Below, piece by piece: positions 1 through 64,000 of a stretch of DNA of 64,000 nucleotides. The stretch lies in assembly GCF_000155735.2 (NCBI RefSeq), contig NC_020908.1, forward strand, positions 62,001 to 126,000, written 5' to 3'. Source of the DNA: Octadecabacter arcticus 238. GTDB taxonomy: Bacteria; Pseudomonadota; Alphaproteobacteria; Rhodobacterales; Rhodobacteraceae. Position 1 is the first letter of the stretch, and the number at the start of each line of letters is the position of its first letter. Position numbers and translations under genes: made by a program. The notes beneath the pieces were generated by a model that was not told where the DNA came from, ran no database searches, and saw only the letters and a list, made by a program, of their open reading frames with translations.

Positions 1-342
1 ACAGCCAAATACAAACTGCGCATTCTGGATGAGACGGACCAAGTGGCAGACACTGGCGGGGTTTCCGCCATTCTACGGCGGGAGGGGCTTTATTCCTCTG
101 CACTGACCGATTGGCGCCGTGCGCGGGCGGCCGGCACATTGGGTGCATTGCAGCCAATGCGCCGTGGCCCACAAAAGGCACCTGCCAATCCATTGCAAGC
201 TGAGCTGGCCAAGGCCAACCGTGAGGTGACAGCCTTGCGGCGCCGTCTGGATCAGGCGGAAGCCATCATTGCCATCCAAAAAAAAGTGGCGGGACTTCTG
301 GACGAGATGGAGCAGACGCAAGAGCGCAGCGGCAAATCATGA
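1..342 (+). CDS. IS3-family transposase OrfA (5' end outside window)
   Basis: This is the DNA-binding OrfA subunit of the IS3 element, cut by the window start. The visible 113 residues match residues 48-160 of the full 160-aa OrfA in the second copy. They include part of the helix-turn-helix region ([17 protein letters not shown]) and a leucine-zipper-like C-terminal helix with heptad-spaced Leu/Ile ([20 protein letters not shown]), usual for OrfA dimerisation. The stop overlaps the orfB start as ATGA, so orfB could be translated by coupling. A frameshift fusion is also common in the family, but I see no clear slippery site. Confidence 0.9.
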
Positions 343-1352
343 TGGCCGTCGCGATTGCATTGCCCACCGGCAGCGGCTTGACCTCGGCTGTCTGCGCCGC
401 GCTATCATTATCGCGCGCGAGCGTTCTTCGACAGCGTGCGGCGCTGACGGCACCACCACGCACACGCCCACCGCGCGCAGCGTCTTCGCGGGCTCTGCCG
501 GAAAGGGAAAGAGACCAGGTATTGCACCACCTGCGCGAACCCCGCTTTGCGGATCAGACGCCCACAGAGGTCTTTGCCACCTTGCTGGATGAAGGCACCT
601 ATCTGTGTTCAATCCGCACGATGTATCGGATATTGGCCGCGCAGGGCGAAGTTGGCGAACGCCGCCGACAGCGCACACATCCCGTCTATCAAAAGCCTGA
701 ACTTCTAGCTGAAGCCCCCAATCAGGTCTGGTCTTGGGACATCACCAAGCTGAGGGGCCCGGTGAAATGGTCCTACTTCTATCTCTATGTCATCCTCGAC
801 ATCTTCAGCCGCCGCGTTGTTGGCTGGCGCGTCGAGCACGCGGAGAGCGCCAGCCAGTTCAAAGAGCTGTTCATCGACGCGATGGAAAAACACGAGGTTC
901 CACGCGATCAGCTGACATTGCATGCAGATCGCGGTGGGCCCATGAAGGCAAAGACGACAGCCCTGATGCTGGTTGATCTTGGTGTGCTCAAGTCCCACAG
1001 TCGGCCCCACACCTCAAACGACAACCCGTTCTCCGAAGCCCACTTCAAAACACTGAAATATCAGCCAGAGTTCCCCAAGAACTTTGAAACCATCGAGCAG
1101 GCTCGCGCATTCTGCCGCAGGTTCTTTGCATGGTATAACCAAGACCATCATCACGCCGGGATTGGTCTGATGACGCCCGACCAAATCCATTTTGGGCAGG
1201 CCCAAGAAATCTACACCGCGCGACAAGCAACACTAGACGCGGCATTCCTCGCCACGCCCGAACGCTTCGTACACAAACCACCAAAACCGCCTCAAATCCC
1301 GACCGCCGTCTGGATCAACCCACCAAAACCAACCGAAGAAACCCAAGCCTAA
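339..1352 (+). CDS. IS3-family transposase OrfB (DDE integrase domain)
   Basis: The 337-aa protein is the catalytic subunit, with a retroviral-integrase-type fold. The DDE triad is visible as WDITKL (first Asp), HADRGGPM (second Asp) and SEAHFKTLK (Glu), the last two spaced about 35 residues apart as expected for IS3. The N-terminal part carries an HTH-like region ([22 protein letters not shown]). It differs from the second copy at only two residues (Arg/His in LSLSRAS and Ser/Phe in VLKSHS), so one recently gave rise to the other. The length is complete for the family and no lesion is visible. Confidence 0.95.
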
Positions 1353-1370
1353 AGTCCAAAAGCCACTGTC

Positions 1371-1523
1371 TCAAAGTCGTTGACACGTTCCGTCCACCCC
1401 ATCCATTTGCGTGGCGAACGGCAGGCGTTCAACGGTTGCAAATGACAGCGGTTCGTCCTGTGCAAAAGCTGGAAAAGCGCTGCAAACAAACAAAAATACG
1501 AAGAAGGCCCGTAACATCATCAT
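1371..1523 (-). pseudogene. Truncated secreted protein, probable solute-binding domain, cut by IS3
   Basis: A gene reading leftwards starts at one of three consecutive ATGs (1523, 1520, 1517) behind GGGA. It encodes a clear signal peptide (MLRAFFVFLFVCSAFPAFAQ) followed by DEPLSFATVERLPFATQMDG. After about 43 host residues the frame runs into the IS3 end and stops inside it at 1371. The LSFATVERLPF...DGVD segment resembles the N-terminus of periplasmic bacterial solute-binding proteins of family 3. That resemblance is from memory and the call is tentative. The rest of the gene should lie on the other side of the element, before the window. Confidence 0.6.
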
Positions 1524-1636
1524 CAATAAACTTCCCAAGGTTCGAAGGACCTTGTGCGCAAGGGCAGGTTTCGTCAATGCGCCGTAGGTCAGCGTAGACG
1601 TTGACGCCACGCATGCTGGGCGTTACGGCCACTTCC

Positions 1637-2038
1637 ATGACCGATTCATCCGATGCCAAACCCAAAAAGAAAAAGCCCTCGCGCCAGCAGGTGTTCACCC
1701 TCCTCGTAGAGGTTGGCCGCAAAGTCGGTGATGGGCTTCCCAAGGACAGCACAGGTGCCGCGCTGATGATTTATGCCTCCGGCATAGATGAGGCAGAGGC
1801 CGTGCGCGAAACCGTCGCCATCCTGAAACAGGCCGATGTGGCACCCCTTGATGTGTCTGGTTACGGCACGCTGGACGAACGCCTCGCTGAAGGGCACGAG
1901 ATCGCACAAGAAGAACGCGAATTGATGCAGCGCGCGTTGGACGAAAACAGTGTGATCGTCGCGCAAATGACACCGTTCTTTGAAGGCGACGACGAAATTG
2001 ATGACGACGAAGATGATGATGGCGGCGCGGTACACTAG
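1637..2038 (+). CDS. Conserved hypothetical protein with acidic tail
   Basis: The 133-aa protein starts at ATG 1637 (MTDSSDAKPKKKK). An in-frame ATG at 1601 is possible but would add 12 residues with no clear benefit. It has a Lys-rich N-terminus, an Ala/Glu-rich helical centre and a strongly acidic C-terminal tail (EGDDEIDDDEDDDGG). I see no signal peptide, membrane segment or enzyme motif, and I do not recognise a family. It is divergent from the truncated secreted gene across 113 bases. It ends four bases inside the 3' end of the oppositely oriented Hint-domain gene. Confidence 0.6.
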   Translation: MTDSSDAKPKKKKPSRQQVFTLLVEVGRKVGDGLPKDSTGAALMIYASGIDEAEAVRETVAILKQADVAPLDVSGYGTLDERLAEGHEIAQEERELMQRALDENSVIVAQMTPFFEGDDEIDDDEDDDGGAVH

Positions 2039-3126
2039 CCGATCGTCACTCCCGTAAGCGTCATCGCCTCATGGCGTCGCAACACAGGTGCGGCGAGCCC
2101 GACGCGACTTGGCCGCAAGTCAGGGGCCAGATCCGCAAGAACCGAACTTTTGATCAGCGCCGGCTTGTCCAGCACCGCAGAGGCATCAAAACTTTCAACC
2201 AAGGCGCCGTTCACCGTTATAATTCCATGGGTCCCAAGCAGGATTTGATAATAGGTCATCACCGCTGGCACGGGCTTTGTTGACACCGCGCAATTGCGCG
2301 CCTCAAGATGCCGCACAGCCGTGGTCACGCGCTCTTCGCCGAACAGATATTCAACCTCCGATCCGGCCAGACAGACCCGCTGATCACGGGTCGTCACCAA
2401 GTCATCCCATAACTTCATATATGGACGACGCAATGTCATTGGCGCGAAACGCCCCAAAGTGGGCAAAGTCGCATGCCCTGCCCATAGAACTGGCGCCGGA
2501 TGACCGTCTGCAATATTCACCAGATCGCCTGCTACGACATCATGCAACGCTTTTGGACCCGTTGGCGTGTCGACTGCGGCCGCGCCTGACAGACCCGGTA
2601 AAGGCCCCAGCGGGCAGGGCGCATCAGCAATCGCTGCAAATACCACACCCGCGCCGATCTTGCTGCTGTTCGCGTCGGTCATGATCAGTTGGGCATCGTG
2701 CATGGACAGTGGAAAAGGGGTCGCGAAAGATGTCTGCCAAAGCAGCCCGTGATCTGGCAGGTGCACACTCAACTGCCCACGTCGCGCGGGCGCATCCCAC
2801 GTATAGGTAATATGCGCAGTCTGCACGTCACTGCCGAGCGTTGTTTTCAGCGCCGTCTGCAAATGCCGCGCCCCTTGGCGCATCATTAAACGTACAGTCC
2901 CATCTGGTTCTAAACATAGGTTCAGTCCCGATGGCCACGGGGCCAGCACACTAAACCGCAGCAGGTTTATCGGCTGCACAGTCGGGCGCAGCGCGACCTC
3001 GATCATCAGGCTCCCGCGGGTTAGCAAATCCGTCCCGACTGGAACACCTGTGGCCGCGCACCCTAGTCCAGCGGGGTTAAAAACCCCGTCTTCCTGCGTG
3101 CGCGTTGCGATCCATTTCAGCGTCAT
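2035..3126 (-). CDS. Hint-domain (hedgehog/intein-type) protein
   Basis: The 363-aa protein has an N-terminal half without a recognised domain and a C-terminal half that looks like the Hint fold of the Hom_end_hint family common in Rhodobacteraceae. The Hint part starts near residue 185 (AAAVDTPTGPKALHDVVAGDLV). It continues with PVLWAGHATLP and DDLVTTRDQRVCLAG...YLFGEERV, where family members usually have the 'vSPqHRvL' loop. The normal first Cys of the Hint domain is replaced (SGAAAVDT instead of a PCFVAGT-like start) and the HR loop reads DQRV, so self-processing activity is doubtful. It lies six bases downstream of the larger Hint protein and is probably co-transcribed with it. Confidence 0.75.
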   Translation of the reverse strand: MTLKWIATRTQEDGVFNPAGLGCAATGVPVGTDLLTRGSLMIEVALRPTVQPINLLRFSVLAPWPSGLNLCLEPDGTVRLMMRQGARHLQTALKTTLGSDVQTAHITYTWDAPARRGQLSVHLPDHGLLWQTSFATPFPLSMHDAQLIMTDANSSKIGAGVVFAAIADAPCPLGPLPGLSGAAAVDTPTGPKALHDVVAGDLVNIADGHPAPVLWAGHATLPTLGRFAPMTLRRPYMKLWDDLVTTRDQRVCLAGSEVEYLFGEERVTTAVRHLEARNCAVSTKPVPAVMTYYQILLGTHGIITVNGALVESFDASAVLDKPALIKSSVLADLAPDLRPSRVGLAAPVLRRHEAMTLTGVTIG

Positions 3127-3132
3127 ATCGCC

Positions 3133-4731
3133 CTACGCCACCCGACGACGCATGGCTTCCGCCTCATAGCGCTTCAACATCGGGCGCACGGCGTGGCCGT
3201 ACCCCTCACCGGTTGTCAGATCAAGCTCGGGGAAGATCGTTGCAATCTCCGCAACGATGTCCGCCTCGAATGATTTCGTTGTCTGTGGTCCCGGTAAGAA
3301 ACTTTCCGTGGCAAGCCCTTCGGCATAAATCACTTGATGCTGGTCAAACAAAAGATGCACATAGTCGACCTCGCCGCCTTCAACGGGGCGGATCGTGCGA
3401 TCATTCACCAAATCCCGCGCGGCAATAAGGACTTCGGCCTCACCGAAGAATAATTCAGCAAGAACGTCCCTGACCAACACGCGATGCAGTGGCGAAACCA
3501 GGATTTCCCCGTGCTGACCCAAGGCATTTTCACGAATGCAAATTGGCGCCATCTTACCAATTGCTGGCACGCTCCGGCGGCCAATCCAGCGCAACGGTTG
3601 CGGGCCGTCATCACGTGTCATGACCATGTCGCCCGGAACCAGGCCTTCAACAGCGCGCGGCCCATCAAGTGTATCAATCATAGTGCCCGCTACAAAACAG
3701 GGGATCGTTTCGACCGTCAGAAATCCAACATCTGTCTCAACGACATTGCCAGACCCATCGGTGCTCTCGACCTGATAAGTAAAGCTCGTCGTCTCAAAAT
3801 CATCGTCGGTCGTGATGTCAAACGTGCCATCTGCAAGCAGCTTTACGGTCTGACCCGTCGGAAGCGTAATCGTCTGCCCTGCGACCACAGGATTGCCGTT
3901 GATATGGGTCACCTGCAACGTGCCGGATGTGTGGTTGATATCGTTATCCAGAACATCAACGTTCTTGGTGACACCGTCTTGCATCGTCACTTGATCGTCC
4001 AGCGCGACCAGTTTGGTCTGTACGGAATCTGCGGCGATCAAAAGGTTGGAATCGTATTGGTTGTCGCTGACATCGGCGATACCGATCTTGATCGAATTCA
4101 CCTTTCCGACAGTCACTGGAATTGTCAGTGTCATCGTGACGGTAAAACCATCCATCTCGGTGTTGAACTGATCGTTGGTGTTGTCGTTGTACAGGTTGAT
4201 GTTATCGGTTTGGTTGACCGAATTGATTGTCGTACCGCTGCTCGCGATTGACAGCGGCACGTGCGTTCCGTTTATCCAGACCCCAACCATGTCGTTGAAA
4301 ACGGAGTTCGTATATTCTGGATATTCGTCCGAGCTAAACACGAATTGCATCGTCAACACAGCATCGGTTGGGATGAAATCCACGACCATATAGGACGCGT
4401 CATAAGTGCTGGTGCCGGCAATGGCGTTGAAGTCGGAATCGTTGTCGTCGCCCTTCGTATCCGAACTCGTGTCGGACTTCTCGTTCGAACCACTCTGTTT
4501 TTGGTTCGTAAACCCTCTGGCTCTGCCTGTCGAAGAGATCACGCCCGTATCGCCCGGCGTGACATTGCCCGCGACTTCATCTCCCTTTGAATAAATCGCC
4601 GAAGACTGCTTGTCCCCAGAATAGGACGCTCCAACCACCGTAACGCCGTCGCCAAAGATCGTATTAGCCATCTCCATCGCCGATGCGTTGGTATCATAAC
4701 CTAAATTTACGCCTGCAACCATTGAACACAC
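3133..4731 (-). CDS. Choice-of-anchor L and Hint-domain secreted protein
   Basis: The 532-aa protein appears modular. Residues about 10-230 match the choice-of-anchor L pattern (MQFVFSSDEYPEYTNSVFNDMVGVWING). Residues about 245-340 look like a cadherin/VCBS-like repeat (VDVLDNDINHTSGTLQVTHING). A Hint domain follows from about residue 345 (PCFVAGTMIDTLDGPRAVEG) with VSPLHRVLV and FFGEAEVLIAA, so the catalytic-type Cys and His are present. There is no Sec signal peptide, which fits export by a type I system, but no exporter is nearby. The Asp/Asn-rich composition suits calcium-binding surface proteins. It is first in a two-gene minus-strand unit with the smaller Hint protein. Confidence 0.85.
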   Translation of the reverse strand: MCSMVAGVNLGYDTNASAMEMANTIFGDGVTVVGASYSGDKQSSAIYSKGDEVAGNVTPGDTGVISSTGRARGFTNQKQSGSNEKSDTSSDTKGDDNDSDFNAIAGTSTYDASYMVVDFIPTDAVLTMQFVFSSDEYPEYTNSVFNDMVGVWINGTHVPLSIASSGTTINSVNQTDNINLYNDNTNDQFNTEMDGFTVTMTLTIPVTVGKVNSIKIGIADVSDNQYDSNLLIAADSVQTKLVALDDQVTMQDGVTKNVDVLDNDINHTSGTLQVTHINGNPVVAGQTITLPTGQTVKLLADGTFDITTDDDFETTSFTYQVESTDGSGNVVETDVGFLTVETIPCFVAGTMIDTLDGPRAVEGLVPGDMVMTRDDGPQPLRWIGRRSVPAIGKMAPICIRENALGQHGEILVSPLHRVLVRDVLAELFFGEAEVLIAARDLVNDRTIRPVEGGEVDYVHLLFDQHQVIYAEGLATESFLPGPQTTKSFEADIVAEIATIFPELDLTTGEGYGHAVRPMLKRYEAEAMRRRVA

Positions 4732-5032
4732 CTACTCTAAAGATGGGACAAGCCAGACGGGCTTCACACGAATACGACGGTGAAATACCTATATCTAGTG
4801 GTCGACGTTGCGACCTATGGACCATGTTGGGTCCGCTCGATGTCTGCCCTGCCTCGGGACTATATTATTGCGTTCACCATATGGTAGCGGCGGGCTTTTT
4901 TAGTGGCTTTTTAGGTGGTTATGCCCAAGTCACTCAACGTCTGTGTCGGCTGGGACACAGCCCAGACCCCACTGCGAAGGTTTGCATCACCCTCAAATCA
5001 TCGATATCGCAGGGTGAACTAGGAGAGTTTTC
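4732..5032. other. Intergenic region upstream of dapE
   Basis: These 301 bases separate the minus-strand Hint gene from plus-strand dapE and should contain both promoters. No operator is recognised. The last 110 bases hold a possible remnant of a glycosyltransferase gene, described separately. Confidence 0.5.
4921..5022 (+). pseudogene. Possible remnant of a glycosyltransferase N-terminus
   Basis: An ATG behind AGGTGG opens a 33-codon frame beginning MPKSLNVCVGWDTAQT. The next frame then reads KVCITLKSS. Joined by a frameshift, these resemble the start of small glycosyltransferase-like proteins ('LNVFVGWDSRE..A..VC..SL') that I recall near dapE in related genomes. It could equally be a chance ORF or a leader. 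The evidence is weak. Confidence 0.25.
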
Positions 5033-6175
5033 ATGCCCGTTGATCCCATTGCCCTCACCGCTGATCTGATCCGCTGTCCCAGCGTCACACCCGTCGAGGG
5101 CGGCGCGCTGCAATTGCTTGATCGCCTGTTGTCGGACGCAGGGTTTGAAACGTGGCGCGTTGATCGCGCAGACACGCCAAACCTTTATGCGCGGTGGGGC
5201 GCACGGGGGGCCAACAAATCCTTTGGCTTTAACGGTCACACCGACGTTGTGCCCGTGGGCGACGCGGCCGCCTGGACAGTCGACCCGTTCGGCGGAGAAA
5301 TCCGCGATGGCATTCTTTATGGTCGTGGTGCCACAGATATGAAGTCCGGCGTTGCAGCCTTTGCCGCAGCCGCCATTGATTTCGTGCAAGACACACCGCC
5401 AGATGGGGCGATCATTTTGGCGATCACTGGCGACGAAGAAGGCGCATCAACTGACGGCACCATCGCGTTGCTGGATTGGATGCAGTCCAACGGCGAAGCA
5501 ATGACCGCCTGCATCGTTGGCGAACCGACCTGTCAGGATGTCATGGGCGAAATGATCAAAGTCGGGCGTCGTGGATCGCTGACCTCGCATTTCACGGTGA
5601 CTGGCAAGCAAGGCCATTCCGCCTATCCTCATCGCGCCAACAACCCGCTGCCGGCAATGGCGCGGCTAATGGATCGATTGGCCAGCCATGAAATGGACGC
5701 AGGGTCGGACCATTTTGATCCATCTACTCTTGCGGTTGTCACCATCGATACCGGCAACCCCGCGACCAACGTTATCCCTGCCATCTGCAAAGCAAGCGCA
5801 AATGTGCGGTTTAATGACCTGTACACATCGCACACCGTCATCGCATGGATGCAGGGCGAAGTTGATGCAGTCGCCGCAGAGTTTCGCGTGCAAATCGACA
5901 TCGACACGCGCGTGTCGGGCGAAAGTTTCGTCACGCCACCGGGTGAGCTGTCCGATCTGATCAGCGCCGCCGTTTTGGCAGAAACCGGTATAACGCCGGA
6001 ACTGTCCACCACAGGCGGTACGTCAGACGCGCGGTTCGTCAAGAACCATTGCCCCGTGGTTGAGGTCGGTCTGGTTGGTAAAACCATGCACCAAGTCGAT
6101 GAATGCGTTCCGGTTGAACAGATCACCCAGCTCAAGGCGATCTATGCCCGTATCTTGCGCGACTATTTCACCTGA
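5033..6175 (+). CDS. dapE: Succinyl-diaminopimelate desuccinylase
   Basis: DapE hydrolyses N-succinyl-LL-diaminopimelate to succinate and LL-diaminopimelate in the lysine/peptidoglycan-precursor pathway, in the cytoplasm. The 380-aa protein is full length for this M20-family zinc enzyme. Visible metal ligands and catalytic motifs are GHTDVVP (His69, Asp71), GATDMK (Asp102) and GDEEG (Glu135-Glu136). The dimerisation region follows ([15 protein letters not shown]) and a late metal-binding His lies in [10 protein letters not shown]. The start is fixed by AGGAGAG eight bases upstream of ATG 5033. The gene stands alone here, with a terminator-like repeat after it. asd, an earlier step of the same pathway, is at 50218. 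Confidence 0.97.
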
Positions 6176-6197
6176 TCACGCCTGCGGCGGGCGGAAA

Positions 6198-6242
6198 GGG
6201 GGGCCAGCCCCCCGTCCTTCGGACTCCCCCCGAGATATTTTA
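6198..6242 (+). terminator. Terminator-like double hairpin after dapE
   Basis: A GGGGGG/CCCCCC hairpin is followed by a GTCC-TTC-GGAC hairpin, a C-run and GATATTTTAT. The same 'GGGGG CCAGCCCCC GTCC TTCGGAC' arrangement is, from memory, a common repeated intergenic element in Rhodobacteraceae. It lies 22 bases after the dapE stop and so is likely to end its transcript. Confidence 0.65.
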
Positions 6243-6297
6243 TAACGCAAAGACGAATGAGTCTGACGCGGGATTTTGGGCGTGATAGGCACAGCCC

Positions 6298-8541
6298 ATG
6301 ACACGTATACCCTCCAAGACCGAAATCCTTGACTGGATCGCCGAAAACCCCACCCAAACTGCCAAGCGAGACATCGCGAAGGCATTTGGCATTAAGGGGG
6401 CCGCGCGGATTGATCTTAAACGTTTGCTTCGCGAACTCGAAGATGACGGGAAGTTGCAAAAGCGCAAATCGTCCTATCGTGATGCCAATAAGCTGCCGCC
6501 AGTGTCAGTGCTGGAGGTGACTGGTCCCGACAGCGACGGCGATCTGTTTGCACGCCCCTTGGAATGGGCGGGAACAGGCGATGCACCGCGTATTCTGCTG
6601 GTGATGAAACCCGACGAACCTGCGCTGGGCGCGGGGGAGCGTATCTTGGGTCGCTTGACCGAAGTGACTGGCGAGGATTTCACCTATTCCGCACGTCTGA
6701 TTCGCCGCATTGGTACCAATCCGTTGCGAGTTTTAGGTGTGTTTCGTGCAGCGTCCGAGGGCGGGCGTATTTTGCCTATCGATAAGGGCTCGCAAAAGGA
6801 ATGGATTGTGGCGGCGGGCGCCACGGGTGATGCCAAAGACGGTGAGTTGGTTGAGGCGGAGCAGGCCGGACCAAAGGGGCGCATGGGCCTGCCACAGGCG
6901 CGCATCGTGGCGCGGTTGGGCGACCCGACACAGCCGCGTGCTGTCAGCCTGATCGCGATCCACCAGCACGGTATTCCCGACCACTTTCCCGATGATGTCG
7001 TGGCGCAAGCCGACAGTGCCAAACCCGCAGGCCTTAAAGGGCGCGACGACCTGCAACACCTGCCGCTGATCACCATCGATCCGTGGGACGCCCGCGATCA
7101 TGACGATGCCTGCTGCGCGATCCCCAACGGGAACGGCGGTTTTGCGCTTTGGGTCGCGATTGCAGATGTCGCGTACTACGTCACGTCTGGGTCCAAGCTC
7201 GATATCGAAGCGCGCAAGCGCGGCAATTCCACCTATTTCCCAGACCGCGTTGTGCCGATGTTGCCGGACCGCTTGTCGGGTGATCTGTGTTCGTTGCACG
7301 AAGGCGTGCCGCGTGCCTGTATCGCGGTGGAAATGCAGATCGACCGCGATGGCAACAAAACCTCGCACCGCTTTGTGCGCGGGTTGATGACCTCCCCTGC
7401 GTCGCTGAACTATGAGGAAGTTCAGGCGGCGATGGACGGCGCGGTAAACGACAAAGTCGCGCCGCTGCTCGATGACGTGATCCGGCCCTTGTATGCCTGC
7501 TACAACGCGCTGAAAAAAGCCCGCGCTGTGCGTCAGCCGCTGGAACTCGACCTGCCGGAACGCAAAATCATCCTCAATGAGGATGGCGTGGTCACGGATG
7601 TTGCGTTCAAGGATCGCCTTGATGCGCATCGCCTGATCGAAGAATTCATGGTTCTGGCAAATGTTGCCGCTGCCGAAACCTTGGTCGCCAAAAAGACTGC
7701 GCTGTTGTTTCGGGTTCATGAAGAACCGAAACCCGAAAAGCTGGACGCATTGCGCGAAACGGCTGAATCCGCCGGTTTTCAATTGGCCAAAGGTCAGGTC
7801 CTCAAGACGGGGCACCTCAACCGTTTGCTCAACCAAGCAACGGACACCGACCATGCCGAACTGATCAACATCGCGACGCTGCGATCGATGACGCAGGCGT
7901 ACTACAGCCCTGATAACTTTGGCCACTTTGGCTTGGCGCTCAAGGCATACGCGCACTTCACATCGCCGATCCGGCGCTATTCCGACCTGATTGTGCACCG
8001 CGCATTGATCACCGCCCACGGCTGGGGCAAAGACGGATTAACACCCGAGGATGAGGCGATTTTACCTGAAACCGCGCAGGCAATATCTGACACCGAACGC
8101 CGCTCCATGGTGGCCGAACGCGACACGACGGACCGTTACCTCGCGGCCTTCCTAAGCGAACGTGTCGGTGCTGTGATGGGCGGGCGGATCAGCGGCATCG
8201 CCAAGTTCGGGGTGTTCGTAAAGCTTGATGAAACTGGCGCGGATGGCATGATCCCGATCCGCAATCTTGGGGCTGAATATTTCCACTATGACGCTGACAA
8301 CCAGACCCTGATGGGGTCCGACACGGGCGTTGTGATCGGCCTTGGTGTGCGGGTCGTGGTAAAACTGATCGAAGCGGCCCCAGTCACCGGTGGCCTGATT
8401 GTTGAACTGCTGGAAATTGACGGCAAGGCCATGCCACAGGGCCGCCCATCCAACCGCGGAAAATCACCACGGCGTAAATTTGGCTCGTCCAAGAAAAAGG
8501 CGGCAAAAACAGCGCGTAAGGTCAATCGAACCCGCAGCTGA
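6298..8541 (+). CDS. rnr: Ribonuclease R
   Basis: RNase R is a processive 3'-5' exoribonuclease that degrades structured RNA, including rRNA and mRNA decay intermediates. The 747-aa protein has an N-terminal winged-helix-like region (residues about 1-70), cold-shock/OB regions, and the RNB catalytic domain from about residue 255 with the Asp-rich motif DPWDARDHDDA that binds Mg2+. The YFTSPIRRYSDLIVHR-like segment (AHFTSPIRRYSD) lies near residue 560. A C-terminal S1 domain is present (GRISGIAKFGVFVKLDE, about residue 625), followed by a Lys/Arg-rich tail. It starts at ATG 6298, although no strong ribosome-binding site is obvious. All expected catalytic parts are intact. Confidence 0.96.
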   Translation: MTRIPSKTEILDWIAENPTQTAKRDIAKAFGIKGAARIDLKRLLRELEDDGKLQKRKSSYRDANKLPPVSVLEVTGPDSDGDLFARPLEWAGTGDAPRILLVMKPDEPALGAGERILGRLTEVTGEDFTYSARLIRRIGTNPLRVLGVFRAASEGGRILPIDKGSQKEWIVAAGATGDAKDGELVEAEQAGPKGRMGLPQARIVARLGDPTQPRAVSLIAIHQHGIPDHFPDDVVAQADSAKPAGLKGRDDLQHLPLITIDPWDARDHDDACCAIPNGNGGFALWVAIADVAYYVTSGSKLDIEARKRGNSTYFPDRVVPMLPDRLSGDLCSLHEGVPRACIAVEMQIDRDGNKTSHRFVRGLMTSPASLNYEEVQAAMDGAVNDKVAPLLDDVIRPLYACYNALKKARAVRQPLELDLPERKIILNEDGVVTDVAFKDRLDAHRLIEEFMVLANVAAAETLVAKKTALLFRVHEEPKPEKLDALRETAESAGFQLAKGQVLKTGHLNRLLNQATDTDHAELINIATLRSMTQAYYSPDNFGHFGLALKAYAHFTSPIRRYSDLIVHRALITAHGWGKDGLTPEDEAILPETAQAISDTERRSMVAERDTTDRYLAAFLSERVGAVMGGRISGIAKFGVFVKLDETGADGMIPIRNLGAEYFHYDADNQTLMGSDTGVVIGLGVRVVVKLIEAAPVTGGLIVELLEIDGKAMPQGRPSNRGKSPRRKFGSSKKKAAKTARKVNRTRS

Positions 8542-9695
8542 GCAAGCGGAAGTTCGCCCTTGTCATAGTCTGCCGGTTCCGGTTTAGAAATATGCGCGCT
8601 AATCTAGTCGAAATGGGTCCCTATATCTCTGGTGGTGCTATGTCGGTTTTTCGCGCTGTTTTGGCTGCTGCACTTTGTGTGGCGGGCTCGGTTTCTGCGG
8701 GTCCAATCCCGCTGGATGGCCCCGTCCACGTCAGCCCGATTACCCGCGTGCAAACTGCGAACCAAGGCTTCAACGCTTGGATTTCTGGTTTTCGCAATCG
8801 CGCAACGCGCCAAGGCATTTTAACCGCTACTTTCGATGCGGCCTTTGACGGAATTATTTACAACACCACCGTCATTGAACGTGATCGCAATCAATCCGAG
8901 TTCACCAAATCCCTGTGGGATTACCTCGACACCGCCGTTTCAGATGAGCGCGTGCGCAATGGCCGCCGTGCGCTGGACAACAACAGGCAACTTCTGAACC
9001 GGATTGAGGACACCTTCGGCGTCGACAAAGACGTTGTCGTCGCGATCTGGGGGCTGGAATCGGCCTATGGCGCGGTGCGCGGCAGCACCAATGTCATCGA
9101 AGCCATGGCGACACTGGCCTATGACGGGCGCCGTGGCGAATTCTTTGAACAACAGCTGATCGCGGCGCTGCAAATCTTGCAGGCGGGCGACACGGCCCCG
9201 CGCAATATGACCGGATCATGGGCAGGTGCCATGGGCCACACACAGTTCATTCCGACCAGTTTTCTGGACTACGCAGTGGATGGAAACGGCGATGGGCGGC
9301 GCGATATCTGGGCTGACGATCCGACAGACGCGCTGGCATCTACCGCCAATTACCTGCGCAGTTTTGGCTGGGTGCAGGGCCAGCCTTGGGGCGTCGAAGT
9401 GCAAATCCCCCAAGGGTTTGATTACGCCACCGCGCGGCGCGAAAACCAAAAACTGCCCAGCGAATGGGCCACAATCGGCATCGTCGATATGGCGGGACGC
9501 GCGGTGCCTGATCATGGGTCGGCGTCAATCCTTTTGCCCGCAGGGGCGCTGGGCGCGGCGTTCATGATCTTCCCGAATTTCGCGGTGATCGAACGCTACA
9601 ATACCGCCGACGCCTATGTGATGGGTGTTGGCCTGTTGTCAGGCCGTATCATACCAGTGGCCATAATATCTGACTCATTTTTTTGGTTTTAATTT

Positions 9696-10253
9696 TTGGT
9701 AAACTCTGAATCAATGACCTCCATAGATTGGGAGGTGCTCATGGGTGGAGCCATAAAAATTACGCGCACGGATATGTCTGCGAAAGATTTGCGCCGTGCG
9801 GCAAAGCGAACCAAGGATGGGCGGGTTGTACGGCGACTACTGGCCATAGCGCTGGTGCTTGATGGGGTGGATCGTGAAACGGCTGCCCGCAGCAGTGGTA
9901 TGGATCGACAAACACTTCGGGATTGGGCGCATCGCTTTAACGCAGAAGGCATTGAGGGGTTATCGGATCGGAATGGCAAGGGGGCAAAACCACGGTTGTC
10001 GCCCAAGCAACAGGCGCAATTTGTGGCGTGGGTGGAGGCCGGGCCCGACCCAGTAAAAGATGGCGTAGTACGATGGCGTTGTGTCGACTTGCAGGCTCGT
10101 GTTGAAGAGGAGTTCGACGTGAAACTGCATGTGCGTACGATTGGGAAATATCTAACCAAGCATGGCTTTCGCCGCCTGTCTGTGCGTCCAGAGCATCCGA
10201 AAACTGATCGCGAAGCGCAGCAGACTTTTAAAAAAACTTTACCAGCCTCGTAA
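9696..10253 (+). CDS. IS630-family transposase, N-terminal frame
   Basis: The 185-aa frame carries the N-terminal DNA-binding region of the transposase. It contains an HTH (GVDRETAARSSGMDRQTLRDWAHRFN), a second winged region (DLQARVEEEFDVKLHVRTIGKYLTKHGF) and a link to the catalytic domain. It ends just after a run of seven A residues (10230-10236). The -1 frame continues as NFTSLVNDTLPEHAKGKPLE, matching the expected sequence, so a programmed -1 shift on AAAAAAAC probably yields the full enzyme. This arrangement is known in several IS630 relatives. The true start may be ATG 9714 or 9741. Confidence 0.88.
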   Translation: MVNSESMTSIDWEVLMGGAIKITRTDMSAKDLRRAAKRTKDGRVVRRLLAIALVLDGVDRETAARSSGMDRQTLRDWAHRFNAEGIEGLSDRNGKGAKPRLSPKQQAQFVAWVEAGPDPVKDGVVRWRCVDLQARVEEEFDVKLHVRTIGKYLTKHGFRRLSVRPEHPKTDREAQQTFKKTLPAS

Positions 10254-10804
10254 ACGATACTCTGCCAGAACATGCAAAGGGGAAGCCTCTTGAAGTATGG
10301 TTCCAAGATGAAGCCCGCGTTGGACAACAGGGGACACTCACCCGTAAATGGGCCAAGCGTGGAACTCGCCCGCGCGCACCCCGTGATATACGCTTCAAAT
10401 GGAGTTATATCTTTGGTGCCGCTTGTCCCGCACGTGGCACCGCCGCAGGTCTCGTCCTGCCCTACGTCAACGCCGAGGCTATGGGGCTGCATCTTGATGA
10501 GATCGCAAAAGCTGTCGCACCCGGCTCACATGCCTTGCTGATTGTTGATGGGGCGGGTTGGCATGGCGCAAAATGTTTACAGGTGCCAGATAAAATTACG
10601 CTCATGAAATTGCCGCCATACTCACCAGAACTGAACCCCATGGGAAACGTCTGGGCTTATCTGCGAGCCAATAAACTCGCAATCACAGTCTTCGACACCT
10701 ATGACGAAATACTCGACAAATGTGCACAAGCTTGGAACTTCTTTGCGAACGACCCAGAGCGAATAAGTTCAATCACAGATCGAGAATGGGCAAGGGTCAC
10801 TTAA
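10235..10804 (+). CDS. IS630-family transposase, C-terminal catalytic frame
   Basis: This frame is entered by a -1 shift near 10235 and runs to 10804; the first in-frame ATG is only at 10481. It contains the catalytic core: VWFQDEARVGQ (first Asp), LLIVDGAGWHGAK (second Asp) and LPPYSPELNPMGNVWAYLR. In the family the last motif normally reads NP-x-E-N-VW, where the Glu is the third catalytic residue. Here the codon is GGA (Gly). This single A-to-G change should abolish activity, so this copy is probably dead or depends on another copy. Confidence 0.85.
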   Translation, partial: NFTSLVNDTLPEHAKGKPLEVWFQDEARVGQQGTLTRKWAKRGTRPRAPRDIRFKWSYIFGAACPARGTAAGLVLPYVNAEAMGLHLDEIAKAVAPGSHALLIVDGAGWHGAKCLQVPDKITLMKLPPYSPELNPMGNVWAYLRANKLAITVFDTYDEILDKCAQAWNFFANDPERISSITDREWARVT

Positions 10805-11044
10805 TTCGGCCATTGGTATCAGTGGCGGCGATGCGGTTCAGGCGGCTTGGCCACGCGATGATCGTGCGCTCAACGGCGTGGAACGGGTTGAATTGCAGGA
10901 ACGTCTTACGGCGGCTGGGTTTGATACCACGGTCATCGACGGGCGTATCGGCCCGCTGACGATCAACGCGATCCGCAACTATCAACTGGCTAACAACATC
11001 ACCCCCGACGGCTATGCATCGCTTCGATTGTTGAACCGCTTGCG

Positions 11045-11515
11045 CTAGAACGCCTGTTCCTCGCAGCCAGTGCCGCGCATGCACGACAAGACACTTTGCA
11101 CGTTCGCGTCGTTGGGCGCAAAAACCGTGCTGAAACACGGATCCACATTCAAAACGTAGCCATCTGCTGTCTGCTCAACAAAGGCGAGGGTGTCCCCGTT
11201 GTTTTCGATTGACCCACACCACGGCCCGAAACACTCAAAACCCAATGTCAGGTCAAGCGTTGGCGCCGCCACAAACCCGTCGGCCCCAAGGTAGTCGCCC
11301 GAAAACGTCGCGGGCAGTCGCACGGATTGGCGATTGTTGATGTCCGCCTCATCCTCAGCGGGGGGCGAAAACGTGAACGCCCCTAACATGATGACATAAT
11401 GTTCTTGTGCATCGGACGCCCAACCAAACGTGCGGGCCACGTCAGCGCGTAAACACGACAACGCTTGGGCTTGCCCCGCGACGGCGACCAAAGCCGCTGC
11501 CAAAACTATCTTCAT
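11045..11515 (-). CDS. Small secreted hypothetical protein
   Basis: The 156-aa protein has a clear signal peptide ([18 protein letters not shown]) and a mature part with about seven Cys ([31 protein letters not shown]), which suggests disulfides in the periplasm. I do not recognise a family. Its start overlaps the rppH stop as ATGA, so it is translationally coupled to rppH and sits last in the rsfS-to-rppH direction. Its last codons overlap the 3' end of the transglycosylase gene by four bases (convergent). Confidence 0.75.
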
Positions 11516-12006
11516 ATTTTACCTCCGAATTCCTCCAGCACGGCCGCGTAAACGTCGCGCTTGAATGGGACGATGCTCGACAGCAGATCCTTGGGAGAAA
11601 TCCACGTCCATTCGGAAAATTCTTGGTGCGGTTGCACGATGTTGATCTGATCATCGGTGCCCGAGAACCGCATCAGCACCCATTTCTGTTCCTGACCGCG
11701 ATAGCGGCCTTTCCAGATTTTCGGCACGATACTATGAGGCAAATCGTAGGGCAGCCAGTTGTCTGTCTCGGCCTCGATCACCACAAGATCGGGCGTGATT
11801 CCGGTTTCTTCGCCCAGTTCACGCAGCGCCGCCGTGGTGACATCTTCGCCATCATCAATGCCTCCCTGCGGCATCTGCCACGCGTTTTGGTCATGATCCA
11901 CACGCTGGCCGACGAATACTTTTCCGTCACCATTTACCACCATCAGCCCGACGCAGGGGCGATAGGGCAATTCTGCGATCTGTTCAGCCGTTAATGTTTT
12001 GGCCAT
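11512..12006 (-). CDS. rppH: RNA pyrophosphohydrolase (Nudix)
   Basis: RppH removes pyrophosphate from the 5' triphosphate end of mRNA, which starts decay. The protein is 164 aa from ATG 12006, preceded by GGAGG (TTGGAGGACCGCC). A longer in-frame start at 12057 is less likely. The Nudix box is complete: [20 protein letters not shown], with the REL-GEE metal-binding residues, around residues 47-68. A family-typical [14 protein letters not shown] follows. It lies downstream of ctpA on the same strand, as in other Rhodobacteraceae. Confidence 0.95.
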
Positions 12007-12090
12007 CTTGGCGGTCCTCCAAACGAAAACACCGCCGAGCTTGATCCAAAGGACCATTCTCGGCAGCGCAGTCTCCCGACATGGGATGTA

Positions 12091-13437
12091 TTAGTTGTCG
12101 TTGTTGGCGCCAAGAACTTGCAAGCCCTTAAGGATATCAATGGCATAGGCCATTTGGTAATCCTCAACGCGTAGGGCTGCGGCGTCTTCGGCGCGCAGAC
12201 GGTCCGCTTGAATTTGCTCAATCTCGTCGTCGGTCAGGCTGTCATTGTCCAACGCACCGCGCAGGTCTGCTTCGGAACGGGTGAACCCTGCATCTTCTTC
12301 TTCGTCCACGACCTCGGCGTTTGGATCACGGCGTGGCTGTTCAACGATGATGTCAGGCGAAATCCCCAGCGATTGAATGGACCGGCCTGAGGGCGTGTAA
12401 TACCGCGCAGTTGTCAGGCGCATGGCACTTTCCCCGCGCAGCGGCATGACTGTTTGCACGGACCCTTTGCCAAACGAATTGGTGCCGATGACGACGGCGC
12501 GTCGGTGATCTTGCAACGCACCGGCGACGATCTCGGACGCGGATGCAGACCCGCCGTTGATCAGCACAACAATCGGCAGCCCCTCGGCAAGATCCCCCTC
12601 ACGGGCATTCCAGCGTTGACCATCGTTCGGGTCACGACCACGGGTCGATGTGATTTCACCAGCGTCTAGGAACGCATCAGACACAGCAATCGCCTGGTTC
12701 AGTAAACCACCGGGATTGTTGCGCAAATCAATGACGAACCCGTTGACGTTTTCGATGCCGCCAGCCTCTGCCACTTGTTCGGCCAACTGTTCTTCTAGGC
12801 TGGGATACGTCTGGTCGCTGAACGTCACAACGCGCAGCACAACGGTATCGCCTTCAACGCGGCTGCGCACAGCGGTCAACGTAATGGTGTCGCGGATGAT
12901 GGACACATCGAACGGCTGATCGAAACCTTCGCGCACCACAGTGATGATAATCTCCGACCCGACAGGCCCGCGCATCAAGTCAACGGCTTCATCCAGCGTC
13001 AGACCCAACATGTTTTCACCGTCCACACGAGTGATGAAATCACCTGATTCGATGCCTGCTTCGGCGGCTGGCGTGCCATCAATCGGGGATACGACCTTCA
13101 CGTAACCTTCTTCTTGCGTGACCTCGATGCCGAGCCCGCCAAACTCGCCGCGCGTGGTTTCACGCATGTCTGCGGCGTCATCGGGCGACAAATAACTGGA
13201 ATGCGGATCAAGAGAGCTCAACATGCCGTCAATCGCCGCCTCAATCAGCGCCGCTTCGTCGATGTCTTCAACATATTGCGCGCGGATGCGTTCAAAGATG
13301 TCGCCAAACAGATCAAGCTGTTCGTAGACGCTGGCATTGTTGTCGGCTTCTTGCGCAATCAGCGGACCTGCGATCTGCGTTGTGACGATCGCCCCCATCA
13401 GGATACCACCTGTGGCGGCCATTGCAAATTTCTTCAT
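12091..13437 (-). CDS. ctpA: Carboxy-terminal processing peptidase (S41 family)
   Basis: This periplasmic serine protease cleaves proteins near their C-terminus and is linked in alphaproteobacteria to envelope integrity. The protein is 448 aa from ATG 13437 (MKKFAMAATGG), with an N-terminal signal/anchor segment. A PDZ domain lies around residues 85-165 (GGLGIEVTQEEGYVKVVSPIDGTPA). The S41 catalytic Ser is in NGGSASASE near residue 296 and the Lys in SFGKGSVQ near residue 321. An acidic, low-complexity C-terminal region follows. It sits between the EnvC-like gene and rppH, a conserved neighbourhood. Confidence 0.95.
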   Translation of the reverse strand: MKKFAMAATGGILMGAIVTTQIAGPLIAQEADNNASVYEQLDLFGDIFERIRAQYVEDIDEAALIEAAIDGMLSSLDPHSSYLSPDDAADMRETTRGEFGGLGIEVTQEEGYVKVVSPIDGTPAAEAGIESGDFITRVDGENMLGLTLDEAVDLMRGPVGSEIIITVVREGFDQPFDVSIIRDTITLTAVRSRVEGDTVVLRVVTFSDQTYPSLEEQLAEQVAEAGGIENVNGFVIDLRNNPGGLLNQAIAVSDAFLDAGEITSTRGRDPNDGQRWNAREGDLAEGLPIVVLINGGSASASEIVAGALQDHRRAVVIGTNSFGKGSVQTVMPLRGESAMRLTTARYYTPSGRSIQSLGISPDIIVEQPRRDPNAEVVDEEEDAGFTRSEADLRGALDNDSLTDDEIEQIQADRLRAEDAAALRVEDYQMAYAIDILKGLQVLGANNDN

Positions 13438-13480
13438 CTTTTTATTCCCATTATCATGTTTGTGCCTACACGACGTACGT

Positions 13481-14584
13481 TCATTCAAACGCAAACCAAT
13501 CCGCGGGGTTCACGACACCTTGCCTGTCTCTTACCTCAAGATAAAGCGTTTGAGTACGTTGTCCGGCGGAACCCTGCACGCTTTCGTTCAAAATCGCTTG
13601 AGCATCTGTGATAATGCCCCCCATAAGGCCAATCGGCGTGCCGTCCGGCACAATCTGCCCGGCCTCGCCAAAGGCCTCAGCCAAGCCTGCAATCACCCAA
13701 AGCGTATCTGCGGCTGGTTCCAGAATAACCACCGTGCCGTAATCCAGCAGCGGTCCCGCATAGCGGATTGTGGCCGACAACGGCGTTGAAACAAGTGCGC
13801 GGGGCTGCGTCGCGATCAAAATACCGGGGCGTGTGACCCCCGCAGCATCGGCCTCGTTGAAGTGTCGGATCACTTGTCCCGCAACAGGCAGTGGAACCGC
13901 GCCCTTAACGGTGCTGGCATCCGGCCCGCCGCCCGTCTGTGTCTGCGCCAATCCCGCCGCGAACGCGTCCATGGTCTGCGCACTCGCCAGCAGGACCGCC
14001 ATCTGGACCGGGTCCTCCAAGAACTGTTGGGGCAAATCGGTACGATCCGAAATCGCAGCACTCAAGGCCGACCGTGCAGTTTGCGCACCTTCCAGCCCGT
14101 CCCTGAGAATGCTCAGCGCGTCGGTTTGCAAGCCGCGCAAAAGGGCAACTTCTTCTAGCTGTTCGCGCAACGCCGTGACCTCATCTTGCAACGCAGGCGT
14201 CACGTCCGCCAACATCATGCCCGAGCGCGCCGTGCCTGTCGGCCCCGACGGGTGCAAAAACAGGATCGGCGCAGGGGCTCGCCCCATGGTTTGCAACACG
14301 CCCAACAGCCGCGCGACCTCATTGGATCGCGCCGCCAGATCAGTCTCTAATGTGCGTTGTCGGATCGCAGCGCGGCGCAAACCGTCGCGCAATGCGGCAA
14401 GGCCTGCTTCATAGGCTTGTACGGTTTCCGTCAAGGCTGCGACGCGGTCAGACCGCCCCTGCGCCACCTGCAATGTCGCCCGCGCATCTTGCAGGCGCGC
14501 CGACGCCGCGAACGCCGCCTCTGCGGGGGGCTGCGCGCAAAGTGGTGCCGCAATGAGCGCACATATGACGGCCAGAACTTTCAC
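13481..14584 (-). CDS. EnvC-like murein hydrolase activator
   Basis: The 367-aa periplasmic protein has a signal peptide (MKVLAVICALIAAPLCAQ), a long Ala/Leu/Arg-rich coiled coil (residues about 20-190), and a C-terminal LytM/M23-like domain (PVAGQVIRHFNEADAAGVTRPGILIA ... YAGPLLDYGTVVILEP). The metal-binding residues of active M23 peptidases are absent. HKGIDIA is replaced by RPGILIA and the HxH motif by WVIAGL, so it should act as an activator of amidases, as EnvC does, and not as an enzyme. The start overlaps the gpmI stop as ATGA, so the two are coupled. Confidence 0.9.
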   Translation of the reverse strand: MKVLAVICALIAAPLCAQPPAEAAFAASARLQDARATLQVAQGRSDRVAALTETVQAYEAGLAALRDGLRRAAIRQRTLETDLAARSNEVARLLGVLQTMGRAPAPILFLHPSGPTGTARSGMMLADVTPALQDEVTALREQLEEVALLRGLQTDALSILRDGLEGAQTARSALSAAISDRTDLPQQFLEDPVQMAVLLASAQTMDAFAAGLAQTQTGGGPDASTVKGAVPLPVAGQVIRHFNEADAAGVTRPGILIATQPRALVSTPLSATIRYAGPLLDYGTVVILEPAADTLWVIAGLAEAFGEAGQIVPDGTPIGLMGGIITDAQAILNESVQGSAGQRTQTLYLEVRDRQGVVNPADWFAFE

Positions 14585-16092
14585 TCAATCAGACTTTCGC
14601 CTGTCATTTCAGGCGGCAATTCCAGCCCCATCAATCCCAACAACGTCGGCGCCAAATCCGCGAGCCGTCCGTTGTGCAAACGCGCGCCCTTGGGTCCGCC
14701 AACAAGCGCCACTGAAACCGGATTGGTCGTGTGCGCCGTGTGTGGGCCGCCTGTTTCAGGATCAATCATAGTCTCGCAATTGCCGTGATCGGCGGTGACG
14801 ATCATCGCACCACCCACTGCCTCAAGTGCTGCCAAAACGCGGCCCAAACCGGCATCCACCGCTTCGCATGCTTTCACGGCAGCGCTGATGTCACCGGTAT
14901 GTCCGACCATGTCGGGATTGGCGTAGTTGCAAACGATCAAATCATACTGCTCCTCGATCGCACCAACGAACGCATCCGTCACCTCGGCGGCTGACATTTC
15001 CGGCTGCAAATCATAGGTGGCAACTTTTGGGGACGGGGCCATATAACGATCCTCGCGGACCTCGGGGACTTCAATCCCACCGTTCAAAAAGAACGTCACA
15101 TGGGGGTATTTCTCGGTTTCCGCGACGCGAAACTGTCGTAATCCCTTGGCCGCAACCCAAGCGCCCAACGCGTTGGTAATCTTTTGTTTGGGGTAACACG
15201 TGGTCATATATTCATCATGGCTGGTGGAATAATTCACCATCCCCAACATATCCAGCGCGGGCCGACCCGACACATCAAACCCGTCAAATGCAGGGTCACC
15301 CATCGCCGCCAAAATCTCACGCGCGCGATCGGCGCGGAAGTTCAAACAAAACACGCCGTCACCATCGGCCATGCCCGCATAGGCCCCCAGCACCGTGGCG
15401 GGCACAAATTCATCTGTCACAGCGCTCCCGTAAGCCGCTTCAATCACAGCAACCGCGTTGTCGCCGCGCAGGCCGACGCCTTGCACAATTGCGCGGTAGG
15501 CGGTCTCGACCCGTTCCCATCTGTTGTCGCGATCCATCGCGTAATACCGCCCACACACGGTCCCGAGTGTGACGCCCTGCGGCATCGCGTTGATCAAATC
15601 ACGCATAAACCCCGCGCCGGATTTCGGCGCCACATCGCGCCCGTCGGTGATCGCATGCAGCACGGTGCGCACACCGCGATCCGCCAGCGCCTTTAGGGCT
15701 GCCTGAATATGCACGATATGCCCGTGCACGCCGCCGTCGCTGACCAGCCCCATCACATGTGCGACCTTGCCGGACGCCTTCAATCTATCCGCAAATGCCA
15801 CCAGCGCCGCATTTTCAAAGAACGACCCCTCTTCAATCGCCAGATCAATCGCGCCCAGATCCATCGCCACCACACGACCTGCACCGATATTGGTATGTCC
15901 AACCTCTGAATTGCCCATCTGGCCGCGCGGCAATCCCACGTCCGGCCCATGGGTGATCAATTCCGCAGTCGCGCCCGACATCAGGCGATCATAATTCGGA
16001 GTCTTGGCCAAAGCGGGCGCATTGCCCGCAACCTCGGCACGTTTGCCCCATCCATCCAGAATACAAAGAACAACAGGTTTTGGCGCGGTCAT
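14581..16092 (-). CDS. gpmI: 2,3-bisphosphoglycerate-independent phosphoglycerate mutase
   Basis: It interconverts 3- and 2-phosphoglycerate in glycolysis/gluconeogenesis using Mn2+. The 503-aa protein is the usual family length and lies in the alkaline-phosphatase superfamily. The metal/catalytic residues are visible: ILDGWG (Asp13), MGNSEVGH (phosphorylated Ser62), and late metal ligands in NYANPDMVGHTGD and TADHGNCE. It is followed by the coupled envC-like gene and preceded by rlmH-rsfS. Confidence 0.97.
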   Translation of the reverse strand: MTAPKPVVLCILDGWGKRAEVAGNAPALAKTPNYDRLMSGATAELITHGPDVGLPRGQMGNSEVGHTNIGAGRVVAMDLGAIDLAIEEGSFFENAALVAFADRLKASGKVAHVMGLVSDGGVHGHIVHIQAALKALADRGVRTVLHAITDGRDVAPKSGAGFMRDLINAMPQGVTLGTVCGRYYAMDRDNRWERVETAYRAIVQGVGLRGDNAVAVIEAAYGSAVTDEFVPATVLGAYAGMADGDGVFCLNFRADRAREILAAMGDPAFDGFDVSGRPALDMLGMVNYSTSHDEYMTTCYPKQKITNALGAWVAAKGLRQFRVAETEKYPHVTFFLNGGIEVPEVREDRYMAPSPKVATYDLQPEMSAAEVTDAFVGAIEEQYDLIVCNYANPDMVGHTGDISAAVKACEAVDAGLGRVLAALEAVGGAMIVTADHGNCETMIDPETGGPHTAHTTNPVSVALVGGPKGARLHNGRLADLAPTLLGLMGLELPPEMTGESLIE

Positions 16093-16185
16093 GGCAAAAT
16101 TCCTTATAGGTTTACACCCTTCTAGCGAACCTCAGCGAAGGCGCAAACTGCTCCTGTCTTCATCTTGGCCAATACAACTCAAATC

Positions 16186-16656
16186 CTACGCGCGGTGATA
16201 GGGTGCGCCCGCCAGAATGCTGGCCGCGCGGTATAATTGTTCGGCCAGCATCACCCGCATCAGCATATGCGGCCAGACCATTTTTCCGAAACTCAAAGAT
16301 GCATCACATTTGGCCCGCAGGCTGGGCTCAATCCCGTCGGCCCCGCCAATAATAAAGGTGAGATCGCTGCGGCCGTCGTCGCGAAACCGCGCCACGTCAC
16401 TGGCAAAATCAGGCGATGATTTGATTTTACCGCGTTCATCTAGCGCAATCACAGCCGCTCCGTTGGGCAATGCCTTCTCCAGCAATACGGCCTCAGCCGC
16501 CATGCCGCCGCCTTTGCGGTCTTCTACTTCGCGCACGTCAATAGGGCCAAGGCCAAGGGCCCGACCCGTCCGGTCAAATCGCAAAAGGTAGTCGTCAATC
16601 AGATCGCGTTCCGGGCCAGCCCGCAGGCGGCCCACAACACATAACGTCAGGCGCAA
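16186..16656 (-). CDS. rlmH: 23S rRNA (pseudouridine1915-N3)-methyltransferase
   Basis: RlmH methylates pseudouridine 1915 in helix 69 of 23S rRNA on the assembled 70S ribosome. The 156-aa product from a TTG start at 16656 (LRLTLCVVGRLRAGPERDL) matches the family length and N-terminus. No ATG is available at the right place, and a longer frame to 16779 would overlap rsfS. The SPOUT-fold SAM-binding knot is visible as FIIGGADGI and the C-terminal MLMRVMLAEQLYRA. The start lies four bases after the rsfS stop. The ribosome-binding site (AAGAGAACG) is weak, which suggests coupling to rsfS translation. Confidence 0.93.
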   Translation of the reverse strand: MRLTLCVVGRLRAGPERDLIDDYLLRFDRTGRALGLGPIDVREVEDRKGGGMAAEAVLLEKALPNGAAVIALDERGKIKSSPDFASDVARFRDDGRSDLTFIIGGADGIEPSLRAKCDASLSFGKMVWPHMLMRVMLAEQLYRAASILAGAPYHRA

Positions 16657-16660
16657 AGCG

Positions 16661-17050
16661 TCACGTCGTTCTCTTGGCGGCCTCTGCGGCGTTGTGTTCA
16701 GCCGTGGCGACGCCAGGGTTCTGCCACATCTTCTCGAGCTGATAGAACTCGCGGACTTCAGGGCGGAAAACATGCACAATCACGTCGCCTGTGTCGATCA
16801 AGACCCAGTCACCCGTGGCACGGCCTTCGACCTTGCACAAAATCCCGAAGGATTGTTTCAGACGGTCGGTCAGCTTTTCAGCCATAGCCGATACCTGACG
16901 CGAAGACCGACCGGACGCGATGACCATATAGTCACCCATCTCGGACTTGCCGTGCAGATCGATCTGCACAATATCTTCGCCCTTGTCGTCGTCCAAAGAT
17001 TTGAGAACAGCGGCCAGCGTGCTGTCAGCAGTCGGGGCTTGCACGCTCAT
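16661..17050 (-). CDS. rsfS: Ribosomal silencing factor RsfS
   Basis: RsfS binds ribosomal protein uL14 and blocks joining of 30S and 50S subunits when nutrients are scarce. The 129-aa product from ATG 17050 (MSVQAPTADSTL) carries the full family core: KGEDIVQIDL, MGDYMVIASGRSSRQVSAMAEKL and GDWVLIDTGDVIVHVFRPEVREFYQLEKMW. Upstream in-frame ATGs at 17128 and 17149 exist but add non-family sequence. ATG 17050 overlaps the stop of a short upstream ORF as ATGA. It is first in the rsfS-rlmH pair. Confidence 0.92.
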   Translation of the reverse strand: MSVQAPTADSTLAAVLKSLDDDKGEDIVQIDLHGKSEMGDYMVIASGRSSRQVSAMAEKLTDRLKQSFGILCKVEGRATGDWVLIDTGDVIVHVFRPEVREFYQLEKMWQNPGVATAEHNAAEAAKRTT

Positions 17051-17106
17051 TGCGTGGATCCCGTGTGCGGCAGGAATTCCTGCCTGTGTAGCAAAAGACA
17101 GATCAT
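17047..17106 (-). other. Possible 19-codon upstream ORF coupled to rsfS
   Basis: A strong ribosome-binding site (AAGGAGG) is followed by ATG 17106 and 19 codons (MICLLLHRQEFLPHTGSTQ). The TGA overlaps the rsfS ATG as ATGA. It could be a leader that couples translation into rsfS, or a chance frame if rsfS really starts upstream. Confidence 0.3.
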
Positions 17107-17234
17107 TGTCCTCCTTAAGAAACGCCATCCAAACCCCGGCGCTGGGCATGCATCAACTTAACAACCGTTCTGTCGCAATTCAATGAACAGGTGGGTAAAC
17201 TACTGCAGTGCGCCAATTCTGCCCATTTGACCCA

Positions 17235-18581
17235 TTAATCAAGCGCTTTGTGCCTTATTTCCGATCCTTCGATCATTTTGACCTCACGTTGTGGGAACGG
17301 AATCGAAATACCGTTGTCCGCAAACGCGTCCCATAGGGCCAGATAGACGTTGCCGCGGATGTTGGTCAGACCCCCGGTTGGGTCCTTGATCCAGAATCGC
17401 AGGATGTAATCAACGCTGCTGTCGCCAAATCCGACAATGTGACAAACAGGTGGGCGAAATTCGAGAACGCGATCCACACTCGACGCCGCTGCAATCGCCA
17501 ATTTGCGCACTTCACGGGGGTTGTCGCCGTAGGCCGTGCCAAAATAGATATCCAACCGCACAAAGTCGTTGGAATGCGACCAGTTCACCACCTGCGTGGT
17601 GATCAGGTCTTCGTTGGGGATCAGATACTCGCGCCCGTCGCGCGTCGTGATCGACACATAGCGCGCGCCCAGTGAATTGATCCAACCAAACGTTTCGCCG
17701 ACGGTGATAACGTCACCGGGCTTGATCGATTTATCCAGTAAAATGATGATGCCCGACACAAGGTTGCTGACAACCTTTTGCAGACCAAAACCAATACCGA
17801 CACCAATCGCACCCGACAGAACCGCAAGGCCCGTCAGATTAAACCCGACGGCCTGCAAGCCGACGAAAAACGCAAATCCATACAGCACCACTTGCAAAAA
17901 CTTGACGACCAGCACCCGCATCGACGGGCTGATGTCTTCGTTGCGGTGAATGCGCACCGACGTCTGGTGCGAAATAAACCGCGCTACGACAAAGAAAATC
18001 GACAGGATGAACACGCCTTGCACCAACAGCCAAAGCGACAGCCGCGCATCGGCAATCTCAATGGACGCGGCATCAAGAACCTCAATCCCCTGTTCTGTCA
18101 GTCCAGTGATGCGCAGCGTGATCCAGATCCATGCACCGTAGCGCACGATGGATCGCAAAAACGGATTGCCAATCAGCCGCGTCGCAAACACCACAATCAG
18201 CCACGCCAGCGCAAGGTTGGCCACGATCCCGATCATATAAGACCGCGATCCCCACGTAACTTCGCGCATCACGATCAAAACAATCCAGATCAGCGCAACA
18301 AAGAATATTCCGCGCAGCCGCCGATGAATGACCAACAACCACCGCAATCGCCACTTCGGCCAGCCCTCACGCGTGCGCATCCACTGATGCAATAACGGCC
18401 TGAGAAACCTGCTCGCCAAGTGCGCAACAAGATATACTGCAACGACGATACCCAACTGATAGGCATTCCACGGCCGCAACAAGCTTTGGAAAAATGCAAC
18501 AATCTGACCCCATATTCCTTGACCGATCTGGGCAATCTCGGCGGCCTGACCAGCAAGGTCTAATGTGGTTTGCGGTTCCAT
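17235..18581 (-). CDS. Mechanosensitive ion channel, MscS family
   Basis: The 448-aa inner-membrane channel protein opens under membrane tension to release solutes on osmotic downshock. It has several N-terminal transmembrane helices beyond the minimal MscS three (segments about 45-65, 95-115, 120-145, 185-210), then the pore helix TM3 around residues 245-285 (LSGAIGVGIGFGLQKVVSNLVSG), rich in Gly/Ala as expected. The beta domain follows (KPGDVITVGETFGWINSLGARYVSITTRDGRE) and then the cytoplasmic alpha/beta domain. No neighbour link is evident. It is transcribed alone. Confidence 0.93.
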   Translation of the reverse strand: MEPQTTLDLAGQAAEIAQIGQGIWGQIVAFFQSLLRPWNAYQLGIVVAVYLVAHLASRFLRPLLHQWMRTREGWPKWRLRWLLVIHRRLRGIFFVALIWIVLIVMREVTWGSRSYMIGIVANLALAWLIVVFATRLIGNPFLRSIVRYGAWIWITLRITGLTEQGIEVLDAASIEIADARLSLWLLVQGVFILSIFFVVARFISHQTSVRIHRNEDISPSMRVLVVKFLQVVLYGFAFFVGLQAVGFNLTGLAVLSGAIGVGIGFGLQKVVSNLVSGIIILLDKSIKPGDVITVGETFGWINSLGARYVSITTRDGREYLIPNEDLITTQVVNWSHSNDFVRLDIYFGTAYGDNPREVRKLAIAAASSVDRVLEFRPPVCHIVGFGDSSVDYILRFWIKDPTGGLTNIRGNVYLALWDAFADNGISIPFPQREVKMIEGSEIRHKALD

Positions 18582-18726
18582 AACGCTCCTTGGTTGGGCG
18601 GATCATGGGACGGATAAGGCCCTAGGGCAAGGCGATCTATGGCCGATACCGAAATTGTCAGAACCGGCAGTTAGAACCGCCAGATCGCGTGGGCCAGCCA
18701 ATCAGGCAGGCCCACGCAGTTGGTGA

Positions 18727-20176
18727 TTATTGCGCGGGCATTTCCGCACCACGGCTGATTGGGCCATCACCCGATCCACCCCAATATTCGAGCGCGAAGC
18801 GACCGGATTCAAGCTGACCACGATACTGCATAAATTTTTCAATGCCTTTGGTCATCTGCATCGAGAAGTCCATGCTGACAGCCTGACCCGCGTCAAATGC
18901 TTCGCCATCGTCAAAGTTGCGGAACCAGCGCATCCATTCCTCAGATGCCATGTCGCCGCTGGTTGGGATTGGAACGTTGTTGGGCTGCAACCAAGGCATG
19001 ATCGCACTGACGCTGGGGATTTGCCCCGTTGCATGACAAGGACATGCAGCTGGACGTCGGGTTGTCCGCAGGCCCGTTCAGGCGCGAGTTGAAGCCCAAA
19101 TGCATCGCCGGCAGGGTTCTGTCCGGATTGATCCGTGTTTCGAGCAGGTCCGCATTGATTACCGTTTCGGTCGGTGTCTGGTTGATGAAGGTTTTGGCGT
19201 TTTCAGGATCATTGCCCCACATCACACCGACCGGCATCAGGTTGCACCAGTTCTCACCGCCGCCCGTGATCCCGTCACAAGCCCCACTGTAAAGCGGCCC
19301 GAACTCAGGCGAAGATGCCGCCGCACCGTTGTAGGTAAACGTGCCAAAAACCCAGCCTGCCGCCTCGGATGCACGGCTGTCTTTCACCATGATATCCATC
19401 TGCAACAGGTTCATCGGATGGGTGTTGCGCTCGGTTGTGATTATCTCGGATCCAGACGGGCATTTCACAGCCGGATCAAAGTCACACTCGTACATGTAGG
19501 AATTCCACTGAAGCGGATTGGCTAGCCATGGCACCTGTGTTTCGTCCAGTGACGTGAACAGGAATTTGCCGACAACAGTGCCTTCTGGGAGGGCAAATCC
19601 GGTCTCCATTGCTTCGATCATATGCTCAAGATCGGGACCGCCATTGGGGTCATTCCAGACCTGTCCAATCGTGAACCCGCCGGGGCCATTATAGAACCCG
19701 ACCGCATAAGCATAGGACGCATCCGTTTGCTCGGGCGCCAAGACCAACGCCGACAATGGGCCTTCGCGGGTCAACCCGTGGTAGCCTTCGCGACCCGTAG
19801 ATCCCCAATGCTGCCATGGCAAGTGATACCAGTCGATTCCGGCCGAATTGTTCTGAAGCACAAAGTCCGCCTCGACGTTGCCGCCATGGATATTGCCCAT
19901 AAAGATATAATCGCGGACCGCCATGACATAGCCCATCGGGTCAGCCTCGAAGTTGATTTTAAGGATCGCTGTCACCTCGGGATCGAGGGCCGGAATCGTT
20001 TGGGGAAAGTCATCCGCCAGCACAAAAACTGGACCTTGGTAGTTGAGAGGGTCCTCCATAAAGCCGAAGTCGGGGAACCCGACCATGCTCTCGTAATTAA
20101 AATTCTGCCCCAATGCAGGCGTTGTGCCCAATGCAGCAATCAACGGCAATACACGCCATGGATGATAAAGTGGCAT
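18727..20176 (-). pseudogene. Secreted c-type cytochrome-like protein, frameshifted in the haem motif
   Basis: A signal peptide (RVLPLIAALGTTPALG) is followed by about 350 residues I cannot assign, rich in Trp, Gly and Asn (for example IDWYHLPWQHWG and VFGTFTYNG). A single haem-c site lies near the C-terminus. In the first frame it reads SSCMSLSCNG and runs into an out-of-frame tail. Deleting one A at 19038-19039 on the plus strand gives SSCMSCHATGQIPS, a perfect CxxCH, and joins smoothly to MPWLQPNNVPIPTSG...SRGAEMPAQ. The repaired gene has 482 codons. So either a one-base insertion destroyed haem attachment or the base is a sequencing error. Electron-transfer or oxidase roles are only guesses. 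Confidence 0.8.
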
Positions 20177-20711
20177 AAAATGGAAACTCCCTTAATATAC
20201 AATATGTAGGGTGAAATTGGCGGTTCCGTTGGTCACAAAGCTGGCAAAATCGCACGATTTGCCGTGATCCAAAAACGTTATTTTCCCCTAAAAGACATTA
20301 TGAAATCAACGCCTTTTGCTGTCATAACGGACAAAATGTCGCACCATGTCAACAAAAATTGACGCAAGCGTACCTAGGTTAAACGACCACAGAACACCCG
20401 CTTGCGCGCAAAGATCCCTGGGCCCGATCTTCGCAGCCAAGCGGAATGGAGACTTCTACCTGTAGTTGATCGCTTGACCTGCCGGGAATCTAGCTGCCAT
20501 GAATGACCTGCCACTTGCGATAGGAGTTCGGTCTGTGTAACTGCACCTTATGACGCAAGTATTCGACATGGATGATCGCGCGCGCCTGCCTTGGCGTTTT
20601 TATGGTGCCACGCGCACCATACTCGCACATCTATAACTCAATGCGCCCGCGATTGATCTCGGGGCGCGCCTGATACGATACCCCCCAAACAACAATAACG
20701 GGAGAGGACAC
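20177..20711. other. Intergenic region between cytochrome-like gene and leuC
   Basis: These 535 bases hold divergent promoters for the two flanking genes but no gene I can support. A 28-codon ORF at 20550-20636 (MTQVFDMDDRARLPWRFYGA...) has no ribosome-binding site and few Leu codons, so it is not a convincing leu leader. leuC has its own site, GGGAGAGGA. Confidence 0.5.
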
Positions 20712-22118
20712 ATGTCCCCCAAAACGCTTTATGACAAAATCTGGGATGCCCACGTCGCTGACGAATCCGACGATGGCACCTGCCTGCTGTATATCGACCG
20801 CCACCTTGTCCACGAGGTGACGTCGCCGCAGGCATTTGAGGGCCTGCGCATGACGGGTCGCACGGTACGCGCACCGGATAAAACTATCGCCGTGCCAGAC
20901 CACAACGTGCCCACCACGCTGGATCGGGCCAACGCCGAAACCATGACCGAAGATTCGCGCATTCAGGTAGACGCGCTGGACAAGAACGCCAAAGATTTCG
21001 GCATCCACTACTACCCTGTGTCCGACGTGCGCCAAGGTATCGTGCACATCGTCGGCCCCGAACAGGGCTGGACCCTTCCGGGCATGACAGTTGTCTGCGG
21101 CGATTCGCACACCGCCACCCACGGCGCGTTTGGCGCATTGGCCCACGGCATCGGCACATCCGAGGTTGAACACGTTCTGGCGACGCAAACACTGATCCAG
21201 AAAAAATCCAAAAACATGAAGGTCGAAATCACCGGCAAATTGAACCCCGGAGTGACCGCCAAAGACATCACCATGTCCGTGATCGGCAAAACCGGCACGG
21301 CGGGCGGCACTGGCTACGTCATCGAATATTGTGGTGACGCGATTACAGACCTGTCCATGGAAGGCCGCATGACCGTCTGCAACATGGCTATTGAAGGCGG
21401 CGCGCGCGCTGGCATCATTGCGCCCGACGCAACAACATACGCCTATTGCAAAGGCCGCCCCCACGCCCCGAAAGGCGCTGAATGGGACAAGGCGCAGGCG
21501 TGGTGGGAAACATTGTTCTCCGACGACGATGCGCACTGGGATCTTGTCGTGACCATGAATGCCGAAGACATCGCGCCTTCCGTCACATGGGGCACCTCGC
21601 CAGAAGACGTCCTGCCGATTGACGGTGTGGTGCCAGCACCCGAAAGCTTCACTGGTGGCAAGGTCGATGCGGTTAAGCGCGCCCTGGATTACATGGGCCT
21701 CACTGCGGGCCAAAAACTGACCGACATCGAAATCGATACCGTCTTTATCGGCTCATGCACCAACGGACGCATCGAAGACTTGCGCGCTGCTGCTGCGATC
21801 CTCAAAGGCAAAAAAGTCAAAGACGGCATGCGTGCCATGGTCGTTCCGGGCTCTGGTCTGGTCCGTGCCCAAGCCGAAGAAGAAGGCCTCGCCGATATCT
21901 TCAAGGACGCAGGATTTGAATGGCGCATGGCGGGGTGTTCCATGTGTCTCGCAATGAACCCCGACCAACTGGCCGAAGGCGAACGCTGTGCGTCGACCTC
22001 CAACCGGAACTTTGAGGGTCGCCAAGGCTACAAGGGCCGCACGCACCTCGTGTCTCCGGCTATGGCGGCAGCCGCTGCGATTACCGGCAAACTCACCGAT
22101 GTGCGGGACATGATGTAA
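20712..22118 (+). CDS. leuC: 3-isopropylmalate dehydratase large subunit
   Basis: LeuC with LeuD isomerises 2-isopropylmalate to 3-isopropylmalate in leucine synthesis. The 468-aa protein is full length for this aconitase-family subunit. The [4Fe-4S] cluster cysteines are Cys349 (GSCTNGR) and Cys409/Cys412 ([12 protein letters not shown]). Other family motifs are [22 protein letters not shown] and [13 protein letters not shown]. The start is set by GGGAGAGGACAC before ATG 20712. leuD follows after 200 bases. Confidence 0.98.
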
Positions 22119-22318
22119 TGTCGCAGACGTTGAAATGAAACGTGGGCCAGATCACTGGATAATTGCACGGTTTCGTTTTGTACAAACCATGCAACGACCC
22201 GGCAAAGTTTTGTACAAAACGGCTAAAACTCCGGTCTCGGCCCACAACTGGTTAACGCGCACGCGCAATATCTTAACGATCCAGCGGACGTTTGACCCCG
22301 CTGCGAAAGGAACATGAC

Positions 22319-22924
22319 ATGGAAAAATTCAGCACACTCTCTGGCATCGCGGCGCCTATGCCGTTGGTTAATATCGACACGGACATGATTATCCCAAAGA
22401 TGTTTTTGAAGACAGTCAAACGCTCAGGCCTCGGCGGGAACTTGTTTGACGAAATGCGGTTTGATCGCCAAGGCAATGAAATCGCTGACTTTGTTCTCAA
22501 CCAACCCGCCTACCGCGAAGCCTCTGTGCTGGTCGCAGGCGACAATTTCGGTTGCGGATCATCGCGCGAACATGCGCCGTGGGCGATTGCAGATTTCGGC
22601 ATTCGCTGCGTGATTTCCACCAGCTTTGCAGACATCTTTTACAGCAATTGCTTTAAAAACGGCATCTTACCCATCGTCCTGCCCCAAGACCAACGCGACG
22701 CTCTGATGAAAGACGCAGAAAAAGGCGCCAACGCCCGCATCGAAATCGACCTTGCGGCACAAACTGTCACGTCATCAGACGGTGATGTCTACACATTTGA
22801 GGTCGATTCCTTCAAAAAGCACTGCCTTATGAACGGGTTAGATGACATCGGCCTGACCATGGAAAAGGTCGCATCCATCGACACATATGAGGCGCAACTT
22901 ACCGCCGAGCGGCCTTGGGTCTGA
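22319..22924 (+). CDS. leuD: 3-isopropylmalate dehydratase small subunit
   Basis: The small (swivel) subunit pairs with LeuC. The 201-aa product from ATG 22319 is preceded by AAAGGAACATGAC. The start [27 protein letters not shown] is typical; the in-frame ATG at 22292 is upstream of the ribosome-binding site. The substrate-binding motif [16 protein letters not shown] is intact. A Rho-independent terminator lies 37 bases after the stop. Confidence 0.98.
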
Positions 22925-23275
22925 TCCCGAAACGCCAAATTGTGGCCAGAATGTTAACAAGGGGCGCCATGCGGTGCCCCTTTTTTTGACCACAGGTCCT
23001 AACAGTTCCTGAACCGCACTTGTGCCACGTGAACCGCGCTACCCCCACATCTAGACGCCTTAATTCCAATGCTTTGAAATGGTTGCAATCTCGCACCAGT
23101 GTTGCCGCAAATCTGCCCTGATTTTTTTGCAAAACAGATCAACGGCTTGTGGCGATAACTGAAATTGGGCAACATTATGGCAACTATAAGGTAACCTGCC
23201 GACAATGAGCAGGATCAAAACGGGATAAGGGCGCGGAACGTAATCGCGACCGACCGAAATGAGGGTAAGAGAGCA
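22925..23275 (+). other. Intergenic region after leuD
   Basis: These 351 bases contain the leuD terminator (22961-22987) and the presumed promoter of the next membrane-protein gene, whose GTG start follows GAGGGTAAGAGAG. No other gene or RNA is recognised. Confidence 0.5.
22961..22987 (+). terminator. Rho-independent terminator after leuD
   Basis: The GGGGCGCC/GGTGCCCC-type hairpin (GGGGCGCCATGCGGTGCCCC) is followed by seven T residues, a typical intrinsic terminator for leuCD. Confidence 0.9.
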
Positions 23276-25015
23276 GTGTTTTCACGGCTTCCAGGTGCTG
23301 CCTTAAGGGCAGTCTTAGTGATCTTGATGATCGCTACACCATCGCTGATGCTGAAAGGTACGGCGACGGATACTGCACAAATTGTAGGTCTTGTTTGTAT
23401 CGTAGCTGGCGTATTTGTATTTGTTGAATACAACTCCAGTTCCCCAAGTCTGATAGAGTTTCGCGCCGCTCCGCCCTTCAATCGGGTCCGTTATTTTGGC
23501 CTTGCGGCGACAGTACTGGCGCTGACGGTCATCGCCAAAGGCGTGACCGAACCGACGACAATGACGGTGTTGTTTAACATCGTCGGCGGCGCGCTTGCCG
23601 AAGCCATGGACTTCCCGTACTCCCCCGTCCGCCTCGTACTCCTTTTGCTCCCTGCTGAGGCAAGTGCGGATCTCTTCGACAGTGTCCGCACCGCCGCTGG
23701 CCTCAGCTATCTTGTGTCCTTATTGTCGCTGGCGTTCTTCGTCTTGGCGCTGCGGTTGAACAACTGGCCCAACCAGCGCGGTGGCTTTAATGTCTGGACG
23801 AACCTGCCCACTTTCGACCCAACTGCCGGTGGTGACGTCGTTACTCGGCTGGAACGTGACGGACAGCTTAACCTTATATGTAACTCCCAAGGACCCCATC
23901 GGATATCGGGTTTTGTGTTGCCCTTGCGACGTTAGAGCCGAGCGATGATCTGTTGTGGTGATAGGGTGAGTGTTTCGAGGATATTGCCCCCGTGTTTTCT
24001 GACCGTCGAGATGACGGATCTGATGTCAGCGAAGACCTGCGCGCCCTCGAGGGTGCGGAAAGTTCCCGAGATTTTCATGCGCAACTTCATCATGCGCAGG
24101 TCCCGTTCGGCCTGATTGTTGGTGAAGGGAACTGTGAAGTCCGTAAGGAACCTTAGGACGTCATCACGGTAGTCGCGCAAGCGGACCAGAAGGTTATGGC
24201 CTGGCCGCCTGGCTTTTCGGCCTCGCGCACCAGTGCGTCTAGCCAGTGGGTCTTGTCGCTCATGGAAGGCGAGGCCCTCGGTGAGGATCGCCATGTATTT
24301 GGTGAGGATGCCGTGGTGAACCGACGTGGGGAGTTCGGTCTCGCCTCGCCCCTGAGCCGCGCACTTGAGCTGATTGGCGCTGTTGAGCAGCACGCTCATC
24401 GCGCACGCCCACGGCTCCTTTTCGATTTCTTCGATGGCCTTGAGTTCCCGTAAATGATGCGCCCCGCACAGGGCGTGCGCGTCCACCCCACTCATATGGG
24501 CGTAATAGGACTTCCAGTGGTCATGAACAATTGTCCCGCCGGTCAGGAAGGATGGAACAGCACCGCGCTTGGCGCTGATGCGATAATGCGTGAAGGCGAG
24601 ATCGCTGATTGAGTGCAGCCAGTGCAGCTTACCATCAACACGAAGTCCGGTCTCATCCAGATGCCGAACGCCGCCTTCATTGAGCCGGGCCAGAATGTGT
24701 TCGACGACGCCACCCAAGGTACGCGCTGTGCCGTTCACCCAGTTGGTCACGCTGGCCGCGCATAGGCTGGTGGCACCAAACAAATCACGCAGGAGTTGGC
24801 AGACCCGATCCTCGGGGATCAGCTGCTGAACATTGCAGTAGACCGCCGCCGCCCGAATGCGCTTACCGTATTGCACGTGTGCATTCACGCCATCGGGAAA
24901 GGTGGCTGTCGTCGTGGCTCGGCAATGACCACAACAATAAATCGCTGCCTGATGCTCTGTGACCTCCAGACGCGGCGGAACGTGTCAACGACTTTGAGAC
25001 AGTGGCTTTTGGACT

Positions 25016-26029
25016 TTAGGCTTGGGTTTCTTCGGTTGGTTTTGGTGGGTTGATCCAGACGGCGGTCGGGATTTGAGGCGGTTTTGGTGGTTTGTGTACG
25101 AAGCGTTCGGGCGTGGCGAGGAATGCCGCGTCTAGTGTTGCTTGTCGCGCGGTGTAGATTTCTTGGGCCTGCCCAAAATGGATTTGGTCGGGCGTCATCA
25201 GACCAATCCCGGCGTGATGATGGTCTTGGTTATACCATGCAAAGAACCTGCGGCAGAATGCGCGAGCCTGCTCGATGGTTTCAAAGTTCTTGGGGAACTC
25301 TGGCTGATATTTCAGTGTTTTGAAGTGGGCTTCGGAGAACGGGTTGTCGTTTGAGGTGTGGGGCCGACTGTGGAACTTGAGCACACCAAGATCAACCAGC
25401 ATCAGGGCTGTCGTCTTTGCCTTCATGGGCCCACCGCGATCTGCATGCAATGTCAGCTGATCGCGTGGAACCTCGTGTTTTTCCATCGCGTCGATGAACA
25501 GCTCTTTGAACTGGCTGGCGCTCTCCGCGTGCTCGACGCGCCAGCCAACAACGCGGCGGCTGAAGATGTCGAGGATGACATAGAGATAGAAGTAGGACCA
25601 TTTCACCGGGCCCCTCAGCTTGGTGATGTCCCAAGACCAGACCTGATTGGGGGCTTCAGCTAGAAGTTCAGGCTTTTGATAGACGGGATGTGTGCGCTGT
25701 CGGCGGCGTTCGCCAACTTCGCCCTGCGCGGCCAATATCCGATACATCGTGCGGATTGAACACAGATAGGTGCCTTCATCCAGCAAGGTGGCAAAGACCT
25801 CTGTGGGCGTCTGATCCGCAAAGCGGGGTTCGCGCAGGTGGTGCAATACCTGGTCTCTTTCCCTTTCCGGCAGAGCCCGCGAAGACGCTGCGCGCGGTGG
25901 GCGTGTGCGTGGTGGTGCCGTCAGCGCCGCACGCTGTCGAAGAACGCTCGCGTGCGATAATGATAGCGCGGCGCAGACAGCCGAGGTCAAGCCGCTGCCG
26001 GTGGGCAATGCAATCGCGACGGCCATCAT
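25016..26029 (-). CDS. IS3-family transposase OrfB
   Basis: The 337-aa catalytic subunit is identical to the first copy except for two residues (His in LSLSHAS and Phe in VLKFHS). The DDE residues ([18 protein letters not shown]) are intact. It overlaps orfA as ATGA. Because orfA here is complete, this is the likely active copy. Confidence 0.95.
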
Positions 26030-26508
26030 GATTTGCCGCTGCGCTCTTGCGTCTGCTCCATCTCGTCCAGAAGTCCCGCCACTTTTTTTTGGATGGCAAT
26101 GATGGCTTCCGCCTGATCCAGACGGCGCCGCAAGGCTGTCACCTCACGGTTGGCCTTGGCCAGCTCAGCTTGCAATGGATTGGCAGGTGCCTTTTGTGGG
26201 CCACGGCGCATTGGCTGCAATGCACCCAATGTGCCGGCCGCCCGCGCACGGCGCCAATCGGTCAGTGCAGAGGAATAAAGCCCCTCCCGCCGTAGAATGG
26301 CGGAAACCCCGCCAGTGTCTGCCACTTGGTCCGTCTCATCCAGAATGCGCAGTTTGTATTTGGCTGTGAAGTTGCGTCGCTTCGGGATGCTCGTCAGTTC
26401 CGCTGTGGGAGCCAACGGCGCATTAACAACGCGGGGAGGCGACGTTGGGGCCAAAACGGCTCCAGATCCAGCATCTGGCGAAAGTGGTGATTGTGAAGGC
26501 ATAACCAT
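26026..26508 (-). CDS. IS3-family transposase OrfA
   Basis: This is the complete 160-aa OrfA, starting at ATG 26508 ([14 protein letters not shown]). It has an N-terminal extension of about 45 residues, an HTH region ([15 protein letters not shown] ... ILRREGLY), and a C-terminal leucine-zipper-like helix. An alternative start is ATG 26502. It is required with OrfB for transposition. Confidence 0.93.
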
Positions 26509-27333
26509 GGTTCTTCTCCTACGCCCTCAAGTGTAAACTTTAGCCAGTCAATTGTCTCACGCTTATTGGCACGGAGGGCTGCACCGGTATGTCATAAACC
26601 TGACGCCTCTCCACCGCCTTGATCATCCCAGCCGTCAAGCCATGCTGACAGGTGCCACAGGCCTCAGCCTCATGTCGCTCCACAAAGTCAGGCGTTGCTG
26701 TCTGACGTAGGGTGTCGCCTCGGTGGCCAACTTGGCCACCACTTTTCTTACCGGACTTACCACGCAGGCTACGCGGTACCGGCTTCTTCAACCCATCACT
26801 CGAAGGCGGCTTGCTGCTATTACTGCTGTTCTTGGCCAACTGACGCCGCAGATCCTCATTCTCTTGCGCCATGCTCGCCAACGCGGCTTCCAACTCGGCG
26901 ATCCTGCGCAGAGCCGTGGCGAGGAGTTGTTCAAGAGCAGTAACTTGGTCTATTCCACCAATGATTCAGAGAAATCGTCACAGCGCCACGAAATTCAGAC
27001 CACAACAGAAAATTCATGCGCCTAATGGCCAAGGAGACTCACATCAAAACTGACAAAAACCCGTTATCGGCTGGGGTGCTTGGGAGTTACCCTTATATTA
27101 GGGTTTCTACTGCACTTCTTGATCCCAGCATTTGTGAAACTCGCCTCGGATATTTTCAACCCGATCCAGCTACAGGATTCACACACCTTAATTTGGACGA
27201 TGACCGCATGGGCCTTCATCCCCGCCAGCCTGATAATGCGCGGTATTGCGATGCTTCGCGTCGGTCAGATGATCGCCCTTCAGCGCGAACAGGCCTACCT
27301 GCGTACGCAGGAAGAAGACGTTATCCCTGTCTA

Positions 27334-28425
27334 ATTTACGGGCTCTGTGCCCTGATGATTTGGGGTTCCAACGCGTCTGCCCAAACAGGGGACATCGTGC
27401 GAATTGCAACGTTCGCCGCCCCGTTGAGCCGCGATGGTCCGGGGTTGTTGCTGCGCGATATCACAAAGCAAGACGATGCAGGAATAGCTGCGATTGTTGC
27501 GATCATTAACCATATCTCCCCCGATATCTTAATACTCACAGACTTTGATTATGATGCGGGCGGCGCTGGGCTGTCGGCTTTTTCTGACGTTCTGGCAGAT
27601 CCATATCAGTATAAATTTGCCCTGCGCCCGAATGCGGGAATGCAGACGGGGCTGGATATAGATGGTGACGGGTTCACCGGTGATGCACGCGATGCGATGG
27701 GATACGGGCGTTTTCTGGGTGACGGTGGTTTGGCGCTTTTATCGCGCTCTCCTGTCGACGTTGTTAACGTCATTGACCTAACTGAATTGCGTTGGCGCGA
27801 TGTGCCAAGCGCGGTCCTACCGCAAATGAACGGTACTGCCTTCCCGTCTGACGACGTGCAGGCGATGTTGCACGTGTCGTCGTCGGGCCATTGGATCGTT
27901 CCGATCAATTTTGGCGCGCAAACGATCACGTTGCTCGTATATTCCGCGACCGCGCCGGTGTTTGACGGGCCAGAGGACTTCAACGGACTGCGCAACCGTG
28001 ACGAATTGCGGGTCTGGGAGGCGGTGTTGGATGGCACCTTGGCCGCACCCCCGACCAACCCAATCATCATTGGAAACGTAAACGCAGACCCGTTTGATGG
28101 GCAAGGAATTTGCAGCGGCATCGCCGGCGTTCTAGCGCGTCCTGATTTGCAGGATCCGATGCCGATGAGTCTTGGCGCAAAACAGGCAGCCGACCTCAAT
28201 CAGATGGGCGATCCCGCCTTGGACACCGCCGATTGGTCAGATGACGGACCAGGCAACCTGCGGGTGTCCTACATCCTGCCATCCCGTGCTTTGAACGTTG
28301 TGGGGGCGGGCGTCTTTTGGCCCGCGCAAAATGATCCTTTGGCGACTCTACTGGGCAGTGACGGCTTGACCGCTGGACCGCACCGCCTCGTTTGGGTGGA
28401 CATCGAGATTGAGGGCCTGCGCTAA
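27334..28425 (+). CDS. Endonuclease/exonuclease/phosphatase-like secreted protein
   Basis: The protein carries a short signal-like segment (YGLCALMIWGSNASAQ) and the pattern VRIATFAAPLSRDGPGLLLRDI ... INHISPDILILTDFD ... GLDIDGDGF ... GNVNADPFDGQGI, which I recognise as the endonuclease/exonuclease/phosphatase superfamily. The usual catalytic His near the C-terminus is seen as AGPHRLVWVD. The start is unclear. The natural position would be an ATG overlapping the upstream stop (TAATG), but the sequence reads TAATT, so an ATT start at 27334 is assumed. ATG 27355 would cut the signal peptide, and ATG 27208 would add unrelated residues. Its 3' end overlaps the opposite gene by 78 bases. Confidence 0.72.
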   Translation: MYGLCALMIWGSNASAQTGDIVRIATFAAPLSRDGPGLLLRDITKQDDAGIAAIVAIINHISPDILILTDFDYDAGGAGLSAFSDVLADPYQYKFALRPNAGMQTGLDIDGDGFTGDARDAMGYGRFLGDGGLALLSRSPVDVVNVIDLTELRWRDVPSAVLPQMNGTAFPSDDVQAMLHVSSSGHWIVPINFGAQTITLLVYSATAPVFDGPEDFNGLRNRDELRVWEAVLDGTLAAPPTNPIIIGNVNADPFDGQGICSGIAGVLARPDLQDPMPMSLGAKQAADLNQMGDPALDTADWSDDGPGNLRVSYILPSRALNVVGAGVFWPAQNDPLATLLGSDGLTAGPHRLVWVDIEIEGLR

Positions 28426-29259
28426 CGCATCGTGCAACGGTGTCATCGCGACATTGCCGCACAACGCGGCGTGCCGGGTTGCATCGATATGGTGGGACTT
28501 GTTCCAAAGATACCGCATTTCCAGCAAGCCACTGCCCATGGGCCAGGCGATTTTTGCGATGCTTATGGGCCACCACGCCATGGGTTTTGCGACGATCGTC
28601 CGTCCGACAACTGTTGAAATGGCCTGCGCCAGTTCTTCACCTGTCAAAGTAAAACTTGGCACGGGAACGTCCTCAAACAGGGCGAGGCTGTGCCGCTTTT
28701 CGGCCAGTGCCACCATTGTGGTGGCCACATCTGGAAGAAACGTAAAGGCATGCGGGCAGTCAAGGCGACCAGGGTAGGAAATTTTTCCCTTGGGAATTGG
28801 TTTGGCAATGATCATGTCAAACCAGTTCCCCGATGCTTGCGTGTCGAGGAAATCCCCCGCCCGCACAACAAACGTCTGCACGCCGGACGCACGATATGCG
28901 GCCTCCATATGCACGCGAATACGGCCCAAGGAGTTGGTCGCGAGATGCGGTGTGTCAGGCCCGAACCGTTCGGGACCCTGCGCGCCGAAGACATAAACGT
29001 TGCCCGGTATGATCACGGTGGCGCCGCTGGCCTTTGCGACTTCGATCACCTGTGCGGTTTGATCGGGAACCTGTGCGGCCCATTGCGGGTAGGGCGGGTT
29101 CCAGCCATTCACGATAACGGATGCGCCCCACGCTGCGTCCCAAAGCGTGTCTTTGGCGCGATCAAACCGGCGAACCTCCCAATCCGCAGCTTCAAATGCA
29201 AGGGCGGCGCTGCGGCCAAGACGACCCGTGGGGCCGAGTATCAGAACAGTTTTTTCCAT
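28348..29259 (-). CDS. NAD(P)-binding epimerase/dehydratase-family protein
   Basis: The 303-aa short-chain-dehydrogenase-like protein has the Rossmann dinucleotide-binding motif at its start (LILGPTGRLGRSAALAF, a GxxGxxG variant) and the family-like VIIPGNVYVFG and VVRAGDFLD. The typical YxxxK catalytic pair is not evident, so the exact reaction is unknown. It is divergent from a LysR-type regulator across 87 bases, which suggests that regulator controls it. The C-terminal 26 codons overlap the end of the convergent EEP-like gene. Confidence 0.85.
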   Translation of the reverse strand: MEKTVLILGPTGRLGRSAALAFEAADWEVRRFDRAKDTLWDAAWGASVIVNGWNPPYPQWAAQVPDQTAQVIEVAKASGATVIIPGNVYVFGAQGPERFGPDTPHLATNSLGRIRVHMEAAYRASGVQTFVVRAGDFLDTQASGNWFDMIIAKPIPKGKISYPGRLDCPHAFTFLPDVATTMVALAEKRHSLALFEDVPVPSFTLTGEELAQAISTVVGRTIVAKPMAWWPISIAKIAWPMGSGLLEMRYLWNKSHHIDATRHAALCGNVAMTPLHDALAQALNLDVHPNEAVRSSGQAVTAQ

Positions 29260-29346
29260 CGTGTTTCTCCTGTGTTGGTGTCAATCTGACCAATGCATTT
29301 ATGATTTAGAATTGCCTAATTTCGCAGATCATGTATTCGTTTTTGC

Positions 29347-30252
29347 ATGGCACATACATTGAACCCCGCCGACTGGTCCCTGATCCAAGCCTTCTTGATG
29401 GTCGCTGAAGAGGGGTCTTTGTCTGGCGCCGCCCGCAAGCTCGGAGCGAGCCAGCCGACCTTGGGTCGCCAGATAAAGACGCTCGAACATCAGTTGAGCG
29501 CGAGCCTTTTTACCCGGCAGGCACGCGGACTTGAACTTACACAAACCGGTGCCGCATTGGTTGCACCAGCGCGTGCGATGCGCGATGCGATGGGCCAGAT
29601 AACGCTGACGGCCGCAGGGCAGTCGGCACGGATGAGCGGCACAGTCCGCATCACCGCAAGCGTGATGACGTCAATGTATCACCTACCGGACATCATCGCG
29701 AAAATCCGACTTTTGGAACCTGCGATTTCGATTGAAGTCGTCGCCTCTGACGACACCCGCAACCTGTTGTATCGAGAGGCTGACTTCGCTGTGCGGATGT
29801 ATCGCCCCACGCAATTGGATCTGGTCACACAGCACATTGGGAACATCCCGCTGACCATCTGTGCCTCCAAAAGCTACCTCGCGCGCATGGGGCCGCTGCA
29901 AGGCGCCGCTGATCTGATGCACCACGATTTCGTCGGCTACGACACCAATCCCGCACTCATCGACGGATTTCGCGACATCGGAATCGAGGTCACGCGTGAT
30001 TTTTTCAAGGTGCGTTGTGACGATCATGCGACGTATTGGAACCTTGTTCGGGCGGGCTGCGGGATCGGATTTGCCCAAGGTTCGATCGCGAAAGATGACC
30101 TCGACGTGATGGCGATTGATGCTGGCGTGGCGATCCCGTCCTTGCCAGTCTGGTTGGTCGCGCACGAGGCCATGCGTCACACACCAAGGATCAGACGGGT
30201 TTGGGAACTGCTTTCGGAGGGGTTAAAGCCGCTTATTGCGGTGCACCCCTAG
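29347..30252 (+). CDS. LysR-family transcriptional regulator
   Basis: The 301-aa protein has an N-terminal winged HTH (LIQAFLMVAEEGSLSGAARKLGASQPTLGRQIKTLEHQL, residues about 13-50) and a LysR effector-binding domain (SGTVRITASVMTSMYHLPDIIAKI ... DFAVRMYRPTQ ... NIPLTICASKSYLARMG). It faces the epimerase gene, the usual arrangement for a LysR regulator and its target. Its effector is unknown. Confidence 0.94.
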   Translation: MAHTLNPADWSLIQAFLMVAEEGSLSGAARKLGASQPTLGRQIKTLEHQLSASLFTRQARGLELTQTGAALVAPARAMRDAMGQITLTAAGQSARMSGTVRITASVMTSMYHLPDIIAKIRLLEPAISIEVVASDDTRNLLYREADFAVRMYRPTQLDLVTQHIGNIPLTICASKSYLARMGPLQGAADLMHHDFVGYDTNPALIDGFRDIGIEVTRDFFKVRCDDHATYWNLVRAGCGIGFAQGSIAKDDLDVMAIDAGVAIPSLPVWLVAHEAMRHTPRIRRVWELLSEGLKPLIAVHP

Positions 30253-30325
30253 GTCGGGGGTTTCTTGACCCGCGCGGGCTGACGGGCTAGGCGCAAGCAA
30301 CAGTTATCAGCTTAGGATGCACCCA

Positions 30326-31429
30326 ATGTCGAACCCCTCCCTTTTGATCCTGCCAGGTGATGGTATCGGCCAAGAAGTCATGGCCGAAGTCCGCCGCGTC
30401 ATTGACTGGTTCGGCGCTAAGCGCGACATCCATTTTGATGTCTCCGAAGATCTGGTTGGCGGCGCGGCCTACGACAAACATGGCACACCTTTGCACGATG
30501 ACACGATGGCCAAAGCGCAAGAGGTAGATGCCGTGTTGCTCGGCGCTGTTGGTGGTCCTGCATATGACGATCTGGATTTTTCGGTCAAACCCGAACGTGG
30601 TCTTTTGCGTCTGCGTAAAGAGATGGACCTGTTTGCCAACCTGCGACCTGCCCAGTGTTTTGACGCCTTGGCGGATTTTTCGAGCCTGAAGAAAGAACTC
30701 GTCGCAGGCCTCGACATCATGATCGTGCGCGAGCTGACGTCGGGGGTCTATTTTGGCGAACCTCGCGGTATCCACATGGAAGACAACATGCGCGTTGGCA
30801 TCAACACCCAGCGCTACACCGAAGCCGAGATCGAGCGCGGCGCGCGTGCGGCGTTCGACATGGCGATGAAACGGTCCAAGAAGCTGTGCTCGATGGAAAA
30901 AGCCAATGTCATGGAATCTGGCATCCTTTGGCGTGACGTCGTGACCGAAGTGCATGCGGACTACCCCGAAGTTGAACTGTCCCACATGTACGCCGACAAT
31001 GGCGCGATGCAGTTGGTTCGGGCGCCCAAGCAGTTCGATGTGATTTATACGGACAATCTGTTCGGTGACATCCTGTCTGATTGTGCCGCGATGTTGACTG
31101 GTTCGCTTGGCATGTTGCCGTCTGCGTCCCTCGGCGCGCCGATGGCGAATGGCCGCCCCAAGGCGATGTATGAACCCGTTCACGGGTCCGCACCCGACAT
31201 TACAGGACAGGGTAAGGCGAATCCGATTGCTTGTATCCTCAGCTTTGCGATGGCGCTGCGCTATTCTTTTGATCAAGGCGATGAGGCTGCACGGATTGAA
31301 GCCGCAATCGAGAAAGTGCTGGCTGACGGTGTGCGCACAGGCGATTTGCTGGGCGATGAAGACACCGTCGGCGTAAGCACATCTGGCATGACGGATGCAA
31401 TCTTGGCAGCACTTGACGCGTCACTCTAA
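30326..31429 (+). CDS. leuB: 3-isopropylmalate dehydrogenase
   Basis: LeuB oxidises and decarboxylates 3-isopropylmalate to 2-ketoisocaproate with NAD+, the third step of leucine synthesis. The protein is 367 aa from ATG 30326 ([15 protein letters not shown]), after AGGATGCACCC. An ATG three codons earlier is possible. Motifs include [35 protein letters not shown], the metal-binding [12 protein letters not shown] and [18 protein letters not shown]. It is separated from leuCD by the IS-damaged membrane gene, the EEP-like gene and the epimerase/LysR pair. Confidence 0.97.
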
Positions 31430-31491
31430 CGAGCGGCAGACTGTTGCCTGTTAGGGGCGATCACGTCGTAAGAATACGGAAAGAATAGACC

Positions 31492-32454
31492 ATGTCTTCA
31501 AACGCAAAAGGCGCGCTTCTGGCGCTGATCGCATTCGGAGTGTTCGCGACCCATGATGTCTTCGTAAAGACCTTGGGCGCGATCTATTCGCCGATCCAAA
31601 TCGTGTTCTTCTCGGTGCTGTTTAGCTTTCCTTTGGCGACCATCATGTTGATGCGTGATTCCAAACCGGGCAATCTGTTGCCGCGTCATCCGTGGTGGAT
31701 GGCGCTGCGCACAGTTGCATCCGTCGCAACCGCTGTGACGGCGTTTTATGCGTTCACGGTTCTGCCCTTGGCGCAGACCTATGCGATCCTTTTCGCGGCG
31801 CCGTTGTTGATCACAATCCTCGCGATACCAATCTTGGGTGAAGTGGTGCGGTTGCGTCGCTGGCTTGCTGTGATTGTCGGTCTCACTGGGGTGCTTGTGG
31901 TGTTGCGTCCGGGATCGACGGATCTGAATTGGGGCCATGCGGCGGCATTGACGGCCGCTGTAGGCGGTTCTGTTGCTTCTATCGTTGTGCGCCGCATTGG
32001 GGCCGATGAACGCCCTGTCGTGATGCTGTTGTATCCGATGATGGCGAATTTCGTGCTGATGGGAATCGGTCTGGCGTTCGTTTACATTCCGATGCCAATC
32101 GAACACCTTGGATTGGTTGCGCTTGTGGCGGCCTTTGCGTGGACAGCGGGGCGGTGCATCATCGCGGCCTATCAATCCGGCGAAGCCGCGATCATTGCGC
32201 CGATGCAATATTCCCAGATCATCTGGGCCACGGTGTACGGCGCGCTGTTTTTCGACGAACGCGTCGACAATGCGACAATCCTCGGCGCGAGCATTATCAT
32301 CGCGTCTGGCATGTATATCGTACTGCGCGAAAGCAACGCAGGCACATCAGCGACGACCCCGGTGACGCGCACGCGGTCGCGCCATGAAACTGGCACCTAT
32401 ATGCGTGCGGGGCCATTCATGCGTCTGATTGGCCGACATCCCGACGACAAATAG
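31492..32454 (+). CDS. DMT-superfamily (EamA) transporter
   Basis: The 320-aa membrane protein has ten predicted hydrophobic segments in two EamA-like halves (GALLALIAFGVFATHDVFVK at the start and a second half from LNWGHAAALTAAVGG). The substrate is unknown; relatives export amino acids, nucleotides or other metabolites. It has a polar, basic C-terminal tail of about 40 residues. It stands after leuB with 62 bases between and converges with the next gene. Confidence 0.9.
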   Translation: MSSNAKGALLALIAFGVFATHDVFVKTLGAIYSPIQIVFFSVLFSFPLATIMLMRDSKPGNLLPRHPWWMALRTVASVATAVTAFYAFTVLPLAQTYAILFAAPLLITILAIPILGEVVRLRRWLAVIVGLTGVLVVLRPGSTDLNWGHAAALTAAVGGSVASIVVRRIGADERPVVMLLYPMMANFVLMGIGLAFVYIPMPIEHLGLVALVAAFAWTAGRCIIAAYQSGEAAIIAPMQYSQIIWATVYGALFFDERVDNATILGASIIIASGMYIVLRESNAGTSATTPVTRTRSRHETGTYMRAGPFMRLIGRHPDDK

Positions 32455-32460
32455 TGGCTG

Positions 32461-33678
32461 CTATATGATCGCGCTTTCGGCAAAGGGCCTGCCAGCCGCG
32501 ATGCGCTCAAACCCGAACGGCGTCAGGTCAAGCGTTCGGTATTCGCCGTAGGTCAGCATTTCAGCTGTGCCGCGCCCCATCGCAGGGGATTGCTGCAATC
32601 CATGACCAGAAAATCCATTTACGAAGAAGAAATTTTCAATCTCCGTGTGCGGTCCAAGGATCGCGTTTTGATCCAGCGTGTTGAAGTCATAATGCCCCGC
32701 CCACTCGGTGATGACTTTGATGGCCTCAAATTGCGGAATGCGGGTCGCGATTGTCGGCCAGATTTTATCCTGCCATAGGCCATGATCCATGGCAAAATCG
32801 TCACACTCTACTGCCAGATCTGGGTGCGCATGTCCACCCGCCAGATAGGTTTTTGGCCCATCCTGCCGGAAATGCACGCCCGATGGATCAATCGTAAGCG
32901 GCAAGACCTGACCGAGAGGCTGTTCGGCGGAGAATATCCATGTGAACCGCTTCCGCGGCTCAACAGGAATTTGGATTCCCGCCATTTTAGCTGTCCTTGC
33001 GCCGCGCGGACCCGTGGCATTGACGACCTTGCCACAGGCAATCGCGTCGCCGTTCGCAAGGGTCACACTGTGCACCCGTGGTCCCACGACGTGCATCGAC
33101 GTGACCTCGCCTGTTATATATTCCACGCCACGTTCCCGCGCTGATCTGCGCCACCAATCGAAAACTGTGCCGCCGTCCCAGTAGCCCTCATCGATGAGGT
33201 TAATGCTGCCCAGCACAATGTCATCGACGGTGTAAAATGGGTAGGCCTCCTTGATTTGGGCTGGCGTCATCAGTTGCGTTGCGGCGCCTGCGTCTATCTG
33301 CACCTTTTGCGCGGCGCGCAATTGATCTGCGAAGGCGTCAGTGTCGGCAAGATACATGTAGCCATAGCTCTGGATCGACAGGTCCGGAACGCGGGGATCA
33401 TTGCCCATGAGGCCCTTGAAGCCCTTGATGAACGCGGCACCAAACTGGGAAATCTTGACGTTCAACGGGTTGCTGAACTGTTGGCGGATACAGGAATTGG
33501 TGTGCGCTGTTGCGCTATTTTGGTAGGTCGGGTCGCGTTCAATCACTAAGACTGTTCCGTCAAAATCCGGATTGTCCGTCAAAAACCAAGCCACGGCGGA
33601 CCCGTACATCGCGCCGCCAATGATCACCACATCGTAGCTGCTGCGGGTCGCAGTCGTGTCGAATTTTCCAACGGCCAT
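32461..33678 (-). CDS. FAD-dependent oxidoreductase (DAO family)
   Basis: The 405-aa protein has an N-terminal FAD-binding Rossmann motif (YDVVIIGGAMYGSAVAWFL, residues about 15-33). A DAO-family body includes SCIRQQFSNPLNVKISQ and a substrate domain with GVEYITGEVTSM and NATGPRGART. The C-terminal FAD motif is FFVNGFSGHGLQQSPAMGRG. Relatives oxidise amino or N-methyl compounds such as sarcosine or glycine, but the true substrate cannot be told. It is divergent from the iron-binding protein gene across 158 bases. Confidence 0.92.
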   Translation of the reverse strand: MAVGKFDTTATRSSYDVVIIGGAMYGSAVAWFLTDNPDFDGTVLVIERDPTYQNSATAHTNSCIRQQFSNPLNVKISQFGAAFIKGFKGLMGNDPRVPDLSIQSYGYMYLADTDAFADQLRAAQKVQIDAGAATQLMTPAQIKEAYPFYTVDDIVLGSINLIDEGYWDGGTVFDWWRRSARERGVEYITGEVTSMHVVGPRVHSVTLANGDAIACGKVVNATGPRGARTAKMAGIQIPVEPRKRFTWIFSAEQPLGQVLPLTIDPSGVHFRQDGPKTYLAGGHAHPDLAVECDDFAMDHGLWQDKIWPTIATRIPQFEAIKVITEWAGHYDFNTLDQNAILGPHTEIENFFFVNGFSGHGLQQSPAMGRGTAEMLTYGEYRTLDLTPFGFERIAAGRPFAESAII

Positions 33679-33760
33679 GGGTGATCCTCTTCTTCACTAC
33701 TTGGGGCGTAAAACAGAGCGCTGGTCAAGCGCTGTGAGTCGGCGGATTAATTCCGATCAA

Positions 33761-33774
33761 TTTAGTCAGGATTA
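33761..33774 (+). promoter_or_regulatory. Candidate iron-regulated motif upstream of fbpA-like gene
   Basis: TTTAGTCAGGATTA lies 62 bases before the iron-binding protein gene, and a partial copy, ATAGTCAGAT, lies at 33811-33820. A near-identical TTTAGTCGGGATTA occurs in front of the permease gene (36624-36637). A TGA-N9-TCA pattern (33803-33817) of the RirA/iron-box type also overlaps the second copy. The regulator is unknown. Confidence 0.5.
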
Positions 33775-33836
33775 CTTGACGGAACGGCAGGGCGAGGATA
33801 ACTGATTAAAATAGTCAGATATAAAGGATCGACAAA

Positions 33837-34853
33837 ATGACCACTAGAACCATCACTCTCACAACACTGCTGCTGTGCACCGCCGCGCCAGCCTTCGCTG
33901 ATGGGGAGCTGAACCTATACTCCTCGCGCCATTACGATACCGACGAACGCCTGTATTCTGATTTTGAGGACGCAACTGGCATCAAAATCAATCGCATCGA
34001 AGGCAACGCAGATGAGTTGATTGCACGGATGGAGGCAGAAGGTGTGAATTCACCTGCTGACGTGCTTTTGACTGTCGATACATCACGGCTTGAACGGGCG
34101 AAGGATGCGGCTGTGTTGCAATCCATCGATAGTGAGATCCTCGAGGACCGCATTCCAGCGAACCTGCAGGACAGCGACAATCAATGGTACGGATTTTCGC
34201 AACGCGCACGGATCATTTTCTACAATAAGACCAATGTTGAAAATCCGCCAATGACATATATCGCGCTTGCCGACCCCGCATACGAAGGCTTGGTTTGTCA
34301 CCGATCATCGACCAACGTATATTCGCAAACGCTTTTAGCCAGCGTGATTGAAAACCATGGTGAAGCAGCAGCGCGCGACTGGGCTCAGGGCATTGTGAAC
34401 AATTTTGCACGCGATCCACAAGGCGGCGATACTGACCAGTTGCGCGGTCTCGTGTCGGGAGAGTGTGATATTTCGATTTCGAACACCTACTATTTCGCGC
34501 GTGCGATCCGGACCGACGTCGATGGACTGCCTGCCGACGCCCGTGAAAATATTGGTTGGGTCTTTCCATCGCAAGATGCCGAAGGCGCCCACATGAACCT
34601 GTCTGGTGGCGGCGTGGCGGCGTACGCACCGAACCGCGACAATGCGATCGCATTCCTTGAATACCTCGCATCAGATCAGGCGCAGCAGTATTTTTCGGCT
34701 GGTAACGACGAATATCCAGCCGTTACTGGCGTTGAATTATCTCCCTCGGTTCAGGCTTTAGGTGAATTTATCGGTGATACTGTCAATTTAAGTGAAGTCG
34801 CGAAGAATTTGCCGCTTGCCCAAGAGATATTTAACGAGGTTGGTTGGAAATAG
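33837..34853 (+). CDS. Fe(3+) ABC transporter periplasmic binding protein
   Basis: The 338-aa protein has a signal peptide (MTTRTITLTTLLLCTAAPAFA) and the ferric-binding FbpA/FutA pattern: GELNLYSSRHYDTDERLYSDFED, GSADEL-like GNADELIARM, and DVLLTVDTSRLERA. Iron-ligand tyrosines are likely in the SNTYYFARA segment. It should capture ferric iron in the periplasm and pass it to the permease encoded by the convergent gene. The start follows AAAGGA. No ATPase gene of the system lies in the window. Confidence 0.94.
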   Translation: MTTRTITLTTLLLCTAAPAFADGELNLYSSRHYDTDERLYSDFEDATGIKINRIEGNADELIARMEAEGVNSPADVLLTVDTSRLERAKDAAVLQSIDSEILEDRIPANLQDSDNQWYGFSQRARIIFYNKTNVENPPMTYIALADPAYEGLVCHRSSTNVYSQTLLASVIENHGEAAARDWAQGIVNNFARDPQGGDTDQLRGLVSGECDISISNTYYFARAIRTDVDGLPADARENIGWVFPSQDAEGAHMNLSGGGVAAYAPNRDNAIAFLEYLASDQAQQYFSAGNDEYPAVTGVELSPSVQALGEFIGDTVNLSEVAKNLPLAQEIFNEVGWK

Positions 34854-34870
34854 CTCGAGGAAATTCACAA

Positions 34871-34904
34871 AAGGGGGGGGCAGCCTAGGTTGCGCCCCTT
34901 TTTT
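34871..34904. terminator. Shared bidirectional terminator between iron transport genes
   Basis: An imperfect G-rich/C-rich hairpin (GGGGGGGCAGCC...GCGCCCC) with T6 on the plus strand and TTTT on the minus strand separates the two convergent genes. Confidence 0.7.
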
Positions 34905-36573
34905 ATGCCCTGTGTGCCGCGACCTGACGGCACAGCAAGATCACAGGTAATAACCCAATGGCCCCGATCAGAAGGCTTGGCACTGCCGCGCCGTTAAGCC
35001 GCTCGTCAGAGGCCAGTCGAAATGCCTGAACCGCCAATGTGTCATAATTAAATGGACGCATGATCAACGTGGCGGGCAGTTCTTTCATGACATCAACAAA
35101 GACGATCAACGCGGCCGTCAGCAGGCTGGGCGTCAAGATTGGGATGTGTACACGGCGCACTGTGCCGATGGAATTCTGCCCCAAAACACGACTAGCGGCG
35201 TCAATATTGCGGCTGACGACGGCAATTCCGCCTTCATACGCACCCAGTGCGGCGGCGAGGAAGCGGATCATATATGCACCGATCAGCAGCCAGATCGACC
35301 CTGTGAACAACAGGCCAGTGGAGACGTCAAACGTCGCGCGCATCCACGCATCCAGCGCGTTATCAAAGGCAGCAAATGGCACGATTAAACCAACCGCAAT
35401 GACGCCCCCGGGTACTGCATAGCCGATCCGTGCGACATAAAGAGCCGCCGCAGCAGAACGTGTTTCGCGCAGGCGGTTTAGACTGCCGAGCAGGACCGCA
35501 GCTGCGACGGTGACCAAGGCTGCAACGGCTGCCAAAGTCAGTGAATTTGTGATGAAGTGCAGGTAGCGCGGGCTGAACAGATTTTGTTCAGACCCGACGG
35601 CCATAACGGACAACGCCAGAACGGGGATGATGACGCCGAGCATAACGGGCATGCCACACAAAATGACCGCTCCCCATCTTGCAACGCCCGCCAGTGGAAT
35701 GCGCGCGACGACGTCTTGGCGTTTGCCATTGCTGAACCGCGCGCGGCCCCGATTTGCGCGTTCCAACATCGCCAATAGTAACGCGAACGCCAGTAATCCA
35801 AGCGACAATTGCGCGGCGGCCCCGCGATCGGCCATGGAAAACCAGCTGTTGTAGATGCCCGTCGCAAAGGTTTGCACGCCAAAATAAGATACAGTGCCGA
35901 AATCTGCGATCGTTTCCATCATCGTGAGAAGAACACCCGCCGCAATAGCTGGGCGCGCTAGCGGCAAGGAGATCGACAGGAATGCAGCAAACGGTGATTT
36001 ACCCAAGGAACGTGCAGCAAGGAACGTTGTCGCGCTTTGCCCAATAAATGCGGCCCGCGCGAGCAGGTAGACGTAAGGGTACAGTACCAAAATCAGCATA
36101 ACCGCGGCGCCGCCTAAACTGCGAATTTCAGGAAACCAATAGTCGCGTGGGCCCCAGCCAGTCACGTCGCGCAGCACCGTTTGAACGATGCCGGGATGGT
36201 CCAGCACGTGGGTATAGGCGTAGGCCAATACATAGGCAGGGAACGCCAGTGGGATCACCAATGCCACCTCGAGCCAGCTGCGACCGGGGAAGTCTGTCAT
36301 TGTCACCAGCCACGCCGAACCAGTGCCGACCATGAATGTGCCAAAGCCCACAATGAAGACCAAAGCGGCGGTGTTGCGCATGTAATCATCAAGCACCGTC
36401 CCCGCGAGGTGGCGCAGCGTACTTGTGTCGCCTGACACTGACGCGAGCGCGACCGCAAGGAATGGCAGAAGACAAAACAGCGCGATCCCGAACGCGACCA
36501 ATGCGATGGCTTTGTCGGCCATAAACCACGACGATTTCGCGGCAGGGGGGGGGAGTTGCGTGCTGTCGGACAT
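34903..36573 (-). CDS. Ferric iron ABC transporter permease (FbpB type)
   Basis: The 556-aa inner-membrane protein consists of two fused BPD_transp_1 permease domains with about twelve hydrophobic segments. Each half has the ATPase-contact EAA-like loop (AARSLGKSPFAAFLSISLPLARP and ASRVLGQNSIGTVRRVHIPILTP). The family is the FbpB/AfuB/SfuB type. It is convergent with the binding-protein gene. The TTTAGTCGGGATTA motif lies about 50 bases before its start. No ATPase partner is in the window. Confidence 0.94.
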   Translation of the reverse strand: MSDSTQLPPPAAKSSWFMADKAIALVAFGIALFCLLPFLAVALASVSGDTSTLRHLAGTVLDDYMRNTAALVFIVGFGTFMVGTGSAWLVTMTDFPGRSWLEVALVIPLAFPAYVLAYAYTHVLDHPGIVQTVLRDVTGWGPRDYWFPEIRSLGGAAVMLILVLYPYVYLLARAAFIGQSATTFLAARSLGKSPFAAFLSISLPLARPAIAAGVLLTMMETIADFGTVSYFGVQTFATGIYNSWFSMADRGAAAQLSLGLLAFALLLAMLERANRGRARFSNGKRQDVVARIPLAGVARWGAVILCGMPVMLGVIIPVLALSVMAVGSEQNLFSPRYLHFITNSLTLAAVAALVTVAAAVLLGSLNRLRETRSAAAALYVARIGYAVPGGVIAVGLIVPFAAFDNALDAWMRATFDVSTGLLFTGSIWLLIGAYMIRFLAAALGAYEGGIAVVSRNIDAASRVLGQNSIGTVRRVHIPILTPSLLTAALIVFVDVMKELPATLIMRPFNYDTLAVQAFRLASDERLNGAAVPSLLIGAIGLLPVILLCRQVAAHRA

Positions 36574-36623
36574 ATCGGCTTGCTACCCTATCGACAGCGC
36601 GTCGTCTATCTAAGACCGATTGT

Positions 36624-36637
36624 TTTAGTCGGGATTA
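36624..36637 (-). promoter_or_regulatory. Candidate iron-regulated motif upstream of permease gene
   Basis: TTTAGTCGGGATTA on the plus strand lies between the end of ccoS (36643) and the permease start (36573). It differs by one base from the motif at 33761-33774 before the binding-protein gene, which supports a shared operator for the two halves of one iron uptake system. Confidence 0.5.
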
Positions 36638-36642
36638 AAGAT

Positions 36643-36801
36643 TCAGTCGGCTGGGTGGTCGTCATAGTCGTCACGCAGGATGCGGGCAGCATCCCCATCA
36701 GGGTCGTCATATTGATCTGACCGAAGCGTCCAAAGGAAACCGACAAGGCCAAGCGCCCCAAGCGTGAGAGAGATCGGAATGAGGTAGGCGAGAACATTCA
36801 T
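36643..36801 (-). CDS. ccoS: cbb3-type oxidase assembly protein CcoS
   Basis: This 52-aa gene is easily missed by length filters. It starts at ATG 36801, two bases beyond the ccoI stop. The product has one N-terminal membrane helix (MNVLAYLIPISLTLGALGLV, then GFLWTLRSDQ) and an acidic tail (YDDPDGDAARILRDDYDDHP), the hallmark of CcoS/FixS. It is needed to insert haem and copper into cbb3 oxidase. It is last in the ccoNOQPGHIS unit. Confidence 0.93.
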   Translation of the reverse strand: MNVLAYLIPISLTLGALGLVGFLWTLRSDQYDDPDGDAARILRDDYDDHPAD

Positions 36802-36802
36802 C

Positions 36803-38989
36803 TTACCGAACCCTCAATGCATTAAGGGAGACGACAATCGAACTCGTCGACATGGCAATCGCAGCCGACAGCGGTGTCGCAAAGCCAAAAAAAGCAAACG
36901 GCACAGCAACCATATTGTAGCAAGCAGCAACGCCAAAATTTTCCAGGATGCGGTGGCGGGCAGACCGTGCGATCCGCAAGGCGTCTTCAATCTTTGATAC
37001 ATCGCTTGAGATCAGGACAATATCTGCAGCAACCCGCGTCGCGTCCAACGCAGATGCGGGCGTGATTGAGACATGCGCCAGTGCCATCGCCGCCGTGTCA
37101 TTCAACCCGTCACCGACCATCAGAACGTGTTTGCCTTTGGCGTTCAGGTCTTCAAGAAATTGCGCTTTTTCTGTCGGCAGGACGCCGGCGCGCCAATCGG
37201 GCAGGCCGATTGCCTCGGCAAATCCCTCTACATTTGATGCGGTGTCGCCGGACAACAGGGTCACAGGCAGACCGCGTTTGCGCAGGTGGGCCAACAGTTG
37301 GTCGACGCCGACCCGCAGTGTATCTTGAAACTCAAAGGTTGTTCGGATGTGGCCATCTATCGCCAGAACGGTGCCGTGTCCTCCACTGCCCGCCCAGTCA
37401 GCCCGCCCTAGCGCGACGCGTTTGCCGTTCCAGCACCCTGCGATTCCATGGCCAGGCAGTTCTTTGATGTTGGTCACTGTGACAGTCGGGAGGACTTGGC
37501 CCCGTGCCGCGTCGACGATGGATCGGCTGCGCGGATGTGCCGACGCGATAGCAAGTGCTGCGGCAAGAGCGAAATCCTGTGGCGCTATATCGGTCGGATT
37601 CAGCAGTGTGGGTTTGCCCACAGTCAGCGTACCGGTCTTGTCAAAGATTACTGTGTCGACTTCGGCCAAACGTTCCAGCGCGGTGGCGTGTTTCACCAAC
37701 AGGCCACGGCGAAACAACGCACCAGAGGCGACCGTGGACACAGCAGGAACAGCTAAACCCAAGGCACAAGGGCAGGTGATGATCAGCGTCGCAACCGCGA
37801 TGTTCAGGGAATAGCGCACATCGCCACCGGACAAGTACATCCACATGACAAAGGCGGCAAACGCCAGCAGATGCACAGCGGGCGCGTAGATCGCGGCTGC
37901 GCGGTCGGCGAGCGAATTGTAGCGCGATTTGGCGTCTTCCGCGACAGAGATCAAATCCGTGAGGGAGTGCAAGAACGTGTCTTTGCCAACGGACGTCACC
38001 CGCACGTCGAGTGGGCCTGTCAGATTGATTTCGCCCGCTCGCACGATGTCATCAGGACGCACAAAGACCGGATCGGACTCGCCTGTTAGAAATGCGCGGT
38101 CAAGTTCGCTTTCGCCACGGATGATCTGTCCGTCAACGGGCATCCGCGCACCGGGTCGGACAAGAACAAGATCGCCAACGCAAAGTTCAGACAGGGACAC
38201 CGTTTGCGGCACGCCGTCCGTCACGCGCAAAGCCGTTGGCGTTTCCAATGCGGCCAGTTCAGTGGCGGCTGACCGCGCCACAGTGCGGGTGCGTTGGTCA
38301 AGATAGCGCCCAGCCAATAGGAAAAACGTCAACGACAAGGCGGCGTCAAAATAGGCGTGATCGCCAGAATGGGCGACTTCAAACAATGACATTCCAGCGG
38401 CCAGCACAATAGCGAGGGAAATTGGCACATCCATATTGAGCCGCGCAACACGCAAGGCCCGCCACGCGTTCACGTAGAACGGCTGGGCGGCAAAGATGAT
38501 CGTTGGCAATGCGATGGCGGCAGAAATCCAGTGAAACAGATCGCGGGTGACATCGCTGGCGCCAGACCAGACCGCAACCGACAGCAGCATGACATTCATC
38601 ATTGCAAAGCCTGCAACGCCAAGGCGCATCAACAGATCGCGCGCGGCGCGGTCGGACCGGTCCGCAGATAATGTGGCTTGGTCCAGCGGTTGCGCGTCAT
38701 AGCCCAATGCCGCCAACGCATTCGTCAGCACCACGTCATCAATGTCGGGTTTTACATAGATGGTCGCGCGTTTTCGGGTCAGGTTTACACGCACATCCGA
38801 CACGCCTGGCAGGGCTATCAAGCCACGCTCAACGACCGAAATGCAGGCCGCACAATTGATCGTAGGCAGGGACAGCGCGACTTCGCGGTCCCCATGCTGT
38901 GCAGCATTGCCCGCCCGCTGGGTCGCCAGCGCTGTGGCGTCGCATCCGGGGCAGGCGGACAGTCCAATATGGGTGTCCGTGACTGTCAT
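36803..38989 (-). CDS. ccoI: Copper-transporting P-type ATPase CcoI (FixI)
   Basis: CcoI moves copper across the inner membrane for the CuB centre of cbb3 oxidase. The 728-aa product starts at ATG 38989, overlapping the ccoH stop as ATGA; a longer frame to 39064 is unlikely. Domains in order are a Cys-rich N-terminus (ACPGCD), an HMA domain with INCAACISVVERGL, eight membrane helices, the actuator motif LTGESDPV, the ion-path motif TCPCALGLAVP, the phosphorylation site DKTGTLTVG, and the hinge MVGDGLNDTAAM. All are intact. Confidence 0.96.
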   Translation of the reverse strand: MTVTDTHIGLSACPGCDATALATQRAGNAAQHGDREVALSLPTINCAACISVVERGLIALPGVSDVRVNLTRKRATIYVKPDIDDVVLTNALAALGYDAQPLDQATLSADRSDRAARDLLMRLGVAGFAMMNVMLLSVAVWSGASDVTRDLFHWISAAIALPTIIFAAQPFYVNAWRALRVARLNMDVPISLAIVLAAGMSLFEVAHSGDHAYFDAALSLTFFLLAGRYLDQRTRTVARSAATELAALETPTALRVTDGVPQTVSLSELCVGDLVLVRPGARMPVDGQIIRGESELDRAFLTGESDPVFVRPDDIVRAGEINLTGPLDVRVTSVGKDTFLHSLTDLISVAEDAKSRYNSLADRAAAIYAPAVHLLAFAAFVMWMYLSGGDVRYSLNIAVATLIITCPCALGLAVPAVSTVASGALFRRGLLVKHATALERLAEVDTVIFDKTGTLTVGKPTLLNPTDIAPQDFALAAALAIASAHPRSRSIVDAARGQVLPTVTVTNIKELPGHGIAGCWNGKRVALGRADWAGSGGHGTVLAIDGHIRTTFEFQDTLRVGVDQLLAHLRKRGLPVTLLSGDTASNVEGFAEAIGLPDWRAGVLPTEKAQFLEDLNAKGKHVLMVGDGLNDTAAMALAHVSITPASALDATRVAADIVLISSDVSKIEDALRIARSARHRILENFGVAACYNMVAVPFAFFGFATPLSAAIAMSTSSIVVSLNALRVR

Positions 38990-39438
38990 CTCTGGACCAA
39001 CACCACCACGCGTTGCCGAAAGGCTGTGCCGTCTTGCGCGGTGGCTTCCATGCGCAGCTTCCAATTGCCCGGTGCGGTGGTCACCGGTGCCACGTATTTG
39101 GTTCCGGTGAACACGAAATCGGGGCTCTGATCGTCGCGCACGTTGGTGGCGCGCCCGAATATGGCATCAAGGTCCGCAACCTCAACAGGGCGACCATCTG
39201 TGTCGGTAATATTGAGGTGAAGCTCTTCGCCAGACACATCCGCCGAAACGGTCCAGCCGAGCGCCAATTGCGCCTTGCGATCTGCGTCAAAATTCTGGCT
39301 GGCGACATATGCGTTTTTAACTTCCAATCCAGGAAAGGTCGCGATTGCTGAATATGCCAGAAACAGATTGACCGAAAGGATCACGCCAAATGCGCCTGCC
39401 ATCCCGAAAAATACTTTGCGCCCTGTAAGCGGTGCCAT
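38986..39438 (-). CDS. ccoH: cbb3 oxidase assembly protein CcoH (FixH)
   Basis: The 150-aa membrane-anchored protein has one N-terminal helix (FFGMAGAFGVILSVNLFLAYSA) and a periplasmic FixH domain (GLEVKNAYVASQNFD near residue 33, then a beta-rich part with TGTKYVAPVTTAPGNWKLRMEA). It stabilises cbb3 assembly intermediates. It sits three bases after ccoG and overlaps ccoI. Confidence 0.93.
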   Translation of the reverse strand: MAPLTGRKVFFGMAGAFGVILSVNLFLAYSAIATFPGLEVKNAYVASQNFDADRKAQLALGWTVSADVSGEELHLNITDTDGRPVEVADLDAIFGRATNVRDDQSPDFVFTGTKYVAPVTTAPGNWKLRMEATAQDGTAFRQRVVVLVQR

Positions 39439-40853
39439 GATTTAGGTTCCCCCTGTGCCGTTGAAATAGGTGTCATCGTGGGCGCGGTCATCGTTGATTG
39501 TGTCCACAACCCAGAACCGCATTGCCGTACGAACAACGGTTGACGCGGGGGTTTGCGCCGCGGCGCTGACAAAGACCCGCACAAGATAGGTTGAATCGGC
39601 TGGCACATTCACGACGTCATCACCGCTGGCTTGTCCCTGAACATCAATTTGAAGCGCGGCGTCTGATGTAACCGACAATTCAAACGGCCGCGTTTCACCG
39701 TGTTTGTTGCGCAGGCGGATTTCGTAGACATTGCGGATCGTGCCATCAGACAGCACGACATAAGTCGGGTTGCGCACCGCAGCGACGGTCATGTCGATGT
39801 CGGACTGGATGAACAAAGCCACCACCAAGCCCAGTCCGACAATGGACCACAAGCTTGAATAAATCAGCGTGCGCGGGCGCAGGATATGCTGCCAAACGCG
39901 CTTCGTCGGCTGGCCTTTTCGTTCCGCGTCTTCATCATCAAGTGACAGGTAATCAACAAGCCCGCGTGGTTTGCCGATCTTGGTTATGATGTCGTCGCAG
40001 GCATCAATGCACAGCCCGCATGTGATGCATTCCATTTGTTGGCCGTCGCGGATGTCGATGCCGACAGGGCAGACGTTGACGCAGGCCATGCAGTCGATGC
40101 AATCGCCTTGCGGGGTCTCTTTGGTGATCGCGTCGGAATGTTTGCGTGGTTCACCGCGCCATGAACGATAACCGATGGTGATCGTGTCTTCGTCCATCAT
40201 CGCGGCTTGGATGCGTGGCCACGGACAGGCATAGATGCAAATCTGTTCGCGCGCGATCCCGCCGAAGAACACGGTGGAAACGGTCAGAAATGCCATGGTC
40301 GTATAGGCCACCGGATGTGCGGTTCCGTTGATCAGGTTCACCAAAAGCGTCGGCGCATCGGTGAAATAGAACACCCACGCGCCACCTGTGGCCAATCCGA
40401 TCAACAGCCAAACGGCGAATTTCGTCAATCGCAACCTGAGTTTGCGTACGTCCCATTTTGCATTCCAAAGACGGACGCGGGCGTTGCGGTCGCCTTCAAT
40501 CCAGCGTTCCGTGGCGATGAACAGGTCCGTCCAGACGGTTTGTGGACAGGTATAACCACACCAAACGCGGCCCATGGCAGAGGTGAACAAGAAAAGGCCA
40601 AGGCCCGCCATGATCAGTAATCCGGCAATGAAATAGAATTCATGGGGCCAGATTTCAATCCAGAAAAAGAAAAACCGCCGACTGGCAAGATCAACCAGAA
40701 CCGCCTGATCAGGCAGTTCCGCGCCGCGGTCCCACCTAATCCATGGCGTTAGATAATAGGTAAACACCAAGGGAACCCCCTCTGTTTAGGGCAGATCTGA
40801 TCTGTGATTATTGCGCGAAGCTGGCGATTTGCTAGCGCAATTTGAGGGATTTG

Positions 40854-41198
40854 ATGATGGGCAAGCAGCAGCGAGGTCGCGGCACCAAATACGATGATGT
40901 GTTCAAGCGTCAGCTTGTGGCGGAAAGCCATGCGGATGGCGTGAGCGTTTCGATGGTATCAAAGCGACATGGGGTGACGACGAGTCGGATATACGCGTGG
41001 CGGAATGATCCCTTGTTTCAAGAACAACCAGCCACGCCCACTGAGTTTATGCCTGTTGAGGCACTTGAGGGGACTACGGCATCGCGATCTCCCGGTCCTA
41101 AAATAGAAATCACGCTTGAGAACGGTCGCAAACTGAGTGTGAGAGATGATGTTGATGCTGGCTTTGTGCTGGAACTAGCGCGAGGACTTGCAGCATGA
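40854..41198 (+). CDS. tnpA: IS66 accessory protein TnpA
   Basis: The product of about 114 aa (starting at ATG 40854; a TTG at 40842 is possible) has an HTH of the IS66/IS3 OrfA type ([37 protein letters not shown]). It overlaps tnpB as ATGA. In IS66, TnpA and TnpB are both needed with TnpC for efficient transposition. Confidence 0.93.
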
Positions 41199-41542
41199 TC
41201 CCTGTGCTGGGGGATGCAAAAATCTGGCTTGCGGCAGGTGTCACGGATATGCGGCGCGGGTTCAACGGGCTGGCTGCGCAAACAGAGCAAGTTCTGGCGG
41301 GTGATCCTTACGCGGGGCATCTGTTTTTGTTCCGAGGTCGTCGTGGGGATCAGATCAAGATGATCTGGTGGGATGGTCAGGGCGCATGCCTCTTCACCAA
41401 ACGCCTTGAGCGAGGTCGGTTTGTGTGGCCCTCAGCGCGCGAGGGCAAGATCAAACTGAGCCACGCGCAGTTGGCGATGCTGATGGAGGGGATTGATTGG
41501 CGCATTCTTAAGAAAACATGGCGACCTTCAATGATTGGATAG
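41195..41542 (+). CDS. tnpB: IS66 accessory protein TnpB (Orf2 family)
   Basis: The 115-aa protein matches the IS66 Orf2 family closely: [40 protein letters not shown] and [17 protein letters not shown]. Its exact role in transposition is unknown. It is coupled to tnpA by ATGA overlap. Confidence 0.95.
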
Positions 41543-41653
41543 GCTCATATTTTGTTGCTGTATTTGTCTTTGTGGGATTCCCATAAAGCCCCAATCCTGG
41601 TACAAAATGATATGAGTTAGATCCCTCCAAATCTGGCTAATCTGCCCCCTGAA

Positions 41654-43312
41654 GTGCAGGCGCTGTTCGCCGCGCAGACCGCAGAATTGGACCGTAAGGA
41701 TGCAGAAATGTTGGGCCAATCGCTGAGCCATGCGGCTGCACAAAAGCGCCTCAAGGCTGAGATGGCATCAGTGGACGCCGCTCTGAGTGCCGAGCGCTCC
41801 GCTCATGCGCGTGCCATCCAGAACCGAGACACCATCATCGCCGATCTGCGCCTGCAACTTCACGGTCACAAAAAACACCGTTTTGGCTCAAAGTCAGAAA
41901 GCAGCGCACAACTGACGCTGGAGTTGATCCTTGAAGAGATGGAAATCGAACAAGCCGCTGAGACGGATGATGAGGATGCGTCCTCTGACGCAGAAGCCAA
42001 GCCGCCCCGCACGCCGCGCAAGCGCAAACCCTTTCCGAAAAACCTCAAGCGGGTTCAGACGACCATCACCCCCAGTGACGCTTGCACCGATTGCGGCGGC
42101 AGCTTCAAAGTGCTTGGAACGGATGTGATGGAAGAATTGGAATATGTCCCGGGCCATTACATCGTGAACCAAATAGGCCGCCCGCGTCTGGCTTGCACCT
42201 GTTGTGAGAAGGTCGTCCAGGCCGAGATGCCAAGCCGCCCCATTCCAAAGAGCTTTGTGGGGCCCGCGCTGATGGCCCACATCTTGTGCTGCAAATACGG
42301 CTATCACCTGCCGCTGTATCGCCAGAGTCAGATGTTTGCCAATGAAGGCATAGATCTGAGTGGTTCGCTCATGGCGGGTTGGGTCGGTAAATGCACCAAA
42401 CTGCTGGAGCGCGTCTCAGATGCAATCCGCGATCACGTCTTTGAGGCGCAGGCCATCTTCATGGATGATACCACGGTCAAGCTGCTCCAGAAGGGCAAGG
42501 GTCGTGGCAAGAATAAGACCAAAACGGCGCGACTGTGGGTCTATGCCCGAAAAGAAAATACTTGGGCCAGCGGAGTACCACCTGCGGTGTGGTACCAATT
42601 CTCCACCAGTCGAGGGGCTGAACATCCCAGTCAGCATCTGGCTACCTATGAAGGCTTTGCCCATGCGGACGCCTATGCTGGGTATAATGACGCGTACCGA
42701 ACGGGACGCATCAAAGAGATGGCCTGTATCGCGCATGTGCGACGTGAGATCTTTGATCTTTATGAAAGCACAAAGCTGCCTGTAGCTGGCGAAGCTGTGC
42801 TGCGGATTAAAAAGCTCTATGATGTTGAGACACAAGCGCGGTTCCTGCCAGCATCTGAACGCGTGGCCCTGCGTCAGGAATACGCCAAACCGATCTTTGA
42901 CGACCTAGAGGTCTGGCTTAAAGAGCAACTGGGTAAAATCTCCAGCAAGACGCCGCTGGCCAAGGCGATCAAATATGCGCTTGCCCGCCTGCCCAAGGCA
43001 CGTCCCTATCTCGATCACGGCTTTCTTGAGTCGGACAACAACACAGCTGAGAACGCAGTGCACCCTGTGGCCGTTGGCCGTAAAAACTATCTCTTCATGG
43101 GATCAGAAGCAGGCGGTAAATCTGCCGCCATCGCCTATACCCTCATTGAGACAGCCAAGATGAACAAGGTAAATCCCGAAGCCTGGCTTGCTTGGGTGCT
43201 GGAACGCATCCAGGACCATCCAGCAAACCGTATAAACGATCTCATGCCGTGGGCCTATCAGGACATGATCAACGCTAAAACCGCCGAGGCCGAGGCAAAA
43301 GGCGCTGCTTGA
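41654..43312 (+). CDS. tnpC: IS66 transposase TnpC
   Basis: The 552-aa transposase has a coiled N-terminus, a zinc-finger-like part (CTDCGGSFKVLG ... LACTCCEKV) and the DDE_Tnp_IS66 domain: AIFMDDTTVKLL, FAHADAYAGYND and DNNTAENAVHPVA, then GSEAGGKSAAIAYTLIETAKMNKVNP. The likely original start is ATG 41612, where the frame reads M-S-stop-IPPNLANLPPEV. A TAG at 41618-41620 replaces the expected codon 3, leaving GTG 41654 as the next start. The shortened form loses about 14 residues and may still work. Confidence 0.92.
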   Translation: MQALFAAQTAELDRKDAEMLGQSLSHAAAQKRLKAEMASVDAALSAERSAHARAIQNRDTIIADLRLQLHGHKKHRFGSKSESSAQLTLELILEEMEIEQAAETDDEDASSDAEAKPPRTPRKRKPFPKNLKRVQTTITPSDACTDCGGSFKVLGTDVMEELEYVPGHYIVNQIGRPRLACTCCEKVVQAEMPSRPIPKSFVGPALMAHILCCKYGYHLPLYRQSQMFANEGIDLSGSLMAGWVGKCTKLLERVSDAIRDHVFEAQAIFMDDTTVKLLQKGKGRGKNKTKTARLWVYARKENTWASGVPPAVWYQFSTSRGAEHPSQHLATYEGFAHADAYAGYNDAYRTGRIKEMACIAHVRREIFDLYESTKLPVAGEAVLRIKKLYDVETQARFLPASERVALRQEYAKPIFDDLEVWLKEQLGKISSKTPLAKAIKYALARLPKARPYLDHGFLESDNNTAENAVHPVAVGRKNYLFMGSEAGGKSAAIAYTLIETAKMNKVNPEAWLAWVLERIQDHPANRINDLMPWAYQDMINAKTAEAEAKGAA

Positions 43313-43573
43313 TCAAGGCCGTGCTGATAATTATGTCTCCGCGGCCCCTAGCTCATCATAAAATCCAAACCCATTACGCCGGCCAAATAACAGCTTCGCA
43401 CAAGAATCCCAGATCAAACCGGGCCCAAACAAGGGGGTTCCCTTGGTGTTTACGATAATAGACGCCCAGCGTCAGGATCATAATGCCCCATTTAAGGGAG
43501 CGGAATTTACCCTTCACCTTGCGCGGAAAGAAAGGCTCGCGTTTCGCATAAAGTGGCTTGTGGTCGGTGGACG

Positions 43574-44461
43574 TCACTGCGCGCTGCCAAGTTGATGAAC
43601 GTAAGTGGCAACGGCATTTATTTCAGCAAGACTAAGGCCGCTCGCACCACGGAATTCTTCGGACCACGCTGGCATAGCGCCAAAGCGGGCATTCTGAATG
43701 GTCGTGCGGATCGTGTCCGCGTCGCCGCCATATAGCCAGATTGCATCGCTCAGGTTTGGCGCGCCGATCTCTTGCAGTCCGGTCCCTGCATCACCGTGAC
43801 ACGCCGCACAGTTATCAAGGAACAGCGTCGACCCAACCCCTGCCAGAACTGCTTCATGGTCTTGACCCGAAATTGAAAGGACGTGCTGAACGATCGCGTC
43901 AATCTCGTCATTCGTGAGGATTTCGTCGGCGCCAAAAGCGGGCATCTGGGAATAGCGGCTGTCCATTGACTGTTCGTTCCGGATGCCGTGGGTGACTGTG
44001 TAAGCAATTTGTTCGATATCGCCGCCCCACAACCAGTCATCGTCAAGCAGGTTTGGATAACCACCAGCCTGTACGCCAGCAGCACCACGTCCGTGGCACT
44101 GCGAGCAGTTCGCCGCAAAAATGGACCCGCCCGCGTTAACTGCAAAGGTGTGCAATTCCGCGTCGTCGCGGATCGCCGTCAGGTCCGCCGTAGCCAGCCG
44201 TGCCAGAATTTCGGCGTTTGATGCATCCACGCGGGCAATGTCTTCGGCAACTTCACCTCGTGTCGAATAGCCCAACAGACCTGTCGTCGCGCCATTGATC
44301 ATCGGCCAAGCAGGGTAGGCGATTGTATAGCCCACAGCCCAGATGATCGTCAGATAGAAAACCCAGACCCACCAACGTGGCATTGGACTGTCGAGTTCTT
44401 CGATGCCGTCCCAAACGTGACCTGTGGTTTCAACGTCGTCTTTTTTGTCTGGCTTATTCAT
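43574..44461 (-). CDS. ccoP: cbb3 cytochrome c oxidase subunit III (dihaem)
   Basis: CcoP passes electrons from cytochrome c to the oxidase core. The 295-aa protein has an N-terminal membrane helix (WVWVFYLTIIWAVGYTIAYPAWP) and two periplasmic haem-c sites, CSQCH (Cys119-His123) and CAACH (Cys218-His222), with methionines for axial ligation in SQMPAFG and GAMPAW. It overlaps ccoQ and ccoG by four bases each. It is intact. Confidence 0.97.
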   Translation of the reverse strand: MNKPDKKDDVETTGHVWDGIEELDSPMPRWWVWVFYLTIIWAVGYTIAYPAWPMINGATTGLLGYSTRGEVAEDIARVDASNAEILARLATADLTAIRDDAELHTFAVNAGGSIFAANCSQCHGRGAAGVQAGGYPNLLDDDWLWGGDIEQIAYTVTHGIRNEQSMDSRYSQMPAFGADEILTNDEIDAIVQHVLSISGQDHEAVLAGVGSTLFLDNCAACHGDAGTGLQEIGAPNLSDAIWLYGGDADTIRTTIQNARFGAMPAWSEEFRGASGLSLAEINAVATYVHQLGSAQ

Positions 44462-44655
44462 TTTTGACCCTCCGGACCTTTGGTGGTGTCGATGATTGGA
44501 CCGTCTTCGTTGCGGAATATGACATCTGCGGCGTCAGCGTGCAGATCGCGTGATCCGGGTCGGAAGGCCCAAAGCCAAACGCCCACAAGGAAGATGAACA
44601 GCGCCAGCAGCGCCCAGCTGTCGGCGAGTTCGCGAAGGAATGAATAGGTGTCCAT
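44458..44655 (-). CDS. ccoQ: cbb3 oxidase subunit CcoQ (FixQ)
   Basis: The 65-aa single-helix protein (WALLALFIFLVGVWLWAF) has a short charged tail (RPGSRDLHADAADVIF). It stabilises the cbb3 complex. It lies between ccoO and ccoP and overlaps ccoP as ATGA. Confidence 0.94.
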   Translation of the reverse strand: MDTYSFLRELADSWALLALFIFLVGVWLWAFRPGSRDLHADAADVIFRNEDGPIIDTTKGPEGQK

Positions 44656-44666
44656 GTGCTGTCCTC

Positions 44667-45392
44667 CTAGCGGCTTGCGTCGGGCGTGAAGGTCGAAAAG
44701 TCGACCAGCGTGCCCAGCATTTGAAGGTATGCGACCAGCGCATCCATTTCGGAAATTCCATCACTGCTATCGAAGTTGCGGACCTGTGCGCCGGGGTAAC
44801 GTTCTACCAGTGCATCCCAGTCGCTGTACTGGTCGGCTTGAGCGATGAAATCTGCCTGCGCATTTTCGATCATGTCGTCCGTGTAGGGGATGCCGACAAA
44901 CGCATGGGTCCTGACCAGATCTTCGATGTGATCGGGTTCGATAAAACGGTTCATCAAGAACGAATAGGGTGGCATAATCGATTCCGGCACAACTGATTGT
45001 GGATCACTGAGGTGATCAATGTGCCACGCGTCCGAGTACCGCCCGCCAACGCGAGCAAGGTCCGGCCCTGTCCACTTGGACCCCCATTGAAATGGGTGGT
45101 CATACATGGATTCCGCCGCGAGCGAATAGTGGCCATACCGTTCGACTTCGTCCCGTATCGGGCGGATCATCTGACTGTGGCAGACGTAGCAGCCTTCGCG
45201 CACGTAAATGTCCCGCCCCGCCAGTTCCAGCGGGGAATACGGGCGCATGCCCTCGACCTCCTCGATTGTGTTTTCAAGATAGAACAGCGGCACTATTTCA
45301 ACGATGCCGCCAACGGCGACAACCAACAGGCTGCCGACCAAGAGGAGCGATGCGTTCTTTTCGATGACCTTATGGCGATCAAGAATTCCCAT
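44667..45392 (-). CDS. ccoO: cbb3 cytochrome c oxidase subunit II (monohaem)
   Basis: The 241-aa protein has an N-terminal anchor helix ([24 protein letters not shown]) and one haem-c site, [14 protein letters not shown] (Cys68, Cys71, His72). The distal Met ligand is likely in [10 protein letters not shown]. It is intact and lies eleven bases after the ccoN reading frame. Confidence 0.97.
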
Positions 45393-45403
45393 AATCAGCC
45401 TCC

Positions 45404-47005
45404 TTATTCAGCGGGGACGGCAGCGGTGGAACTTGCAGCAGGTTGCTGCTTTCCAAAGGCTGTCATCCAAAGGTTATAACACATGATAATTGCGCCAGTG
45501 AGATAGAGGGCTCCACCCAGTCCGCGAACGACATACATCGGGAACTTGGCTCCGACGGTGTCAGCAAAGCTGTTCACCAAGAAACCCTGTGCGTCGACTT
45601 CGCGCCACATCAGACCTTCCATGATCCCTGTGACCCACATCGAAGACGCGTAAAGAATGATCCCGATTGTCGCGAGTCAGAAGTGTTAGTTCACCAGACG
45701 CAGCGAATAAAGCCCCGCGCGGTTCCACAGTTTTGGTGTCATGAAATACAGCGCCGCAAACGTGATCATACCGTTCCAGCCAAGCGCGCCGGAATGCACG
45801 TGGCCGATGGTCCAGTCGGTATAGTGGCTCAGCGAATTCACCGCGCGGATCGACATCATCGGACCCTCGAATGTGGACATGCCGTAAAAGCCGAGTGAGA
45901 TGACCATCATGCGAATGATCGGGTCGGTGCGGATTTTGTCCCATGCACCTGACAGCGTCATCAAACCGTTGATCATGCCACCCCAGCTGGGCATCCACAA
46001 AACGATTGAAAACACCATGCCAAGGGTCGTCGCCCAGTCTGGTAACGCGGTGTAGTGCAAGTGGTGCGGACCGGCCCAGATGTACAAGAAAATGAGTGAC
46101 CAGAAATGCACGATCGACAGTTTGTAACTGAACACTGGCTTACCGGCCTGTTTGGGGACGAAGTAATACATCATGCCCAAGAAACCGGCTGTGAGGAAGA
46201 AGCCAACAGCGTTGTGGCCGTACCACCACTGGGTCATCGCGTCCTGCACACCTGCAAAGACTTGCACTGATTTAGAGCCGAAGATGCTGACAGGAACTGA
46301 TAGATTATTGACGATGTGCAGCATTGCGACGGTCACGATAAAGGCCAGGAAGAACCAGTTCGCGACGTAGATGTGCGGTTCTTTGCGCTTGACGATCGTG
46401 CCCATGAACACGACCAGATAGGCGACCCAAACGATGGTTAGCCAGATATCCACGTACCATTCAGGCTTGGCATATTCTTTCGATTGGGTCGATCCCATCA
46501 AATACCCCGTTGCAGCGAGTACGATGAACAGGTTGTACCCCCAAAACACGAACCACGCGGTATTGCCGCCCCATAGACGTGCAGCGCAGGTGCGTTGCAC
46601 GATATAGAATGACGTGCAGATCAACGCGTTGCCACCGAAGGCAAAGATCACCGCAGAGGTGTGGAGCGGACGCAGGCGGCCAAAGTTGCCGTAACCCTGC
46701 AGGAACTCAAAATTCAGGGATGGAAACGCCAACTGGAAAGCGATGAACGTTCCGACAAGAAATCCTGCCAGCCCCCAAAACGCAGTTGCAACCACGCCGT
46801 ACCGGATCACACCGTCCATATAGCCTGTTGGCTCTGGCGGCCTGATGTCATCAGCCGTGCGCACCGACCAAACAAACATTCCCGCTGATATGATCATGAT
46901 GATGATAGCATGAATTTGATAGGCGATGTCGCGCGCCCAACTTGCGGCTACAGCCGCGAGCAGGGTGACAACCCCGAACGCCACTATCTTGAACCAATTC
47001 CACAT
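45404..47005 (-). pseudogene. ccoN: cbb3 oxidase catalytic subunit I, two nonsense codons
   Basis: CcoN carries haem b, haem b3 and CuB and reduces oxygen. The start is ATG 47005 after GAAGGGAACG; an upstream ATG at 47071 is possible. Typical motifs are present: [56 protein letters not shown], and [13 protein letters not shown] (His ligands). After GLYSLRLVN the same frame reads [22 protein letters not shown], then [20 protein letters not shown] to the end at 45404. The homologous sequence is NWHFWLAT, so TAA (45686-45688) and TGA (45677-45679) replace Trp codons. Truncation removes the last two helices, so the oxidase is probably inactive. Confidence 0.93.
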
Positions 47006-47122
47006 CGTGGCGTTCCCTTCTTCGAATAGGACGAATGTGTCCTGCAAATATTTATGCGACGGGTTTTTCACGGATCAGCGGAAGGCCGCCTTGATCCAAA
47101 TTAAACAAATGCGCGGTTTTTC

Positions 47123-47136
47123 TTGACTTCAATCAA
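47123..47136. promoter_or_regulatory. FNR/FixK box between ccoN and usp
   Basis: TTGACTTCAATCAA matches the FNR consensus TTGAT-N4-ATCAA at nine of ten defined bases. It lies 118 bases before ccoN and 56 bases before usp, in the divergent promoter region. The fnrL gene itself is 0.9 kb away, so oxygen control by FnrL is expected. Confidence 0.85.
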
Positions 47137-47192
47137 GGAAAACCGGTCGACGGATTGGCACACTGAAAGGGTCCGCAACAGGAGTACTGACC

Positions 47193-48032
47193 ATGAGCTA
47201 CAAAACCATTGCTATCGTCATCTTTGACGAGGTTGGCGACAAAGAAGCGCTGCAAACTGCAGTCACATTGGCAAACCGTGAGGGCGGCCACCTGGATGTC
47301 TATTGTCTTGGCATCGATCCGGTACGCTACGATATGGCACCGATGGGGGCGTCACCAGCATTGACGTTATCAGGCCGCGGTGAGGCGGAGACGCGGGCCA
47401 AGACATTGGTCGACTGGGCGGAAGACCGTCTTAGGGACGCTTTGGTGCCAACGGCGGTCCAGAAATTGGTCGTCACATCTGCTGGCCTCGATGCGGCCAT
47501 TGCGCGGGTCGTGCGGTATTCCGACCTGATCATCGCATCACAGCCCTACGGCGAGGGGTCGACGCAGGTGCAGACGATTATTCTTGAGGCGGTTTTGTTT
47601 GGCACTGGCGCGCCCGTTATGGTTATTCCGCGCACCGCCGAAAATATCGGACCCTTTGAACGGGTCATGGTCGCATGGGACGAAAGCACCCAAGCACTGG
47701 AGGCCGTGCGCAAAGCCTTGCCTGCCCTAAAAAATGCCACACGAGCCGAGATCGTCATGATCAACCCGCCCTCCCATTCGCCGGAACGATCCGATCCGGG
47801 CGGCGTGATTTGCGTGATGTTGGCGCGCCACGGCGTTAAGGCGGACGTGTCGATCCTTGCCAAAACAATGCCGCACGTCGCCGAGGTCATCAACCGTCAC
47901 GCACAAGACCATGCAATCGATTTGATCGTCATGGGCGCATACGGTCATTCGCGCTTCCGCGAAGCGATGATTGGTGGTGCGACCCGCGACATGCTTGAAA
48001 CGGCTCGTGTTCCGATACTGATGGCGCACTAA
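47193..48032 (+). CDS. Universal stress protein, two-domain
   Basis: The 279-aa cytoplasmic protein has two UspA-like domains (residues about 1-145 and 155-279). The second ends with the ATP-binding pattern GAYGHSRFREAMIGGATRDMLETARVPILMAH. It has a strong ribosome-binding site (CAGGAGTACTGACC). It is divergent from ccoN under the FNR box, as in other Rhodobacteraceae, and probably acts under low oxygen. It overlaps the 3' end of fnrL by four bases. Confidence 0.94.
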   Translation: MSYKTIAIVIFDEVGDKEALQTAVTLANREGGHLDVYCLGIDPVRYDMAPMGASPALTLSGRGEAETRAKTLVDWAEDRLRDALVPTAVQKLVVTSAGLDAAIARVVRYSDLIIASQPYGEGSTQVQTIILEAVLFGTGAPVMVIPRTAENIGPFERVMVAWDESTQALEAVRKALPALKNATRAEIVMINPPSHSPERSDPGGVICVMLARHGVKADVSILAKTMPHVAEVINRHAQDHAIDLIVMGAYGHSRFREAMIGGATRDMLETARVPILMAH

Positions 48033-48766
48033 AGGTGCGAGATCGCGTCACTGCCAGTCTGCGCCAACAAACGCGCCATATCGGGCACGACCACCTTCCG
48101 TTTGCCTTCAAGCAGAATAATACCCTCCCGCTTCAGCGCGGAGATTTGGCGGCTGACTGTTTCCAGCGTCAGACCCAGATAATCCGACATCGCCTCGCGG
48201 GTGAGCGGCAAATCAATCGTCACGGGCGCATTAATCTTAGGAACATCGTGGGCCTGTTCGCGGTGGGCAATGATGGTCAGCAAACTCGCGATTTTTTCAC
48301 GCGCAGTTTTGCGACCAAGGATCAACATCCATTCGCGGGCTGCATCCAGCTCATCCATCGTCATTTCCAGCAGTCGTTCGCCAATGTGGGGGGGGCGAAC
48401 CAACATGTCCTCAAATGGTTTGCGCCTGAAACAGCACAGTGTGACATCTGTGATCGCGCACACGTCATAGGCTGATGTCTTGCGCCAAGGACGGCCGATA
48501 AAATCGGACGGAAGTAACAGGCCCAGCATTTGCGTGCGCCCGTCCTCAAGTGTTTGCCCCAACGTCGCGACACCGCGCACAACAGAACCCACAAAGGTCA
48601 GATCATCACCTGCCCATGCTATTGTTTGGCCTGCCTCAAACGTCCGGTAAAATTTCATGTCTTCAAGCAATGCCAATTCATCGGCCTCGCACTTAGAGCA
48701 GACGGCGCGGTGGCGGATTGGGCAATCGGCACATTGTAGGTCGAATTTGGATTTTTTGATTGCCAA
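48029..48766 (-). CDS. fnrL: Oxygen-responsive regulator FnrL (Crp/Fnr family)
   Basis: FnrL senses oxygen with a [4Fe-4S] cluster and activates or represses anaerobic and microaerobic genes. The 245-aa protein has Cys12, Cys15, Cys23 and Cys26 near the N-terminus and Cys104 (YDVCAIT) as the likely internal ligand. The cNMP-like sensor domain follows, then the HTH (MSDYLGLTLETVSRQISALKREG). It likely controls ccoN and usp through the box at 47123. It looks intact although the cco operon is damaged. Confidence 0.96.
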   Translation of the reverse strand: MAIKKSKFDLQCADCPIRHRAVCSKCEADELALLEDMKFYRTFEAGQTIAWAGDDLTFVGSVVRGVATLGQTLEDGRTQMLGLLLPSDFIGRPWRKTSAYDVCAITDVTLCCFRRKPFEDMLVRPPHIGERLLEMTMDELDAAREWMLILGRKTAREKIASLLTIIAHREQAHDVPKINAPVTIDLPLTREAMSDYLGLTLETVSRQISALKREGIILLEGKRKVVVPDMARLLAQTGSDAISHL

Positions 48767-48955
48767 GATTACATCCTCTTCGGTTTGTGGAGTCCGAGAG
48801 CTACACCATAGGTAGAGTAGAAGGCCGACAACGTGTCTAGTATTTCTGTGCGCACCAACGGCGTTTTTTTGCGTGCAAGTGCAAGGGGGGGGCCTCTCGC
48901 GCTTGTGCCTTGCGCGCCGCCGTGCGATTTCATCTGGAAAAAAAGGGGGTTAGGT

Positions 48956-50137
48956 ATGCGCATAGGTTTGATCGTTTTGGTGTTGGGCTATGTGCTCAGT
49001 CAATTTTACCGAGCGTTTCTGGCGGTACTGACCCCCGCACTGGAGGCCGATCTGGGCGCGACAGCCGCCGATCTGTCGTATGCGTCGGGCCTTTGGTTTA
49101 TAGTCTTTGCTGTCATGCAGATTCCCGTTGGAGAGGCATTGGACCGCTTCGGGCCGCGGATAACGGCCGTAGTTTTGTTCAGCTTGGGCGGGGCAGGCGG
49201 AGCATTGGTTTTCGCGATGGCACAGACACCAGCCCATATCGCGTGGGCAATGGCGCTGATCGGCATCGGTTGTTCGCCTGTCTTGATGGCAGCCTATTAC
49301 ATCTTTGCGAAAATGTATCCGGCGGTGATGTTTTCGACCCTTGCAGGGGCGACGATCGGCTTTGGCAGCTTGGGAAACCTTGCGAGTTCCGCCCCCATGG
49401 CATGGGCCGTAGAATCGTTCGGTTGGCGCGAGACCATGGTGGCGCTGGCGGCGTTGACCCTTTTGGTGTCAATCGCGCTTTGGCTGGTTGTGAAAGACCC
49501 ACCAAAAACTGCGTCCACGGGTCCGCGCGGGTCAGTGTTGGATATCCTGAAGATAAAGGCTCTTTGGCTGATTTTTCCGATGATGTTCGTGAACTACGCG
49601 CCCGCTGCCGGCCTGCGCGGACTTTGGGTTGGACCATATGGCACGGATGTGTTCGGGGCTGACACGTCGATGATTGGAACCATGACACTGGTGATGGGCC
49701 TTGCGATGATCGTGGGGAATTTCGCTTATGGACCGATGGATCGCGTGTTTGGCACCCGCAAATGGGTGGTATTTGTTGGCAACACACTAGGTGCGGCAGG
49801 CTGTTTTGCCTTGTTTGCTTTGCATGGACTTACGTCAGTTTGGACAGCGACCGCGTTGCTCGCGCTTGTGGGGCTTGCGGGGGCGTCGTTTCCTTTGATG
49901 ATCGCCCACGCCCGTCCGTTCTTTCCTGAACACCTTACGGGGCGCGGTGTGACGTTGATGAACCTGTTTGGAATCGGCGGTGTCGGGATCATGCAAATCG
50001 TGACTGGCCGGTTGATGACGTTCTGGCAGGACACCAAAGGTGACAGCGAAGCCTATGCGTCCCTGTTCGGGTTTTATGGCATTGTGATGTGTTGCGGCCT
50101 TGCGATCTATGTCTTCAGCACGGACCGCACAGACTAA
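48956..50137 (+). CDS. MFS transporter
   Basis: The 393-aa protein has about twelve hydrophobic helices. The start is ATG 48956 (MRIGLIVLVLGYVLSQFYRAFL), after GGGGGTTAGGT; the longer frame to 48833 adds a polar stretch unlike the family. The MFS loop motif between helices 2 and 3 is GEALDRFGPR. It resembles nitrate/oxalate/formate-type MFS carriers in the FYRAFL...ALEADLG start, but the substrate is unknown. Confidence 0.92.
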   Translation: MRIGLIVLVLGYVLSQFYRAFLAVLTPALEADLGATAADLSYASGLWFIVFAVMQIPVGEALDRFGPRITAVVLFSLGGAGGALVFAMAQTPAHIAWAMALIGIGCSPVLMAAYYIFAKMYPAVMFSTLAGATIGFGSLGNLASSAPMAWAVESFGWRETMVALAALTLLVSIALWLVVKDPPKTASTGPRGSVLDILKIKALWLIFPMMFVNYAPAAGLRGLWVGPYGTDVFGADTSMIGTMTLVMGLAMIVGNFAYGPMDRVFGTRKWVVFVGNTLGAAGCFALFALHGLTSVWTATALLALVGLAGASFPLMIAHARPFFPEHLTGRGVTLMNLFGIGGVGIMQIVTGRLMTFWQDTKGDSEAYASLFGFYGIVMCCGLAIYVFSTDRTD

Positions 50138-50217
50138 CGCCCCTTTTGTTTAAAGCGCATTGGGTCTAAGAGGCGCGTGTCCCATAGGGGACATGCATTT
50201 ACAAAGGATCCAATCGC

Positions 50218-51240
50218 ATGGGCTATAGAATCGTCATTGCGGGCGCCACAGGTAACGTGGGCCGCGAAATGCTCAACATTCTGGCAGAACGCCAGTTTCC
50301 AGCGGATGAGGTTGTCGCGCTGGCATCCCGCAGATCGCTCGGAACGGAAGTGAGCTTTGGCGACAAGACGTTGAAAACCCAGGACTTGGATACCTTCGAT
50401 TTTACGGGCTACGACATCGCGTTCTTTGCAGTCGGGTCTGACGCGACAAAGAAATACGCGCCTATCGCGGCCAAGCAGGGCTGTGTCGTCATTGATAACT
50501 CGTCGCTGTATCGCTATGATCCAGACGTGCCGCTGGTTGTGCCAGAAGTGAATCCCGAAGCCGTCGATGGCTACGCTAAGAAAAACATCATTGCGAACCC
50601 GAACTGTTCGACCGCACAGATGGTGGTGGCGCTGAAGCCTTTGCATGACCGCGCCAAGATCAAGCGCGTCGTCGTCAGCACATACCAATCCGTGTCCGGT
50701 TCGGGCAAAGACGCGATCGACGAACTGTGGGATCAGACCAAATCAATCTACAACCCGACCGACTCCAAGCCACCAAAGGTCTTTACCAAACAGATTGCGT
50801 TCAACGTTATCCCGCACATCGACGTCTTCATGGATTCAGGCGACACCAAAGAAGAATGGAAGATGGTCGCGGAAACTAAAAAGATCATCGACAAATCTAT
50901 CAAGGTCACAGCGACCTGCGTGCGCGTGCCTGTGTTCGTCGGCCATTCGGAATCGATTAATATCGAATTTGAGGATTTCCTCGACGAAGACGAAGCCCGC
51001 GATATCCTGCGCGAAGCACCGGGCGTTATGGTCATCGATAAGCGCGAAGATGGCGGTTATGTCACGCCCGTCGAATGCGTCGGTGATTTCGCCACGTTCG
51101 TTAGCCGCATCCGTCAGGACAGCACAATCGACAACGGTCTGAACATGTGGGTCGTGTCTGACAACCTGCGCAAAGGTGCAGCACTTAACGCTGTGCAGAT
51201 CGCGGAAACCCTTGGCAACCGGTGTCTGAAAAAAGGTTAG
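50218..51240 (+). CDS. asd: Aspartate-semialdehyde dehydrogenase
   Basis: Asd reduces aspartyl phosphate to aspartate semialdehyde, the branch point to lysine/diaminopimelate, methionine and threonine. The 340-aa protein has the NADP-binding start (YRIVIAGATGNVGREML), the catalytic Cys in NPNCSTAQ (about residue 130), and the substrate-binding RVPVFVGHSESINIEF with a catalytic His. It is preceded by GGATCCAATCGC and followed by a strong terminator. Confidence 0.97.
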   Translation: MGYRIVIAGATGNVGREMLNILAERQFPADEVVALASRRSLGTEVSFGDKTLKTQDLDTFDFTGYDIAFFAVGSDATKKYAPIAAKQGCVVIDNSSLYRYDPDVPLVVPEVNPEAVDGYAKKNIIANPNCSTAQMVVALKPLHDRAKIKRVVVSTYQSVSGSGKDAIDELWDQTKSIYNPTDSKPPKVFTKQIAFNVIPHIDVFMDSGDTKEEWKMVAETKKIIDKSIKVTATCVRVPVFVGHSESINIEFEDFLDEDEARDILREAPGVMVIDKREDGGYVTPVECVGDFATFVSRIRQDSTIDNGLNMWVVSDNLRKGAALNAVQIAETLGNRCLKKG

Positions 51241-51275
51241 TCTGTCTCGCGATAGCTAGAACAAGCAAGAATTTG

Positions 51276-51305
51276 AAAAGGCCCCGCCGTTTGGTGGGGC
51301 CTTTT
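51276..51305. terminator. Bidirectional terminator between asd and PII gene
   Basis: AAAAGGCCCC...GGGGCCTTTT forms a perfect ten-base stem with A/T runs on both sides, so it can end both convergent transcripts. Confidence 0.93.
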
Positions 51306-51308
51306 CAG

Positions 51309-51620
51309 TTAGAATCGCTCTGCGCGTAAAACCTCAACATCGCTGATTGTGACGACACCGATGTGTTTGTCGACAACCTTGAATGCGGCATCCAGCAAGT
51401 CGTCCAAGCGTTCGGGCTTGATGATGCAAATGACCTGAACCATTCCGTTTGCGCGTCCGATCTGCCCTTCACGCGACCAAGAACCTGACCGACCCGATCC
51501 ACCCAGAACCGGCAGGATCGAATATCCGGTGACGCCTGCGGCTTCCATCGTGTCCGTCAGGCGGTTTTGCATGATCGCCTCAATTGTGATGACAACGCGT
51601 TTTGCTTGATGTGTTTTCAT
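51309..51620 (-). CDS. PII-family regulatory protein, SbtB-like
   Basis: The 103-aa product starts at ATG 51620, with its GGAGG site inside the end of sbtA. It has the PII/SbtB fold pattern: KRVVITIEAIMQNRLTDTMEAAGVTGYSILPVLGGSGRSGSW, a T-loop-like stretch, then VQVICIIKPERLDDLLDAAF. It lacks the RGxEY uridylylation loop of classic GlnB. Adjacent to the SbtA-type bicarbonate transporter, it probably acts as its adenine-nucleotide-sensing partner, by analogy with cyanobacterial SbtB. Confidence 0.88.
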   Translation of the reverse strand: MKTHQAKRVVITIEAIMQNRLTDTMEAAGVTGYSILPVLGGSGRSGSWSREGQIGRANGMVQVICIIKPERLDDLLDAAFKVVDKHIGVVTISDVEVLRAERF

Positions 51621-51621
51621 G

Positions 51622-52599
51622 TCAGCCTCCTGTGAGGGTTTGGCTTGCCGCAACGTAGAGCGGGATACCGATGGTCAAATTGAACGGGAACGTCACACCG
51701 AGCGACAGCGTCAGATAAACCGACGGATTCGCCTCTGGTAGGGCGACGCGCATTGCGGCAGGCACGGCGATGTAGCTGGCAGACGCAGACAAGACCATCA
51801 TCAAAGCCACCCCACCTGACGATAAACCGACGATTAGCGCGAACACGAGCCCCAAAACGGCCCCCACAAGCGGCATTGCAATGCCGAACGCCACTGCGCC
51901 GAAATTCAACACACCGCGCGATTCACGCAGACCGCGCCCCGCGACCAAGCCCATATCGAGCAGAAACAGGCACAAAACACCCGTGAAGGGCGCAACAATG
52001 AAGTTTGAGATTTTATCGAGACCCTCTTGTCCGGTCACAGCACCAATGAAAAAAGCGCCGACCAGTAAAACGATGGATCCGTTGAGCATAATGTCCCGCA
52101 TGAGTTCGCCGTCCATCCGGCGGCCCGACCCACCCCGTGATACGAGCCAGAGCGCAGACAGAATCGCGGGCGCTTCCATGACGGCGGCAACCGCAACCAT
52201 GTAGCCTTCCGACGAAATCCCGCGTCCTTCCAGAACGGATGTTGCAGCAACAAACGTCACGATAGAAATCGAACCGTAATGTCCCGCCACGGCAGCTGCA
52301 TCAATGCGGCTAAGGCTGGTCATGACCTGCAGCATCGCAAACGCAATAAGCGGCAAAGCAGCTGACAAGACAAACCCCGCCACGAGCGTCGCAACCAACG
52401 TACCGTCCAGCCCGTTGGCGGCCACGGCTGCTCCGCCCTTAAAGCCAATTGCGAACAGCAAATAGATCGACATCGCTTTGGCCGTGGCCTCTGGCACGCT
52501 CAAATCCGATCGGACCAATGCGGCGGTAATCCCCAGCACGAAAGACAGGATTACAGGGGAAAGCAGGTTCGTCGCTGCAAGGTCGAAAATTTCGGCCAT
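51622..52599 (-). CDS. sbtA: Sodium-dependent bicarbonate transporter, SbtA family
   Basis: The 325-aa inner-membrane protein has about ten hydrophobic helices and the family-like start FDLAATNLLSPVILSFVLG and LRSDL-like LVRSDLSVPEATAKAMSIYLLFAIGFKGG. It should take up bicarbonate with sodium. The start is ATG 52599; a second ATG lies four codons upstream. It is followed at once by the PII gene and preceded by a carbonic anhydrase gene, which together form an inorganic-carbon module. Confidence 0.92.
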   Translation of the reverse strand: MAEIFDLAATNLLSPVILSFVLGITAALVRSDLSVPEATAKAMSIYLLFAIGFKGGAAVAANGLDGTLVATLVAGFVLSAALPLIAFAMLQVMTSLSRIDAAAVAGHYGSISIVTFVAATSVLEGRGISSEGYMVAVAAVMEAPAILSALWLVSRGGSGRRMDGELMRDIMLNGSIVLLVGAFFIGAVTGQEGLDKISNFIVAPFTGVLCLFLLDMGLVAGRGLRESRGVLNFGAVAFGIAMPLVGAVLGLVFALIVGLSSGGVALMMVLSASASYIAVPAAMRVALPEANPSVYLTLSLGVTFPFNLTIGIPLYVAASQTLTGG

Positions 52600-52660
52600 C
52601 AGAAGTCCCATCGTTGAATATACAAAATTTAAAGAAGTACGTCTGCTGCGGTTTCACAAC

Positions 52661-53308
52661 CTAAAGAGATTTAAAGTCCTCAGTTTCAGCGTCATACACT
52701 TCAAGCCCGCCGTGCCCGATGTCATTCCAAAGACCGTGTAATGATAATCGACCACTGTCGACTGCATCTTTCACATGCGGAAACGTCATCAGATTTTCAA
52801 GTGATATCACGACGCTGTCTTTTTCTAGCTGGCGCACGCGCGCTGCATCGTCACCCTCTGGCAACTTGTCGAAACTGGGCCGCAGAATGTCCATCCAGCG
52901 TCCGACGTAGCTTGTTTTGGCCTCAAGTTCGGGGGCGTTTCCAGAACACATATCATAGCAACCCTGCACGCCGCCGCAGGCCGAATGGCCCAGTACGATC
53001 AGGTGCGAAACTTTTAATTCTGTGACTGCATATTCAACAGCGGCAGACGTGCCGTGATGCTTGCCGCCTGATTCTTGTGGGGGAACTAGATTGGCGATGT
53101 TGCGGTGAATGAAAAATTCACCCTGATCCGCCCCAAAAATTGATGTGACATGAACGCGACTGTCGCAGCAAGACACGACCATGGCGCGCGGGTGCTGTCC
53201 ACCTTCCGCTAGTTGCATGTACCAGCCCTTGTTTTGTTCGTAAGTTGTTGCTTTCCAACCATGATATCGGCGGACCAGATAGTCTGGAAGAGGGCGAGCG
53301 AGGTGCAT
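52661..53308 (-). CDS. Beta-carbonic anhydrase
   Basis: It interconverts CO2 and bicarbonate. The 215-aa product starts at ATG 53308 (MHLARPLPDYLVRRYHGW); a longer frame to 53341 is less likely. The zinc ligands and catalytic dyad are visible: SCCDSRV (Cys, Asp-Arg) and HSACGGVQG (His, Cys). It is on the same strand as sbtA and the PII gene, 61 bases upstream, so a shared role in bicarbonate supply for carboxylating enzymes is likely. Confidence 0.95.
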   Translation of the reverse strand: MHLARPLPDYLVRRYHGWKATTYEQNKGWYMQLAEGGQHPRAMVVSCCDSRVHVTSIFGADQGEFFIHRNIANLVPPQESGGKHHGTSAAVEYAVTELKVSHLIVLGHSACGGVQGCYDMCSGNAPELEAKTSYVGRWMDILRPSFDKLPEGDDAARVRQLEKDSVVISLENLMTFPHVKDAVDSGRLSLHGLWNDIGHGGLEVYDAETEDFKSL

Positions 53309-53448
53309 GACACTGTCCTTTTCGTCGATTTTACCCTGCATATGGGGAATTTATCCGAAATTCGAGCGATTAATGTAGCGGGATCGAAACCAATTGGAAA
53401 CTTTGACGTCGTAGCTTCGTACTTGGGTGAAGTGAGAGTGGGATTGAA

Positions 53449-53853
53449 ATGGAACAACAAGAGACTCGACATACGTCTCGCGCGATTGCGCGTCTGGTGC
53501 CACTGGAATCGTTTGGGCCTGCCGTAAATGCCCTATCACCATACGCACTTGATGATGACGACTTCGGTCAGGGTGATTTGATCTGTGACAGCCTTGAAGA
53601 GCTATCGCGGCATTTGAAATGCTTGGACTACGACTACCAGTCCGGACAACTCGACCGACTTGAGGCGCGTGCGCGCAGCATTGTCATGCTCGCAGATCAG
53701 CTTGGTTTGCGACGGGTTGGGCAGGTCGCGGCTGACGTCATCTATTGCATAGATGGCACTGATAAGGCCGCGTTGGCGGCGACGTTGTCGCGGTTGATGC
53801 GGTTGGTGACGCAGGCTTTGGATCATGCGGTGGGGCCAATTTCGGCACGTTGA
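53449..53853 (+). CDS. Hypothetical protein, helical
   Basis: The 134-aa protein is mostly helical (LEELSRHLKCLDYDYQSGQLDRLEARARSIVMLADQLGLRRVGQVAADVIYCIDGTDKAALAATLSRLMRLV). There is no signal peptide or membrane helix. The pattern of a short N-terminal linker and a four-helix bundle resembles Hpt-like or chemosensory scaffold domains, but no phosphorylatable HxxKG motif is present. I do not recognise a family. Confidence 0.75.
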   Translation: MEQQETRHTSRAIARLVPLESFGPAVNALSPYALDDDDFGQGDLICDSLEELSRHLKCLDYDYQSGQLDRLEARARSIVMLADQLGLRRVGQVAADVIYCIDGTDKAALAATLSRLMRLVTQALDHAVGPISAR

Positions 53854-53939
53854 ATCGGGGGCGTAATTTGGGCGTGTGGGCCGTGGCCCTCGCCACGGGC
53901 ATGGTCTAGGTTGACGCAACAATCAGGCCAGAGGTCCCA

Positions 53940-55319
53940 ATGTCACCTAAATTTGCCCCCCCATCCGCCACCGCAATTATGTTGGTCACTGTAACGACCA
54001 ACGATCTTAGGGCGGCGCTTGCCAATCTGCCAAACCCGTCGGCAGACTGGTTGCGTGCCACAGGGTTCACCGCAAGCATCGGTGAGATGGCTGCGTTACC
54101 GAACGCCGATGGGTCCATTCAGGCGGTCTATGTCGGTTTGGGCGCAAAAGGCCAAACGCGGGTCCGCTTTGGCGTCGCGGCGGCGGCAGCAAAGCTCCCT
54201 GCTGGTACTTATGTTTTGGATACAATCCTAGCAGGCCTCGCATTGGAAGAAGCGGCGCTGGGGTTGCTGCTGAGCCTGTATCAATTCGACCGCTATAAGG
54301 CCGCCCCTGCGCAAGATCTGGCGTTCGTTGCGCCCGCTGGAATTGACGCGGTGCGGATCGAAGCATTGGCCGCTGGTGAATGCCTGACCCGTGATCTGAT
54401 CAACACTCCGGCGGCTGACATGGGACCGGATGAACTTGCCGACGCTGCGCAGACATTGGCGACACAGCACGGCGCGACGATGTCGATTATACAGGGCGAT
54501 GACCTGCTCGCACAGAATTTTCCGCTGATCCACACCGTTGGCCGGGCGTCGCCGCGCAAACCGCGACTTATTGATATGTCTTGGGGTCAATCTGGTCCGA
54601 AACTGACGCTTGTGGGCAAGGGCGTGTGTTTTGACACAGGGGGCCTCAACCTCAAACCTGGCGCGTCGATGGGGTTGATGAAAAAAGATATGGGCGGCGC
54701 GGCAACCGTGCTGGGCTTGGCCCATATGATCATGGCGCTGAAGGTGCCGCTGCAACTGCGCGTGCTGATTCCCGCCGTGGAAAATTCCGTCGACGGGTCG
54801 GCGTTCCGCCCTGGCGATGTTCTCAACAGCCGCAAAGGGCTCACGGTTGAGATCAACAATACTGACGCTGAAGGGCGGTTGGTTCTGGCAGACGCGCTTG
54901 CGCTGGCGGACGAAGGCAAGCCTGACCATATCATTTCAATTGCGACATTGACGGGCGCTGCACGTGTCGCCGTCGGTCCGGACATCGCGCCGTTCTTCAC
55001 AACAGACGATGCAATGGCGTGCGCGTTGCCGCAGGCCGCTGCTGAGGTCGCGGACCCAGTCTGGCAGATGCCGTTTCATGACCCCTACGAGGCGATGATT
55101 GAACCGCAGATTGCCGACTTGGACAACGCGCCGTCGGGCGGGTTTGCGGGCGCAATCACGGCGGCTCTGTTCCTGCGGCGGTTTGTAACGGATACGCCCT
55201 ACACGCATTTCGACATTTACGGTTGGAACCCAACAGCGGCACCTGCACGACCCAAGGGTGGTGTGGGCATGGGCGCCCGGGCCATTTTGGCAGCCCTACC
55301 TGAGGTCTTGGGTCTATGA
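53940..55319 (+). CDS. Leucyl aminopeptidase family protein (M17)
   Basis: The 459-aa cytoplasmic zinc aminopeptidase removes N-terminal residues from peptides. The M17 signature NNTDAEGRLVLADAL is intact. Other metal and catalytic residues lie in GKGVCFDTGGLNLKPGASMGLMKKDMGGAA. The N-terminal domain is shorter than in E. coli PepA, as in the pepB-like group. The stop overlaps the start of the NlpC/P60 gene as ATGA, so they form an operon that may process peptides and cell-wall fragments. Confidence 0.95.
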   Translation: MSPKFAPPSATAIMLVTVTTNDLRAALANLPNPSADWLRATGFTASIGEMAALPNADGSIQAVYVGLGAKGQTRVRFGVAAAAAKLPAGTYVLDTILAGLALEEAALGLLLSLYQFDRYKAAPAQDLAFVAPAGIDAVRIEALAAGECLTRDLINTPAADMGPDELADAAQTLATQHGATMSIIQGDDLLAQNFPLIHTVGRASPRKPRLIDMSWGQSGPKLTLVGKGVCFDTGGLNLKPGASMGLMKKDMGGAATVLGLAHMIMALKVPLQLRVLIPAVENSVDGSAFRPGDVLNSRKGLTVEINNTDAEGRLVLADALALADEGKPDHIISIATLTGAARVAVGPDIAPFFTTDDAMACALPQAAAEVADPVWQMPFHDPYEAMIEPQIADLDNAPSGGFAGAITAALFLRRFVTDTPYTHFDIYGWNPTAAPARPKGGVGMGARAILAALPEVLGL

Positions 55320-56143
55320 CAGACGCGCGCCTGACCCCTGCCAATGGGCGCGTCGCGGCCAGCCATTTGCGCGGTCAGGTCGACGCCGATGTGTTTGTTG
55401 ATGGCGACCCGTTCTCAGTCGGGCAAGTCGTGGTCGACCTTTGTGCCGCGCCAGCAGGCAGACGCGAACGGCAATTGTTGCTGGGCGCCGCTCTGACTGT
55501 GTATGAACGCCGCGATGGTTGGGCCTTTGTGCAATGCAAACGCGACGGTTATGTAGGTTATGTCCCTGAATCAGTGCTGGTCACACCGAACGCCACGACC
55601 CACCGTATCGCTACGCCAGCGACCCACGCCTACGCGACTGAAAGCTTCAAGTCGCGCGACCTTTTGCATCTGCCATTTGGCGCAGAAGTCACCGTCGTAA
55701 ATGAACGGCCCAAGTTCTTTGAAACGCCGAACGGCTTTATCCCTAAAAAGCACCTACGCCCGCTGGAGCAACTGTTCTCGGACCCCGCCACGGTTGCGCA
55801 GCTTTATTTTGGTGTGCCGTATCTTTGGGGCGGAAATTCCACCCGAGGGGTTGATTGTTCAGGCCTTGTTCAGGCCGCCTATCACGCTTGTGGGCACTTG
55901 TGCGCCGGTGATAGTGACCTGCAAAGCGACGGATTAGGGCGACTTTTGGAAAGCGGTGAAAACCTGCTGCGCGGTGATTTGATTTTTTGGGACGGCCACG
56001 TCGCTATGATGGTTGATGCCGATACGATGATCCATGCAAACGCCCATCACATGGCTGTGGTCTACGAAGGTTTGGTGCAGGCGACGTTGCGCATCAAAAC
56101 GCAGGGCAACGGCGACGTTACAGCCCGTCGACGGGTTCTGTAG
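55316..56143 (+). CDS. NlpC/P60-family peptidase with SH3 domains
   Basis: The 275-aa protein has one or two bacterial SH3-like domains (GWAFVQCKRDGYVGYVPESVL, and ATHAYATESFKSRDLLHLPFG) followed by an NlpC/P60 domain. The catalytic Cys is in GVDCSGLVQAAYHACG and the His in GDLIFWDGHVAMMVDADTMIHAN. It has no signal peptide, and relatives recycle gamma-D-glutamyl-diaminopimelate peptides. It is coupled to the upstream M17 peptidase gene. Confidence 0.95.
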   Translation: MTDARLTPANGRVAASHLRGQVDADVFVDGDPFSVGQVVVDLCAAPAGRRERQLLLGAALTVYERRDGWAFVQCKRDGYVGYVPESVLVTPNATTHRIATPATHAYATESFKSRDLLHLPFGAEVTVVNERPKFFETPNGFIPKKHLRPLEQLFSDPATVAQLYFGVPYLWGGNSTRGVDCSGLVQAAYHACGHLCAGDSDLQSDGLGRLLESGENLLRGDLIFWDGHVAMMVDADTMIHANAHHMAVVYEGLVQATLRIKTQGNGDVTARRRVL

Positions 56144-56151
56144 TCGCATCG

Positions 56152-56487
56152 TCAATCGATGGCCCGGATCAATTTACGTTCCAACACCCGCAACACTTGG
56201 CGCAGATCGTTGCCACGTTTAAGGATCCGCCCCTCCATCCCGATCACAACGTATTGCCCTTGTTTCATCCGAAGGCTTGGGCGTTTCTCGATGCGATACA
56301 TCGGGTGCTCCGCCGTGCGTCGAAAGACCGAAAAAACCGCGACCTCTTTGAGGTGCGAAATCCCATAGTCGCGCCATTCACCCGCTGCCACGAACCGCCC
56401 ATATAAAGACAGGATCGCGTTAAGTTCGGTGCGATGAAATGCGATTTGTGTCGGCGCTGAGTTGGGAAATGGTGTCGGTGCGTTCAT
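56152..56487 (-). CDS. DUF2794-family protein
   Basis: The 111-aa cytoplasmic protein has the alphaproteobacterial DUF2794 pattern: FHRTELNAILSLYGRFVAAGEWRDYGI, then VFSVFRRTAEHPMYRIEKRP and LRQVLRVLERKLIRAI. The function is unknown. Confidence 0.92.
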   Translation of the reverse strand: MNAPTPFPNSAPTQIAFHRTELNAILSLYGRFVAAGEWRDYGISHLKEVAVFSVFRRTAEHPMYRIEKRPSLRMKQGQYVVIGMEGRILKRGNDLRQVLRVLERKLIRAID

Positions 56488-56680
56488 GGCACTAGATTTG
56501 CCCCAACGCGGTATTAAATCAACCCGTCTGTCTGATAAATGGCGTCTCTGCCGTCAAATACCCCCGCTCCGGTCCTATTCGCGCCACATTCTGACTGCAT
56601 ACGAACTCTATCGAAAGTCCTCCGAAGGTGCGTTTATCAGCCCCCACCCAGTACATGCCTTCGGAGTGACTTCGTGATTC

Positions 56681-56980
56681 TCAAGAACAGAAAATTGACC
56701 TAATCCGGTTGTCGGAACTGACGTTAAAGTTGATCCGTTCCGGGCGAAAATCCATTGTGATCGCCTGATTTGGCCGGATCACTCTGACCTGTCCGAGCAA
56801 CAAAACACGTTCTAGTGCGGTCGCGTCTTCGCCGATAAGGGGCGCGTATCGGTTGGCGTTACAGGTGTCGTCAGCCGCATCTGACAGGCCTGCACCCATT
56901 GGCGTTGGCGCATTCGGGCCAAGCGCAGTGTCGCACGCGGCGAGCAACAAAATCGCTGCAATGACTGATAAATTCTACAT
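56681..56980 (-). pseudogene. I78-type peptidase inhibitor lipoprotein, stop at codon 2
   Basis: Reading leftwards, ATG 56980 is followed at once by TAG (56977-56975) and then NLSVIAAILLLAACD, a lipoprotein signal with lipobox LLAAC. The mature part has the I78 inhibitor pattern (CNANRYAPLIGEDATALERVLLLGQVRVIRPNQAITMDFRPERINF). Codon 2 was probably AAG (Lys). Translation could only start from a TTG at 56950, too short for a good signal. It follows the tetR gene by 25 bases on the same strand. Confidence 0.75.
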
Positions 56981-57005
56981 AGGCACTTATTCATTCTTCC
57001 GCTGT

Positions 57006-57623
57006 TTAGGTCGCGTACCGCGCAAGGAATGTGTCGACCGCACCGACCACGATTCGCTTTTTCTGAGTGTCATCAAATGACGTGTCCATGCTGAATATGA
57101 GGCGCGGAAACAGGTCAGCCTTGCAAAGTTCACTAAACTGATCGGCGGCCAATGGCAGATCGTCGATCTCCAGCTCGTTGCGTGAAATGCCAACTTTCAT
57201 GAATGCAATCAACCGATCCCGCACCAGTGCGGGGCCGCTCTCGTAAAACTCACGTCCCAATTCGGGAAACCGATCACTTTCGGCAACACACAGCCGGAAA
57301 ACCCTTTGGCCGAAATTTGACGTGAAGAAATTAACCATCTGCCACGCGGCTTCCGTCAAAACGGTGCCAACAGGAAGGGACATATCAATGGTTTCAACGG
57401 CTGCTTCCGCTTGCCGGATGCATTCGGATTTGGCGACTTCCATGAACAAAAAACGCTTGTCTGGAAAGTAGCTGTAGAGCGTCGCCTTGGAAACGCCGGC
57501 GGCGCGGGCAATGTCGTCAACGCTCGCACCCTCAAAACCATCTGACATAAAAATTTCGCGCGCGCCGTCAAGAACTTGGTCGAACTTGCGCCCGCGCTTC
57601 ACCTTAGGTGGTCCGTCAGCCAT
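57006..57623 (-). CDS. TetR-family transcriptional regulator
   Basis: The 205-aa protein has an N-terminal TetR HTH (AREIFMSDGFEGASVDDIARAAGVSKATLYSYFPDKRFLF) and a helical ligand-binding domain. An operator-like palindrome (AAACTGAACCGTTTA) lies 26 bases before its start and two stronger ones lie between the next gene and mbfA. It therefore likely represses itself and those genes. Confidence 0.94.
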   Translation of the reverse strand: MADGPPKVKRGRKFDQVLDGAREIFMSDGFEGASVDDIARAAGVSKATLYSYFPDKRFLFMEVAKSECIRQAEAAVETIDMSLPVGTVLTEAAWQMVNFFTSNFGQRVFRLCVAESDRFPELGREFYESGPALVRDRLIAFMKVGISRNELEIDDLPLAADQFSELCKADLFPRLIFSMDTSFDDTQKKRIVVGAVDTFLARYAT

Positions 57624-57648
57624 GAATGGTCTCCTTGCCCAACCCTAT

Positions 57649-57663
57649 AAACTGAACCGTTTA
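57649..57663. promoter_or_regulatory. Candidate TetR operator O1
   Basis: AAACTGAACCGTTTA lies in front of the tetR gene. It shares the ACTGA and CGGTTT half-sites with the palindromes at 57898 and 57935, so it fits autoregulation. Confidence 0.6.
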
Positions 57664-57686
57664 GATCGGGCAAGGAGGGGCTGGGT

Positions 57687-57863
57687 TTATTCCTGAACCA
57701 TGCACAGGCCAGATATCGCGTCTGGCGACACACAGTCTTTGGAGACTGTGACGTCCGCAGCGGGCGGGAACGATAAGTTTGGAAGAGAAAATGAGAAGCC
57801 GCCGGCCGTTGCGGACGTGGCGAGCATCAGGGTCGTTGCGGTGACAAGTGCGATGCGTTTCAT
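57687..57863 (-). CDS. Small secreted protein under TetR control
   Basis: The 58-codon gene starts at ATG 57863 after GAAAGG. It encodes a clear signal peptide (MKRIALVTATTLMLATSATA) and a mature part of about 38 residues (GGFSFSLPNLSFPPAADVTV, then SKDCVSPDAI) with two Cys. It is short enough to be missed by length filters. Two TetR-type operators lie 35-90 bases upstream. The function is unknown; possible roles are a periplasmic stress or metal peptide. Confidence 0.7.
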   Translation of the reverse strand: MKRIALVTATTLMLATSATAGGFSFSLPNLSFPPAADVTVSKDCVSPDAISGLCMVQE

Positions 57864-57897
57864 AGTGCGTGCCTTTCAGGTGAACTTGATTTCCAAA

Positions 57898-57955
57898 TAA
57901 CTAAACCGATCAGTTTAGTTACGCAAGCATTAAATGAACTGATCGGTTCACTTTA
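57898..57955. promoter_or_regulatory. Paired TetR operators O2 and O3
   Basis: O2 (57899-57920) is AACTAAAC-CGATCA-GTTTAGTT, and O3 (57935-57950) is TGAACTGATCGGTTCA. Both share the ACTGATCGGTT-type core, and their centres are 33 bases apart, about three helix turns. They lie between the divergent small secreted gene and mbfA, so one TetR could control both. Confidence 0.75.
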
Positions 57956-57986
57956 TGCACTTGATGCTGTCCCAAAGAGGGGTACA

Positions 57987-58001
57987 TTAGAACAATTCTA
58001 A
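57987..58001. promoter_or_regulatory. Irr-type iron control element before mbfA
   Basis: The perfect palindrome TTAGAA-CAA-TTCTAA lies 15 bases before the mbfA start. It matches the alphaproteobacterial Irr box (ICE, TTTAGAA-N3-TTCTAAA). mbfA is a known Irr target in rhizobia, so iron-dependent control is likely. Confidence 0.8.
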
Positions 58002-58015
58002 CAATGAGGCACGAC

Positions 58016-58993
58016 ATGATCCCTGGAGTTTCCAGCAGAAAGCGGTTCTCTGACCTTGCTGAGCAAGAAGTCCTCGCGCTTGCAATTTCGTCAGAAGAAG
58101 ATGACGCACAAATTTATCGCAGCTACGCCCAGCGCCTCCGCGAGGATTTTCCCGCTTCAGCTGCAATATTTGATGGCATGGCCGTTGAAGAAGACGAACA
58201 TCGTCGTCGCCTCATAGATCTGCACCAGTCCCGTTTTGGTGACACAATCCTGCTAATCCGCCGCGAACATGTCGCTGGATTTTACGCACGCCGCCCCGTT
58301 TGGCTTATCGAAAACCTCGGCCTTGATCGCATTCGCGATGAGGCCCGCCAAATGGAACGCGACGCACAACGCTTCTACGAAACGGCGGCCAAGACAACGA
58401 CCGACGCGGCAACCCGCAAACTGCTGGGCGACCTTGCCGCAGCAGAGGCGGGACATTCCGAACGGGCGGTTGAGCTGCTTGAGGAAAAAGTAAGCCCGGA
58501 TGCCGACACAGAAGAAAAGGACGCAGCGCATCGGCAGTTTGTTCTGACGTGGGTGCAGCCTGGATTGGCGGGGCTGATGGACGGGTCCGTCTCGACCCTC
58601 GCGCCGATCTTCGCCGTTGCCTTCGCGACTCAAAACACGTGGACGACATTTCTTGTCGGTCTTGCCGCCAGCATCGGCGCGGGTATTTCCATGGGCTTTA
58701 CCGAAGCCGCCAGTGACGACGGGCAAATTTCCGGTCGTGGCGCGCCGTGGAAACGCGGGGTTGCGTCGGGTGTGATGACAACGCTTGGTGGCCTTGGTCA
58801 TGCGATGCCGTATCTCATCACCGATTTCTGGACCGCAACAATCATCGCAATCATCGTGGTTTTCATCGAACTTTGGGCAATTGCATGGATCCAAAACCGT
58901 TACATGCAAACTCCATTCTTTCGCGCGGCTTTTCAGGTGGTCCTTGGCGGGGCGCTGGTTCTTGCGGCGGGCATTCTCATCGGCAGCGGGTAG
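58016..58993 (+). CDS. mbfA: Membrane-bound ferritin MbfA (iron exporter)
   Basis: The product is 325 aa from ATG 58016, after GAGGCACGAC; an ATG at 58004 lacks a ribosome-binding site. The N-terminal half is a ferritin-like diiron domain (SSEEDDAQIYRSYAQRLRED, VEEDEHRRRLIDLHQ, and LGDLAAAEAGHSERAVELLEE). The C-terminal half is a VIT1-type transporter (PGLAGLMDGSVSTLAPIFAVAF, GISMGFTEAASDDGQ). It exports iron under high iron or oxidative stress in relatives. It is controlled by the Irr-type box and perhaps by the TetR operators. Confidence 0.94.
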   Translation: MIPGVSSRKRFSDLAEQEVLALAISSEEDDAQIYRSYAQRLREDFPASAAIFDGMAVEEDEHRRRLIDLHQSRFGDTILLIRREHVAGFYARRPVWLIENLGLDRIRDEARQMERDAQRFYETAAKTTTDAATRKLLGDLAAAEAGHSERAVELLEEKVSPDADTEEKDAAHRQFVLTWVQPGLAGLMDGSVSTLAPIFAVAFATQNTWTTFLVGLAASIGAGISMGFTEAASDDGQISGRGAPWKRGVASGVMTTLGGLGHAMPYLITDFWTATIIAIIVVFIELWAIAWIQNRYMQTPFFRAAFQVVLGGALVLAAGILIGSG

Positions 58994-59031
58994 TGCTTTT
59001 GCCCGCTCCAATGTAGTGCTAACGCTGTAAT

Positions 59032-59955
59032 ATGTTAGATATTTTTCTCCAGACCTTGCCATTTTTCGCGCTGATTGGCCTCGGCTACGGCGCAGGGCGA
59101 TCAGGCTTTTTCACGCCCGAGGCAACAGCATACCTAACGAAATTCGTCTTCTATTTCGCGCTGTCGGCCATGCTGTTCAGGTTCTCGGCGAACCTGTCCT
59201 TGGGTGAAATTTTCGACTGGCCCTTTGTTCTCGCCTACCTTTGGGGCACGATGTTCATCTACCTCATCGCGACGGGCGTGGCACTGCTGCGCAAACGTGG
59301 CATCGAAGAAGCCGCAATTGAGGCCCAATGTGCCGTCATCGGCAACGTCGGTTTCCTTGGGATTCCAATGTTGGTGCTGCTTTTGGGCGAACAGGCCATC
59401 GGGCCGGTTATGCTGGTCCTCGCGGTTGATCTCATCGTGTTTGGCTCGCTTATCGTCATTCTTATTACTGGATCGCGTGACGGTCGGATGTCGCCGGGCG
59501 TGTTGCGAACCGTCGGCATTGGCTTGCTGAAAAACCCGATGATCGTATCCATTTCCCTCGGCCTTATAGTGTCGTCGATTGGCCTGCCAATCCCAAAGCC
59601 TGCAAATGAATTCCTGTCCCTTCTCGGGGCAGCGGCCACGCCCGGCGCGTTGTTTGCAATTGGCGCGTCCCTCGCGACCAAGTCGGCCGAACGCGTCGTC
59701 GTGGCAGGCTGGCTGTCGTTTGCAAAATTGGTATTGCATCCAGCCGCGGTCGCCTTTGCTGCGCTAGTGATGTTTCCGGTTGACGCATACGCCGCCGGTG
59801 TCATGATCGCATGTGCTGCCTTGCCCGTAGCTGGAAATGTCTACATTCTTGCGCAACACTACGTCGTCGCCCCATCGCGGGTGTCGGCGTCCATTCTGAT
59901 TTCCACCGCCCTAAGCGTCATAACGATCTCTGCCGTGATTGCCGCTGTGACCTGA
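59032..59955 (+). CDS. AEC-family transporter
   Basis: The 307-aa protein has ten hydrophobic helices and the auxin-efflux-carrier family pattern (LPFFALIGLGYGAGRSGFFTPEATAYLTKFVFYFALSAMLF, then GNVGFLGIPMLVLLLGE). Bacterial members carry malate or similar carboxylates, but the substrate here is unknown. It is followed after 13 bases by the nitroreductase gene. Confidence 0.92.
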   Translation: MLDIFLQTLPFFALIGLGYGAGRSGFFTPEATAYLTKFVFYFALSAMLFRFSANLSLGEIFDWPFVLAYLWGTMFIYLIATGVALLRKRGIEEAAIEAQCAVIGNVGFLGIPMLVLLLGEQAIGPVMLVLAVDLIVFGSLIVILITGSRDGRMSPGVLRTVGIGLLKNPMIVSISLGLIVSSIGLPIPKPANEFLSLLGAAATPGALFAIGASLATKSAERVVVAGWLSFAKLVLHPAAVAFAALVMFPVDAYAAGVMIACAALPVAGNVYILAQHYVVAPSRVSASILISTALSVITISAVIAAVT

Positions 59956-59968
59956 TAGAAAGCCAGCC

Positions 59969-60664
59969 ATGAACGAAGTCCTTCCAAGCTATCAGGCCCT
60001 GCCACTGCCCGACCGCAGCGATTACGACGATGCCCGAATGCAGGCCGAGGCTGAGCGTTTTTATGCCCATGTCAAAACCCGACATTCGATCCGTGAATAC
60101 ACTGATAAACCCGTGCCAAAGGCGGTAATAGAAGCCTGCGTTCTTGCCGCCGGAACCGCCCCGAGTGGTGCAAACCAACAGCCTTGGCATTTTGTGGCAA
60201 TCAGCGATCCGGTGATGAAATCCGCCATTCGCAAAGCGGCCGAAGATGAGGAAAAAAAGTTCTACAGCGGCGCTGGCGGCGATGCTTGGCTCAAGGCCTT
60301 GGAACCGATCGGCACCGATGCGTCCAAGCCGCACCTCGATATTGCACCTTGGTTGATCGTGGTTTTCGCCCAACGCTGGGGTGAACGGGATGGCGCGCGC
60401 GTCAAACATTACTACGTCCCCGAAAGCGTCGGAATTGCCACGGGAATGCTGATCACGGCCCTGCATACCGCAGGCCTGTCCTGCCTCACCCATACGCCCA
60501 ACCCGATGAAATTTCTGAATGAACTGTGCGCCCGTCCCGAGAGCGAAAAGCCAATCATGATCCTCGCTGTTGGGCATCCTGCCGACAATGCGACAGTGCC
60601 TGCCATTGCGAAAAATAAGAAGGATTTGCAGGAAATCCTGACCACTTATCAAGGTGATGTATGA
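59969..60664 (+). CDS. Nitroreductase-family flavoprotein, iodotyrosine-deiodinase-like
   Basis: The 231-aa FMN-binding protein has the N-terminal RHSIREYTDKPVP, the FMN-binding SGANQQPWHFVAIS, the lid region with KALEPIGTDASKPHLDIAPWLIVVF, and THTPNPMKFLNELC ... EKPIMILAVGHPADNATVP. The last two are close to bacterial iodotyrosine deiodinase homologues as I remember them. Other nitroreductases such as BluB are less similar. The stop overlaps the next start as ATGA. Confidence 0.88.
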   Translation: MNEVLPSYQALPLPDRSDYDDARMQAEAERFYAHVKTRHSIREYTDKPVPKAVIEACVLAAGTAPSGANQQPWHFVAISDPVMKSAIRKAAEDEEKKFYSGAGGDAWLKALEPIGTDASKPHLDIAPWLIVVFAQRWGERDGARVKHYYVPESVGIATGMLITALHTAGLSCLTHTPNPMKFLNELCARPESEKPIMILAVGHPADNATVPAIAKNKKDLQEILTTYQGDV

Positions 60665-61491
60665 TGGAAGTCTTATCAGAAAACCGCTGCTTTGGCGGTA
60701 TACAGGGTGTCTACAAGCACCAATCGACTGCAACTGGAACCGACATGACCTTTGCGGTATTCCTCCCCGCCGAAGCCGCTGACGGACCTGTTCCAGTGCT
60801 GTGGTTCCTGTCGGGTCTGACCTGCACCCATGACAACGCGATGACCAAAGCAGGCGCGCAGGCGTGGGCGGCCGAACAGGGGATCGCAATCGTCTTTCCC
60901 GACACATCCCCGCGCGGTGACGGTGTGCCAAACGATGACGCCTTTGATCTCGGCCAAGGGGCAGGTTTTTACATCGACGCGACTGAGGCGCCGTGGTCCG
61001 ATCATTTCAAAATGTGGACCTACACGGCAGAAGAACTGCCTGCCGTTATCGGTGAAAACTTCGCGGTCGACCTGACCCGACAGTCTATCACCGGCCATTC
61101 CATGGGTGGCCACGGCGCGCTGACGATGGCGATGGCACTGCCCGGGCGGTTCCGGTCTGTGTCTGCCTTCGCGCCAATCTGCAACCCGACGCAAAGCGAC
61201 TGGGGCCGCAAACAATTCACCGCCTATTGGGGCGATGAAGACAATTGGGGACTGCATGACGCGACGCTGTTGATGAAGAAATCGGGCTTTGACGGGCCGA
61301 TGTTGATCGATACGGGAACGAACGACCAATTCTGGGATTTGCTCGGCACCGAGGCCTTTGCAGCCGCGATGACCGCCAAGCGGCAAGAAGGTCTGTTGCG
61401 TCTGCAAAAAGGCTACGATCACAGCTATTTCTTCATCTCAACGTTCATGGAAGATCACGTAAACTTCCACGCAGAAGCGTTGTGGGCGTGA
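60661..61491 (+). CDS. fghA: S-formylglutathione hydrolase
   Basis: It hydrolyses S-formylglutathione to formate and glutathione, the second step of glutathione-dependent formaldehyde oxidation. The 276-aa alpha/beta-hydrolase has the catalytic Ser in GHSMGGHGAL, Asp in TGTNDQFWD and His in YDHSYFF, and the family motifs LSGLTCTHDN and PDTSPRGDGVPNDD. It is coupled to the nitroreductase gene. Confidence 0.96.
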   Translation: MMEVLSENRCFGGIQGVYKHQSTATGTDMTFAVFLPAEAADGPVPVLWFLSGLTCTHDNAMTKAGAQAWAAEQGIAIVFPDTSPRGDGVPNDDAFDLGQGAGFYIDATEAPWSDHFKMWTYTAEELPAVIGENFAVDLTRQSITGHSMGGHGALTMAMALPGRFRSVSAFAPICNPTQSDWGRKQFTAYWGDEDNWGLHDATLLMKKSGFDGPMLIDTGTNDQFWDLLGTEAFAAAMTAKRQEGLLRLQKGYDHSYFFISTFMEDHVNFHAEALWA

Positions 61492-61516
61492 ACAGCGTCG
61501 CACAAAAAGTGCGCGT

Positions 61517-61966
61517 ATGATTTACATCGACGCGGATGCATGCCCCGTTAAGGCGGAAGTCGAAAAAGTCGGCACGCGCCATGGCGTGCACATATTCGTT
61601 GTGTCCAACGGTGGCTTGCGACCATCACAAAACCCGCTGGTCGAAACGATCATCGTGCCTGATGGCCCGGACATTGCCGACATGTGGATCGCTGATCGTG
61701 CGGTCACCGGCGATATTGTTATCACTGGCGACATCCCCTTGGCCGCCAAATGCGTTGCAGCGGGCGCGCGTGTGCTCAAACACAATGGTGAGGCTTTGAA
61801 CCAAGCCAACATCGGCAACGTCCTTGCGACACGCGATCTGATGACAGATATTCGTGCGGCTGATCCATTCCGGCAGGGCGGCGGCAAGGCGTTTTCGAAA
61901 GCCGACCGTTCCCGTTTTCTGGATGCGTTGGAGCGTGAATTGCGCGCCACCAAACTAGCCAAATGA
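61517..61966 (+). CDS. DUF188 (YaiI/YqxD) family protein
   Basis: The 149-aa protein has the family signature IYIDADACPVKAEVEKV at the start and PDGPDIADMWIADRAVTGDIVITGDIPLA. It is PIN-like in fold by report, with the Asp residues as putative metal ligands. The biological role is unknown. Confidence 0.95.
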   Translation: MIYIDADACPVKAEVEKVGTRHGVHIFVVSNGGLRPSQNPLVETIIVPDGPDIADMWIADRAVTGDIVITGDIPLAAKCVAAGARVLKHNGEALNQANIGNVLATRDLMTDIRAADPFRQGGGKAFSKADRSRFLDALERELRATKLAK

Positions 61967-61982
61967 GCGGGGAATACGCCAT

Positions 61983-62603
61983 ATGACTGTACGAGCCGTT
62001 CTGTTCGACATTGGAAACGTGCTTGTCGAATGGCAGCCAGAGCGGTTTTTCGATCGCGTGATTGGCGTAGATCGCAGCGCGGCCTTTTTCGCGGCGGTCC
62101 CAATCCTGGAGATGAACGACCGCGTCGATGCAGGTGAGAATTTTCAAGATGCTGTGGCAGGAATGATTTTAGCCCATCCAAATTGGACGAATGAACTGGC
62201 CCTGTGGCGTGACCGTTGGATCGAAATGGCATCGCCTGCGATTGATCATTCCGTGCGCCTCTTGCGCGCCCTGCGCTGCGCGGGGCATCCTGTCTTTGCG
62301 CTGTCGAATTTCGGCAATGAAACGTTCCAAATCGCGCGGCTTGCCTACCCGTTCCTAGACGAGTTTGAGCGGAGATTTATTTCGGCAGAGTTAGGGATGA
62401 GCAAGCCTGACACAGCAATCTATCAACGGGTTGAGGCGGAGTGCGGCATTGCGCAAAATGCACTGCTGTTCACCGATGATCGACCTGAAAACATAGCAGC
62501 TGCGCGCGCACGCGGTTGGCAAACCCACCTTTTTGATGGCTCAGATGGCTGGGCCGCGCGACTGGTTCGTGAAGGATTACTAACACTGGAGGCTGCCCAA
62601 TGA
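61983..62603 (+). CDS. HAD-superfamily phosphatase
   Basis: The 206-aa protein shows the four HAD motifs: VLFDIGNVLVEW (nucleophile Asp, though the second Asp of DxD is Gly-Asn), ALSNFG (motif II), GMSKPDTAIYQ (Lys, motif III) and LLFTDDRPENIAAARARGW (motif IV). The lack of the second Asp in motif I is seen in other YihX/glucose-1-phosphatase-like members. The substrate is unknown. It overlaps the next gene as ATGA. Confidence 0.92.
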   Translation: MTVRAVLFDIGNVLVEWQPERFFDRVIGVDRSAAFFAAVPILEMNDRVDAGENFQDAVAGMILAHPNWTNELALWRDRWIEMASPAIDHSVRLLRALRCAGHPVFALSNFGNETFQIARLAYPFLDEFERRFISAELGMSKPDTAIYQRVEAECGIAQNALLFTDDRPENIAAARARGWQTHLFDGSDGWAARLVREGLLTLEAAQ

Positions 62604-63511
62604 CGCACATGATTCCATTTGAAGACGGGCAAATCGGCCTTGACTGGCTCGCCCTGACCGATGCGCTGGCGGACGGGCATTCACGAGCAAAAGCAAAAGT
62701 TGAGGACGTGTTTATATACCGCGGCGGCGACACCTTGCTGAACAGGTCGGCGTGGATTGACGGCATGGGCCTCGCCATTAAGTGCGCAACGATTTTTCCG
62801 GCTAACAAGGCCGTTGGGCGGCCTATGGTGAACGGTGCTGTGAACTTGTTTTCCGACGACGATGGCCAGCTTGAGGCGATATTGGATTTCCACCTCGTCA
62901 CCAAATGGAAGACCGCTGGTGACAGCCTATTGGCGGCGCGGCGACTGGCGCGCCCTGACAGCAAACGCATTTTGATTGTGGGTGCGGGCACCGTTGGACG
63001 GTCGCTTTGGCAGGCCTGTTCGGCAGCGTTTCCAGAGGCGGAATTTTCGGTCTGGAACCGATCACCCGAGGGAGCGCAACAGTTCGCGAAAGATTGCGAC
63101 GGTGTGACCGTCGCGACGGATCTGGAACGGGCGGTTCGCGAAGCGGACATCGTGACATCCGCAACCATGACCACCGAACCATTGCTCAAAGGCGCGTGGT
63201 TCCAGCCGGGGCAACACATTGATTTGATTGGTGCATACCGCCCCGACATGCGCGAGGTCGACGACGAGGCATTGCTGCGCTCGCGCGTGTTTGTCGACAG
63301 TTACGCCACAACGATGAACCACATCGGAGAGCTGAGAATCCCACTTGAAGCTGGCGTGATTTCGCCTGATCAGATTGTGGCCGATTATTATGAACTGGAC
63401 ATGTTTCAACGTGGATCAGATGACGAAATTACACTGTTCAAAAATGGTGGTGGGGCACATCTGGACTTGATGACCAGCCGCTATATTCTGGATGTTTGGA
63501 AGGGTCGCTAA
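62600..63511 (+). CDS. Ornithine cyclodeaminase/mu-crystallin family protein
   Basis: The 303-aa NAD(P)-dependent protein has a substrate domain (MVNGAVNLFSDDDGQLEAILDFHLVTKWKTAGDSLLAARRLA) and a Rossmann domain (RILIVGAGTVGRSLWQACSA). Conserved HIDLIGAYRPDMREVDDE follows. Relatives act on ornithine, proline, ketimines or delta1-pyrroline-2-carboxylate, so the reaction cannot be fixed. It is coupled to the HAD gene. Confidence 0.93.
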   Translation: MTHMIPFEDGQIGLDWLALTDALADGHSRAKAKVEDVFIYRGGDTLLNRSAWIDGMGLAIKCATIFPANKAVGRPMVNGAVNLFSDDDGQLEAILDFHLVTKWKTAGDSLLAARRLARPDSKRILIVGAGTVGRSLWQACSAAFPEAEFSVWNRSPEGAQQFAKDCDGVTVATDLERAVREADIVTSATMTTEPLLKGAWFQPGQHIDLIGAYRPDMREVDDEALLRSRVFVDSYATTMNHIGELRIPLEAGVISPDQIVADYYELDMFQRGSDDEITLFKNGGGAHLDLMTSRYILDVWKGR

Positions 63512-63513
63512 AT

Positions 63514-64000
63514 ATGCTGGGTTGGGTGCTTCCACTGCTGGTTCTGGGCGGATTGGCGATGCTGCCATGGCTCGCAGAAAGCCGCCGACACGCGGTAGAT
63601 GTTTTTCGCGACAAAGCCCCCGGTCGGTTTGCTAAACTCAGCCAAGGTGTGACGCATTATCAATGGCTTGGCGGTGTGCGTGGGCCAGTTGTTGTCTGTA
63701 TTCACGGGCTGACGACACCCAGTCCGGTTTGGTATGCCATCGCTGGTGGGCTGGCGAAATTGGGCTGCCGCGTGCTGGTGTATGACCTGTATGGGCGCGG
63801 CTTTTCGGATGCGCCGCGCGGGGCGAAGGATGGCGAATTTTTTGTGACGCAGCTGGCCGATCTACTGGATCATCAAGGGCTGACCGAAGACGTCACGTTG
63901 ATGGGCTATTCCATGGGCGGATCAATCGCGACGCATTTTGCGGCAAGCCACCCGAACCGCGTCAGACGCTTTATTTTATTGGCGTCAGGTGGGATGTGGT
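63514..64000 (+). CDS. Alpha/beta hydrolase (3' end outside window)
   Basis: The first 162 residues are visible. An N-terminal hydrophobic segment (MLGWVLPLLVLGGLAML) is followed by an alpha/beta-hydrolase core with the oxyanion-hole CIHGLTTP, YDLYGRGFSD, and the nucleophile elbow LMGYSMGGSIATHFA. The start is ATG 63514, three bases after the stop of the preceding gene. The substrate is unknown. Confidence 0.9.
   Translation, partial: MLGWVLPLLVLGGLAMLPWLAESRRHAVDVFRDKAPGRFAKLSQGVTHYQWLGGVRGPVVVCIHGLTTPSPVWYAIAGGLAKLGCRVLVYDLYGRGFSDAPRGAKDGEFFVTQLADLLDHQGLTEDVTLMGYSMGGSIATHFAASHPNRVRRFILLASGGMW

Follow-up and report, generated by a model that had tools for sequence, protein, structure and literature searches.

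Nonsense codons in ccoN and a split ccoG point to probable loss of the cbb3 oxidase in Octadecabacter arcticus 238

Introduction

Does Octadecabacter arcticus 238 still possess a working cbb3 oxidase? The question is raised by a stretch of its genome (the window: the whole of the DNA analysed here, 64,000 nucleotides, numbered from its first base) in which ccoN, the gene for the catalytic subunit of that oxidase, carries two stop codons close to one another. The initial annotation of this DNA, made from the sequence alone, proposed that the main high-affinity oxidase of the strain is probably lost or being lost.

In the genome paper (Vollmers et al., 2013; PMC3646047), 411 pseudogenes are described for O. 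arcticus 238 and 361 for O. antarcticus 307, about 20% of them unlinked to transposable elements, and the O. arcticus replicons are given as 5.2 Mb, 160 kb and 118 kb. The O. arcticus genome used here (G000) has 5,478,249 bases in three contigs (5,200,279, 159,683 and 118,287 bases) and is rated 100% complete. The cco lesions described below lie in the same two genomes as those pseudogenes, and the words oxidase, cytochrome and ccoN are absent from the main text of that paper.

Results

A TIGR00780 profile search of the whole O. arcticus 238 genome returned one ccoN (799 bits; cut-off 583), with the stops read through in scoring and flagged as "1 TGA, 1 TAA." This sole ccoN starts at an ATG at 47005 and reaches the family stop at 45404 (Table 1); an in-frame GTG is also present 66 bases upstream of the ATG (47071). 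The reverse strand reads CGT CTG GTG AAC TAA CAC TTC TGA CTC GCG ACA, and the translation of 45404-47005 runs RLVN*HF*LATIGI, with good CcoN sequence on both sides and in a single frame, just as the initial annotation had described it. The score places the gene in the CcoN family, and its frame is broken on the way to the family C-terminus, at codons 440 and 443 of 533.

Residue 439 is the last before the first stop, and the final 94 codons begin with both stops. Structural matches by sequence included 6xkw (758 bits, residues 1-438) and 3mk7 (549 bits, residues 59-439), the CcoN of Rhodobacter capsulatus and of Pseudomonas stutzeri; both of these are full-length, whereas the O. arcticus gene has its two stops. 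The 90-residue part 3' of the second stop aligns to the C-terminal region of five CcoN chains of known structure. This agrees with the earlier view that the last two helices are lost, while a hydropathy scan beyond the stops gave one clear segment and not two.

Table 1. Features of the cco region (window coordinates unless a genome and contig are given)
Feature	Position	Strand	Remarks
ccoN pseudogene, cbb3 oxidase catalytic subunit	45404..47005	-	TIGR00780, 799 bits
ccoN codon 440, TAA	45686..45688	-	TAC (Tyr) in G008 and G002; homologue alignment
ccoN codon 443, TGA	45677..45679	-	Trp in 91/91 homologues; homologue alignment
ccoN codon 180, AAG (Lys)	46466..46468	-	Glu in 90/91 homologues readable there, one gap
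ccoO, ORF intact	44667..45392	-	
ccoQ, ORF intact	44458..44655	-	
ccoP, ORF intact	43574..44461	-	
ccoG 5' piece, about 41 codons	43454..43577	-	
IS66-family element within ccoG	40760..43453		8-bp direct repeat GATAATAG, matching inverted ends
ccoG 3' piece	39442..40759	-	
ccoH, open	38986..39438	-	
ccoI copper ATPase, open	36803..39064	-	
Degraded FNR-type box TTGATCCAAATTAA, upstream of ccoN	47091..47104		G008 matches the full pattern at this site
FNR-type box TTGACTTCAATCAA, still matching	47123..47136		
fnrL-like regulator gene, open	48029..48766	-	
cbb3 cluster with lesions, O. antarcticus 307 (L013, L119, L120)	G002:C2:445500-453000		
Alternative oxidase loci L143, L144, L145, O. arcticus 238	G000:C1:3127971-3128549, 3507918-3508523, 1378780-1384205		

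Both stops had been placed at conserved tryptophans, which proved right for the second only. The column of codon 443 holds Trp in every one of 91 homologues; at codon 440 there are 80 Trp, 5 Tyr, 4 Leu, 1 Ile and 1 Thr, and Tyr, encoded by TAC, is what the closest relatives have. The 91 leave out L065 and L097 (2 of the 80 named loci, in which the motif was not found) and also L015-L020, which comprise a fragment at a contig end, a divergent second ccoN in genome G006, two weaker matches, the aa3 gene and a duplicate of the window's ccoN locus. The nearest relative (G008, 93.5% identical DNA over 16.2 kb) and O. antarcticus 307 (G002, identified by a 100% match to plasmid NC_020907.1 over the 15,000 bases tested) both read AAC TAC CAC TTC TGG at this place. 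Polarised by these two genomes, a single base changed in each codon on the O. arcticus branch, turning TAC into TAA and TGG into TGA. The single change supposed for TGA is borne out by the TGG of G008; two changes from TGG had been supposed for TAA, and a TGG ancestor was rejected there because the nearest relatives carry TAC, from which one change suffices.

Among 18 ccoN-family matches in the genus, 16 had no inner stop, the two exceptions being those of the window and of O. antarcticus; the gene is intact in G018, taken to be O. temperatus. None of twelve other ccoN genes (L002-L013), nor the fragment L014, stops in the stretch of codons 440 and 443, which disposes of the idea that close relatives naturally end at this point. 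In a protein search with the truncated CcoN, in which 8000 candidates were scored, the best 120 of 7999 matches all had identities of 87% or less, so that no independent strain came to light; the genome collections compared hold one genome per species. One CcoN sequence, 76% identical (P0020), came from a eukaryote transcriptome set under an organism name starting with Thal and is probably bacterial contamination. Of the 4806 single-base substitutions that the G008 ccoN allows, 185 create a stop. Two nonsense mutations placed at random in separate codons would lie no more than 9 nt apart with P = 0.009 (mutation types unweighted), a spacing that hints at one clustered mutation event.

Codon 180 of the same gene has also changed: Lys stands in O. 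arcticus CcoN where all 90 homologues readable at that column have Glu, and the position aligns with Glu125 of the P. stutzeri CcoN (3mk7).

The intact ccoG expected of a functional cbb3 oxidase is missing as well, the gene being split by an IS66-family element. This element has a transposase (PF03050 match at G000:C1:104248-105120, window 42248-43120), inverted ends and an exact 8-bp target duplication, found at 40752-40759 and 43454-43461; duplications of this length are typical of IS66. As ccoH and ccoI follow downstream of the insertion, on the strand of ccoG, a polar effect on both is possible. At least 74 IS66 hits were found in O. arcticus (74 of 140 candidates scored), 16, mostly short and weak, in O. 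antarcticus, and each of the remaining 17 genomes had 0-3; the genome paper gives 81 and 3 IS66 genes for the two named species (PMC3646047). Elsewhere in the window, a gene that by eye resembles a lytic transglycosylase (8592-11045) is broken by an insert of transposase-like sequence (about 9650-10818) and is in one piece in O. antarcticus; at 23165-27328 one O. antarcticus gene matches as two pieces, with about 3.2 kb containing transposase-like genes between them; and at 57700-57998 a small G008 reading frame matches in two frames, likely a frameshift.

Two COX1-family genes were found in O. arcticus, ccoN itself and one open aa3-type ctaD, and the genes for aa3 subunits II and III are open elsewhere in the genome. 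Rescue by a second ccoN was rejected on these counts: the search for another copy gave the one TIGR00780 match, and the second COX1-family gene is ctaD. Beside ctaD (L125:5833-7695) stands a transposase-like gene where G008 has a 217-residue reading frame; ctaD is open. Searches of the O. arcticus and O. antarcticus genomes found no cytochrome bd, so that for O. arcticus the description of cbb3 as the main high-affinity oxidase holds. O. arcticus has two open alternative oxidase (AOX) genes, and a third that is broken up among IS elements; O. antarcticus has one open AOX gene and one fragment. G008 (89% complete) keeps both cbb3 and cytochrome bd, and no AOX was found in it.

The cbb3 cluster of O. 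antarcticus is damaged in other ways. Its ccoN carries W193* and W513*, both codons being Trp in O. arcticus and G008, together with W155G, V214L, G277S and G347S at positions that do not vary among the 89-90 other homologues readable there, and there are deletions of 17 bp in ccoP, 2 bp in ccoI and (in frame) 9 bp in ccoO. No lesion is common to the two polar species. The disabling lesions of O. arcticus are thus absent from its nearest relatives, the G008 cluster being intact and the O. antarcticus lesions different. A ctaD tree built from 17 of the 19 genus genomes places G008 as sister to O. arcticus with support of 0.96. With no common lesion and an intact sister, the losses appear independent, and an ancestral loss common to both polar species was rejected on the same grounds.

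Two FNR-type boxes lie between ccoN and a universal-stress-type gene (47091-47136), and the fnrL-like gene is so named by its resemblance to that regulator. G008 matches both boxes, O. arcticus the far one only and O. antarcticus the near one only; this complementary decay argues for separate histories.

Across the 19 genomes of the genus, ccoN and ccoO were each found in 15 and ccoG in 14. All three are missing from genome G016 (99% complete) and from the drafts G010, G012 and G014 (85-89% complete), and these four genomes are not grouped together in the ctaD tree; in the drafts the absence could reflect assembly gaps.

Along its own branch the O. arcticus ccoN gained 30 synonymous, 5 missense and 2 nonsense substitutions; the corresponding counts on the O. 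antarcticus side are 92, 22 and 2. The raised dN/dS expected under relaxed selection is not seen: ccoN has an omega of about 0.07, a value inside the 0.00-0.38 that the neighbouring genes span. Such a value suggests that the loss in O. arcticus was recent, since most of the branch would have passed under selection, and with ccoO, ccoQ, ccoP, ccoH and ccoI still open it points to an early stage of decay of the cluster. The low figure fits a loss only if it is recent, and a still-working gene would give the same figure, save for the two stops and E180K. These branch counts treat each base separately, and the ccoN stops were checked codon by codon; a single "nonsense" change counted in the O. antarcticus fnrL is absent from its translation, and the row of an sbtA-like gene is spoilt by a non-matching stretch.

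Discussion

We hold with high confidence that the ccoN of O. arcticus 238 is a young pseudogene, the only ccoN found in the genome, in a strain that should form no active enzyme and belongs to an IS- and pseudogene-rich lineage, probably under relaxed selection. The changes of Tyr440 (TAC to TAA) and Trp443 (TGG to TGA) would truncate CcoN after residue 439 of 533; the IS66 insertion splits the assembly gene ccoG and may also cut transcription of ccoHIS. As far as sequence can tell, cbb3 function has very probably been lost: ccoN is broken and has no second copy, and E180K and the disrupted ccoG add to the initial annotation's case. A cell of this strain would be unable to form active cbb3 oxidase and would respire through the aa3 oxidase and two alternative oxidases. 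We infer both the loss of activity and its cause, which would be relaxed selection on high-affinity respiration in a polar lineage rich in IS elements and pseudogenes. O. antarcticus would have lost the same cluster separately; on their gene sequences, the two polar species seem to have taken this step apart from one another.

The stops could be due either to an error of sequencing or assembly in a gene that is really intact or to true codons that the cell reads through or recodes, or else a truncated CcoN of 439 residues might still work. The spacing of the stops, only 9 bases apart and improbable as two independent events (0.9%), speaks for an error; however, both differences are substitutions with no indels, the same cluster also carries E180K and an IS66 insertion bordered by a clean duplication, and the genome was Sanger-sequenced, gap-closed and polished, with 411 pseudogenes described (PMC3646047), so that we consider an error very unlikely. 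A gene still in use would explain the low own-branch dN/dS of ccoN and the five open neighbours (ccoO, ccoQ, ccoP, ccoH and ccoI), but readthrough would have to pass two different stop codons 9 bases apart and would leave E180K and the broken ccoG as they are. Because the O. antarcticus ccoN has its stops elsewhere, there is no conserved recoding site, and the truncated form would lack the 90-residue part that aligns with the C-terminal part of five solved chains; readthrough, recoding or a truncated product that still works is together the least probable of the explanations that we weighed.

A young pseudogene under relaxed selection may be set against a loss that was itself selected at both poles: in cold, oxygen-rich ice the cbb3 oxidase might be a burden, and both gas-vacuolate species might have dropped high-affinity respiration and shifted electrons to aa3 and to as many as three copies of AOX, with a light-driven proton pump alongside. 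The independent losses in both named polar species would suit this idea, as would AOX in both with cytochrome bd found in neither, and the xanthorhodopsin pumps that PMC3646047 reports for both. Parallels come from other Roseobacters: all six pelagic clusters lack cbb3 and bd genes, apart from cbb3 in two deep-branching species of one cluster (PMC12661815), and all CHUG members have aa3 with cbb3 in subgroup M1M2 only, their oxygen affinity differing accordingly (PMC9426536). Within the 19 genus genomes, however, the associations are slight: bd is absent from 6 of 6 genomes that lost cbb3 and 7 of 13 others (p=0.11), and AOX is present in 3 of the 6 and in 3 of the 13 (p=0.32), with G007 and G009 (ccoN fragments at contig ends) scored as cbb3-positive and G010, G012 and G014 as lost. 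The genome-wide load of IS elements and pseudogenes offers a neutral reason (PMC3646047). Moreover, G008, which keeps cbb3 and bd, is probably also Arctic, its divergence fitting the 93.5% ANI of a cryoconite MAG (PMC8548342). If G008 is that MAG, an Arctic habitat is not explanation enough for the loss, and the adaptive version is weaker for it; we regard convergent selection as conceivable but rather unlikely.

Part of this picture was already in print. PMC12661815 and PMC9426536 cover the absence of cbb3 in oxygen-rich pelagic Roseobacters and its effect on oxygen affinity in CHUG, and the pseudogene- and IS-rich state of both polar genomes was known, so that cbb3 loss is a fresh example of it. 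Octadecabacter resembles these Roseobacters in missing the high-affinity oxidase (and CHUG in keeping aa3); it differs in that the genes are absent there, whereas two related Octadecabacter species still have the cluster, each with independent lesions of its own. In the literature on Octadecabacter cbb3 and respiration available to us we found no report of independent loss in both named polar species, though one might stand elsewhere, and none on Octadecabacter and alternative oxidase. PMC8548342 depicts a cbb3 oxidase in its drawing of the cryoconite MAG, which has 93.51% ANI to O. arcticus, and credits O. arcticus with the MAG's aerobic and microaerophilic features; our results may correct that reading.

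What this locus would offer is a high-affinity oxidase caught in the course of being lost, with the whole cluster still readable, twice in a small clade that also holds one intact species. The timing of oxidase loss in oxygen-rich polar habitats, and the reason for it, would thereby become testable through oxygen-uptake kinetics.
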